Assembly: GCA_903813345.2 (NCBI GenBank)
Contig: CAIIXF020000004.1
Coordinates: forward strand, 9,930,196 to 9,994,195
DNA length: 64,000 nucleotides
Source: Owenia fusiformis
Taxonomy: Eukaryota; Annelida; Polychaeta; Sabellida; Oweniidae
Direction of reading: 5' to 3'
The position numbers were made by a program, and so were the translations under genes. The notes under the pieces are model-generated. The model had not been told where the DNA came from and ran no database searches. It was given only the letters and a program-made list of their open reading frames with translations. The first letter of the stretch is position 1, and every line of letters begins with the position of its first letter. This document shows, piece by piece, positions 1-64,000 of the stretch.

Positions 1-368
1 TTATCTTAGAATATTAAATTTATATGGATAAATTCTTGGATTGTAGCAGTTCATGGCACAAGGTGATGGTTTGATTGATGCACAGAAAAAGTGAATGGAG
101 TGAAGACTGTTACTGAAATAGAAAGAATACATAAGCAAATTAGCTGGATCATGTATTCAATCACGAGGTCTTCAGCCTCGCGTACCTGCTATCAGAATCC
201 TGGTTACGCCGCTGCCTGGTAATACGAGTAATGTGTGAAGTCACAACGGCTGGCCGTAGTAATAGCGGACCATGATGAATATTCAAAACATTTTAGTGAG
301 GTTTCATGTTCAAATCGTAATATAGACCTCAGAGCAGGTGTAATATATTCGAATTCACCCCTTTGCGC

Positions 369-763
369 TAGAGTCCATTTCACTGCTTCAGTGCGTCAGT
401 AGAACGGCAAAAATAAGAAATTCGGAGACTATTGTGCAATAATATATGGAAAAGTATATTCATAATGTACATGAATGACATTTGTATATTTCAGATTTTT
501 TAGTTTTTTGTGCAATAAGCCTGTGCCGTCTTGTAATTTGAAGAATTTCAGCCATGTTAATCTTATTGAAAATAACATGGCAGAGAAACATCCAAATATA
601 AGAGGCCACACACTTTATAAGCCAAACTAGAAGCAATCCAAGATATACAAATGTCATTCATGTACATTATGAATATACTTTTCCATATATTATTGCACAA
701 TAGTCTCCGAATTTCTTATTTTTGCCGTTCTACTGACGCACTGAAGCAGTGAAATGGACTCTA
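369..763. mobile_element. Foldback MITE, copy 1 (TA-flanked)
   Basis: About 395 bp with ~120-bp terminal inverted repeats beginning GAGTCCATTTCACTGC and flanked by TA on both sides (369-370, 762-763). The centre is unique and holds no transposase. TA flanks suggest movement by a Tc1/mariner-type transposase. Confidence 0.8.
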
Positions 764-1828
764 GACACAAAAGCTTTCGAGCCTCTCACTCCCTTTGGTC
801 GCTCGCGTTACAAAAAATGTTTGTTTCTTAGCCCTGTGGGGTGTATTTGACGATATTGACCCTGCTCTTCGGTCTATATTTCTTAAATAGGGTCTAATCA
901 TCGATCTTGAATATAATTTTGTTCAGAGAGAATTTCATTTTCAAAAAATTCAAAACATTTTTGAATTTTTAATTATATAAGGATAAACAGGTGTTTGAGG
1001 GAGGTGACCTTGTGTTTTATTGACCGATAATAGCAAAGTTCAATATTGATGCAGAGATGGAGTGCTCCTACCATTCAAAATTTGCAAAAAATATAATAAA
1101 CTGAAAAAGATTTAAAATTCCCACCTTTTGAATGGCAGACATCTTGATTCTCTCGTTGAACGAGAACTAAACGAGATTATGCATAGACATTTGAAATAAG
1201 CTCAATATCCTTTATTTAGTGCACCATACCATTTATATTGGCACCCACATAATCCTGATATAAGAAAGAGCTGTTTGGTTTCGTAATGTGATCCTGCAAA
1301 TCATTGAATCTAACAAGAAAACAAAAATAAGTTTCCGTAAAATTCTCATTAAAGTTCGGCAATTTCCGATGAGGCGGGGCACTGAAGAATTTGACCTACT
1401 TCAGAATCAAAACAAGAGCACATTTGTGTCAATTGTCACGACCAGAAAAGTCTGATTGAGTTTATAATCGTTACCGTTATCTAAACGGAATCGGAGCAAA
1501 CGAAGGTGTCGATCAAGAGGTGAGATTGTTTACATGTTTCCTCCTAAGTGACCACAAACATGGGAATGCATTTCAATGTGAAATGGTCTGTAAACGCCAC
1601 ATGCAATTTTACAAGCCACAGGAAGGTTTCTTAGCCCTTGGGCCCTCTAGACTATGGGGTTCTTTGGGTGTGTTCACACAGTGTAACATTTAAGGATGGA
1701 CTGATTTCCAGCCTTTGGCAATAAGCTATAGATATTTGTAATGCCTGAAACTGAATACAGAATTCCGGACTACCGGTCTAGTTGAAAGCCCATGATTCAG
1801 CTGCTTACGCGTGATTGTGTAAAAAAAC
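764..1828. other. Gene-free spacer between the two MITE copies
   Basis: AT-rich DNA, no plausible exon or RNA gene seen. Possible calpain promoter region, but no convincing core promoter could be picked. Confidence 0.4.
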
Positions 1829-2224
1829 TAGAGTCCATTTCACTGCTTCATTTCGTCAGTAGAATGGCAAAAATAAGAAATTGGGAGACCATTGTGCAAT
1901 AATATATGGAAAAGTATATTCATAATGTACATGAATGACATTTGTTTATTTCAGATTTTTTAGTTTTTTGTGCAATAAGCCTGTGCCGTCTTGTAATTTG
2001 AAGAATTTCAGCCATGTTAATCTTATTGAAAATAACATGGCAGAGAAACATCCTAATAGAAGAGGCCACACACTTTATAAGCCAAACTAGAAGCAATCCA
2101 AGATATACAAAAGTCATTCATGTACATTATGAATATATACTTTTCCGTATATTATTGCACAATGGTCTCCCAATTTCTTATTTTTGCCGTTCTACTGACG
2201 AAATGAAGCAGTGAAATGGACTTT
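1829..2224. mobile_element. Foldback MITE, copy 2 (TA-flanked)
   Basis: Nearly identical to the element at 369-763, same orientation of the central unique part, same GAGTCCATTTCACTGC ends and TA flanks. The few differences (for example in the block after CTGCTTCA) are mirrored in both arms of each copy, as expected if arms are corrected against each other. Confidence 0.8.
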
Positions 2225-2889
2225 AGTTGACATGTGCTGTAATGTTCCTAGCAGGTTTACCAAAGTCGCACATTTTCCTCTAATACTCTATTGTATACAG
2301 GATAATTATCTCAGGATTTATCGAACAAATACTACATCTACAATCAATAATCCGCTATTTGAACCTTAACATTTAAAAAATCTATCTATTTTTACGAAGG
2401 CCCCCACGAAGTGGGCGGTACCCTTTGTTTTATGGACCGGGTTAGGACCATTCACATGACCTAAGTCCCACCTTTATTAGCTTATATGGCAAATCATCAA
2501 GGCAACTGCCAAGTCATTAAATTATCTGATTGTGATTAGAGATCTGATGTATTACATACTATGACATTAGTCACATATTTACTCCATCGAGCAACTACAT
2601 GTATAAAGAAAGAAATAATAGTAACGCCACACATCTCTGTTGTTCTATATTAACATGTAACGTCATTAACATGTTACCTAACCAACAACAAAACAAGTAT
2701 TTACTTTGTTCATTGCTGATCTCCGATTCTCCGTGATCATTTCATAAGAAGTGGATCAGTTTTCTCCATTAGCTTTCTATTTTAATCGCAATTATATTTC
2801 TAAAAGGTTTCTGACTTCTTATTCCTTGTTTTTATCCAGTGCAATTTCTCAAGAGTTTTTCCACAAATAATGTGACAAAATGTAAAAGA

Positions 2890-3056
2890 CTTTCACTAGA
2901 ATTTCCCACAACGGGCTTTAAATGAAAACAACAGGCAAAATTAATGGAAATCATAAATTTAATATGGAAAAGTTGAAAAATCCCTGAAAAACAACAGGTG
3001 ATTTTGTGAAAACAACTGGTGAAAATTGCCTGTTGACTGCTGCTTATGAAACCCCT
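2890..3056. mobile_element. hAT-like MITE with CAGGGG-type ends, degraded copy A
   Basis: Related to the intact copies at 10462-10630, 17071-17241 and 30384-30553. The right end TGAAACCCCTG is intact; the left end is eroded (GACTTTCACTAG). It ends 34 bases before the splice acceptor of the calpain start exon. Confidence 0.6.
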
Positions 3057-3089
3057 GCTTTTGTTATAAAAAGTCTGCATCTATATTTC

Positions 3090-3109
3090 AGATTTGAGAA
3101 GAGATAAAG
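3090..3109 (+). promoter_or_regulatory. Probable 5' UTR splice acceptor before the calpain start codon
   Basis: A pyrimidine-rich tract ending ATATTTCAG at 3083-3091 is followed by 18 bases and then the ATG at 3110. This suggests the start codon lies in the second transcribed exon and that the promoter is upstream. The first exon could not be located in bases 1-3090 from sequence alone. Confidence 0.5.
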
Positions 3110-6100
3110 ATGGTATTTGGACTGTTTAGTTCCCCTGTTCTTTACAAGGGCCAAGACTATGCTGCACTACGCAAAGAGCACCAAGATTCAGGTCACCTCT
3201 ACATCGACAACCAGTTCCCCCCTGATGATAAATCCCTGGGTCCCAGCGGGGGTAAAGGGGGTCATGTAGAGTGGAAACGACCAAAGGTAAGCCTGGGATT
3301 TTCTCACATGTGGTATGGACATTCTAGGAAACCGTTTGAAAAGCAAAATAACAGAACTCCAAATAATGTATGAATCACACAAAACAAAACAATGTATTTT
3401 ATTTCCCAAAATCCTGGGAACAACATAGTTGTACTGTGTTATTTCATGCTTTAATGCAAGATATTCATCTACCATATGAAATGTTTTGGTTTACAATCAT
3501 CGCGGTGAAATGCAAGGGGTCTTGGGACTGTCAATAGATGGCGTGATATTCAGTTGGTTAGATGTATAAATACTCTTTATACATGTCAATGTATATCCGT
3601 GAAATGAATCACATTGATAATACCAAACGACATGTTATTGAAAGCACCATGAAGTACTGAACAACTCATCAATGACCTGTTATCAATGAATCACAATGAA
3701 TATTGGGAAACACACCAGTACAGAAGAACCTTTTTAATTGTTACACCTTTTTTACCGTCCAAAAGTGCTTGGATGAGCAGGTGTTCACATTTTAAGGTTT
3801 TATAAATGGATAAGTCAAGAAGAGAAGAAATTTAAGACAGGAAAAGTGTTCGCATTTAGAGATCTTAAAATTGTAAAGGTGTTCGCATATAGAGTTTCTA
3901 CTGTAGTATATATTTTAACATCACTAATGACATGTTCAAGTGCCAATTTGAGTGGTATAACCCAATACTGCAATACAGATTATCTATTTACATTTGTTAG
4001 CATGTAATCACTGATAAACTACATGCCCCTGTTGAGAGATAGTTGGAGCAAAGGGATGATATCCAAATGTTTATACATGTGGTAAAATTGTTGTTTTAGT
4101 TCCATTACTTATTACTGTTTAAAATGTTTCTTTAGTCATGAAGGGTTGTCTTAGATAGGTTTTACTGTACAAAATACAGCTTTGTGAACAAAATGAGTGA
4201 TTAAAGTGAAGTCAAAGGAATTGCACGTTAAAGTCTTCAGGGGTACTTATTGAATCAGAGCTTGTTATACCATTATCCTACCTTCAAGGTGGTTGGTGGT
4301 TGCAGTTTGACACATTGTTATTAAAAAAACATTCCTTTCACTACCAAAGTAGGGACAGACAAAAAGTCTATGCTGTATATTCTTTAACATTGCGATTACA
4401 TAAGAGTCATATGCCATTGCCTTGACCCCATCTCTGATAGTCAGAGCAAAGGCCAAAACATACTGTTCTGGCCATGAACTTAAGTTTCTGACCATAGAAA
4501 CTGAATATGATATGTTTATTGCAAAGAAGTCATTTTTGACATTCAAAATAACATGAGCAAGATATTGATGAATTAAAGGACCACAGAAGGTATTGCAACA
4601 GATTTTAGACAGTCATATGTTGGATTGCGGCTATTTTCTGAGGATTTAAACAGGTGCATATGTTAGGCCAATGCATTATCTAGAGAAAAGTACTCATAGA
4701 GATGCATGATCAAATAATTTGGACTTTGAGAAAGGGAAGGTGCAAACAACCCAACAAATTTTTTTTTTAACTTTATTTTAGTATAATTCATTTCTTATGA
4801 ACGGGATTCAGATTCTTTTTAAATACAAGTTCATGTTTAAGTCCTTTAATGATGTTTTCTATCTTCCTGGAGTAGGTCCCACTGTTGGCATTATTTGTCG
4901 AAATTGTTGTTTAATGTCATTCATGCTCTGGGCTGTGTATTTCCATGTATCAGTGAATTTGTCGCACTTCCCAGCCATGACAAGCTTAGCAAAAGCTTTA
5001 TTAGCAAGAGCGTCTGAAAATACAGTTTTGATATATTTGCACATTGCACATAGTTGAAAATAAATCGTTTCAATTAATGTTGTGAATTTCTGACTACATG
5101 TACATATTGGGATAAAAGTACACCCATAAATGTGGGGTCGGATTGGCATTTTTTCTTATTTGTTATTATTTGAGGCCAATTCTCTTGCCTTATCAAATGT
5201 CAGAAGTAAAAAAACGCAAACCGAGCACATATTTATTGGGGTAGATAAAAGATATAGGCTAGACCTCAAAATTATAAAAATAGTTGACTATAGCAATAGA
5301 TCAAGAAGGATTGGCTCCCAGGGGCCCATCTTGATATTCTGACATATAAGGGGTCACGTTACTGCTATGTTGTGATAAGAAAATTTGAAATCAAACAGCT
5401 GCCATTTTGTTACTTCAGAATTTCAATCCTGAGATTTGGTCTTATTTCCCAACAAAAAATTTCAAAACACACAAGAAGTAACCAAAATATTAGTTCAAAT
5501 CTCTTAGATTGCTGATTATGAATTTATAATGTTATAATGTCAGAAAATAACGACATTTTCACTGTCGTTATCAACCAAGGTCAAGGTTGAATATCTCCAT
5601 GGCAAAGGATAACTCACATGTTACTTTATATGGTCTTGCTGCAACATCATCACCATGACAACCCATTATTGTGTTGCGTTCCACACAATGTAGTGCCTGC
5701 ATGGTTGCTAAGCATGGGTTCATCCCTAGCGATATACTCTCTGCGTAGTTGACCAAGCATCGCCTGTAGACTTTTTTCTCACACTTGTTTGTTACTGTCA
5801 CATAATTATCTATAATAAATAATATCTGTTTAAGGCATTTAGGTTGTTAATTATCAGTAATTAAAAAAACAGGGAATACTGTTTTCAAATTTGATGAAGA
5901 TATTTACATATTATGGTCGAATATATAGTTCAAGATCAAAATGTTTGATTTAAATGTTGAAATTTAACACTCCCTAAAATGTCTTTTTTGTTAAGTTGCA
6001 TCACCTCAAAGCTTTTTATCACTTTACTCAATTTTAGTATAGTAGGAACAAGGGGTTCCCATGCACCCATAAGGTGTGAATAAGTTACATACATTTTTGT

Positions 6101-9100
6101 CATCCCTATGGTGTCTATTTAATGAATTCATTTGTTAACATTGCCAACTAATGTCCCATAGTACTTTTATGGCGGCATTCAGTTACCATGGTTACGCATC
6201 TTTAGACATCTTACCTTGGTATCTTAAATCATTTGTAGCTCTGTCATTATCTATAGAAATGATAGTGGTACCAAATTAAACCTCGTTAAATTTCCAATAA
6301 ATTTCTGATATTCAATTATGCAAATTATCTAATTTGCATAAATTATGACGTCATCAATCTATTTTTGGTTCAGAATTTCCAACTATAGCAAAGTATCTAT
6401 TAGAACTGAGGCCGTTACATAACTTTCGTAATACTGATTCAATTTTGGATCTGTTTTCACTTTTATGTTGCTTATACCTCCTACTAATAGAATAAAGGAA
6501 AAATTATAACTTAATTAATTTAACCCCCCCTGACAGCCCCCATATTTGAAGATTTTGGTGAAACCTGGCAATTTACATTAATTATTAGGTTCCTGATGCC
6601 CCCAGAAGCTATATGATGGCCCCCAGTGGCCCCAAGAATCTATACAGGGGCCCCAAGTGGCCCCCAGAAGCTATACTGTGCTCCCCAGAAGCTATATGTT
6701 GGCCCCCAGAAGCTGAATAGTGGCCCCCAGGAGCTATACGGTGGCTCCCAGAAGCTATACAGGAAACCCTGTGGCTCCCAGGAGCTATACGATGGCGCCC
6801 AGAAGCTATACAGGGGCCCCCAGTGGCCCCAAAAAGCTATGCGGTGGCCCCCAGAAGCTACACAGGGGCCCCCAGAAGCTATACTATGGCCCCCAGAAGC
6901 TATACAAGGGCCCCCAGAAACTATACTATGGTCTCCAGAAGCTATATGGTGGCCCCCAGTGGCCCTCGGAAGCTATATGATGGCCTCCAGAAGCTAATTA
7001 CTGGCCCCCAGGAGCTATACGGTGGCTCCCAGAAGCTATACAGGGGACCCCAGTGGCCCCAAGAAGCTAAACGATGGCCCCCAGAAGCTATACAGGAGCC
7101 CCAAAAAGCTACATGATGGCCCCAAGAATCAAAATGATGGCCCCCAATAGCTCCCAGAAGATGTGAAGGGCCCCCAGTAGCCCCTAGAAGCTATACGATG
7201 GCCCCCAGTGGCCCTCATAGGCCATATGATGGCCCCCAGAAGCTAAATAGTGACCCTCAGGAGCTACATGGTGGTTCCCAGAAGCTACACAATGGCCCCC
7301 AGAATCTATATGGTGGCCCCCAATGGCTCCCAGAAGCTATAAAGGACCCCCCCAGTAGCCCCTAGAATCTATACGGTGGCCCTCAGTGGCCCCGAAAGCT
7401 ATATAGTGGCCCCCAGAAGCTATACAGAGGCTCACAGTGGCTCCCAGAAGCTATACGATGGCCCCCAGAAGCTATGCAAGGGCCTGCAGAAACTGTACTG
7501 TAGCCCTCAAAAGCTATACAGGGGCCCCCAGTGGCTCCCAGAAGCTATAAGATGGCCCCCAGAAGCTATGCAAGGGCCCGCAGAAACTATACGATAGCCC
7601 CCATAAGCTATACGATGGCCTCGAAGCTATACAGTGTCCCCCAATGGGCCACCATATAGCTTTGGGGGCCACCGTATAGCTTCTAGGGGCTACTGGGGGC
7701 CCTGTATAGCTTCTGGGAGCCATTGGGGGCCATCGTGTAGCTTCTGGGGGTTGCTGTATAGCTTCTGGGGGCCGCTGTATAGCTTCTGGGGGCCATCGTA
7801 TAGCTTCTTGGGGCCACTGGGGTTCCCTGTATAGCTTCTGGGTGCCACCATATAGCTCCTGGGGGCCACTAATTAGCTTCTGGGGGCCATCATATAGCTT
7901 CTGAGGGCCACTGGGGGCCACCATATAGCTTCTGGAGACCACAGTATAGTTTCTGTGGGCCCTTGTATAGCTTCTGGGGGCCATCGTATACCTTCTTGGG
8001 GCCACTTGGGGCCCCTGTATAGATTCTTGGGGCCACTGGGGGCCATCATATAGCTTCTGGGGGCTTCTGGAACCTAATAATTAATGTATTTTGCCAGGTT
8101 TCACCAAAATCTTCAAATATGGGGGCTGTCAGGAGAGGGTTAAATTAAGTTATAATTTTTTTAAACAAATTCATTTATCTATTTATCTCTAAAGCAAAGG
8201 GAGAATAACTTTCTTTTAACTCATTAAGAACGTGAAATGTAAAAACCTCATTATCAAGTGATGTTACCATAGCATCTGAAATGTTAGAAATATTACATAA
8301 ACCATATGATGAATCATCTTCACTTCTAATCATGCTATATACTTCAGATACTTTAAGAATCAAGAATATGAAGAATATGATGAAAATCAGACTATATGTA
8401 TACTATTTATATGAATCATTGAAAGTGCATGGTAAATTATAAAATTGGATCTTAAATATACAGGGTCGAGATAACCCTTTTGACCCCTGTGAATGATAGT
8501 CAAAATACATGTAACCTTTCCACATACTTATTAGTTCAGTTCAATACATGCACATTTTTACTCAATAAGATTGAAACTATGGTTGTTACTTTTTTTGTTA
8601 ATTTAATATTCTTTTTATAATTGTCAAACAATGACGTTCACAGTAGCTGCGTCCAAAGCTGGATAATTTTGTTAATTCTGATCCAATTTTGAAGATTTGT
8701 TGTCTCTTTAATGTTGCTTATATCTTTCACTCATCAAATAAGGGACAAAACTTTGCACACATTCTGTCATACGGCCTCAGTTCTAATAGATATGTTGCTA
8801 TACTAGGATATTCTGAACCAAAAATGGATTGATGATGTCACAATTAATGCAAATTAGCTAATTTGCATAACTGAATATTGTAACCATATAGTAAATTTAA
8901 TAAGGTTTAATCAGATACCAATAGCATCTCTATAGACCAAATAATGGCGAAGCTACATTGATTCAAGACTCCAAGGTAAGATGTATGTATATTATTGTCA
9001 AATAATGACATTCACGATAGCTGCCTCGAAAGTTACGTAATACTGATTCAATTTCGAACGTGTTTTCACTTTTATGTTGCATATACCTTCTACTAATAGA

Positions 9101-12100
9101 ATAAAGGACAAAACCTTTCAGAAATTTTGCCATACGGCCTCAGTTCTAATAGATACGTTGCTATAGTTGGAAATTCTGAACCAAAAATAGATTGATGACG
9201 TCATAATTTATGCAAATTAGATAATTTGCATTATTGAATATCAGAAATTTATTGAAAATTTAACGAGGTTCAATTTGGTACCAATATCATTTCTATAGAC
9301 CAAATAATGACAGAGCTACAAATGATTTAAGATACCAAGGTAAGATGTCTAAAGATGCGTAACCATGGTAACTGAATGCTGCCATAAAAGTACTATGGGA
9401 CATTAGTTGGCAATGTTAACAAATGAATTCATTAAATAGACACCCTAGGGATGACAAAAATGTATGTAACTTATTCACACCTTATGGGTGCATGGGGACC
9501 CCTTGTTCCTACTATACTATTTCATCTGCATTGCAAATTCAGTGAGCAAAATTTAAATTAAGATAATTATTTCAAAAACTCACCTAATTCTTTGACTGAA
9601 GAAAAGCTGCCATCTGAAAAATGAAAAGCAGTTAGTATCTCTATTTAAAACCCCCCAAACCATATAAATAGATTTGCATTTAATGAAAAGCATGCTTTAA
9701 CAGATTGATATGATTTTAATAATTGAAAACGAGATGTGTTTGGTGGTCATCTAGTCATCATTGATTGGACAACATTTCGATGTTACTCTAATAGACGGGT
9801 AAGAATATTTGTGACTATTAATATGTGAAAGAACTATAAAACATATAAATTTGCTGTCTTTAGTATGGCTACATTTTCTTAGATCTTGTGATTTTCGGTA
9901 CAGAGTTTTATTTTCTATTGAATTGAATAGAATTCAATTAAAATGGAATTGCTTGTACCTGTAGCCTTCATTAATGCTTCAAATGCTAAGTTTGGGCACA
10001 TGTTCTGTTTGTTCATCAGCTGAGACTCTCTCAGATACACCATAAGTGTGCTGACTGCATGGCCTATGGGACATTTGGCTGCTATACAGTCAACGAATTT
10101 CTAAAAATCAAATAGTGATATATTTTGAAAATAATTGTTTGGATAATAATATAACCAATCCTACAGCAGAGGGCGGATAGAATATGCCTTGGCTCACAGA
10201 TTTGCTGAATCTTGAATTTGATCAAACAACATAGACGTAGAATTTACATTTCTGAAAGTATGAATAATCAACTTTTGTAATTTATGTTTTTTGGTAGGAA
10301 TCCTCCAATTATCTCAAATTACTTTTCTGTTATACTTCTCCTTGATGGCAGTGTTTTTATCATTGAACGGATTACTTTCATAATATTTTTGTCTTTTGTA
10401 TCTCTGTTTTCAAATAGAACTGCAGAGAAGTGACCTTACCCTGCAGAATTCTCACATAAATCAGGGGTTTCACTAGAATTTCTCACAACAGGCTAAATAA
10501 ATTAAAACAACAGGCAAGAAAATTAATGGAAATCATAAATTTAACAGGGAAAAGTTGAACGTCTCTAAAAATAACAGGCAATTTTGTGAAAATGACCAAT
10601 GAAAAAAGCCTGCTGCTAATGAAACCCCTGTAAATGGCCTTTTATTCCTACCGAATCCATAGGAAAATGTTTTTTTAAGAGTATTAATAAATGAAATATT
10701 GCACATTGACTTGCCTGTTGTCCTTCACAGAATACATCCTCTGTTATCTCTATGATGTTTTTAGATCTAAAGAATGATTTCTGAACATCAACACAGTTGG
10801 CAAAGTTGTCTTCGGCACACCCAACATTTTGCTGTAATTAAGAATATGTTTATACATTGATTTATAAGACAATTTATAACAATAGGTAATATAACTGTAA
10901 ATTAAATTTTGACAAGATTGGTGAATTTGTCTTCTTTGCTTCAGTCCGTTTATTTACTAAAATTTTCAAAATTGCTACAAAATTGTATGATATATGTATT
11001 ATGTACAATATGTACCTGACAGTTTTGAATTATCGTAGTGGTTACTTGACAACAATATTCCAAATGCTTTATACCATATAATATATATATACCATATACC
11101 AATATATACCATTTTGGTATTTGTACTCAGAAATAACAGCAGTAGAAGAAACTATATGCTACTGTTCCTAAACTGAACTCAAATAAATTTATTTAAAAAG
11201 ACTGAAAATTTAAACTCACGAAGTTTGGCTCATTCAGTTCCCTGGAATACCTCTCTAAGACACTTTCAGTTGCATCTGCGACAAAACACCTAGATATGAC
11301 CAAAAACACCCTCAACAGATAACCGCTGTTCATCTTAGATTATTTTTCATAGAATTGTAAATATGAGAACTTTGAGGAACTTTATAGGATTTAGGCAGGT
11401 GATTCTTTTGTAATAATATCGATAACTCATTAATAACTTGTTGAATTTATTTTCAATAAATATTTTGAGTTGGTTTTAGTTAAAATTATTTTCCTCATCA
11501 TGAATGATAACTGGATATTGATGATGATATCTGAATAAATATTAACCTCATTTCAAAGGGCAATATACTAAAATGAGGTTATCAGTATTATTGCCACCAG
11601 TAATGCCCAGAGCTGAAATAGCAAAAACTAATACTGGTACTGAACAATAATAATATATGCACTGAACGATATCTCATTTCCCCGGGGAACATTACTGGGT
11701 ATTATCCTACACTTAGTGCACTAAATGTATAATAACATGAAAAAATAAATTTGATATTTATTGGAAAAATGAATGACCGGAGGATATCGTATTGATATAC
11801 CTTGGGCGGAGGATATTGTGATGATATACTCCGGAAAACCCAATATGCGGAGGATATTGTGACGATATACTCCGGTTCTTGATTTCCCGCCAAATTGACT
11901 CTATTTGGGTTTGCAATGATATTATGCATTTAGTACACTCCTTGTTAGTGAAGGATAATAAGAACATCCTATGCTTTTTTTCAGAATATCATTTTAATCT
12001 ACTCGGTGATATTGAACAAATATTTCACTCTATTGAGGTGAATACCTGTACATCTTTCACAAGTGATATTCCACGAAGCCCGAAGGGCAAGTGGAATATC

Positions 12101-15100
12101 ACCTTGTGAAAGTGCTACAGGTATTCACCAAAAATAGAGTGAAATATTTGTTTTATTATATCACTGTCTAGCTAAACATCCCTAATATTATTAAGTCATA
12201 GGTTAACATTGAAATACATTGAATCTACTCGGTCCGTCTGTCATTTTAAATAAATTATTTACACTGAACGAAAACAAATTCTTTAAAAATTCCCGGGAGC
12301 GTGGGATAGCGCTAGATATCTCACTGTTGTCTTATCTGATTAGCATTGCCATTAAATATCGCCAGATATCCCACGACATGTGACCCGGTTTTGACCAATC
12401 ATACTGTCGCTAGCTAGATAGTGATATAATAATGATATATGTACTCCTTCGCTTTGCTCTCTCGTGCAGATATCAATATCACCTCTAAGATAAAAATGAT
12501 ATTTCTCAAAATCATAGGATATCCTATAAATATCCAATTTTGGCCCGCCACTATGGCGTCACATAATACTCAGGTCAATAGAGTAAAATAGAAGTCCCCT
12601 GAACTAGTACTAATATCCATTGAACAGACCCAGCAAGGTGATAATAATTATTTATGTTCAAATGAAATCCACTCAATCAACCTTTGGGGGAAGCTTTATT
12701 TCAGCATCTCTCTTTTGATTAATTTAGAGCCAGCTCAAATACAACATTCAGTCATAGAATCATGGCATGTTTTGCCTTTTAGTAGGATACATTAGAGATC
12801 ATTAAGATCTGATCAACCCTCTTGATTCAAGGATGTCATTAGAAGCAGGCTATGTTAATTTTCTCCAGTTTAGCTTCAATTTCTACCTGAATTGCCCATT
12901 TTTCTACTAGTTTTCCAACTGTTTTTGTTAAAAAATTCTTAAATCGCTTTTGCTCATTTGTTTTGTCTGTGTCAGAAATTTTCATCGTAAAATGATTTGT
13001 AAAGATTGAATAAACTTTATGATTTACAATACATTGCAGGATATAGTGACGGACCCAAAATTGTTTGTTGGTGGGACAGAGAGCGGTGATGTCACACAAG
13101 GGTCACTAGGCAACTGTTGGTTTGTTGCCTCATGCAGTTGTTTGGCTCAAGAGAAAGAAGTGTGGCAGAAGGTAAATGAAATATCATTACTAATTATTAT
13201 ATCACTGTCAATCACAGTCATATTCTCCACTCTTTTGTTTTTCTTTACATTATAAAAATATAAGAAGATGTATTCAACGGCCATGCCTGTGATGTCAGAA
13301 AAGGCTATATTTAACAAGCGTATTCACCATGCGTGCCATTTCATCCAGTGTAAATCTGAAAGTAATGCGAAAAAATCTGATAATTCTTGTTCTTGTAAGA
13401 CATTCAAAACAGTAAGAGAGTGGTGAATATAATAGTGAATAAGAAAACAAATATTTCATACTATTTTTGGTGAATATTGAAATATGGATTAATTTGATAT
13501 CATGTTACATCAAATTGGCGTGAATTTTCAAATCTGTGGAAAAGTGATAACTGTGAAATATTCTCCATATTCTACAGAAATTACTTTTTTCCACGCATTT
13601 GCAAAATATCATAAATATATTTACACGACATTATCATACAGATTTGACCTCAACAATGTTACAGTTTATTTATGATTTATTATTCTGCTTTTAGATCATC
13701 TGCGTTATCATTAATACTGTGTTCTGATTGGTCAAATCTAGGTGATAATTATGGTTCATCCATGGTCATATTGTGTTAAACTCTCAAGTGCTTAATAATT
13801 TTTAATATACTATTTTAAATGTGGCCAATTATACAGCCATGGCCACAAATCTGTATAAATGTTGTATTGTTTTAATGAAATAAAAAATAACAAAAATAAA
13901 ATACCAGTTGGTCATCATATATCTTTAATACTGTGTTCTGATTGGTCAAATCTAGGTGATACCAGACCACAAGGATCAAGAATGGGATGCGGAACATCCA
14001 GAAAAATACTGCGGCATCTTTCACTTTAATTTCTGGAGGTATGTAAAAAGTTTCTTAGAATAAAGTCTAATCATGGTGTTAAAAAGGTCGAAAGCTGTAA
14101 GTCCCATCCTTTGATAACCTGAAAATACTATAAATTCATAATTCATAATTGTTTGAACTATAACAAAAATCTCACATCTATAATATCTAGAGATTGATAT
14201 GAATTTGCCAAGGGGGGGGTTCAGTTTTCAAAAATTTCCAGGGGGGTTCACATTTGACAATTTTGGCCCAAATATGGCTAAAATCACTTGAGAAGTGCTC
14301 AAAATGGTGAAAAACTGCATGATTTTGAAAGAATGTTTGGCCAGGGGGGGGGCCCGAACCCTGCGAACCCACCCCCCCTGGCTATGGGCCTGAATGATTA
14401 GGGGTTGGCAGATCTGCCATTTTTAGTAGTATGTCTTGATCTGAAGTTTTCTGGATTTTGTAAAATAGAATTAAGCATGATTTAGCAAAAATATTGTGAC
14501 CCTGACCTTCATAAAGGAAAAGTCAGAGCTTCCCAAGTTTCTGAAATTCCCAAACAGTAGTTTAAATTGACTAAGTGAAACAATAAACCCTTATGTTCTT
14601 AGAATATTGGGGTAATTCTCGATAGTTTAACCTTTAAAGGGTAAGTTGCTGAGACACTTTATCAAAAAATATTCAAATAAAAAATTTTGATCCTAATTAA
14701 TATTTTTTTTTTTAAGATTAGACATTGATTGGTTCATTTAATGATAAGTGAATGGCTAACTGGACTTACTTTGAAAAGTGTTCCACTTGTGAAAATTTCC
14801 ACCACATTTTACTTGGAGGAGCAATTGGTCATGCTCTCTACATCTGTCAAGAAAACTGACAAATCCAGATATTTTTAAAATTGTGTCTATTAGGTAACAA
14901 AAAGAGATTGCTCTGTATCAATGGGTCATGTGTTGAGTGGAAATTGACCAGATCTAGTTGAAATTGCAGTAAAATTTAGATTTTCACTTTTAAATCTGTT
15001 CAGATTATCTGACTTCAAGGAGGATTGGAAGCCGTTATTCAATCTTTAAATACTCTGTTGCCCGACGTGGACAAATTTTGTAACAATATTACACATATTT

Positions 15101-18100
15101 TGAAGACTAGAACTGCCAATGTAACTTGAATATTACCATAGTATTTGTAATGTAATCTTTTAACGACTTTAACGAAATACTTAGTCAAAGAGAATTTTAT
15201 AGAAATATTTTCACTAAATTGTTCCATGTTGGGCAATAGAGTATCAAGTTTGAATAATGGCTGCCAATCCTCCTTGATTTGACTTTATATACATTTGCAA
15301 CATTGGCTTTGCTATCATTAAGCACCATGAACATTTCCAGGTATGGTGAGTGGATCGATGTGGTGATAGATGATTTCCTACCAACCGTCAATGGAAAACT
15401 TGTCTACGTACATTCGAAGAGCAAGAATGAGTTCTGGAGCGCTCTCTTGGAGAAAGCTTATGCAAAGTAAGTTTGAAAATTGTCATAGATGGTAATGTTT
15501 ACACCCCCAAAATGCAATCTGATTTTCGACGCTGTTTTGATGCCAAGTTTCGGTGCCGTTTCGACACCAAATGGACTGACTAGTCCGGTGCCAAATTAGG
15601 GTCTCGAAAGGTTGGACGCCGGAATGGTGCCGGAACAGCGCCAAATTTTTTTGATGCCGAAACGGCGCCGAATGTTATTGGCTGTGTAGAAATGAGAAAT
15701 TGAGTGATAAAGAGTGGAATCAGCAATCAATATATTAATGAGCCATTTAGATAAAATATTGAATTGTATCAAAATGCAAGAAAATCATGCACTTCAGTAT
15801 GGATTCAGAGATAAAAGCATGAAAATTGCATGAACAGAGAGAGAAAATCTAGTCAAAGGCTCTGCCTTGGAAAACTCATCTTTGCACTGTAATCTTAGTG
15901 CAAGAATAAGATCTACTTCATTAGGTTAAGTAAAGTAATCAAGAATTCATTGTGTTAATTATTCAGAAAAAAAGTTGAATAAGTGTAATCAGCAAGGAAT
16001 AAAGTAAACAGTTGACACTGTAGAATAAATAGAAATGCAAGTAAGAGAGCATTTAAAATTTATCTGTATATTTCTCTCGATAGTATAGCAGTACTTACGA
16101 TATCCCAATTTGTTTTTAGACTTTTCGGATCTTATGAAGCTTTAGATGGAGGTGAGTTATCAGAAGCCCTTGAGGATTTTACAGGGGGTGTGTCATGGCC
16201 GATCAACATGGTGGAAGAAAATTATGCTGGAGATGAGGAAAAAAGAAATGAACTTTTCCGCATCATGAGCAAAGAAATGGATAGAAGGTCCTTAATGGCA
16301 GCTGCAATTCCTGTAAGTTGAAAACTAGTACTTAGAACAATATTAGATGTCCAAAAACGCATTTTACATTTCAGCTATTTTTCTCTGTCCCCCTAAAATG
16401 TAATTGAAAATAAGTATTGATTTGACCTAGTTGAAATTCTTGGATAGAAAATTTGATAAAGGAATGTAACGCTCATGGATAGCAAACTGCTACTACAACA
16501 CATCTATAGTGGCCTACGCCTTTGTGGCACACTTGGAAGAGCATCAGGCTTGGGTCTGAGAGTACTGGTTTCGATTCCCACATGGGGTGTTAAATTTAGC
16601 ACACTCTCATGTCTGTGTCTGGTTTGTTACACTATGCTCTGCATTTGGCCATTTCCTTGAGGCACCTAATCTCCTATCAATACATGAATATGTTCGATGC
16701 TTAGAAATCTGAATGCAGTGAGGTGTAAATAATAGGGGTCCCACGATATATTATCTTTAATTTCGATACGAGCAACGATATTTTCTTCACGATACAATAC
16801 AAACGATACAAGCAATGTAACAGCGCAACAAATATTTTTATTTTCAAAAATATATTGGAAAACAAGACATTAAGATGCCAAATGTACCAACAGCCAAATT
16901 TCGAACTTGTGAAACGGTATGTAACTATGAATGTCCTCCTTAAACTAATGTCCACTAGACTAATATCGTATCTTGACCAATTGCTCGAGCAAATCCGAGC
17001 AATCGCGAGACCCCTACATGCTAGTAAATAAACATCCAATAACTTTAAATGTAAACCAGCTCATGTGATACAGATTTCACTAGAATTTCTCACAACAGGC
17101 AAAATTAATGGAAACAAAAGGCAAAATTAATGGAAATCATAATTTAACATGGAAAAGTTGAAAAGTCCCTAAAAACTTCATGCGTTTTTTTTAAAACAAC
17201 TGGTGAAAACCGCCTGTTGCCTGCTGCTAATGAAACCCCTGTGATACCATGTACAGCTAGGAACCAGGAACAGCTATAGTGATATCTCCAAAACCATGTT
17301 GTTGACAGCATAAACACCACTTCTTGGTTGACTGATTGCCAGTATATGTAGCCATAGCAACCAACGATGTAAGCAAAACAAGGGACGAAGCACACATTGC
17401 AGGTGCATACATTACCATGTTTTCTGACCCACCCTGTAGAATCAATCTATCGAAATTCATGCCATCTATAATGGTTCTATAGCCTAAATTCATGCAGACA
17501 TAAGTAGATGTACATGGCTGAAATCAAGGGTGAATCAACTATCTAAAATACCGTATCTCTAATTTTCTATATTTTAGCCAGAGGGGGTAAGTTTAGAAAA
17601 AAGTAATAGCCTACTGGCTTCATCATATTTAAGTTTATGACCTTGATATATGCTTTTCAAACAAAGCTAAAACAAATTTTTCATTTGGTTAATTTTCAGC
17701 CTATAGCTATATTCATAGTATTAGAACAATGCAGTGGAAGTGTACATTTAAGATCATTTAAGATCATTAAGATCATTTAAGATTAAGATTATTAAGATCA
17801 TATAAGTTGCAAATTGTAAAATGTTTGTATTAATTAGAAGGTTTTGTGCTTAGTTGCTGGGATGTAGGGAGTATTTTGATTATTAAAGGACCATGGATCA
17901 TATATCACATGATTTTAAACAGTCATATTTTCTTTACCTATTTGCGTATCCTGACAATTACCATATGTCAGAAAGTATCCTAAGTGACATCTTTACCTAT
18001 TCAGTTGAATGAGCTAATCAGTATCTTGAGTGATTTTGGAATGGGTGACACAGTGTTGGGTTCATGTGTGGGACAGTGTTGAATTAAGGGTAAGAACAGT

Positions 18101-21100
18101 TTGGGAAGTTTTCTTTCCCTCCCCCCACCCTTGAAACTTCTATTATGTGTAGTAAGTTAGCTATCCGGTGGGCCTTCACGCCCAAAAATCTATTGCCCAA
18201 TTCTTAAAGTGAAGTAACACTGGATGGTATTGGTGTCACTTAGGGATAGGTACTACGCCTGGTGAAAAATAATTTTATACCATGTAGCATTTTATTTTTA
18301 AAATGATATCACTGTTGCTCAAATTGTTAGGCCAAATCTTCATGATACCATTGTTACTGGGCATTTTCTGACAATATTGGATTTTACAATATCACTGTTG
18401 CTCAAATTGGTATGCAAAGAAAGTGTGTCATGATATCACTGTTGCTCAATATGTTTCTTGCAACATAAATTTTTCATTCTAAACCAAAGTAATTAATATT
18501 ATTGTTCGAAATTTTGGTAGTATATTCGCAACATCTATCTATTTCACATATAATCCGTGTTTTTCATCCTGACCCCCAGGGGCCGTGTATATTCCTAGTC
18601 AGGAAAACAGAAATTTTCACTAATTTTTAGATCTTTCTGAAGTATAGCTTTATTATACTCAAATGAAAGGCAATTAAGAGTAGATTGCAAATATTGTATC
18701 TTTTTCTGATTCGAGCCTCGTAAAATTCAAAATGGCCGTCTAATGTACGATTTCGCAATAATTTTTCGATCCTTTCAAAGTATGGCTATATTTCAAATTG
18801 AAGGAATTTTGGAGTAGATCACAATTATGGTATTATTTTTCAGATTTGTACCTCAGAAAATTCAAAATGGCTGCTTTGCAGGAATTCGCAATTTTAAAAT
18901 CTAAATTTTTCAATTTTAACCAAAGTAATGAGTATAATTGATTGGAATTCGGTAATTGATATTTTGTTCGTTGGGATTTGCTACTCCGCGGAGTTGCCGT
19001 TATCTAGTTGAATATGTTTCTTGCAATATTTTTTTAGGCTCCATCAGCATTTGATAACAGTATCACTGTTGCTCAAAGTAAATGCTTCATGATATCACTG
19101 TTGCTGAATATTCTTCTGATTATACTTTCAGGCTACATCCGCTGATGAGATGGAGGCCACAACAGATGTTGGACTAGTAAAAGGTCATGCTTATGGTATC
19201 ACAGCTGTTAAAAAGGTCAGTATGAAAAGAATTTGGAAATAATTTGTGTTCGATAGTAGTATTACTTGTTCTTATGTTCTACACCTTTCCTTTCAATTTT
19301 GAATAAACTGTTAGATTTTCTTCCATTTCTGTACAATTGAGAGTTTCATCTCGTGTTAACTTTATTTTTTTGTAAATCCACTCTTTTCCACTTTAATTTG
19401 CATTTCAAATCTTGTCCCCCCACATCATAGGCGTAGTCAGGGGGTGTGAAGGGTGATCGCACACCCCCCCTCCATAACCAATACAGCGGTGGCGGTAGGC
19501 ATATATTTTTGTGAGTCATCATGACTCAGGTAGTTTCAAAAAAGTGAGTCACAAGAAAAAAAGTTGAGTCAAAGCTATAAAAGTGTTTTTCTTGAGTAAA
19601 AATGCATACAAAATGTAGAAACCACATACAAAATCTATTTTTTGATTTTGTGCATACCTTTTATTGTACTCTTATAGCACATTAACAACTAACAATTAAT
19701 TAATTAGGCAATTGCAAGAAAAATGTCACTATTAATCATCTGATTATCTGGTCCAGCGAGTCATGGGTGTGAATGGAGTGGGAGAGGAGTTTCTCCCTGT
19801 GTGGAGTTACACAAATTGGGGTCAAAGCGTTTCATGTTGAAATTCAACATTTTTGCAATCATTCCAAAGTCTAAAACGGCAATATAAGTCCGACCACAAT
19901 ACTGGGCATCATTTAAATTGAATACGGTAGAATCTTGTAATTATAGCTGATCAAATGAAACCGAAAGTAGATTTGTTTTCATACCTAATTTATCATCATT
20001 ACCCCCCTTAATGTGCGATCGACTGGATTTTCATGTGCCCATTATCTATCTTCATAGGATCAGCTTCAGATCTAGTGAATCGAAGATCTTAACTTGAGGG
20101 AGTTAATTGAAAATACTTGGTGAAAACTTACGATAGATCGGTCACTGTGAGCACCATTGATAAACCTACTGCGCATTACATCTGCGCATGCTGATGAAGG
20201 GGACGGCTCAAGGAAACTTGCTAACTTAGCGAAGGAATTTTGCGAACTTGCGAAGGAAACTAAAGATTCGTAAATCTAGCGTGTGAACATTCAAGGGAAG
20301 ATTTTATGCGGTAATTTAGATAAATATACGATCACTAAAGTCCTTAGAAGGGAGTATGAAATTAATAAATTATTGTTCAATGTTATGTTCGTTTTATTGC
20401 ATTTTTGATACGCCCCCTAGCAACGTGCTTCACGAGATAAACAAATCGAGGGATCGATCAATGTTTTCAAGTTTATCATTGAATCTGAATCACGGGGCTT
20501 TAAAAATTATATGAAATACCGAAATGAGAAAATGATCGGTAGGAAGGAGGCTCGATTGCGCTGAACGAAATGTTAGATTTCCGGAATTAGCAAAATTATA
20601 AATTTGATCAATCACGTATTTTCACGTATATGGGTTCAATTTAACCAAGTAACAAGCGGGGATTTTGCATGTGAAACAAACGTGCGTCAGAAAGACTCGG
20701 TAGACAATGAATATTTGCGTCAGAGTTGCAAAAATGTGAGTAAAAAACGTAAAAAATTGCGTTAACGCCACCTCTGCAATAAAAATAGAACCATGAGATA
20801 GAAGAAGAAAATAGCTTAAATGCTTTTTATTTGAAGCTTCTAGCTCAATTTTGAAGGAAGTTGCATCAATTTGTGTATAATTCAAAATAAATCTTACTTT
20901 TTGGCTTGTATATGCTACAATCACACCCCTCCCTGACTGAAAATCGAAAAAAATCGGCGATCACACCCCCCCTGAGTGAAAGCTGGCTACGCCCCTGCAT
21001 ATGTATTGCAGTTTGCAGTAGTGAACTCTTCAAACAAATCTTATATTCAGCACTTTTTCGTGTCTCATTTTCTTGTATTTCCATACACTTTTGAGTGTTA

Positions 21101-24100
21101 CCTACATGCCTGTTTACTTTATTCCTTGCTAAACCCTCTATTGTCCATTCTAATTTGCATTTCATATTTTGAGCCACATGTATTGCAGGTTGCAGTAGAA
21201 GGCACTGGGCTGTTTGGACTTTTCAATCAAGAGAAGATGCAGATGATCAGACTCAGGAATCCATGGGGGAAGTGTGAGTGGAATGGTGCATTCAGTGATG
21301 GGTTAGTCATCTTTATTATTTATTTTCTTCATATCATTGAATCTTGAATGTCCTTACTCAGTTTGTTTTGTCATGATATGAGAAAATGAAATCTATGAGA
21401 AACCTGCTTTGGGACTTCAGTATTGTATAGTATACACCATCATCATTCTTTGATATAATGTTAGAGTACAGATTAAATACAGATACAATACATGTATTTG
21501 ATTATTACAGAGATAGTTAAAATATTTGCATTCCTTTAAAGGCAGAATCAGATCTATAGGGGTGACAAAATTACAAGCAACATGTACAATTGACCTACCA
21601 ATCTATTCCAATTTTTGGCCCGCTTGCTAGATCTGATTCTCTCTTTAATGGATGGGTGTATAAGGAAAATGGTTAAAATGGAAAGTTACACATGTATTGT
21701 GTTTTTATATCACACTTTCAAAATTGCTATATTGTCCTTGTTTTCGCTTAATATCATAATCACATTAATAATCCTTGGAAATATTTTCAGGTCCAAAGAA
21801 TGGGAGAAGATTGAAAAAGCAGATAGGGATAAAATTGGACTTACTTTTGATGACGATGGTGAATTCTGGTAAGTGTAATTTACATATTATGGCACGTGTC
21901 TTACATTTTATGTACATTGCTATCCATGTTACATTCTAAGAAGTATTTTAAGACCTAATGATTGTAAGATTTTGATGTGATATTGATGGCTGAATTTTAC
22001 ACATATTTTATTCATTTTACTCATAATTTTACTCATAAACACTATGATCGTGAAGTGATTGAGTTCTTAGACTATGGACCCTAAAATCACATGATAATTT
22101 ATATGTTAATTCTATTGGTGCCCTGAAACTGTGAGAATGACATCACAACAAATAGAAGGCATGATTTATTTACTTCTATGGGATGACCCTGTAAATGTGC
22201 ATATTGTGATTCATTTTTTGTCCTAAAATCCTGAACTGATTGATGGATCGATCTCAAATTTTTAGGGATGCTTTTGGGCATTCTGGGTAAATGTTAAGGT
22301 GGCCATTTTGAATTTTTTGTCCTGAAATCTTGTCTTTTCAACTTATTAGTGTTGGGTATCCCGAATGAAAAATAATTAGGATCACCCATTCTTGGGGACA
22401 TGTTGTACATTGTACAAGTTTGTGTCCTTGTTAAATATGGTCAAGAAATTACTAATTTACTAATACACATCTTGTATCCTAAATTCAGGAATCGATTTAG
22501 GGGAAGCTTTACGAGATTCCTTGATAGCACATTCTCACGTAAAGCTAAAGAAAAAACATTATCTGAAAAGATTGATAGTCATTGCTGCAATGGATGGTAT
22601 GTTTAATTGGGTGATATCCTCAAATCTCTATTATCAACACATGGGCTAATTTTACAGTATTTGTGAGTTTTGCAAATGATGGGAATTTTGGAGCACTGTT
22701 TGGTAATTTTTCTCGATCATCACCAAGGAGTTCATTAGAATATTTGACAACACAAAACAAACAAATAGGAGTTAAAAGCGCATCATGCAAAATTATTTGA
22801 AATTGTGATTTTAACATGGGCACAGATTCTTCAGTGCAAGAGGTAATTTTGGTAAAAACAGAAAGAGAAAATCGGCTTTTGTTAGAGCTGATAATGAAAC
22901 CCTTATACAGGGTGTCTCAAAAAAATGTACACCCTATATTCTTTACAAAGTGCGGTTCAAATCACGAGGTTTTCAGTGGTGTCTGCAATTGAAAACACCT
23001 CACAAGTGGTGGTTGAGGCACGGAGCAACCGATTTTCTATTTTTTGATTCCAATATTGTCGGTGCTATGGAAGAAATGCTTTATTTATGGCCAGTATCAG
23101 GATAGAGCAACAGCTGTTACTTCCTATTTCAAAATGGCAGATGTAATCTTGAATCCCCAAAAATTGATTCCCTAATTGATTTTCATCAAATAAAAGCTTG
23201 CTACCATTGATATATCTCAAAACCAAATCCCTGTGGCAAAATGGTATAATTCAATGGAAACAAGAAATTGTTGATCTCAATCCACCATATTGAAAGAAAA
23301 GGTAACAGCCATTACTGTATCCTGATGCTACCCTGTGTTATTGTTATTATATATTTTTTTATTTATATTAGAATTAAAAACATTGTGGCACTGTTTATTT
23401 TTGCACAGATTAAACATTTAGATATCAAGGTGCATTTGATAATTAATAGATAGCATAACTTAAATATTTGTGTTTCACATGATATATTAGAAAGATTTCG
23501 CAACTCACTTATAGCATGTTTATCATCCCTGTATCACATATAACTTATGAAGCGTTCGATTACGTCATCATTTATTGATCAGCTTTATATCTCCATTAAG
23601 TTTGATATTCTTATAAATTGTTGTCTCAAAGAATGTCATATTATGGATGTATAGAGCTGCACAATAAATGGTGATGTAATCCAACGCTTCATAAGTTATA
23701 CATAATACGGGAATAATAAACATGCTATAAGTGAGTTGCAAAATCTCTAATCGTATTGTGTATTGAAATGGAGTCCATTTTCATCACTAAGTCACTAAGT
23801 TACTGTAAAGGAATTTGAATCCCGGGAGGTTCACTCCAATATACCTCTCAATACCTATGCGCCAAAGACCCCCTTTTTGAACATTTTTTCCATGTCAATT
23901 TCCTCTCAAGATTGAAAGTTTCCATGTACACTTCCTCTCGGAAGGGAGTTTTCCTGAAATATTGGTGTATAACTATAAAATCACCTTTTTAGGTGATTAA
24001 TCCCAGACCTCGCCAACTGATTTTACTGATTTATTACCATTATTTGTAGAAAAACTGATTTTTGACTTAAAAAAGGCTCTCTCTTCGACAAATTTTCCAT

Positions 24101-27100
24101 GTTTTTTCCTCTCAGATTGGCCATCTTCCATGGTTTATGCCCTGAGCCAAAATTGCCCCTGCTGCACATGCCTACCCAATTTATTTAGAGTGAACCCCCT
24201 GGGATTTGAATCTCTTGAAAGCCCATGGGAGAACACAATTGTTAGTGCCTCTGTTGAAATATGCAATTCTGATTGGTTAAGTGTCATTTTAACTGCTCAC
24301 CACACAGTAGCATTTTAGGATGATGTCACCATGATGTCATGATAATGAATAGGAAGGAAAAGTTGATAGAATAGATAAATATGAATTTTCAGTTTAGTAT
24401 TCAATTGTGTGTTTAAGCCATAACTCTTTACATTAACAAAAAATTATAGATGTCAGTTGACTGTTAATCAATAATCAGAGCACTTACTCGGAAAGCGAGG
24501 GGTCGTGGGTTCGATCCCCACTCGGGTGGACTGACTTTTTCACATCAGCCCTTAGTACAGGATTTCATTCTGTGTTTTCATTAATTAATTGTCACATATT
24601 TTTACAGGATGTTGTTCACAGACTACTGCAAGTATTTCAAGAATATGTCAATCTGTCGTGTCGTCAACACAAGCTTCTTCAGCTTACATAAGAAATACTA
24701 CGAGTCTGTGTTCCATGGAGAGTGGAAAGCACCTAACAGAGCAGGAGGGTGTTTAAACAACAAAGAAACATGGCTACGCAATCCACAAGTAAGAGGGGTC
24801 TCAATTTTTTCAACTGGCAAAATTATGAATGAAAACAGCAAGCGAGATTATTAAGAGGTCCAAATAGAGTTTTTGTCAACAGGCAAAGTGAATTAAAACA
24901 GGAAGCGGGATTATTAAGAGGTCTTAATAGGGTTTCTGTCAACAGGCAAAATGAATGAAAAGAAGAATTGAGATTATTGTCACACTTTTTCGAAGTCCTA
25001 TATTGTTGGCATCTGATGGGCATCTGGACATCTGGGCAAGCAGGCATTTTTGTCACAACAATTGCTTGAAGACCAGCAGATGCAAGATGCAAGAGCAGAC
25101 TTGTCACAACACCTGATTAGGTATTGGGCATGCTGGGTTGGTTACATGGCTGCAATTTTTCTCCTTGGGCACATTTTTCTCCTTACAACATAGGAACTGA
25201 GTACAGTAAAACTGTGAATAGTGAACAACTTTTTGCCAAGAAAAAATGTTCACTGTTGGTAGGTGTTCACTACAGCAATGATTCGATTTTGCGGCATTTT
25301 GCCGTATTATAAAAAGAGACCGACTATTGATAGAGAGGAGGGAATAATCAATTTAATTAGTATTTTCTACCCATATTAACCCATGACACTCTAGCGATGA
25401 GTATTTGATTTTTTGTAATGTTATATAAACTGACTTATTTTAGACTGACTGTCATCTGATTGGTACATCCTTTTATTGTCAGATTTTAATCTCTCAATAA
25501 TTATTTTTATCTCATCAAGATGGTCCTTTAAATAGTGGAATCCTTGACATATTTAAGTAAATTAAAGGACTTTATTGAATTAGTTAAAGGACATGATAGA
25601 TTCAGTTAATAGTGAAATGATCATGAATTATATTATTATAATCCAATCTGTTTCTTAAATTGACAGGATGAGAAAAAAGATTAAGTTGGGACTTAGCAAT
25701 AACAGTTACCCAGATCTTCTCCAAGCAATCAATCCCAGACACATATTCTGTCTTACAAAAACAAAGCTTATTAAGAATTATAATTAGTCACACCTTTATC
25801 AATAGAAGAAGAGATCAAGATCTCAAATTGACCTTTTAATTATTTTTGGCAGAAATATAAACTGCTTAACTCAGATAAGGCAGTTGCAGAAATCTTATAT
25901 CTGATTCAATGTTCACTAGAGACAGAATAATTTAATTGATTTTGCCAAGATTTAGTGTTCACTGTTCATATTTAGTAGTTGTTCACTATAGGATTGTACT
26001 TTAACATGGGAGTCAATGGGAGAAAGAGGTTTTGCCCAAGAAAATCATTCACTGTTGTTAGGGGTTCACTAGAGAGATGAGTTCACTAATTCAGGTTTTA
26101 CTGTACAATAAATGGAGAAATTGCCTTGTATAAATGATTAATTCGCATTCACTATTAGCAGAGTTACAGTTATATTGATAACCCCAGCATATTAGGGAAA
26201 ATTGTTTCTACACCCCGAAAGTAATATTTGAAATTGTAACATGGGAGTCAATGGGAGAAAGAGGCTTGCCGAAGAAAAAGGTTCACTGTTGACAGGTGTT
26301 CAATGGAGAGATGTGTTCACTAACTGTGTTATTTGGCATGTTATTTAAAGTTTTATTTTCATCCTGAGACGTTTTGGTGGGGGGTACATAAATGTTGTCA
26401 TCTAAGTTCCTAGAAAACCAGTTATCTGCTCAACTTTGAATTTTTAAGGATGCAAGAGCAGACTAGAGCCAAGATCGGGAAAGGTTTTGGGAATGCTGGG
26501 TAAATTATACGGCAGCCATTTTGCTCTTCAAAGTGCAATATTTCTTACTCTTTTTCCAGTATGTATTCAAAATAACGGAAGACGAAGATGAAGATGTGCT
26601 GATATCACTCATGCAGAAGTCTCAGAGAGGAAATGGAATCCAAAAGCAAACGATAGGATTTACAATAATGAAGGTAAGACAACATGTAGCACCATTGCTA
26701 AATTCTATTATCTGTGGTAGAGCTCTTCAAAATGAAACATGGTTATTTCTACCGCTGCAAATGTGAAATATACTACAGGATTTATTTGTACTGATACCCT
26801 ATTAAGGCAAAATGTACATCCAACAATAAAATGCCAAGGTTACACTGGAATCCTCGTGTTACACCAATGGCAAAATAGGTGAAAATGTGTACCCCTGGGA
26901 AATGCATTATGGGAAATATTTTGACCTTATAAGGAAATACATTTTCTTTCAATTGAAGAGCTCTATGTGGAAAGGAGATTGTGGATGGCATTCAAACTTG
27001 TATCCCTTCCAATTTCAGCACCAGTATTGTCATGACATTCTGAGATGAAGTTATGCTGTCATGATATTACTATTGCTATAAAAATGAAATTAGGATTTCA

Positions 27101-30100
27101 TGATAACACTGTTGTTGAAAAGGGAGTTGCCTCATTAGTGTCACACTAAATGCTTCAATGATCTATTTTTTTTATTAACATCTAGATCATCCCTACCCCC
27201 CCCCCCACACACACACAGTTAGCTGTATTTATGTTAGGGAGACGTGTGTTTTAAACTAAATCTATGAAATCTATGAGTGTGTTTGATGAATTTCCCCACA
27301 TGACTGAAAATGCCTGATGTATTTATCAATAAGTAGAGAAAATAATGTGTTTACAGTAGTGTTGAATTTGATGTTCAAATAATCTAGCCTTTGTCTATAA
27401 AATGGCGGTAAATTAAAATATTTGAAAATATAAGATGAATAACTTTTTTTTAAAACTCACATTTTTCCAAAAAAAATTGTTTTTCAAATCACAAAAACTT
27501 ACAATATTTTTAAATTTTGCATGGTGCCTTAAAATTATCATCCAATGAAATGTCATCACAACCTAGTGTTTCAAGTTTAAAATGTTTGGTTTAGTTTGGT
27601 AGTTCCCAATGTCCCTTATATCTAAGAAGACAACATTTAACCATTGATCATTCTATTTTATGTATGAATAAAATTCCAGTTTTTACATTATACAATATTT
27701 ACATCTCCCATATATGATAATATTTACATGCATACAGTGAAACCTGTATATCATAATGTCCTAATGTGCACTTAAATTTGAAAATTAAATTTCTACCCAC
27801 TATCGAATTCAAAATTCTCTCAAATCATCTGTTCACCGTGATATGTCAAGATTGAGGTATGAAGAACTCACTCTGAATTTTAGAGATCCCTATCCCAACT
27901 GCTTGAACATTAACAGATTGTAAAAATATTTCTAATCTTAATTAATTGTCTTTAGTGTACATTGACATCTTGTTCCTTTACTGTCCATATTGTCATCAAT
28001 TTTGCCATTCATTTTGATGTCAGCAGTACCATTTACAATATAATTACTGTCCATTTTGACATCATCATCACTCCCCACATTGACATCGCTATCAAGATCT
28101 CCTTTGACACCCTCATCACAGTTGACATCACCATTGCAACCCACTAATCCAAAGTCAATCATTTGGGCATTTATACTATAACTTGTGGCATTTACACTAT
28201 AACTTGGATTTGAGTTTGGGATTGGGCCATCTGCATCATAGTGTACGCCAATCTGTTTACGTATTGTGTCCATGAGTTGATGAATGAGAGTTGAATCTTT
28301 ATGAGGAGCACTTGCATTTTGGAGTTCTCCTGAAATGTTATAAATCACAACTGTCTAGTAATCACAATATACAATATAAAGGGTTGTCAAAAAGTAGGTT
28401 GGTAGGTAACTGTGAACATACTTGTGGGCCACCCAGTGACATCATATCTGATTCAGTTGAAAGTTTCAGTTCTTCATTATCAAAGAGAATATGGAATATT
28501 TGAAAAACTGAAAGAATTTTAGCTCATGAATAGATGTACATGTTTAATTTTTTTATTCATGAATTATACGGCAGTGAATATCTTCTCAGAATATGGTTGA
28601 ATTTTTCATTAATCGAGTAGGGTTCTATCCTTTTCATCGTACTTTTCATTTTTCATGGTACGAGAATGTACCCAAGTCCTAGGGAGGAGATATGTTGCAG
28701 ATTTTGTATTTATGTGTCGATATTTTTAACAAACCTTTCAATAGGCTCTCTCTAACAGCGGCTGCCTGATACTGGAATCCTGGTGTGTTAAACCATCGCT
28801 CGATAAATTCTCCCTTTGGCAGTGGGAAGTCTTTCCTTTCTCCATCTTTAACAATGCTTGTAGGGCACCAGAACTTATCCGGAATCTAAAATTTTAACAT
28901 GTATCTAATTTTAACATGTAATCTTATTTAACATGTATCTAATTTTAACAGATTTGAGTTGTTTTGTGGTTTTTATTACATGTTGTTTATGATGGTCAGT
29001 AATGTTTCTTGTTTTCTTGCTGGTCTTAATGCGATAACAGTCCAAATAAAGCTAATTACATCACCTATTGCAAATGTAGATTTGTGCAATACGAGGGTTG
29101 TCCCAGAAGTAATGCACTATATGCTCTAACTTTATCAATAATTGATATTTTTCCATGAAATTTTCAGTAAATGTTCCTTAGAGACATTTTGATGATTCAA
29201 CAAATTTTCATGTTGATTATTAAAACTATATCGATGTTATAATAAAATCAAGTTGGTGAGTCTGGGTAGGGCGGGGCAGGTTATTCAGTCACGTCAAAAG
29301 GAATAAAAAATTGAAAATATGAAATAATTAATCAACAAATACCATTTTGTGTAGCTATAAGAAGTATGCTCAAAAATACATATTAAGATGTTCAATTACC
29401 ATGAGCACATCCTAGATTTAATGGATGTATAATGCACAGTGTCCCATTTCACATTTTCTCTAAATATTGCCCTTTGCATGTTATGTACTTTTGATGCCTG
29501 TCAGGTCAAACAATCTTGGCAATTTCTTCCACTGTGACTTGTGGAGTTTTTGCCTTCCATGCTTGGAGTTGTCATCCAGGGTCAAATCATCTCTTTTAAA
29601 TCTCTTCTGCCACCTCATAAGTGTAGTTCTTTCTGGTATATACTCCTTATATACTTTCTTCATGGTAGCATACGTTTTGTGTGGCTGTGAGTCCAAGTGA
29701 AGTATGAAATTAGGCCACCAAACGCAAGGCCTTCTGTTATCAGGTGAGAATTGCAGCCATTTTTGCAATTTCTTGACTGCGACTGTATTTGAATTTGTGA
29801 CTATTGAAATGTGGTATTATGACATCACAGTGCGTAATGTCATTATTTGTACTTGGTTAACATCATGCTGAATAAATTTAACAATTTCCCAAACATTTTG
29901 ACCATTTAAAAGAAAGAAATATTCATAAAATAACACTTTAGATCTTTTCATAATGAGAAAAATCGGTACCTGCCCCGCCCACCCCTACCCCAATGTTGCT
30001 ATAGCAACCATATTAAGACTTAATACTAATATTTGATGCTGAAACTTCAGGATATAACAGATAAAACTTCAATTGTTATATACACAAAATTTCAGCTAAT

Positions 30101-33100
30101 TTGAAGAATATTAAAGAAAGTTAGAGTATATAAGTGCATTACTTCTGGGACAACCCTCGTACATGTAACTTTCCAAATACATCATTCAACCATGAGAAAA
30201 CAGTATATCGGGACCTTCCTATCACCGTTTGCCTTCTGTTATGGAATGTATCAATTATTTTTCTAGAGCTTGATTGATGAGAAAAGTGGTGTGTTCAAAA
30301 AATTTAATTTTGCAGCTTAGATATATTTCTATTCAATTTCAATTTAATTCATCCATACATTCAATCATCATGTTTACAAATATCAGGCGTTTGTTTTACT
30401 AGAATTTCGGGCTAAATAAATGAAAACAATAGGCAAAAGTAATGGATATCATGAGTTTAACATGGAAAAGTTGAAAAGTCCCAAAAAACAACAGGCAGTT
30501 TTGTGAAAACAACTGGTGAAAATCGCCTGTTGCCTGCTGCTATGAAACCCCTGAATATTATTATTAATAGCAGTTGGCATCATAGGTGTGCTTATATCTG
30601 TACCAATATTTGGATATTTAATTGAATATCCCACTTCCACAAAATATGAGTACTGAAATTAAGATGAAAGACAAGCTGAGACTACCGGATTAACCTACTG
30701 TTTTATGGGGAACTCATTTAAATATGAATAGTACCTGCCACTATTTGATTCATATTTAAATGAGTTAGACATAAAACAAAAGGTCAAGCTGGTAGTCGAC
30801 AGCCGTTATTTGCATTCGCGAATACAAACTAACTTCGACATATAGTATCCCCATGTTGCAACTGCAACAGTATGACCTGCTCAGAGAATAATCAAAGTAT
30901 GGACAAATGACAAATTATTTATCTGCTCATCCGAATATCAGATTTAAAATACATTTAGTTTCGCATCCAGCTTTTGGTTATATATAGTGTTGATATACAT
31001 GTGAAATTGTTTTTGATTTTTACCTCTATTATTCCCTTACTGCCACAGACCATTGCCTTATTTGGCAACCACATTGTGATGTCACATGACAACTGAGCAG
31101 TTCTGTTACCGCTGTAGTGCAGTGTTATGGCAACCTTCTCATCGACACCTGGAATGAAAAATAAGCAATTTTAATGATTCCCTAAAAAATGTGTTCCAAT
31201 TTATCGCTGCAAAAATAATTACACCCCAGTTACACCCCTCAGAAACATGCTGTCATATAAACTTTAATTACACCTCCAATTTTGGAAATTCAGTCCTGAT
31301 ATGAGAAGAATAGGGATTAAACATTGAGAAAATTTGTATAAAAATTCTTAGGAGACATTTTTTCCAATCGATTCTTTTTGAGGTTCAGATATTCACTTTA
31401 TGAGTGTTTTTGATAAAATTCTACAGGCCTATTACCTTCTTCATTAAGAGATCCAGTTGACTCTACTCCTATGGGAGGATCCTCAAATACAAAACAAGCC
31501 AGTTGTAACAGGTAAATTCCTAGATCTAGTAACGAGCCTCCTCCTGTAAATACAAAACAAGTGATTTTACATTACTGTGTATTATTTATAATCCGAGTGG
31601 TTAATTTGCAGAATGGTCAAATTTTATCATTTTCTTAATATTTATTTTCCTAATGACAAGAAACTTCCCATTGGATAACATGATGAAGATATGATTTCCG
31701 ACATTTAATTTTCTGAACCTGGCAAAAATAATTAATTAATTTGCAATTGGCAAATTGAATGATAAGCCAAAGTTACCACTTGTATATTGTATACAAATAG
31801 TGCGAGTGACTGCCATTGTGAAAAATAATGCAAACTATTTTTTCTGATGGAATATCCTGTCCACTCACATATGGGAACATTATTTGCTAAGAAGAGCTAA
31901 ATAAACAAGTTATGAGAGCTTAATACATTGAGACAAGTATTTAGACCAGGTTTTTAACTATTGGGAATCTGTAATGAACACAGAGTAAATGCACAATCGT
32001 CAAAATTATGAGTAACAATGCAGTTTCATTTCCAGAATTGTACATTAAGCTCTTCTCTCAATATAAAAGTTGACTCTCAACTTATAGCAACTCCTAATAC
32101 AATCATGAATGATTTCCTTCTTGCCTAGATTATTGATGTCAAAAATAAGCAATAACGTACACATATTTTCTGAAAAAGCCCTGATAATTCTTTAAGATAC
32201 TTGAAATTAGCTCATTATGTTTTATGCAGGGTTCCCACTAGGCTTTTAGCCTCCAGAGATTCTCCAGAGTCTAATGTCTTAAAACCCTCTTGCTACAGAG
32301 TCTTATAGCTTTTCCGGAGTCTAAAGTGTTTTTCCGGTGTCTAATTTGACATTTTTGTCACACTATTTGCGGTAAAACTCTTGAGAAAATACATAAAACT
32401 GGATACAAACAAGGAATAGGAAGTCAGAAACCTTTTATAGAAATAAATATTGGGATTAAAATTAGCAAGATAATCTAAAGAAGTATGTTGAAAAGTATAC
32501 TAATAAGATATCTCTGATCTCACATTGGGGAGAAGTAGTCGCGATACCACGAAAAAAAAGTAGTCACAATACCGCAAAAAATCCGGGGTCTAAAGATTTC
32601 TTGGTGAGAACCCAGTTATGGCTGTAAAATTGTCTCTGTAAAATTTAAATCAATATACGTAGCTTCAAATTTATTAATTTTGATATTAATTCTTACCTAA
32701 TTCTTTTTTGACAAGCCTTGGAACGCCCGTAATGGGAGACCCGAGGGTAGCATGTAGGTAGCGTACAGTACCTAGACTTTGTGTATCAAGCTCATGTCTC
32801 AACTGTCTATAAACAGGAAAGAACCTACTCCATAACCCCTAAAAACAATATGAATTCATTTTATACAAAAATAACTTTTTGTTCCAGAAAGTGTTACGAA
32901 ATACTTCACAAAAAAACTAAATGCAAATTGAATTCAGGGTCAGGATCGTAAAGGGTTACATTTAGCTTCCTGGATAAAAACAATATGGCGATTCCAGGCA
33001 TGTCTACTGGATCGGTCATTTTTATTGAAGAAATTGGGAGAGTTTTATAAATTCCAGTCAACTGAAATCGTATTGAAGATAAAATAATGTGGGATCTAAC

Positions 33101-36100
33101 GTTCAGTTGACTAAACGATATGCGTTACGCTAATTAGATAGGCAGGAATTAGACTAAAGGATGGATATTACTTCATTTGGACTTAACTTTAACTACAGTT
33201 TTCTTGAAAAAGTGTCTAAGAAAATATTTCTGTAATTTTTTTCCTCGTGCCTGGCTGCGCCCATGAAAGCAGGAATCTTTAGTAAAAAATTATCTCGTGA
33301 ACCCCTCCTCCCTTGCTCGCTCTTTTGAGTATAAAGTGTTATAAACACACATTGATCTAAGTACGCAACTTCACCGTACAATATACCCACATATCTATAC
33401 ACTATTAGAATATTGTATAGACTTAATAAAGTAATTATAAATACCTCCATGAAAAATAATTTCTTTTTATCAGCTAAACGGATCATTTCATCAAGTTGTG
33501 CAGAATTCATGGCAGCTGGTTTTTCACACAGTACATGTTTACCATGCATCAGGAACAATGTTGTTAGTTTATAGTGTTCTGTATGAATGGCCCCTATATA
33601 CACAACCTCTGAAAATAACAGAATATTAAATATATGGTGTCAGTAAAGTCTCTTTACACTTAATGCAGACTTGTATTGCAATAGTAAAGATACTATGGAC
33701 ACCCTGTATATCATATATAAATTTTACTTTTTAAAAAATTCCAGGTGAGGGAGTTCACTTTTGACAACTTTACCCTAAAATTGGCCAAAACCGCCTCGAA
33801 AAGTGCTCAGAATGGTGAAAAAGTGCATGATTTTGAAAGGATATTTGGCCAGGTGGGGTTCACTGAAACCTCTGAACCCCCCCCCCCCTCCTGGCTACAG
33901 GCATAATAATTATGTGTAGTTTAAATCTAATCCATAACTTACCAACATTGCTATCGTCTGCGAGTTGCTGATATGACCCATATGCTTTTGTGTTGTCAAG
34001 TTTGTAATTTTTTACAAACTGCTTGGCCTTTGTAAGCTCCCTAGATGCAACAGCTATAATCTAGAAAGAATGAATTGAGGCTTTTCTATAAAGCTTTGAA
34101 ATCTCGTTAAAAGAGATCTGCATTTTTAACCACTAAAGGCTAACATTTTCTTCTATTTGATGGCATATTTGAATTCTGTGTACTTTTCTATCAAAACAAC
34201 TTTGATGTGACTGTTATTTTTATTCAATTTTAGAGATTTTCAAGTTTTCTAAAAAGGGTCGGGCTAAATCCCCATTGACACAATGTTGAAAAACCTTTAA
34301 AAGTTCATTTACTTTTATAAGGATCACAATTTTAATGTGTAATCACAATCCCAATGTCAATAATATCATTTGCAATAGTGTTTTTAGTTGATTTAAATGG
34401 AATTATTTGTTAAATCAAGAAATTAAGTGACTCTTGCTATTAAGTTGCCATGTTATTTAGCCCTACCAATACCCATGATGCCATCTATTTTTCCATATTC
34501 CGGATTTTCCCGCATATACGCCCCCCTAAATTTAGGCCCATTGGCCAAAAATCGAATGTAGTACGCTTATACGCCCATGGGCCTATAAAAATGACTATTT
34601 ATTGATTTTTTCAATAAATTCAAGAGTATTTTGTCACTGGCAGATCGTTCTGATATAATTTTGTTTCAACATTAATTTCAACGCTGTGCCGTAAGTGGCA
34701 GTGGTGGATCGTTCTGTTGTTACTTTGTTTCAACATTAAGTCCAAGGTTGTAGGTGACATTTCCTTTATAATTCTTACAAAACATGCGGTAGGACTACAA
34801 CAGTAGGTACGGTAGTCTTTGAGGAACCATTGTATTCATCAGGTCTTCTCACCTTTACGCCCACTGGGCCAAAAATCGAAAGTAGTACATGGGCGAAAAA
34901 TAAGAGGTAAAATAACAGACGAAATTACCCCTTCTTTCAGTTATACGCCCAGGGCTTATATGCGAGAAAATCCGGTATATGGAAAATGGGCAGCATTTTT
35001 GTACATGCTGTTTTTCACCGTGGTTGGAAATACCACTGTGTAATACAAATAAATTACACAACTGGGTCAAATTCACTTGCACCGCAGTCATTGGAAATAT
35101 GGCCTAGGTTTTCTATTCAAGATGCCAAATGAATATACTGGAGTGTAGAGCAAAGAAGTATTATAATTTTAGTGTGTAACTGTACTTAGTTGCTTTACAT
35201 ATATGTATTCATCTGAAATTAAAAAGGAATGGTCTTGGAATTAAGCCCCTTTATATCCCCTCGCTTCATGCTATTCTCTCTGTATTATACATAAAAATGT
35301 TCAATCCACACATCAAAAAATGTTTTAGAGGATAGAATACCAAATGCCTTAAATGAATATAAAAAATAGAGATCAAATGGTAGCATTAACTCATTGCTGG
35401 CCAAATATATTTTTGAGGTTTTCTGCTGGTGATTGGCCATTTGATAAAAAATTGATCAAATTGCCATATTTTCATATTAGCATTTTAATGGACTGTATCA
35501 ACACCGTCTTTGCTATGTCGAATACCATCGTGAAGAGCAATGACAATTAATTTCAATTGCATCACTTATGTTGCCTCCTGTTTTTTTTTTATTTGAGCCA
35601 GGCCACAGGAAAAGAGGTCTTATCACAGATTTTTTCAATATTCTGATTTTTTGTTTATCTAAAAAGCACTAAGAGACCTTTCAAATGAGCCATGGCTTGT
35701 GTCCTAACATTTTTTCCTTGCATATAGAGACCGAAAAGTCGGATTTGAATTTAGCACATTTTCCTTTTAATCTTGGGCACACTTTTGGCTCTCTAGCACA
35801 ATTTTTATTTTTGTGATAAGACCGGTTTTCCTATGGCCAGGCTCATTTAATATTTGTAACATTATGATTGATTGTATGAATAAATTGAAATTGAAATTGG
35901 ATTCAATTAAAATAAAATGAAACATTTTCTCACCTTATGCTCCTCACTCGGAAGTAAATTCACCGCCACAGAAAAATCTCGACTAACTTTCCCCGCACTA
36001 CAAATTCCCCACTTTGTTGCCATGTTAAATGTTAATATAGTACTCCAAATCCAGATGCAGTCTGCTCTGTTTAAGATATTTATGGATTGTTAACTGTTGA

Positions 36101-39100
36101 CCAATTCTTAAACCAGTCAATCGACTGTTATAGAGATGCAGATGTTTTAATCAACCGTTGATATTTTGCCAGAGGTTTATCATACTTTGGACATACAGTA
36201 TATTAACCTCTAATTAACATTATTTCCATTTAGTTAGAGGACGAACCAATTAAACATTAATATTTTTAAATTAAGTTTTTTGTGACTCTTAGTAGGATCA
36301 CTGTATGCTTTCAGGTCAGTCTGAAGCTGGGAAGTTTTATTGAATCTATTAACAAAGGCCTATATGGGTTTAGTGATTATGTTAATTGATTGAAATTAAT
36401 AAGCATAGTTTTAATAATTAGAAATTAATAAGCAAATCTCAGCAATATAATTAAAAACTGAAATAGCATGGAATTGATTAAAAATGTTATAACATGAATA
36501 TAATATCCCCTGGGCAGGGCCGTAGCCAAGATCAAGATTTTGTCGAGGCAAGATTTCAGCCAAAATGTTTTAAAAGAAAATGAACAATTTGGTCCACTCT
36601 CACCCTCTGTCCAACAGGCCTGCCAAAACCACGCCTTAAGGACACCTTATGAGTATACCAAATGTGGGCCTCAGAAAGTATACCAAAACTGTGTCTCTCA
36701 ATAGGCTGGGTGTAGCCAGGATTTGGTTTCTACTCTTAGCTAAAGGACCACAGAAGTTATGGCAACAGATTTCAGACAGTCATATATTGGATTGTGGCTA
36801 TTTTCCTAGGATATGAACAGGTGCATATATTATGTCAATGCATTATCTCCAGGAAAAATGCTCATGGATATGATAAAATAATTTGAACTTTGAGACAGAA
36901 AAAATGCCTATTTTCAAAATAGCCGACATTTTTGTCTTGCGAAATTCACTTTTGGCCCATTTCCTAGCTTTACAAATAATTTCAGGTGTCCTGCATTGTA
37001 AAAAGCCATGTCACTTTAAAGAGTATTTGTATGAATTAACATTGTTACAAAAAATCAGCAAAAAATTATATTTGTTTTTTCTGCCATTTTAGCCATCATT
37101 CACTTTTGAGCACCATGTGAGCCCAGTACCAAAGGCACTATTTATTCCAATGCTTGAGGCTTCTATTTATTTCAATGCTTGATGTATCAATATGCTGCGT
37201 TTTGAAATAGGGTAAACTTCTAAAAGGAAAAGTTCATTTATTTATTGGTTTAAAAGATCAATTTTGGATGACCAAAATTAGAAATGACAAGAACAAATGT
37301 GCCAACTGCAAACCTTACTAAAAGTAGATAAAAACAAATTTAAAACAAACTTAATAATAAAAAACAAATTGCAAACCTGACTGAGACTAAAAACAAATAT
37401 GCAAACTGCAAACCTGACTGATAATAATTGAAAACAAATATGCAAACTGCAAACTGATAACAATTAAAGTAAATATGCAAACTACATTCTTAAAATGCCA
37501 GTAATATGAATAACAACTCAATCTGTCATCATCTTTCTCCATCAAGCTTAGGACCTGTCCTCACCTTGATATTCATCAACTTATTATTTATTTGCTAAAT
37601 AAACAAAACCCCAGCTTGTTCACCCTCTCAGATATATTTATCAATGGTGTCTCGAATTTCTCATTTGAACCTAAGGGATAGAACATGGACCTAGTGAACA
37701 TCAATTAAATGTCAGCATGAATGCATGTATATCATATGCATATTTAATGTATATTATTACTCAACTCAGGGTAGCTAGAGGCAATTTTTACATTCAGGTC
37801 TTATGCAGGGGCGGATCCAGGAACCAACAAGGGGGGGGGCCCAAATTACAGGTCAGAGAAAAAACATCCGCGCTTGCGCGGCAAAAAATTTTGGGCCCCT
37901 AAAATCCAAAAGTGGGCCCAAATTTTGAAATTTTGAGGCCCATTTTCTTCAAAATTTGGCCTGAAATTAACAAATAAGGCCTTAAAAGGCCCAGTAATGA
38001 CCAAAAAGGCCCACTTTTTGGGGCCTGAAGGCCTTGTTTGGCCCAAAAATTTTTTTGGGCCCAGTTTTTTTTTCTGGGCCCACCCAAGGGGGGGGGGGCC
38101 CGGGCCCCTGGGCCCCCCCCCCCTAATCCGCCAGTGTTATGTAACATATTAAATGGGGTAATATAGTAGCCGGGACAGAGAAAGTCATCCATCTCTATTT
38201 TTGTTTTATAATTTAAACTTTAATATATGTTTTGATTTTTATTATTTTCAAGCATCTTTCTTTTGGTCTTTCAGGTTTTTTGGTTATTTGTTATCAAGTT
38301 TTGATAGAAAGCCATTGGGGAGTTGAAAAGACAATTCATGGACTTTTGTTACACCAAACAGAAAGCATTGTTCCATGAATTCTCCCTTTCATTTATTTAA
38401 TAAAGCATTACAATTTTTTATTTATTTCAAATCATACTCAAGTTATAGTGAAATGAAATTCTTAGGTGGAATTCTTCAAAAAATATTGGACAGTCTCCTG
38501 ACCAATATTGAAATAAATATTGGACAATTTTCAAAAAGGCCAGATATGGCCAAATTACCAGCACCTTAGAACCAATCAGATTTCTAGACAAGGTGTAAAA
38601 TAAATATATTGATATATAATATATATAGAGTTACTTGAATGTTCATCATATACATTCAGTTGAGAATATATTCATGATTATTCAATGTCATTTCGCTGAG
38701 GTATTCAATTGATCTCATTTAACACATGGATCAATTATAAACTTGTACTGTCCATGACAGGATCCTCTTTTAATTGTCCTGTTTTTCCATTCAATACATT
38801 TGTTCCAGCACTGCAATTCAATGAAGACTGACCGCTCTTATTCCCTCTCATACATTTACTTTTTATCTCATTCAAGACAACCTTAGTACATACACTAGAG
38901 ATAAAAATGAAAACACCCTGGCTTGCATTTAATACAATGAACACATAAACAATGGCCTCGTGTACAAAAGGTGCAATGAATCCAAAGATCCATGTGAAGC
39001 CCATAATGATAAAGAGTTTGATATAGACATCAAAATGAAAGTTATTTCTATTGGAGACCATTGCTGTTTGCCTCCATGCTGATTTTAGTGAGGACACGGT

Positions 39101-42100
39101 TAATATGTACATAATTGTATTGAACACAATCATAACTCCTAAAGGACAGGCAAAGAACAATAATGTAGCATATGGATTACTCATTTGACATGTTTGGACT
39201 TCTGAGTTTAAGTTTTCCCCATTCTCCAACTTTGATGTACTTGGCACTGAGTTTGTCGTATCAAAATCTGAGTTTGGTATGCCAGTTACTGAGTTACCAT
39301 AAAAAGGCTTGAACCTTGTGTCAACTGAAACGTGATCCAATGTAACTGCCACAGATATTACAATTACAGGTAGGAACATTGATATAAACACATAGAGAAG
39401 AATTCTTTTCCATCCTTTTGAGTTATGAAGAGTTGACCTGAATGTCAGGTACATTTCCAGTGCAATGATTCCCATCCATGTGAAAGATACCAAAAAGAAG
39501 AAGTGAATCAGGATCCCGATAGCTTCACAAAGGCTTGGTATATCAGTCACAAATGGGCCAATCAAGTACAAAATATTGGAAACACATAATGAGGATACAA
39601 AACAAAACTGAATTTTACCAGCAAATGAGTGAAAGATGCTGACAAATGCTTGGGAGATGAGACGAAGCAACATGCATATGATTGAGAGTGTCAAACATAT
39701 TATAGTGACCAGACCCATTATTTCCATAGACTGAAGGCCAACCTTTTTGACTCGATTGTCTGTTTGATTCAGGAATGTGCCATTCAACCAATCGTAACAT
39801 GTTACCAAATTGACAACATCTATGCAAATGGTCAATGTGTCAAAGTCGGAGTCTTCATCACTTGTTGAAAAAAATTCGTCCTTCATAAAGTTCATCATAG
39901 CATCCACAGTGTCGTTGTGAAATTGGTGCATTGTTAAGTTCCTTGAAATTGGCAGTTTCACGTTGATCTTAGCAACAAACAGTCCCTTCAATCTTTTACT
40001 ATCTGTATCATAGTCTTTTGAGAAGCTATATGATATCTTATCTACAAATCTTTTGTTGAGTGTTTTTGAAACATCTAACCTGTCAAAAACAAATGACAAA
40101 TCAGAGACAAATTCACTACTGATGTCCATAACAGAATATACTTCTCCAGGAATACTGTATTCGAATGTTGCAGTAACAGGTTTAATGTCATACATCAATA
40201 CACATGTGTCATTTTGTAATTCATATCCAGCAATACATGCATCGTTACAGTTGCTAAGATTTTCACATCGGAATGATCTCCTTTTACCATTGATATTAAA
40301 TTCAACTAAGAGCTCTCTGTCTGGGTTGATATTCATCACTAAGGAAAAAGAAAACCTTTCTAATATCGGGTTATAATGACCATTTGTCTTCGAGCTGCAG
40401 TGTTTATTGGCAAACACATCCCCTGGCCAATCATTTGCACATATAGCACAGTACTCATTTTTGTATATGTAATTTGTGGCATACATCTGTACAGGATTAG
40501 TTTCACATAGTGTTTGTACAGTTTCATTGAATTCACAGTCTGGGTGGCAGGTTGATTCATACATCCAACACTGATGCCCCATTTGATCAAACACTAAAGT
40601 GCAAGTTTTAGTATATAAAGCTTGCTGTAGCTTTTCCATGTTGTTAAAGTTGAGTGGAAAAGGACATGTAAATTCAGTAGGCATCTGAAGCTCACCATTT
40701 GTGAAATTGTTACATTTTGCACAGTAGTCATTCAAGTAATACAGACCAGTGTTATTGTCAAATACTGGCATATAACCTTCAAGAAGATCCAAGCCATGTG
40801 GGTTACATTGTTTGTTACTTGAATCTGGACATGTTGTTATCATCTTTACAGGCACATTGTGTTTCATTTTTGTACAATCCCATTGGATTTGTTGGTCTTG
40901 GACCGATTCCATGATCCTATGTGAGTGTTCCGCCATAACAGGGCAAATCTGTGTAAAGTCAGAGCAGCAATCATTATTCACCAAACAATATACATCACAT
41001 GCACAATGTCGATCTGGACTTGTTTTATTACCACAGTTACCATGACAACTGTAGAGTTGAGGCATGTATGTTGTACAGTCCTTTACCTCGTCCAAAGCTG
41101 TCTGAAGTGTCTCCTGATTCTCACACGGTCTTGCATATGAAGGTGTTGATGTCTTGTCATTGTTATGTTCTGTTGTCACACTGAGTATTGACTGTGAAGT
41201 CTCCTCATTGTTATGTTCTGTTGTCATATTGAGTATTGACTGTGAAGTCTCCTCATTGTTATGTTCTGTTGTCACATTGAGTATTGACTGTGAAGTGTAT
41301 TCGTAGTCGTGTCCAGTTGTCACATTAAGCCTTGATTTCATGTCATTTCTTATCGACAAATCTGTTGCATTCCATGAATCAGTAACATCAATTTTTCCTG
41401 TCGTGTTGTGTTCACTTGCTACATCAAATGTAGATTGTGTTGCTTTAATATGTTCTGTTGTTATTTCACTTGTAATATTAAAATCTGTTGCTTTATGGTT
41501 TCCCTTTGAGATTTTTGTATTGTTACCAACTTGTCTGGTGTCTCCACAAAACAAAAGTAGAACCAGAAACATGAAAATGTTCAGGGATATTCTCAGTTGT
41601 ACAATGTTTTTCATCTTAACGGTTAATTGTAGTATTTATAAATGTGCATCCAACTCGGATCCTATAGTCATTCACCTTAAATGTTTTATGATATATTTTG
41701 ACTCTATCGATTACCTTTGACTTCCTTCACAGTTCCATTTACTTCATAATTTCATCACAAATGATAGTGTCCAACCTCTCCTTGGTAACCAACCTTTCCT
41801 TGGTAACCAACCTCTCCTTGGTAACACTCTGCAACATTCATCTTATCAAATATAATATTACTCTAACTCCTGGATCCCCATTTTATCTTTCAGTTGTTCA
41901 CCTGCACTTCCAGTTATGATGTGTTGTGTTTTTCTTTGATTGTATATATTAACTTAGATAAAATCAGTATTGCTCTTGTAATAGTTCTAAAATCAACAAC
42001 TTAGCCATTAATATCATTCACTATTCCTGCATATATGAATTTATATTCCCGTTAAATGTTGTTTTTATGAGCAATTTTTTATCATATTTATATTGTTTTT

Positions 42101-45100
42101 CTTTGAGTAATGACGCAAATGGGAATGTGTGTTCTTTATTGCTTACAATAATTATTTTCCGATGCAACAATGTATTTTCATTCTATGAGCAAATTACATA
42201 AATCATACCTAAGACCATGAATTTATATCTGAAACTTTATTTAATAGGAGGTCATAGTGAAGGTGATCTTTGATTTATTTATAAACAAGATTAAAATACA
42301 ATACTTAATGGAAAAGCTATTAAAACTATTATGTCACAAGATTCATTCCTAACCACTAAATGATTTATCTGTTTTGATTGATATTGTAATGGCAAGAGGC
42401 ACATTGAAACCCGTTGTTATGTCAACACCACAAGTAGTGACATATTTATAGTCTCCTTTTTTTGATCTCCTTGGCATCTATAACAAATGACAGGTGGTGA
42501 CATTTTACATGTTAATACCTTATCTCTCTATTGTAAGAGGCAAAACAACTTGATTTTTATTTTTTTAAAAGGGTCGGAGTGAATGTGAATTATTCATGCA
42601 TATAATTCTAACAAAATGATTAAGAATTCTAGAAAACAGAGAAAAATCACCCTCTTTTATTCATAGGAAGGTTCACTTAAAGCGCTGTTTTAATTTGAAT
42701 TGAGGATGCTATCAAAGCTATTGAAACCATTGTATTGGATGGTAATGGATCCATTACCAGCCATTATATGATTCAATTATCAGGCAATTGATAGAATTAT
42801 TCGTTAAGCATTTGGACTTAGTGACATGCACATCAGACAAATATCATAAATCTGGTATTTTTGTGCTAAAATAATTGAAATACATGAATTTAATCAAGAT
42901 CCCAATCAATTTCTCACTTTTTAATTTAAATGGTACATTTATTACTGATATTGTTTATTACATATTGTTTGAAAGTTTTAATTTTTGCTCACTCAGGGTA
43001 ACTTTGCAGTGGTATCCAATATCCATGTAGCATATAGATATTATTAAAAGCCCTCATAAATTATTAAAAGCTATGATGAAGAAAACAATATCTCATCTTC
43101 ATCATAGTTAAAAACAATAATAAATAGCCTTTGAAAAATGACCCTTGGGGCTATTGGACTGAAAATCACTTTATGTTTATATTCTATAAGAAGTCTGGGT
43201 AAGTGCTGTTTTGAAAAAAATGAATGTATGAAAAAGTCATTTGTATCGAGTCTTGTATGAATACTATAATAGTATAGTATCTACAACTATTTTTGATGTT
43301 ATGAGTATTGGTTATCAATTTATATACATTATTCTTCAGTATATGTTATAATGACTTTTGTTTGAATAAAATGTCCCTTGGTGTTGTGGTCTTGGATTGT
43401 TATGGTGGGGAAGAGGGATATTAGACATTCCCTTCTATCACATTAGATTATGGTTTGGGATATTTACGTTAAATGTTTCTTTTATAACTGTTATACATTT
43501 AGATTTTTTCTTTTTTTTGCTGAGTTCTTTAACAATTTTTGGTTGTTTCTCTCTCATTGGAACTTGTACTTACATATTTCACACTGGTCAGTACCCATCA
43601 GTCCAAATTTAATATCCCAATATCTCTAGAGACACACCACTTTTGACTCGAGGAGTGTGGCGATGCATCATTATTGATGTTTACACAAATGAATAGTTTT
43701 ACAATACTAAGGTCCATTTATAAACATTAAGAAAAGGACATTTATCAATAAGGGTCATTATTGACCTGTAAAATATTATTCTGTATTATTTCTAGGGAAG
43801 GAAATATGTGTATTTAAAGGTAAAACAATTAGTCTCTTTTTTCAGGTTGAGGAGAATCGAGAATATCGTATGCATAAACCACAAGAGATCATCAAATCCT
43901 CATCATTTAAGAACAGTCGGAGTATTTTCCTGCGGCTAACTCTCAAACGTGGTACATATGTTGTGTTGCCGTGTGGGTTCGAACCAAACCAAGTTGGGAA
44001 TTACCTGTTCAGAGTCTACACTAGTTACACCAACCATTGCAAGTAAGTCAGAGGAGGAAATACCCAGAATTCATAGTTGACCCTTTCTCTATGTATCGAC
44101 AAGCCTCTAGAGGTTTATTTTTATATTGAGATTCATCTTTGTATTCTGGGGTGTTCCCCTCCCTTCAAATAAGTCATCAATGAAAGTTTGCTCATTAATA
44201 ATATACAGTACAACCTGTATTATCTGAACACCACCATGACTGGCCAAAAGTGTTCAGATTAGTAGGTATTCACATTCCAAATGAATATGTAGGAATGTAA
44301 CAAAATTGGGATTGAGTGTACGCATTGAGAGGTGTTCAGATTAGAGAAAAAAGAATTTAATTTCATATTTTGAAAAAGAGCTCACTACTACCATTAACAC
44401 ACTACCAACCCCAATACTGTAGCTTGTATTTCTTTAAAATGGATACAGGCTACATTGAAGTTGCAAATAGTCAATTTTGTATCACTGCATTTCGCAACCA
44501 TGGTGGTTTGAAAGCCCATAGTTTCCAATATTGACTTAAGATACACATCCCCTAAAATTGTACATTTTACATTTTGTATACTCTCATAAACTGATTTATA
44601 GCCTCTTGAAAATTCTCTTATTTTTAACATGGAAAATCAGCAAATCCATTACTAATTATTTATTGCCCTAACTGTAATTGATATTCTAATGGGCTACAAA
44701 GGCATGAATACAGTTCTCAATAATGTCCTTACCTTAAGTAATAACAATAAATATGGTAAAAATGATTTGTTTTTTTTGGAATTCTTTTATGCTATCATCA
44801 GAAAAAATTTCTTGCATGATGTATGATATTGATTTTACTTTAACCGAAAGATGCCTCGAGTTAGCCCATACATAAAGTGCACTGAAACCTGTCTATTCTG
44901 AATGCTATGGGGACTATCTAAAAGTGTTCGGATTGGCAGGTGTTCATATATGACTTTTAACAAGGAAGTCTCTGGCAGGTTAGAAAAAGGGGACAGAATA
45001 GAATGTTCATATTGAGGGGTACCCAAGGTAGGGAGATTTTTACAGGTTTTGCTGTATACCCCTTACAGAATCGAATGTATACCCTTGCAAAATTTACTGT

Positions 45101-48100
45101 ATGCCCTTGCAAAATTTACTTTACACCCTTGCAGAGAATTGACTGAAGATAAACCAACTAAGGGATGTGCCTGGTGTCTTTGTGCTCTGTGTTCATGTTT
45201 CTGGAGATGTCGCTACCCACAGATGGTAACGAGGATCAAAGTAATCCGTGCAACTGGCTTGGAAAGACAAGACAAAGTTGGAGGTATGTATATAATAAAA
45301 ATATTTTATTGCCATGAATTAATGATGAACGATCACCAGTTGCATTATAGGTGTCTCTCATGTAGTATTTACAATTTATTGAACATGTTTATTTTTGAAT
45401 GGCAGTGCCTTGTTTAAAGCTACTACCTTCATATGTGCAGTGCAGTATACATATTATTTTCTAGTTTGTGACACAGAGCTTATATAAATGTTTTAGACTG
45501 TTATTTAGTCATCGTCGTCGTTAGGGGGCCCAGTAACCATGACAACATCTTCATCTGGGTACATCATGTATACATTAAATGTGGAATAGGGGTGTAGGGG
45601 GTCACCATGCAAACCATAGAATCTAGGTAGCTCAACAGACAACTTGTCACCCTCTGTAAAATGGAACAAGCCGGAATTACTGGCTGACCCATGACCACTT
45701 GGACGTACTACTGCACCAAAGGTGCACAATAGCACTTCGCATTTGAACTCAGGTTCAGGGGGTATCTCATTTTCAACGATTTCTTTTGGAGGTTCCTTGA
45801 TTATGGTGGACTTTCCAGTCTCTGTTTTTGTTTTTGAGTCCTTTTCTTTCCCACCATCTTTTCTTTGTTCTTTCTTTGGGGATAATTCTTGAGATTTTGC
45901 CAAAGTGTCTATCTCTGGCTCCTCTGGCTCTGTCATAAGAAAGGATTTCTTCAAGCGAATGCTTACATCTTGATTTGTGTAGCTCACCCCATTCATTTCC
46001 ACGCGGTATGTACCATCTATCGGAACTGTGAAGATACCTGTTGAGACGTCATAACAATCGCCTAAGTTGACGTTCACTTTATCATAAATTACGGTCCGAT
46101 CAGTATCTGCCCTAGCCATGTGACTCTGCAGCACCCCTGAGAATGCAATCTTGGGGGGTGGAATGTACACTGGGGGGAGAGGCGCGTCGTCTTCTGAAGC
46201 CTCATCGATTGACTCAGTTTTCTCTTGTTCAGTATTTTTGTTGTTATTTTTGTCATCTTTGTTTGCATCTCGATCTTTTCGTTCATTACCTGAATATTAA
46301 AACATTTTGTTATTTCAAAATGCTCAATTATATAAATATTGAATGTAGGCCGTAGCATGAAGGATGGGTTTTGGGGGTTGGAGCGAATTTTAGAATTGTA
46401 ACTAAGACATCAATTCTCTGATTTTTGACAAATACATCATCTTAGATTTTACTCTGCCCATATTGCCTAAGATTTCAGTGGCTCTGTGATTTCAGTGTTT
46501 TAATAATGATCACAAAATCAATAATTTGAGACTACACTGTAATACAAGGGCCGATCAAAAAGATTTTATAATAAGAGGAGTTGGATGCTCAAACTTTTAC
46601 ATAAGACAGGGTAGTAAGTTTGCTTGAGACTGTCTGAGTTTCATTTAAATTGGTTCATGGGTAGTGACACAGAGTCAATACATATTTTCAATGATTGAAT
46701 TAGGTGGAGCAGCGTTTTAAAAAAATGTGCTAAGCTGCAGTTTTGGAAATATTTAACACTAAGTAATGTCATCTGTCAACAGACTGTAGTTTAATCATGT
46801 TTAATTAGTTTTTCTGGTAATACTCATTCGCATTCAAAATATTCAACCCCAGTTGCAATGCACTTCCTATATCTGTCCACTCCATCCAAAAACACATGTT
46901 TAAGGCCTTCGTATGAGAGGTTTGAAACGATGTCGGTAAATTTCAAGAACCACAACTCGGCAGATATTTTATATATAACGCTGCTCCACCTAACTTTGTC
47001 ATTGAAAATATGAATTGACTCTGTGTCACTACCAATAAACCAATTTATATGAAACTCATACAGTTTCAAGCAAACTACCTATCCTGTCTCATGTTAAAGT
47101 CTGAGCTTCAAACTCCTCTTATTATAAAATTGAGAGCCAACGGTAAGAAACTTTTTGATCAGCCCTTGTACATATACATCATGAGAAATAATGGCCCACC
47201 AAAAATAAACACTTTTGTGTAAATGCAAAAAAATAAGATAGGAATACATCTTACATATATATATCATACCAGTATTATGTCTATACTTACGATTACAACA
47301 TAAATGTTTTTTGTACTGTACAAATACAGTTAAATCCTTACCCATGTTAACCTATTCAGTTATTCTTGCTTCTTGAGTGGGATTATATTTGTAAATCCAC
47401 TCTTAGTTAGTAATCCCTCTTGTTGAACCTAATCTGCTAATGTTAATCCTATAATCTTAATCCGCGTAATCTTCTCAAAAATCTGATATATGACAATTAT
47501 TTAACAAGTTAGTTACACACAGCTGTTTTATGCTTGTGGTTTTCCTTACTTGGAGATTATAAACTAACTTTCTAGCTTCTTTTATTATGTTTCGTTGTTC
47601 TTTATATTCAGTAAATTTAACACTATGAACTTCACTGTTCAGTGTTTGTTAGCTGATATTTGCCAAACTTAGAACTTTGAATAAAACTTTTCATTCTATC
47701 AAACAGTCAACTTCTAATGGACTATGATGACTGTGACGATTCCTGTAAAAAGAAAATCATCGTTGTGTTGTTTTAGAGTCTGGAATATAGTGAAAATGGA
47801 TGGAATGAGCAAGGATTAAAGTGAACAGGAGTGGAGATGATATTCCATATTGAATTTAAATGTTAGAAATTGAAGTTTAATCAATATTTTGAGAGAGGAG
47901 TGTGAAAAGGCATGAGGAAAATGACATTTTCACATTGGGCCTTGTTTAATATGTATACAATCCTCTGAAAAGATTTAAGAATTGATGTAAACAGAAGCCC
48001 TTGGTGTTTTGTTAAAACTTGTATATTTTATAGGATAATATAACCCCTATGACATTAAAAATTGGGTGATACATTTTCAAAGGTTTGAGTCAAATGTTGA

Positions 48101-49760
48101 CACAGTTGCCATAGAAACCATGTTGTTTGAATTTGTATGGTATTCAAAGCATTGGTATTTTTAGGGTAATCTTTTATAAGGTATTTTTATTGTGATGTTT
48201 ACAATTTAACTTGTTCAAAAGACAGAGGAAAACTAAAAGTGTTGATATTGGTTGTTTCTATAGGAACCAAAAAGATCTTATAAAAGAAACATATCACTTA
48301 AAGTTAATGAATGATCATCCCTCGTATAAAATGTTAATATAAAACTTTAAAAATACAAATCAGATCTATTTATGTTTTGTTGATTTAGTTTGAAATTAAT
48401 ACTGTGGTAAAGCTGGTTACATGAATAGAACTACTAACATGTGCAAATATTATGCCATAATATAACAAAAGGAAAGAAATGCTCTATACCTTGACTTCAA
48501 GGTAACATATGGGAGAATAATATGATTATGGGATATATACCCAAGAGGTGTCACTCACCTTTATAGGTAAACAAAATACCTGTGTTCAAACATTTTCAAT
48601 CCTTACAAACAATTTCTGTTAATATGATTGATACTCAATAATGAAATACATTGCATTTAAAGGTACAGACCAGTATATTTCATCAAGTGACATTTTGTAT
48701 TTAAAGGTGCAGACCAGTGTGTTTCTTCAAATAAATATTGTTTCTTCAAATAATATTTTGGATATAAAGATACAGAACAATATGTTTTATCAAGTGAATT
48801 TTTTTTTAAGGTGCAGACTGGTATGTTTCATCAAATAATTATTTTTTAAAGGTGCAGGCCAACATGTTCATTCAAATAAATCTTGTATATAGACCAACAT
48901 GTTCCTTTAAATAAAATTTTGTATTTAAAGATGCAGGCCATTATGTTTATTTTGTATTTAAAGGTGCAGACCAAAGTGTTACATCACATAAAATTTTGTA
49001 TTTAAAGATGCAGACCAAGGTGTTACATCACATAACATTTTGTATTAAAGGTGCAGACCAATATATTTCAACATATGAAATTATTTTTAAAGGTACAGAC
49101 CATCATATTTCATCATATAAGATTGTATTTAAAGGTGCAGACCCATATGCCATAGTGCACTGTGAGGGACAACAGTATTACACTCCAGTAGTTAAAGATA
49201 CAACCAATCCTGAATGGGGAACATCAGTGATATTATACAGGAAGAATCCAGTGCAGAAACCCATTAAAGTAGTGGTAAGTTGTCATGTTTTTGATTACAA
49301 TACTTACACGTACAGATCATAATATTTTATCGATCAATTTAACCACTTGAATCCCAGCCTTCAAAATTGGTTTGAAACCAGAGAAATTTTTCATTTTTGC
49401 CATTTTTTGACATTTTACTTACATCAGGTATCGCTCAATTCAATCAAATTAGTCGGCAGATATCATTTCTACACATTTTAAATTCCTGAAGGTGGTTTCA
49501 AAATCTCTTTTGTCCAGTTTAGATGTGTGCATCATATATCAACCTTGGCAGTACTACCACGATATTTTCTTTTCCAGATTTGGAATAGCAATGTAATAAA
49601 AGATGATTATATGGGAAAACACATATTCCTTGCCAGAGATAACAGCGAAGGGAAAGTCTTGGAGGTTGATCTCCAGGGGCCGAAGAAACAAAACAATGAG
49701 AAACGGCCTGGCAAAATGTGGGTAGAGATGTCTACCAATACTGACTTGGCGCATTTTTAA
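3110..49760 (+). CDS. CAPN5-like: Calpain-5/TRA-3-type calpain cysteine protease, 14 coding exons
   Basis: Coding exons: 3110-3286, 13040-13171, 13956-14038, 15341-15466, 16120-16312, 19132-19215, 21189-21301, 21791-21868, 24608-24788, 26560-26673, 43846-44042, 45135-45283, 49135-49274, 49578-49760. All have AG/GT borders and compatible phases; they total 1950 nt, 649 aa, close to the usual ~640 aa of calpain-5. Seen: the CysPc core with Cys85 (QGSLGNCWF), His256 (VKGHAYGIT) and Asn289 (RLRNPWG), so the catalytic triad is intact, unlike calpain-6. The calpain-type beta-sandwich domain (about 345-500, acidic loop TEDEDEDV in exon 10) and a C-terminal C2 domain (about 520-649) follow; there is no EF-hand domain. 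Known of the family: Ca2+-dependent intracellular limited proteolysis. The start ATG is preceded by an acceptor at 3090-3091, so a 5' UTR exon probably lies upstream and was not found. Odd: six cysteines at 504-518 between the two last domains, and four antisense genes in its introns. Confidence 0.93.
4573..4737 (+). repeat. Dispersed repeat, copy 1
   Basis: AAAGGACCACAGAAGG followed by CAGACAGTCATATGTTGGATT-like sequence; ~165 bp, ~85% similar to 36741-36897. A shorter relative occurs at about 17886. Confidence 0.6.
4772..4777 (-). terminator. Polyadenylation signal of the twin six-cysteine gene
   Basis: AATAAA on the - strand, about 80 bases after the TAG stop at 4859-4861. It supports 4859 as the real 3' end of the coding sequence. 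Confidence 0.55.
4859..11333 (-). CDS. Secreted protein with two six-cysteine modules, nested in calpain intron 1
   Basis: Not recognised. Exons in transcript order: 11333-11220, 10831-10715, 10100-9959, 9613-9584, 5809-5618, 5013-4859; 750 nt, 249 aa, phases all matching. It opens with a likely signal peptide ([20 protein letters not shown]). Module 1 has cysteines at 43, 51, 73, 82, 87 and 112; module 2 at 144, 152, 167, 176, 185 and 215. Both start C-x7-C and both contain a C-x8-C pair, so they look like diverged duplicates joined by a 30-nt microexon. The tail (216-249) is Cys-free and ends TVGPTPGR. The second intron starts GC (CAG|GCAAGT) rather than GT. An AATAAA on the - strand lies at 4772-4777. 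The intron 5810-9583 is almost filled by a palindromic transposon. The layout recalls Cys-patterned secreted families such as nematode DUF19/T20D4.11-like proteins, but that is only a resemblance. Function unknown; likely an extracellular disulfide-bonded protein. Confidence 0.75.
6505..8165. mobile_element. Inner foldback unit with its own inverted ends
   Basis: About 95-bp inverted repeats (6505-6600 and 8075-8165; shared blocks include GGGGGCTGTCAGG and ACCTGGCAAA-type sequence) bracket an inverted pair of minisatellite arrays. It is nested within the larger palindrome 6035-9519, either a second insertion or the original core. Confidence 0.65.
6598..8085. repeat. 21-bp G/C-rich minisatellite arranged head-to-head
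   Basis: Unit close to TGGCCCCCAGAAGCTATACGA, in + orientation at 6598-7640 (~48 copies) and in the opposite orientation at about 7645-8085 (~20 copies). Because 21 is a multiple of three and the unit lacks stops, open frames of a (G/A)PQKLYx heptapeptide run on both strands. I read these as a by-product of the repeat. Confidence 0.9.
8166..9050. repeat. Diverged direct copy of the palindrome right arm
   Basis: About 8640-9000 resembles 9000-9360 in direct orientation (shared block CGGCCTCAGTTCTAATAGAT followed by ATTCTGAACCAAAAATGGATTG-type sequence), so the right side holds two arm copies and the left side one. Confidence 0.6.
10462..10630. mobile_element. hAT-like MITE, copy B, 5-bp target duplication TAAAT
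   Basis: 169 bp, ends CAGGGGTTTCA and TGAAACCCCTG, flanked by TAAAT at 10457-10461 and 10631-10635. Sits in the second intron of the twin six-cysteine gene, 85 bases from exon 2. Confidence 0.75.
11760..11880. repeat. Three hairpin units of ~37 bp
   Basis: Each unit contains GGAGGATAT, about seven bases, then ATATACTCC (first copy degraded), giving three consecutive small stem-loops at about 11776, 11813 and 11849. In calpain intron 1. Confidence 0.65.
12015..12152. repeat. Near-perfect long hairpin (~60-bp stem)
   Basis: AACAAATATTTCACTCTATT at the left is mirrored at the right. The arms pair almost continuously up to a loop containing GAAGCCCGAAGGGCAA, which can itself pair. Wider flanks (about 11985 and 12500) also show inverted similarity, so it is probably the core of a foldback element about 600 bp long. 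Confidence 0.75.
13711..13961 (+). repeat. 37-bp direct repeat carrying the exon 3 splice acceptor
   Basis: The same 37 bases (TTAATACTGTGTTCTGATTG followed by the acceptor TCTAG and GTGATA) occur at 13711-13747 and 13925-13961. The second copy holds the real acceptor and first 6 bases of calpain exon 3; the first is a perfect decoy 214 bases upstream. Confidence 0.85.
14200..14392. mobile_element. Short MITE-like repeat with GGCTATGGGCCTG end, copy 1
   Basis: G/C-run flanked repeat of ~190 bp containing ATGGTGAAAAACTGCATGATT. It is related to 33738-33905 (same orientation) and 54471-54630 (inverted). In calpain intron 3. Confidence 0.55.
15548..15673. repeat. CpG-rich inverted repeat
   Basis: TTCGGTGCCGTTTCGACACC at the left is mirrored by GATGCCGAAACGGCGCCGAA at the right, with further GGTGCC/GGCGCC motifs between. 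It stands out as a CpG-rich island in an AT-rich intron (calpain intron 4). Confidence 0.6.
16497..16650 (+). repeat. tRNA-derived SINE-like fragment
   Basis: AGAGCATCAGGCTTGGGTCT followed by a B-box-like GGTTTCGATTCCCAC matches the second half of a degenerate tRNA promoter. No complete cloverleaf can be drawn. In calpain intron 5. Confidence 0.45.
17071..17241. mobile_element. hAT-like MITE, copy C, 5-bp target duplication TGATA
   Basis: Same family as 10462-10630, left end mutated to CAGATTTCAC. Flanked by TGATA at 17066-17070 and 17242-17246. Located in calpain intron 5. Confidence 0.7.
18300..19115. repeat. Cluster of TGATATCACTGTTGCTCA motifs
   Basis: Copies at about 18304, 18345 (diverged), 18388, 18430, 19063 and 19089. 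The 18440-19060 gap holds an inserted block that includes an internal imperfect duplication (TTCAAAATGGC motifs at 18726 and 18861). Two weaker copies occur in intron 10 near 27056 and 27100. Confidence 0.65.
19426..20997. mobile_element. Non-autonomous DNA transposon, ~1.57 kb, CAGGGGCGTAGCC-type ends
   Basis: Left end CATAGGCGTAGTCAGGGG and right end GGCTACGCCCCTG are inverted repeats, extended inward by G/C-rich CACACCCCCC blocks. Flanks CACAT (19421-19425) and CATAT (20998-21002) differ at one base. Interior ORFs show no transposase. It sits in calpain intron 6, splitting a duplicated piece of that intron. Confidence 0.65.
21001..21198 (+). repeat. Duplicated acceptor region of calpain exon 7
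   Basis: ATGTATTGCAG-x-TTGCAGTAG occurs at 21001-21020 and at 21179-21198; the second is the real acceptor plus the first codons of exon 7. Intron sequence on either side of the transposon 19426-20997 is also similar, so a segment of the intron was duplicated. Confidence 0.6.
22912..22960 (+). repeat. Transposon end fragment
   Basis: CAGGGTGTCTCAAAAAAATG followed by TACACCCTATATTC resembles the outer end of invertebrate DNA transposons. No matching right end was found. Confidence 0.3.
23486..23751. mobile_element. MITE with ~90-bp inverted ends
   Basis: Ends ATTAGAAAGATTTCGCAACT and the mirror AGTTGCAAAATCTCTAAT, arms extending through CTTATGAAGCGTT. 266 bp, no coding capacity. In calpain intron 8. 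Confidence 0.7.
24470..24600 (+). repeat. tRNA-derived SINE-like fragment
   Basis: A clear T-arm (GTGGG-TTCGATC-CCCAC) and the preceding AGAGCACTTACTCGG are typical of tRNA-derived SINE heads. The 5' half is missing and the anticodon arm mispairs, so it is not a tRNA gene. It ends just before calpain exon 9. Confidence 0.55.
24789..24978 (+). repeat. 63-bp tandem repeat starting at the calpain exon 9 donor
   Basis: Three units, each beginning TAAGAGG and ending GAGATTAT or GGGATTAT. The first unit begins inside the GTAAGAG splice donor itself; the second and third are progressively more different from it. Each unit carries CAACAGGCAAA or CAACTGGCAAA. Confidence 0.8.
25190..26340. repeat. Clustered GTTCACTGTT-type dispersed repeats
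   Basis: Several copies of a block reading GGAGTCAATGGGAGAAAGAGG, AAGGTTCACTGTTG and GGTGTTCACT lie between 25200 and 26340 in calpain intron 9. Related ACAGT(A/G)AAACCTG motifs recur at 27739, 44211, 44880 and 50310. Probably remnants of one MITE family whose ends include CAGTAAAACCTG. Confidence 0.45.
26674..27937. other. Calpain intron 10, part before the dehydrogenase gene
   Basis: AT-rich, with a C-run/CA-run at 27187-27219. No exon or RNA gene seen. It must contain the dehydrogenase 3' UTR at its right end, but no canonical - strand AATAAA was found close by. Confidence 0.4.
27938..36023 (-). CDS. DHDH-like: Trans-1,2-dihydrobenzene-1,2-diol dehydrogenase-like (Gfo/Idh/MocA family), nested in calpain intron 10
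   Basis: Exons in transcript order: 36023-35934, 34060-33943, 33608-33445, 32838-32697, 31543-31436, 31148-31024, 28885-28735, 28329-27938; 1290 nt, 429 aa, phases all consistent. Residues 1-125 form the Rossmann NAD(P)-binding half, opening [14 protein letters not shown], followed by IIAVASREL. The family lysine is in LCEKPAAMN (Lys99). The C-terminal catalytic half contains [11 protein letters not shown] and [10 protein letters not shown], whose Asp178 and Tyr182 correspond to the active-site Asp and Tyr of mammalian dimeric dihydrodiol dehydrogenase. Known of the family: NADP-dependent oxidation of trans-dihydrodiols and some sugars, cytosolic. Homologues end near the equivalent of residue 331 ([10 protein letters not shown]). 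Here the last exon adds about 98 residues: two SYSxNA motifs, then an Asp/Asn/Gly-rich tract ending [11 protein letters not shown]. Whether this tail is translated in all transcripts is unknown. Confidence 0.9.
29090..30161 (-). mobile_element. Degenerate mariner-family transposon
   Basis: Inverted ends CGAGGGTTGTCCCAGAAGTA and the mirror ACTTCTGGGACAACCCTCG, flanked by TA on both sides. At ~1.07 kb it is shorter than the usual ~1.3 kb mariner, and its interior is partly deleted. A - strand reading frame retains the N-terminal part of a transposase. Located in the intron between exons 6 and 7 of the dehydrogenase gene. Confidence 0.8.
29481..29768 (-). pseudogene. Mariner transposase fragment (N-terminal DNA-binding half)
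   Basis: A 95-codon frame. The segment [20 protein letters not shown] followed by [21 protein letters not shown] has the helix-turn-helix spacing of mariner transposases, in which a W-x-x-RF-(K/R) block is followed by a (D/E)-D-x(3-5)-GR-P/Q linker. The catalytic DDD/E half is absent, so it cannot be active. Confidence 0.6.
30384..30553. mobile_element. hAT-like MITE, copy D, 5-bp target duplication AATAT
   Basis: Same family as 10462-10630, left end CAGGCGTTTG, right end TGAAACCCCTG, flanked by AATAT at 30379-30383 and 30554-30558. Lies in the intron between exons 6 and 7 of the dehydrogenase gene. Confidence 0.75.
33738..33905. mobile_element. Short MITE-like repeat, copy 2
   Basis: Related to 14200-14392 (ATGGTGAAAAAGTGCATGATT). 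The ends are degraded. In the intron between exons 2 and 3 of the dehydrogenase. Confidence 0.5.
36741..36897 (+). repeat. Dispersed repeat, copy 2
   Basis: Same family and orientation as 4573-4737. Lies between the dehydrogenase and receptor genes. Confidence 0.6.
37283..37478. repeat. ~50-bp tandem repeat (AAACAAATATGCAAACTGCA)
   Basis: About four imperfect units containing ACAAAT, GCAAACTGCAAACC and TGACTGA or TTACTAA. No coding potential seen. Confidence 0.7.
37806..38136. mobile_element. hAT-like non-autonomous element, 5-bp target duplication TTATG
   Basis: 331 bp with inverted ends CAGGGGCGGATCCAGG and CTAATCCGCCAGTG, flanked by TTATG at 37801-37805 and 38137-38141. The interior is dominated by G- and C-runs and repeated GGCCC/GGGCC blocks. 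No transposase. Between the dehydrogenase and receptor genes. Confidence 0.75.
38735..41614 (-). CDS. Somatomedin-B-containing class B (adhesion/methuselah-like) 7TM receptor, intronless
   Basis: One uninterrupted 959-codon reading frame. Residues 1-24 look like a signal peptide. A Thr/Asn-rich stalk with many N-x-S/T sites includes four ~15-aa repeats (about 95-155, core [16 protein letters not shown]). A somatomedin-B domain follows at 187-224 (CHGNCGN, CACDVYC, NDCCSDF, C224). Two Cys-rich blocks then carry YCAKCNN (297-303) and YCAICAN (388-394). Seven hydrophobic segments run from about 629 to 908, with Cys696 at TM3, Cys809 in an unusually long (~55 aa) second extracellular loop, GFTWIFGF in TM6 and [10 protein letters not shown] in TM7, all typical of the class B/adhesion fold. 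I see no GPS autoproteolysis motif. The cytoplasmic tail is ~50 aa. Plasma-membrane signalling receptor; ligand unknown. It lies in calpain intron 10 on the opposite strand, 2.7 kb from the dehydrogenase. The lack of introns suggests an old retrocopy or a lineage-specific single-exon family. Confidence 0.92.
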   Translation of the reverse strand: MKNIVQLRISLNIFMFLVLLLFCGDTRQVGNNTKISKGNHKATDFNITSEITTEHIKATQSTFDVASEHNTTGKIDVTDSWNATDLSIRNDMKSRLNVTTGHDYEYTSQSILNVTTEHNNEETSQSILNMTTEHNNEETSQSILSVTTEHNNDKTSTPSYARPCENQETLQTALDEVKDCTTYMPQLYSCHGNCGNKTSPDRHCACDVYCLVNNDCCSDFTQICPVMAEHSHRIMESVQDQQIQWDCTKMKHNVPVKMITTCPDSSNKQCNPHGLDLLEGYMPVFDNNTGLYYLNDYCAKCNNFTNGELQMPTEFTCPFPLNFNNMEKLQQALYTKTCTLVFDQMGHQCWMYESTCHPDCEFNETVQTLCETNPVQMYATNYIYKNEYCAICANDWPGDVFANKHCSSKTNGHYNPILERFSFSLVMNINPDRELLVEFNINGKRRSFRCENLSNCNDACIAGYELQNDTCVLMYDIKPVTATFEYSIPGEVYSVMDISSEFVSDLSFVFDRLDVSKTLNKRFVDKISYSFSKDYDTDSKRLKGLFVAKINVKLPISRNLTMHQFHNDTVDAMMNFMKDEFFSTSDEDSDFDTLTICIDVVNLVTCYDWLNGTFLNQTDNRVKKVGLQSMEIMGLVTIICLTLSIICMLLRLISQAFVSIFHSFAGKIQFCFVSSLCVSNILYLIGPFVTDIPSLCEAIGILIHFFFLVSFTWMGIIALEMYLTFRSTLHNSKGWKRILLYVFISMFLPVIVISVAVTLDHVSVDTRFKPFYGNSVTGIPNSDFDTTNSVPSTSKLENGENLNSEVQTCQMSNPYATLLFFACPLGVMIVFNTIMYILTVSSLKSAWRQTAMVSNRNNFHFDVYIKLFIIMGFTWIFGFIAPFVHEAIVYVFIVLNASQGVFIFISSVCTKVVLNEIKSKCMRGNKSGQSSLNCSAGTNVLNGKTGQLKEDPVMDSTSL
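41633..41640 (-). promoter_or_regulatory. TATAAATA motif upstream of the receptor
   Basis: TATAAATA on the - strand ends 18 bases before the receptor ATG (41614-41612). If used as a TATA box, transcription would start at or inside the first codons and translation might begin at Met15 (MFLVLLLF). Could equally be chance in AT-rich DNA. Confidence 0.25.
41765..41830. repeat. 19-bp tandem repeat, three units
   Basis: CCAACCTCTCCTTGGTAAC repeated three times (second unit with T for C), about 150 bases upstream of the receptor start codon on the - strand. Confidence 0.8.
41831..43845. other. Calpain intron 10, part after the receptor
   Basis: AT-rich, no exon recognised. One copy of a dispersed repeat with AACAAATGACAGGTGGTGACA lies at about 42478; it recurs at 52420 and 52585. 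Confidence 0.4.
44043..45134. other. Calpain intron 11
   Basis: Contains two degenerate copies of the AAACCTG/GTGTTCAGATT dispersed repeat (about 44211-44350 and 44880-45055). Ends with three short repeats of ATACCCTTGCAAAATTTACT type (45056-45130) leading into the acceptor CCCTTGCAG of exon 12. Confidence 0.5.
45375..45380 (-). terminator. Polyadenylation signal of the C1q-domain gene
   Basis: AATAAA on the - strand about 125 bases after the stop. It lies only ~90 bases from calpain exon 12 (45135-45283) on the other strand, so the C1q 3' UTR probably ends just short of that exon. Confidence 0.45.
45505..47345 (-). CDS. C1q-domain protein with a charged insertion inside the domain, nested in calpain intron 12
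   Basis: Main exon 46289-45505 (acceptor TATTCAG, stop TAA at 45505-45507). Proposed first exon 47345-47291: ATG in a good context, donor AATC|GTAAGT, phase matching. Together 840 nt, 279 aa. Residues 20-58 are a low-complexity Lys/Asp/Asn/Glu-rich stretch. The C1q domain starts near 65 with KIAFSGVLQ and continues through [34 protein letters not shown] and [19 protein letters not shown] to [16 protein letters not shown]. Between RLKKSF and [10 protein letters not shown], where ordinary C1q domains have a short loop, about 63 highly charged residues (137-199) are inserted. There is no collagen region and no signal peptide with this first exon, so it may be intracellular or the true first exon may lie elsewhere. 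Known of the family: trimeric jelly-roll heads used in recognition. The intron holds a mariner remnant. The 3' end faces calpain exon 12. Confidence 0.8.
46543..47170 (-). mobile_element. Degenerate mariner-family element in the C1q intron
   Basis: Ends TACAAGGGCCGATCAAAAAG and CTTTTTGATCAGCCCTTGTA form inverted repeats that include TA. The inverted arms extend ~200 bp (46543-46745 against 46970-47170), so it has become a foldback element. The right half keeps a transposase C-terminal remnant. Confidence 0.75.
46824..47069 (-). pseudogene. Mariner transposase fragment (C-terminal end)
   Basis: An 81-codon frame ending [30 protein letters not shown]. The pattern [11 protein letters not shown]...G-x-E-Y-F matches the usual mariner transposase C-terminus (a W/Y-x-x-C-x(3-5)-G-x-Y-F/V ending). 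Upstream catalytic domain missing. Confidence 0.55.
47346..48639. other. Calpain intron 12, upstream of the C1q gene
   Basis: AT-rich flank of the C1q-domain gene start. No other exon or repeat array seen. Confidence 0.4.
48640..49134 (+). repeat. ~45-bp tandem array re-copying the calpain exon 13 acceptor
   Basis: About eleven imperfect units, each with (T)TTAAAGGTGCAGACC or a close variant, at about 48660, 48704, 48767, 48809, 48849, 48891, 48928, 48961, 49007, 49049 and 49090. The array runs directly into the real junction TTTAAAG|GTGCAGACC at 49134/49135. The real acceptor has a poor pyrimidine tract. Confidence 0.85.
49338..49490 (+). repeat. Dispersed repeat, copy 1 (TTGAATCCCAG block)
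   Basis: Resembles 56626-56790 over ~150 bp (AAACCAGAGAAATTTTTCATT, TTTTGACATTTTA). In calpain intron 13. Confidence 0.55.
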
Positions 49761-49842
49761 TTTGCCTGCTTCACTGTATGTATATGGACTTCATTAACAT
49801 GTGGCTTGCCAGTGAATTGTGTATTGTCTACGTAGCCATGGC

Positions 49843-49848
49843 AATAAA
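49843..49848 (+). terminator. Polyadenylation signal of the calpain gene
   Basis: AATAAA lies 83 bases after the calpain TAA stop at 49758-49760. It is the first canonical signal downstream, giving a short 3' UTR. Confidence 0.6.
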
Positions 49849-50540
49849 TCTAAAGAGCGATGGAAGGGAATAGGAGGAGGGGTCTATTAGGTCAAAGAAA
49901 CAATACCATGGTGAAAAGACCTGGCACAATATTGGTAGAGAAATGCACCAAAATTGATTTGGTATATTTTTTAATTCATTGACCGTGCTATATGTAATAC
50001 ACTTGAGAAGGGTATGTAATTGAATTTTGGGGTCTGCCAGATTTCTTTGGTATATTTTTCTGTTGTATATCTCACATCCTAAGGGGTCTTTTTAATCAAT
50101 TTCCCTAAACTCAATATAAATTAGGGCAAATATGAATTATAATATCATACATAATTCTGAGGCTACATAAACATATACATTTTTGGTGTAATACCATGTC
50201 TCAATAGACCACCCCCCCCCCCCTCTTCTTCACGATGAATAGTAAATATTGAGTTCAAGCATTGGCATTTCGATTTTAAATGCAAGCTTAAACTATCTAA
50301 TATTGATACAGTTAAACCTGTGTTTTGGAACACATCTCTAAATTAAACACTTCAAGATGTGATTTTATGTGGATATAGACACATTTTGTCTATCAGCATA
50401 TTTTTTATATACATGTATATTTGTTAAATCAAATCATAATGTCATATGTACAATTTTACATATCTTTGTTCATTTTATATATTTTTGATCATTTTATATA
50501 TACTTTTCATTTCACTCATAACTTTATTTATGTTATGTTA

Positions 50541-50745
50541 CGAAGTGTTTGATTTACTAAGGGGAAATATGTGAAATATTTGATTTACTAAGGGAAAATA
50601 TGTGAAATATTTGATTTATAAGGGAAAATATGTGAAATATTTGATTACCAAGGGAAAATGTGTGAAGGATTTGATTTACTAATGAATAATATGTAAAGGA
50701 TTTGATTTACCAAAGGGAAAATATGTGAAATTTTTTGATTTATTA
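50541..50745. repeat. ~31-bp tandem repeat, six units
   Basis: GAAATATTTGATTTACTAAG then GGAAAATATGT, repeated with small changes. Downstream of the calpain 3' end. Confidence 0.8.
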
Positions 50746-51550
50746 TATTTCCCCAATCCATAGACAGGTTTTAGTGTACTATGTTGTAGACAAAGAGAGT
50801 CAGAAAATATACTACAGTGAACCCCCATCCTCCGATCACAGGGCTCCAAAATCCAGAATATATTCTTTCTTTTTTTACCCCCTGTAATAAGCAGTTCGCA
50901 TTTCCTCGATTAAGAACTCGCAATCTGATTGGCTGTCCCAACACTGCGACAGAAATCATGTATAAGTCATTGCGCATAATTGGATCACGTGATTCAGTTT
51001 AATCGGGCGCTTCCAAATTGGTTATAGCAGGAGGAAGATGGAGGTACGGATTCTGGATACCTGCTTAGGAGGATGTGAAACCCAGGCAAATGGAACACCT
51101 TCAATTGAATTAGACTGTAAAAAGTTTTCCACTCATGAAAGTGTTCCACTTGAAAGCTTAACTGTAATTTACAACTTACAGTTTACAAAAATATTTAATG
51201 CATAATAAAAAAATAATGATTGTACATTGCTGGTATAGCTAAAAAGCCCATTGACTACTGAATTGATATATTCAGCATCCTATTTGATTAAAAAATCTAT
51301 AACTAGGGCTATCATGGATGTAGCTAGGCATACCAAAATACAAAGAAATAACTATTCAGACTTTTTCAACGAAAACCAAAGCCCTAGGGTTGTAAATCAC
51401 CTCCTTCGCCTCATTTGCCTCACCTATTTACATTTGCCCCACCAAAATGTTGACCCTGGCTGCACCACTGGCTGGCCACTGAGATTTATCAGCATAAAAA
51501 TATTTTGGCATATCTTTCCTTTAAAATGGTGTCACATTAACATGCACAGT

Positions 51551-51832
51551 GCACATATATATTAATCATGAACAAAAACACATTAATCATGGCTCATATA
51601 TATTAATTGTGAACAAAAATACATTAATCATGGATATTAATTGTGAACAAAAATACATAAATCATGGCTCATATGTATTAATCATGAACAAAAATACATT
51701 AATCATGGCTCATATATATTAATCACGAAAAAAATACATTAATCATGGCTCATATGTATTAATCATGAACAAAAATTACATTAATCATGGCTCATATGTA
51801 TTAATCATGAACAAAAGTATATTAATCATGAC
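51551..51832. repeat. ~42-bp tandem repeat, about six units
   Basis: Unit made of ATATATTAATCATGAACAAA and AATACATTAATCATGGCTC. Imperfect, AT-rich, no coding capacity. Confidence 0.8.
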
Positions 51833-52309
51833 CCAAACTAGATGTGATGTAGATATAGTATTGAGGTGGAGTCACTTGGAAATCCTGGTGAAAAGGTGCT
51901 AATTTATATGAAGCTTTCATTTTGTAGAAGGGATAAAGACTATGTATCTCATGTTTTTTTTCTAACTTGTAATACAATGAATGTAAATGTATTCATAGTT
52001 TTGGCTTATGTAGGTAGAGGTTTGATGAATCAGATTATTCTTAAGAGAATTGTTTAGAAATTGAGCCCATGGGTGTTGTTAGTTTTATTTGTGACCGTAC
52101 ACAAACTTAAATTCATGCACATCAACATATTATGGAAATGGGAAAAGAGATTCTAGGAGCCTATGGAACTTTGAGAAGATTTTTGATGATTCTTAGAAGT
52201 TTACAATTTAGACAAAATGCCTGTTTACTTTATTCCTTGGTATTTCCACTCATTTTTTCTTTAAAACTTTCTTAAAACTTTATTCTTTAAAACTTTCTAA
52301 AAACAGGCC

Positions 52310-52640
52310 CAATTTTAATGTCACCACCAGAAAGTGGTAACATATTGTTGTCTCCAAATGTTTGTGAATTGTGTTTGTTGGTCAGTGTTTGGTGTTCTGT
52401 GTTTTCTATCTTTAACAAATGGCAGGTGGTGACATTTTGCATGTTAATGCCCTGTCTTGTGTTTCTTTACAATTAAGAGCCTTTGCCTGTTCTTGCACTG
52501 ATTTCAGTATTATGTCACCTCCACCAGCTTGTTATAATCTCCCACTTATTGTGGATGGCATTTGGCTGTTAGCGTATGTAACAAATAGCAGGTAGTGACA
52601 TTTTGCATGTTAATGCCTTGTTCTCTATTTCTAAAACATG
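52310..52640. repeat. Two copies of the GGTGGTGACATTTTGCATG dispersed repeat
   Basis: AACAAATGGCAGGTGGTGAC followed by ATTTTGCATGTTAATGCC at about 52418, and a variant at about 52583. A third copy is in calpain intron 10 (~42478). Confidence 0.6.
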
Positions 52641-54470
52641 ACTACTGTAACAGAAAAGATTAGTATGACTAATGTTATTGTATTTAAAGGTTGTTATTAT
52701 AATATGTCATTTTAGAGTGTTAACACGGTTTATATAAAACCAACTTTATGTAATTAGATAAACTTGTGATATTAATTTTTTTTTTTAATCTTACTATGAC
52801 TGACTGGAGAATATCAATATAATTCCCCAGAATTATTTTAAATTTGGGAATATTGAAATAACATGTATTCTTCAGGAATATTGAAATATATTGAGATTAT
52901 TCTCCATGAGAGTTCCGCTCTGTTATAAATTAAGTTCTTCCAAAAATTTGGATATTTAAAACATTATGAGCACATTGTGATATTTGTAGACTTATATACC
53001 ATATACTTGGGAGGCACTGGAGACTGAGGGAGAAAAATGATCTGAGAATTTCAACTTCATGCATAAAAAAATGTTTTTGAAATCCAATGATCTGAATTGT
53101 TATTCATATATTTGTATAATTATAGATCTTAGAATGTGGAGAAGTTGCTGAATATTATCAATTGGTTTACTTTTGCAGGATTTAATTTCGTGAAATTTTT
53201 CCTTTTATGAGTACATCATTACCTTGGGGTCCTTATCAGAAACTTTGTAAAGCTACAAATTCGTAAATCAATTGTTGTAACATGGATATAATGATGTCAC
53301 AAGAGGTTACAATGGACTTTACAAAGTTCGATGGCCCCCTGATATTTGTTTTGGCAAAATTAAATAAATTTTATGAAAATATATTAAAATACCAAAGGAT
53401 GAATTGTTCAGCATCAAATTAAAATAATTTACAGTAAGGCATTGGCTTTCAACTCTAATTGAAAGCCCATGGTATAGGCTATGGTTTGCTTTTATTAATA
53501 TAAAACTGCTGGACCTTGCTTGTTATATTCATAGGTTTTACTGTCTTCATTTTTGTTAGGACTTTGTTGACTTTTATTTATTCATGGGAATCATGGCTTA
53601 TTTACTTCTAAAGATAGATAGATTGATGATTAATGAACTGCAAAAGAATTGTAAAATCAACAGCTTATTTTAGTAACTACATTATCATCAGGATAAAGCA
53701 CAGCTTTAGTAGGTATTTAATGCTTATGATACACATGTATGTCCAAAGTCCCACATACACCAAAAGGGCAAGAAAGGGAGCTACACGAGAACCAATATAC
53801 ACATATGGGACTCTGTGGGTCACGGAAGTGACTTGATTGGACTCTTTGGGGCACTGAATGACCTTGTGGGGAAAATGAATGTCCAATGGAACCCCATGGG
53901 GTATGTTGGACTTTGCAATTATGCCATGGGCTTTATTTTCCATCCATGAAGCTATTCTTTCGTGAGAATTACAAATTGATGTCCTGAACTCATGTACCAA
54001 AACACTGTTTGATTGTTTTGATAATAAAAGTAAATTATCATTCATTATATGGTCTTCAGGCAGAAAATTTGTAAGGTTGGAATTAGCCCAATGGAGGTGT
54101 TTCTGGTTAATCTCAAATATATGTTTTAATCATTTTAATCATGATACACTCCCCTTTAAAAGTATAGCAACCAAGAAATTGAATTTGAACATGATGTCCA
54201 AATGGGAGTTGGACTTGTCAAACTTTTGTGGGGGAGTGTAGATGATGTATTTTAAAGGTGACAATAATAGCACTTAATTAACAATGATTGCTTTGAATTG
54301 GTTCATAATTGTAATGAAAGAGAGAATATTTAAATAAAGTCATTATATTAATTTGATTGTATCTATTTTTATCGTACATATATTAAGTCCATTGGCAGTG
54401 TTTGAAGAGAGAATGTTCAAATAAAATTATTATATTAATTTGATTGTATCGATTTTTCTCATTAATATAT

Positions 54471-54630
54471 CAGGTCCATAGCCAGTGAGGTTCGAAGGGA
54501 AATGGCCAATTTCTTTTAAAAATCATGCAGTTTTTCACTGTTTTGATCAGTTCAGGCCAAAGTTGTCAAATATGAGTTTGGATTTTTTTAAAACTTAACC
54601 CCCCATTGCCAAAAGCCGGCTATGGGCCTG
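54471..54630. mobile_element. Short MITE-like repeat, copy 3 (most complete ends)
   Basis: 160 bp with ends CAGGTCCATAGCC and GGCTATGGGCCTG as inverted repeats; interior inverted relative to 14200-14392. Lies about 215 bases downstream of the trypsin stop codon. Confidence 0.6.
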
Positions 54631-54845
54631 TATTCTCAGACAGATATATGAACAACACACTTGAATGTGTTCGTAAAGTGGAGTGAAGTGAGAAGTTTTT
54701 CACGTTATTTGAAAAGAACATGAGGAAATTACACCAGCTTCTTGTGTTCAAATTACAAATTGTATATACAGACAAGACAATATATGACATATGAATGTAG
54801 ACTGTTATATTTTGCTATCCATATTTAATTGTGTCTCATATATAT

Positions 54846-57800
54846 TTAACCTCTGATGTAACTGTTGAGCTGCTGACCAGCGTAGGTTGTAATAATGTTG
54901 TCTATCCAAGCCTCATAGTAAGATACACGTGTATAAACACCAGGGTATAGGGGGTCGGCACAACCATATCCCCATGACACTATACCTACAAGTAAAAAGA
55001 CACACGCGTGTATACACTAGGCTAGAGGGGGTCTGCACAACCATATCCCCATGACACTATACCTACAAGTAAAAAGACACGCATGTATACACTAGGCCAG
55101 AAGGGGTCTGCACAACCATATCCCCATGACACTATACCTACAAGTAAAAAGACACACGTGTGTATACACTAGGCTAGAGGGGGTCTGCACAACCATATCC
55201 CCATGACACTATACCTACAAGTAAAAAGACACACGTGTGTATACACTAGTCTAGAGGGGGTCTGCACAACCATATCCCCATGACACTTTACCTACAAGTA
55301 AAATATACAAGTACAAAGACAGGCATGTGTATACCTTGGGGTAGAAGGGGTCTGCACAACCATATCCCCATGACACTATACCTACAAGTAAAAAAACACG
55401 TGTGTATACATTAATAGTCTAGAGGGGGTCTGCACAACCATATCCCCATGACACTTTACCTACAAGTAAAAAGACACACATGTGTATACATTAGTCTAGA
55501 AGGGGTCTGCATAACCATATCCCCATGACACTATACCTACAAGTAAAAAGACACACGTGTGTATACACTAGGCTAGAGGGGGTCTGCACAACCATATCAA
55601 CACGACACTATACCTTCAAGTAAAATATACACATGTGTTTACACTGTATCACCCATGCTACATCGAGGTAGAGGGGTCCCTCATAACCCACCGACATCCG
55701 ACACCGTACATCAAGCACAAATGCACGTCGGACTAAAATCAGTTGCAGTTAGATCTAATATGAACAAAATCATTGCCAGTTCTGTGACAAAAATATTAAA
55801 CTCGTCTTTCTTTCTTTTTAACATATTAATTATTTCCTTCATAATCACAAAAATACACAAAATATCTACTACCAATCGCCATTGGTATTCATTGGTATTC
55901 TTTCTTCCTCGGCCTAGAAACTACGTATAATCATATTGTGCCCCTACACTCGGAAGACGGAAAAATAAAAAAATAAAATGGTCTATAGAAATGTGGCAGT
56001 AGTCTATCTATTCAAAAGTTAAGACCATTACTGCCATCTTCATATTACCTGCACCCTCGTAAAGTTGTGTGTTAGGGTTCCAAACGCTAAGGGGTCCCCC
56101 GCTGTCTCCCTGAAAGCAAAAATATGACAATATGTGATATCCCTAATGCCGACAACGTATTTTTCAAAACACTAACGGACAGGGGGCGCTTATATTTTAT
56201 TCTATGAAAACATTGAGATGGTGTGATCTTCAATTAATTTTTGATCCTAACTTAGCCACTATCAATTATAACTTCGATCACCTCGATTTTTGCACCAAGC
56301 GTGCATTAGCAGGGTTATACATTGTAATATGCATAGAGGAGAATGGATTTTATATGTCTATATATGCCATTTGCTTGTATGAGCGAGAGTATTCATCTTT
56401 GCGAGACTTTGTCACATGGAATCCCCCTCCGATTCTCATCTAGCCAAACAAAATATAATCCCCATGCAAAGAATGAACACGTCTTTCATTTTCTTTACGT
56501 TGCGGGGCTCCTTTGGACCGTTTGGACTAAATACAATCTACTATACCTTGCATTTGGTGTTCATGAGCAACCCATTTGGCTTATTAGTAATGATTATGTA
56601 TTTGTTTTTATTTTTCTGTTCCGTATTAACCTCTTGAATCCCAGGCTCTAAAATTGGCATGAAACCAGAGAATTTTTCATTTTTTGCCACCTTTTGACAT
56701 TTTATTACATACCTATACAACTTTAGATGCTCAGCTTAGTAAAATTGGACGGCAGAGAACATTTATACACGTTTTAAAACAATTTTTGTGTAAATTGGAT
56801 GAAAATTGTTCAAATGAGAGCAATTTTTGTGAAAAATTTTGTGACGGATTTTCTCGTCCCTCTGGGCACCAGTCTTATTTCATTTGTGACGGATATATCC
56901 GTCACTCTGGGTATTAAAGATTGGTTTAAAGTCAGTGACTTTTTGTTTCAGCTCTTCTTGGCAGATAAAGAAATTAGTAAATTAAAGCAGTTCCCAACTA
57001 AAAGGTCAATGGGGATCACAAGGATAACATTGGGTGGACCTTATGTTTACCTACCTGGCACGAGTCTTTACCATCCCTGGCTGCACACATATTATAATCA
57101 AATATGTCCTCGTTAGGGTAGGCGCTGTCACAGGCGGCGTTCGTTATGATGTCAAGGTTGGCGTACAGCAGAATGTTTGAGATAGACCCACCTAAAATAG
57201 TTTAAAGTATGGTCACATCACATCAATAAAAATTCAGAAAATTCTCTGAAAATAGGAATTTTGAATTAATTATTTTGGATTTGGGAATAAACTGAACACC
57301 TTAATCACTGGTCAGTGTTAGGGGACGGTAACGTTCGATAGTACGTTCTTTTTCAAAATGGCGGAGGGAAACTGTCGATTATACATTTTTAGTTTTCATC
57401 GAATGAAATAATTTTGCCTTCGGGCTACTTGGATATTCGGCTTTGAAATTTCGACCACACCAGCCTAAGAGAGAATGATATGGAAACTCCATATCATGAA
57501 AAATAGGACCGTTTCAAGTAAGGAGCACATGAAGTATTTTTACAAAGTTGTGATTTGTAGATTTTGTGTATGTTCTAAGTTGGGTTATGCCCTTCCGTAC
57601 CATATGTTTCACTCGAGAATTTTCAAATTATTTGTAGAATTTGGTTTGGTACCTACCTGCTGATGTAGTACCCCAACCACTAACAGTCCCCACCTGGCCT
57701 GCGTATGTGTTAGAGGCTGAGGGCTTACAAACTGGTCTACAAATGAAATATGACAGTGTTATACAAGGCCTATATACAAAATGTCACCACCTGCCATTTG

Positions 57801-60800
57801 TTACAGACACCGACCGCCGAACACCGTCGACATAAAAATCGGTGACTATAACAATATAATAACAACTTTTGGTGGTGACTTAAAAACGCAAACCATGAAC
57901 TGGATCATATTATTAGATTTGAACCAGAGACCGCTATTCTTCATTTACTATTTTGGACGAATAATTATATACTTGTCGGATATGTCAAAAGATCTAGACT
58001 TGAATGGAATTTAAATTTTGCAAATATATTCAACGGCAATAAGAGTTTCCGTCGATATTCTTAATTAATTAATGATTCTTAAGTAATCAATATTTAATAC
58101 CATTTGGGCAACTGAACACTAGAATGCATTGTACTTTTACAAAAAATAGAAAACAAACATTAAAATGCTGATCTCTTAAGATATAACAAACAATTATAAA
58201 ATCAAACCTGATTGTATCAGAGAAACTAGGTATAGCGCCTGCTGGTAGTTGAACTAACATGATGTCATTCAAGATGTTGAAATCGTCATAAAGCTCGTGC
58301 ATGACGCCACCTAGCGGCACTATCTCCAGAGCCCCTGTGGCATCTGTTCTGTCGTGCAATCCTAGAGAAACCAAATAGTCCGTGGCTCTGTCTCCCTTAA
58401 ATTAAATAATGTACCCTGCGTGCAGAGTTTAGTTATAAACGACGAAGCTTTCTTTTAGAGGCGAAGTCAAACGAATGCAAAGGGTATAAATTATGTGGAT
58501 TCAACCAAATTATCTTCTCACACATGTGAGAGCAAAGCGAGCTCTCGATCTCTCTGTGTTTGGAAAAGCCAAGAAGCTTTGATTTAAGAAATCAAGTGAG
58601 GTTTTATATAACATTATTTTAGGCATTGAGTTCCCAATGGAAAATTGGGATGTCTTCAATGCAGGAATGTCTCAATTATGTACCAAAGAAGATTTTTTGG
58701 CTGATGTATCAATGTATCCTTTGCTATTTTGGGTCTTTTTGCTCATATGTACATGTATAATTCATGAGAATGTAATTGTTTAATTAGCATAAGGTATAGT
58801 GTAAGATTGTTTTAATTGTCAAACTATTCTTCAGTATTGTAGGCTAAATAAATAAATAAATACATGTAGTGCGACGTATACTTATATATTTTTATGGATG
58901 ATATGACGTATCATTATATATTATGATGAATAATATAAGGTATACTTATATAAGCATCAATACTATGACGCGTGTTTATCTTATTTTAATATTGGCATAT
59001 AATTGCTGAATACAGTGGCAAAAGTATACATTAACATAAACAAAATACACTCATGTTAACATATGACAGTATCGAAGTGTAAACGTATGTTGGCAGTAAA
59101 ACTATGACGTACACTTATATATAAGCATTAATAATATGACGTATATTTACAATGGCATCAACATATGACGATTACTAATATATTGGCGATATGACGTACC
59201 AAAGTTACTTTGGCATATGCGTGTATATCATGACGTAAAACTTTCTTTGGCACAAACAATATGACGTTTACTTTTATATTGATGACATGACATATCAACG
59301 TTATATTGGCACTTTGACGTGTATTTATATATTGGCATTAACACTATGACGTATACTTATATTTTGGCATTAACGCTATGACTTATACTTATATATTGGC
59401 ATTAACGCTATGACATATACTTATATATTGGCATTAACGCTATGACGTTTACTTATATATTGGCATTAACACTATGACGTATACTTATATATTAGCATTA
59501 ACACTATGACGTATACTTATATATGGCATTAACCCTATTACGTATACTTATATATTGGAATTAATGCTATGACGTATACTTTTATATTGGCATTAACACT
59601 ATGACGTATACTTATATACTGGCATTAACACTATGACGTTTACTTATATATTGGCATTAACACTCTGACATATAATTATATATTGGCATTAACAATATGA
59701 TGTATACTTATGTATTGGCATTAACGCTATGACGTATACTTTTATATTGGCATTAACACTATGACGTATACTTATATATTGGCATTAACACTCTGACATA
59801 TACTTATATATTGGCATTAACACTATGACGTATACCTATATATTGACATTAACGTTATGACGTATACTTATATATTGGCATTAACACTATGACGTATACT
59901 TATATATTAGCATTAACATAATGACGTATACTTATATATTGGCATTAACACTATGACGTAAACCTATATATTGGCATTAACACTATGACGTATACCTATA
60001 TATTGGCATTAACGTTATGACGTATACTTATATATTGGCATTAACACTATGACGTATACTTATATATTAGCATTAACATAATGACGTATACTTATATATT
60101 GGCATTAACGCTATGACGTACACTTATATATCGTCATTAACACCATGAAGTATACTTATATGTTGGCATTAACGCTATGACGTATACTTATATATTGGCA
60201 TTAACGCTATGACGTATACTTATATATTGGCATTAACGCTATGACGTATACTTATATATTGGCATTAACGCTATGACGTTTACTTATATATTGACATTAA
60301 CGCTATGACGTATACTTGTATATTAGCATTAACACTATGATCATATTGGCATTAACACTATGACGTATACTTATTTATTGGCATTAACACTATGACGTAT
60401 ACTTATATATTGCCATTAACACTATTACGTATACTTATATACTGGCATTAACACTATGACGTATACTTATATATTGGCATTGACACTATGACGTATACTT
60501 ATATATTGGCATTAACACTATGACGTATACTTATATATTGGCATTAACACTATTACGTATACTTATATACTGGCATTAACACTGTGACGTATACTTATAT
60601 ATTGGCATTGACACTATGACGTATACTTATATATTGGCATTAACGTTATGACGTTTACTTATATATTGGCATTAACACTATGACGTATACTTATGCAACT
60701 CGTACGTTGGCATTATTGATGCAATGTGCAGCTGTCAAGACCCATTCTGAATTGATGAGGAATCCTCCACACAAGGTTCCTTTCTTTGTGTTTAGGAACT

Positions 60801-62687
60801 CAGCCTGGAATAACATGGGTATTGAATTGGTGGGTTTTTATTATTACAATGGAGACAGCACTAAACGGGTGTATACTCCTTATGTTCTTTATTTAAGGTA
60901 GCCTGGGTTTGTGTGGCTGTGAGTCCAAGTGAAATCTGTCATCGTAATACAAGATGACGGACAGTGAATGCCGATTTTCAGTTTCCATCGAATAAAAATA
61001 ATTTGTCGTGGACATTCGGTTTTAAAATTTCTACCATTTCAAGCTTGTAACATTCCTAGTTTTTCATAACTGAAAATGATTTCGTTTCCACCATGGGCTT
61101 TCAATTAGATCTAGTCGAATGCCCGTGTTTCCACTCTATCGCGATCCAGAACCATTCATTATTCTCCATTAAACCATTTAATTGAAAATATATGATGTCC
61201 ACCCGCTGAGCTGAATGGAACATATCGGAGATGATGTACGCATCTAGAGAGTAACATTCTGACTAAATGCGTCTGGAGAATGATTCATTACCTGCCAAGG
61301 GAACTCTCCTGGTCGAGCAGGCACGCCTCCAACTATTTGGAGAGTGTGATCTGTATCGTTGTAGATGCTATATCCACAGTCCGCTGGAATATTAGATCCA
61401 TATTACAGATTAAACTGTATAATCTGAGAAAACAGTTTAAACACATGGACAACATTTAGGTATACTTCTTTTATCACCATGTATTGGCACAATCTTGGGA
61501 AAAACACGTATTTTCAAATTCATTTCATGATTTTCTTTGAGTTTGATAACGATAGATGGAATTTCTATAAAAACACAGACGTTTTTGGCCCACCCTACAT
61601 GACTGATGTAGTCCATGTGGGTAAGGTTAGAATTGTCAACTTACATGACCATTGGACGGCGGGTGTTCTACCTAAAAAATAAAAAGTTGAACCAAAATTA
61701 TACTTTCAAATAACCATAGTAGAAAAACTTGTAAACATCAAAACGTACTCGATATAAATCGAAAGTTTCATTATCTATAGCTTTCATCCTAAATAAGCCT
61801 TAAATTCTAAACCCATAATAATATGTAAGTTATGCAATCGACAGACTTGGATACATTTTTCTGTAATTGTCAGTTTGATTTAATCGTCCATGTAGAAAAT
61901 GAATTTCCCTTTAAACCGGCAATATGCCTATTTTTGGAGAAAAAAAGGATAAAATATTATTTGAGACATGTCACTCACACACTTAATAAAATATGATAAA
62001 ATCTTAAATTTGGGATAATACTGAAGTGAAAAAGAAATTACTCGCATAGAAAACAGCATTTGAAGTTCAGAGATCGAAAAAAGTGAATTACCACTTTTCA
62101 CAGTGTATGTTTTAAATAACTCTTGGATAAAAAGATGGCGTATGGTTGAAAATTCTATCAAAAATTAATGGATAATGTCATGCAAAAACGTCGCCATCTT
62201 TCATTGGCATCGCTAAAAACTTGACATATATAAATTGATAGATTGAAAATATTTTTTGATAATCTAGTGTCAACTCTGATGTGGTCTGTTTGAGGTGTTT
62301 TTGGTGTCAAATGAAAGATCAGGTACTTATCAATCCAGTGGAAATGCTATGAAGATCAAAACTTCATTTTGTGGATAATACGCATTTAATTCTTTAAAAA
62401 ATGCCAATTAATTCTAGTTATGATCTTTTCAAAAAACCTTCCCGTCTAAGCTTATTGATTGAGTGAGTTATTTATCATCATAAACTAAAAGCATGAATGA
62501 TGAGAAATAAGTAACGGCTGTTAGCCTTTTAAATCCCGTAATTGGATAATCAAAACTGTATTCGCCATAAACCTGCATGAAGAAGATGAGGAAAACGTAA
62601 ATTTCGAATTTAACTCCTCGTCCAAGACTTACCCGGTGCCGCTAAAGCAAAAGCCACTAGACAACTTATAACGACAAGTCTTAACAT
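54846..62687 (-). CDS. Secreted trypsin-like serine protease (S1 family), nine exons
   Basis: Exons in transcript order: 62687-62633, 61671-61645 (27-nt microexon, inferred), 61383-61292, 60804-60706, 58395-58208, 57736-57657, 57191-57055, 56109-56049, 54985-54846; 879 nt, 292 aa, every junction in phase. Signal peptide [17 protein letters not shown] short propeptide contains Cys30, then the mature start IVGG at 44. Catalytic His85 (LTAAHC), Asp135 (NDIMLVQL) and Ser229 (GDSGGPL) are present. Asp223 in KDSCQGDSGG sits at the specificity-pocket position, and Gly residues of SWGYGCA and PGVYTRV match an open pocket, so cleavage after Arg/Lys is expected. The residue before IVGG is Gln43, not Arg/Lys. 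Extracellular digestive or defence protease. The intron after the His exon is filled by a 32-bp satellite, and the terminal exon's acceptor is copied in a tandem array just upstream of it. The microexon could be skipped without breaking the frame (283 aa). Confidence 0.9.
54950..55650 (-). repeat. 77-bp tandem array re-copying the acceptor and start of the trypsin terminal exon
   Basis: On the - strand each unit reads acceptor TTTTTACTTGTAG, then GTATAGTGTCATGGGGATAT and the equivalent of GCADP, then a diverged tail. The real exon (54985-54846) is the last unit; about eight decoys lie upstream of it in transcript order. Most decoys hit a stop right after GCADPL (CTC TAG where the real exon has CTA TAC). 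At least two (around 55100 and 55335) stay open through the unit. Confidence 0.85.
56626..56790 (+). repeat. Dispersed repeat, copy 2 (TTGAATCCCAG block)
   Basis: Same family as 49338-49490. In the trypsin intron between exons 7 and 8; followed at 56886-56905 by a perfect 20-bp palindrome. Confidence 0.55.
56886..56905. repeat. Perfect 20-bp palindrome
   Basis: GTGACGGATATATCCGTCAC is its own reverse complement. A partial copy (GTGACGGATTTTCTCGTC) lies about 45 bases upstream. Confidence 0.8.
58403..58495. repeat. Dispersed repeat, copy 1 (CCCTGCGTGCAGAG block)
   Basis: Matches 63145-63258 in inverted orientation (shared CTGCGTGCAGAGT and AAGTCAAACGAATGCAA). It starts just upstream of trypsin exon 5 in transcript order. 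Confidence 0.6.
58870..60690. repeat. 32-bp satellite in the trypsin intron
   Basis: Unit near ATGACGTATACTTATATATT plus GGCATTAACACT, about 57 units. Highly regular at 59300-60690 and increasingly degenerate towards 58870. The regular end touches the donor of the His exon (60706), whose last bases GTTGGCATTATTGATG resemble the unit's TATTGGCATTAAC. No spacers between units. Confidence 0.95.
61645..61671 (-). CDS. 27-nt microexon of the trypsin-like protease propeptide
   Basis: TTTTTTAG acceptor and CAT|GTAAGT donor enclose exactly 27 bases whose phase (1 to 1) fits between the signal-peptide exon and the IVGG exon. It adds RTPAVQWS to the propeptide. Inclusion is inferred from the strong splice sites only; it may be alternative. 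Confidence 0.5.
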
Positions 62688-64000
62688 CGTGGTACGAGAT
62701 GCAGAGTTTGAACTATTGTAACCACTGCAAAGTAACATGATTGTAATTATACTTTTTGTGACCTCGAATTCAAGTATTTCCAAATGTTGAAATACATAAC
62801 GTACAAGGCTGTACCGTGAGTCGTACATGCAACACGTCTATGGGACTTTTATTTAATTTGACACACAAAATCAGATGTAATATTTAGAGGGTCACGACCG
62901 ACCACTTTCGACCAAAATTGATTATTTAATAAAATACAACATATGCCTTGGAGCTGTGGACCACTCCTGTATGCCGTCATCCTAGTTTATGCTTACACTC
63001 TGTGAAGAAAATAGGTACACGGTCATTTTTCAATTTTCAATATTTTGTTTAGTCACTCATCTCTTTATAGAGGTATCTTTTGCAACTATTGTGAATAGGT
63101 GGAAATCTTAAGAAATTCGATTCTAGTTGACAATGGTTAAAAACATGGTACTATTACCCGTTGCATTCGTTTGACTTCAATTCACTTCTTAAAAGAGAGC
63201 TTCGTCTTCTGTACTCGTCTTCTGTAGTTTAACTAGACTCTGCACGCAGGGTAGGTACTATGGTATGTCTTCATGAATTGAAAATTGAAGGTTGCTTATA
63301 AAGACAAATTACTAGTACCCCTCATTTGACACCCGATGAGGTTTATTTGCTCCCTTTATCATTGATATAAACCAAGATAACGATGTTATGTCTTGCTTCA
63401 AGTCTAATGAGCCCCCTCCCCTCATCTAACTCTGTGGGGAGACGTGTAGGGGGGGGGGGGTCACACGGGTATGTACTTGTAGCTAGACTTTAAAGATGGA
63501 GTATTCTTTATAAACCTGATGTTTAGAAAACCTATAATGCACACAATGTCCAAATTGATTCATGGAAGAAATTGATATGACGTTTTTTAATAGAGAATGG
63601 GGTCCCTCAAAGAAGAGAAATGGAGTTCAAAAGATTTCTTGATTCAAACACATTAAAGATTCGATATGTTAAGGAGGAAACTATAAAATATCTAAATGAA
63701 CGTGTATCTAAGTCGTAGATCCTAGACTATATTTAGTAAATAACTGCTTTATGCATTGGACACTCTATTTATTTATACAAAGGTCTATAAGATCCCATCA
63801 CATACATGTATAATAAAATGGCTTGCACGTTTTCAACATTCTTTATATAAAGATTTGGAAAATTTAATTATTCTTAGACGTATCCAAATTAATAACACCA
63901 TGTTTAGTTAGATCATTACTAGTATAGTATACATGTTGTCTGGGATAGCGACTGAACAGAAATGAATAAACAAGATCCATGATTTGATTTACTTAATTTT
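62688..64000. other. 5' flank of the trypsin gene
   Basis: No second gene seen. A - strand TTACTTTGCAG at about 62730-62740 could be an acceptor for a 5' UTR exon. A 12-13 base G-run lies at about 63450, and one dispersed repeat copy at 63145-63258. Confidence 0.4.
63145..63258. repeat. Dispersed repeat, copy 2, inverted
   Basis: Reverse-complement relative of 58403-58495, with an extra internal duplication of GTCTTCTGTA-type sequence (63206-63228). Confidence 0.6.

Follow-up and report, generated by a model that had tools for sequence, protein, structure and literature searches.

Tandem copies of a splice acceptor and exon start ahead of the terminal exon of a trypsin gene in Owenia fusiformis

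Described systems and the organisation of the trypsin array

Tandem duplication across an intron-exon boundary is a known process. In the potato RdRp gene, such a duplication is described as the source of an intron gain, with the new intron confirmed by RNA (PMC4974935), tandem duplications are reported to stand behind novel Drosophila introns (PMC2891723), and the process is also covered in a review (PMC3443670). A connection between minisatellites and splicing has been described in Caenorhabditis elegans, where intronic repeats lie near alternative exons (PMC4039745). A literature search, whose coverage leaves out most subscription papers, found no multi-copy acceptor array like the one described here. 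Nor did this search turn up an acceptor ladder of many copies that recurs in several genes of one genome.

The window (the whole stretch of 64,000 nucleotides analysed) contains a minus-strand trypsin gene that we modelled as eight exons running from 62687 to 54849. Joining the exons gives a 283-residue protein that covers all of PF00089 (positions 1-220 of 220, E 1.8e-58) and contains a full trypsin (S1) domain with TAAHC, GDSGGP and IVGG; its closest solved structure is 1ym0, the chain of which is named fibrinotic enzyme component B. The reading frame is open across all exons used in the model and the gene looks intact, with an uncertainty at the end of exon 3, where AAC^GTACGA was chosen because it keeps the frame (^ marks a splice junction or a cleavage site). 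The end of exon 7, which the preliminary description had placed at 56049, agrees with the exon model. The activation site (window 61383-61292, minus strand) is TLQ^IVGG, so that IVGG follows a Q rather than K or R.

Tandem Repeats Finder (TRF) calls a 77-bp unit repeated 9.3 times at 54920-55645 (score 828). The preliminary description had proposed about eight tandem copies ahead of the true exon, born by copying of the acceptor and the exon start, and both points are borne out: TRF and alignment give eight partial copies (55626-54999, minus strand) that reproduce the acceptor together with some 64 bp from the start of the terminal exon, and every unit joins an intron end of about 13 bases, with the acceptor, to an exon start of about 64. 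We refer to these copies as decoys and name each by its first exon base (Table 1). A 33-nt junction probe allowed up to three mismatches found eight places in the 498-Mb genome, all at the trypsin locus and corresponding to the true exon and seven decoys, while a reversed control probe found none. Upstream of the array lies an older, decayed copy, whose alignment score was equalled by 0 of 500 shuffles when compared with a unit and by 13 of 500 when compared with the true exon.

Table 1. Features of the trypsin locus, in window coordinates.
Feature	Positions	Strand	First exon base	Remarks
Trypsin exon 7 (GDSGGPL...)	56049..56109	-		last base 56049, donor CAG^GTAATA
Intron 7, 1,063 nt	54986..56048	-		contains decoy array
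Decayed older unit copy	~55650..55721	-		shuffle test
Decoy unit, 77 bp	55550..55626	-	55613	acceptor ACTTGAAG, stop after four codons
Decoy unit, 77 bp	55473..55549	-	55536	stop after ADPF
Decoy unit, 78 bp	55395..55472	-	55459	GTAAAG start, stop after ADPL
Decoy unit, 90 bp	55305..55394	-	55381	open into next unit
Decoy unit, 77 bp	55228..55304	-	55291	GTAAAG start, stop after ADPL
Decoy unit, 77 bp	55151..55227	-	55214	stop after ADPL
Decoy unit, 75 bp	55076..55150	-	55137	open into next unit
Decoy unit, 77 bp	54999..55075	-	55062	stop after ADPL
True terminal exon, coding part (...NSYIRG)	54849..54985	-	54985	

This organisation is that of a junction-crossing tandem duplication, in that the unit joins the intron end and acceptor to the start of the adjacent real exon. 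As in potato RdRp, the duplicated segment stands beside an intact exon, although the potato case is a single duplication with an RNA-confirmed intron, whereas the trypsin array comprises eight copies, mostly with stops, and is known from sequence alone (PMC4974935). Tandem exon duplication (PMC9013439) likewise repeats an acceptor and exon sequence ahead of a real exon, but it copies a whole exon with both splice sites; the trypsin copies stop within the exon, after ~64 of its 137 coding bases, and lack the exon end. Like the tandem AGGT array of human UBC, the trypsin array has regularly spaced AG^GT sites, one per repeat, yet the UBC repeats are in-frame coding monomers with shown splicing, whereas the trypsin units are intronic, mostly 77 nt long and mostly interrupted by stops (PMC10809524). 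Drosophila ratchet points of recursive splicing also place a donor directly after an acceptor; they lie in long introns and their use has been shown, in contrast to the trypsin sites, which lie in an intron of 1,063 nt and have been read from the genome only (PMC8605326).

In decoys 55613 and 55291, the sequence directly before the acceptor (TATTTTACT) resembles the exon text TATCTTACT, and birth of the array by slippage between similar short sequences such as TATCTTACT and TATTTTACT would fit this arrangement. Separately, several units (window 55000-55640, minus strand) contain a short palindrome, for example ACACACGTGTGT, at the place where the true exon has ATACACGTGTAT, close to the likely duplication breakpoint.

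Variation is unevenly distributed along the unit. Across the eight decoys, the first 48 alignment columns, which comprise the acceptor and codons 1-11, vary at 9 of 384 cells, compared to 26 of 230 in the remainder (permutation P 0.0002). The true exon differs from the decoy consensus at 1 of 48 positions in this part and at 6 of 29 in the rest (P 0.010), the sole fixed difference within the first 48 columns being silent (GCC versus GCA). Low variation here is the chief observation that might favour function, and it could reflect constraint on the acceptor and exon start; our tentative preference is for a faster-mutating AC/GT tract in the tail of the unit. Within the first eleven codons of the seven decoys that carry ACTTGTAG, I is changed to K in two copies and C to Y in one. 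Because all three of these pre-stop codon changes alter the residue, the decoys give no clear sign of protein-level constraint.

Splice signals and predicted products of decoy joining

The preliminary description credited each decoy with a full acceptor, which calls for a correction: seven of them keep ACTTGTAG, and 55613 has ACTTGAAG; the exact 13-mer TTTTTACTTGTAG is present in six, with 55291 and 55613 beginning ATTTTAC instead. Over the 23 positions from -20 to +3, decoys 55536, 55459, 55214 and 55137 show no difference from the true acceptor, and the others differ from it at 1 (55062), 3 (55381), 7 (55291) and 9 (55613). We further ranked the sites with an acceptor weight matrix built from 95 acceptor sites sampled in this genome, which a script picked as the best-looking near the end of a profile match, a choice that flatters the reference set. 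The true site ranks at the 62nd percentile on this scale; the four decoys that differ from it rank between the 60th and the 83rd. The identity of four acceptors and the ranks of the other four support the earlier claim that a spliceosome must pass all copies, and the intron-side sequence thus offers no ground to skip the decoys. The complete exon with its 3' end is present at the true site only.

Two further ideas about the decoys were considered and rejected. Selection does not appear to have purged decoy acceptors: the AG is retained in all eight trypsin decoys and in 20 of the 22 aligned decoys from three arrays (trypsin and the C2 and L024 arrays described below), a count that worse copies would escape since the probes used to collect decoys allowed 4 mismatches for C2 and 7 for L024. 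Masking by RNA structure found no support either, as the array folds no better than its shuffles (z 0.81; 16 of 20 shuffles at least as stable).

Computed reading frames give truncated products for all eight joins of exon 7 to a decoy, none of which reaches the natural C-terminus. The stop falls after 12 decoy codons in five cases and after four at 55613, and 55381 and 55137 remain open for one unit and then stop in the next decoy. The expectation that most decoys stop straight after GCADPL agrees with the five that end in ADPL or ADPF, 55613 stopping earlier and the other two one unit later, and the proposal that at least two stay open is right for a single unit. Truncated proteases were correctly predicted, should decoys be used. 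The five ADPL or ADPF products lose the last 33 residues, a segment that in the known trypsin fold contains the C-terminal helix and the last part of the second barrel, so such proteins should be inactive.

Two other proposed consequences fare less well. Under the exon-junction rule, a stop in the terminal exon is not expected to trigger classical nonsense-mediated decay. Since the new stop would fall in the terminal exon, decay of the predicted decoy-joined transcripts is unlikely. A variable C-terminal region finds no support under simple decoy use, as a full-length in-frame variant requires that a decoy be spliced as a cassette. When the donor lies at a following unit junction, an open frame to full length results from two units only, the 90-nt one (30 extra residues) and the 75-nt one (25). 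If any GT in the array is admitted as a donor, 22 combinations are open, and those with weaker donor matches insert at least 4 residues.

At all eight decoys and at the true site the AG is followed by GT, with spacings of 75, 77 (five times), 78 and 90, so that the array has the regular AGGT per repeat of a dual-specific tandem array. With CAG as the last bases of exon 7 and GT as the first of the terminal exon, joining to a decoy would recreate a CAG^GT donor, which reads CAG^GTAAAG at 55459 and 55291 and CAG^GTATAG elsewhere. Among 90 sampled donors of this genome, CAG^GTATAG ranks at the 13th percentile and CAG^GTAAAG at the 30th, compared to the 29th for the native exon-7 donor. Speculatively, decoy mis-splicing might therefore be corrected by re-splicing.

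Similar arrays elsewhere in the genome

A search with the last-exon peptide returned 43 matches, seven of them at the trypsin locus. Among the other 36, 32 are continuous with the GDSGGP-like part and four (L024, L033, L035 and L039) have an upstream intron, which at L039 looks displaced. At L024, a different serine protease gene, the last exon is preceded by an independent array (L024 603-1046; 81 bp, 5.5 copies, CTTTCAG^GAATTGC), in which two of four decoys keep the AG and the other two read CAAG, with the AG one base later. L035, a paralog of L024 that is 89% identical over a 115-bp match, is array-free, L033 has a 20-bp array off the junction, and inspection of the L039 locus found no array.

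A further case lies within the window, where an exon that encodes a C2 domain (PF00168, E 5.4e-05) and begins at 49135 is preceded by ten copies of its acceptor and exon start (48656-49134, plus strand), which carry TTTAAAG^GTGCAGACC with 0 to 4 mismatches and keep the AG in 10 of 10; the repeated stretch has genome matches at this locus only. The two nearest decoys (49051 and 49093) are in frame with the exon, so that splicing to them would lengthen the protein by 28 or 14 residues. We infer that this exon belongs to an upstream calpain-like gene on the same strand (Peptidase_C2, window 13037-21302).

We next turned to calpain and kinase exons. The genome yielded 57 Peptidase_C2 matches: four in the window, one long single-exon match that was left out, and 52 others, 50 of which were covered by 40 loci (43.9 kb). 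In this sample of 50 matches, one of which is the partial copy at L054 itself, four arrays span an exon boundary. Three of these (L060, L085 and L054) lie over acceptors. The fourth, L067 (G000:C4:26283293-26284245; 58 bp, 8.1 copies, 99% identical), repeats a calpain exon end and its donor, AAAAAG^GTATGT, and so consists of decoy donors; it is probably recent. L060 and L067 are about 5 kb apart and probably belong to one gene, meaning that the calpain cases are not all independent. An AG^GT start is found in 2 of 6 acceptor arrays and in 18 of 95 sampled acceptors, numbers too few for a claim of enrichment.

Kinase exons gave a different picture, with junction arrays in 0 of 48 exons (43.3 kb) that were hand-picked for a short match and a short open frame among the matches listed of 158. 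At L088, TRF gave a weak hit lying 17 bp away from the kinase match; this hit was read and judged not to span the junction; L089, L095, L105, L113 and L123 were also read, and L124 was left out.

These loci bear on two candidate explanations that we rejected. The array is not special to trypsin, given the independent arrays at L024, the C2 exon and the calpain exons, and no trypsin-specific role is needed because arrays of this kind occur at other exons, one of them in the window, a point that the preliminary description had missed. Targeting of arrays to splice junctions is also unsupported: in the calpain and kinase samples, 4 of 18 merged arrays touch an edge (a profile-match end rather than a mapped exon end), compared to 7.2 expected under random placement (P of four or more 0.99, of four or fewer 0.055). 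The arrays appear to reflect a general tandem-duplication process that has no draw to junctions and is perhaps slightly kept from them.

Two further repeat structures were observed. An array of GGCCCCCAGAAGCTATAC-type units occupies window 6598-8064, with a strand switch near 7650, and at G000:C8:8709521-8712637 four successive matches to one segment of the calpain profile (~221-256) follow each other as if exons had been duplicated.

Origin, splicing and wider meaning of the array

We think it probable that the array is a tandem-duplication minisatellite over the intron 7/exon 8 boundary that is tolerated in a gene that still functions, with the true exon favoured by its context. The sequence shows that the minisatellite was built as a 77-bp segment straddling this boundary was duplicated in tandem again and again, as one case of a general process whose junction hits in the sampled loci are no commoner than chance placement predicts. 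Several copies carry acceptors locally indistinguishable from the real one, and every copy includes only part of the exon. Trypsin would most likely still be made, since the last copy is the only one to carry the whole exon with its 3' end, and exon context would favour that copy. Some leakage to decoys is expected, giving a protease cut short after GCADPL or GCADPF, and part of it may, speculatively, be repaired by re-splicing at the recreated CAG^GT donor. Two observations weigh against this account: the empty kinase sample makes the general rate uncertain, and the low variation in the first 48 columns could mean constraint. A rival account, in line with the view of the preliminary description, is that decoys are often used, with the array lowering functional trypsin output or yielding truncated trypsin. 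We regard this as unlikely: four decoys equal the true acceptor locally, all eight lie upstream of it, and the unit start is the least variable part, but the gene is open with a full trypsin domain, the codon changes in the decoys alter residues (including C to Y), and the decoys lack the remainder of the exon. An assembly artefact is highly improbable, as the eight decoys vary in length and show 1 to 28 aligned differences from one another, and distinct arrays of this type are present elsewhere in the genome.

Quite unlikely, in our view, is a further possibility, that the decoys form a ladder of AG^GT dual-specific (recursive) sites at which each decoy join remakes a donor that is re-spliced to the true exon. 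It draws on the presence of AG^GT at every decoy as well as at the true site, on recreated donors ranking near or below the native exon-7 donor, and on human UBC, where tandem AGGT sites serve both ways (PMC10809524). Against it, the commoner recreated donor is the weak one, and the arrays at L024, L060, L085 and L054 lack a GT start. The broader proposal that junction-born minisatellites in this genome are AG^GT ladders, entered at any decoy and re-spliced until the copy with the full exon is reached, is similarly doubtful. Were it true, identical competing acceptors would be tolerated, array length would set the delay and the truncated share, and junction arrays would constitute a standing pool for new exons and introns.

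These loci provide a natural test of the choice among near-identical splice sites. In classical experiments on splice choice, Reed and Maniatis reportedly built test genes in 1986 that contained tandem duplicates of splice sites. Here a single genome provides several cases, with as many as ten copies and partial exons of varied length. Several copies share the same local signals, so that RNA reads by themselves would reveal the weight of position, exon content and re-splicing. Junction arrays also supply early stages of a proposed route of intron gain.

A second minisatellite lies in the trypsin gene. It has a 32-bp unit repeated 43.6 times (window 59310-60694, minus strand) and starts exactly where exon 3 ends, and its unit and the exon 3 end have TAATGCCAA and the next intron bases in common. 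It is possible that this array, too, originated at a splice junction, in this case at the donor.
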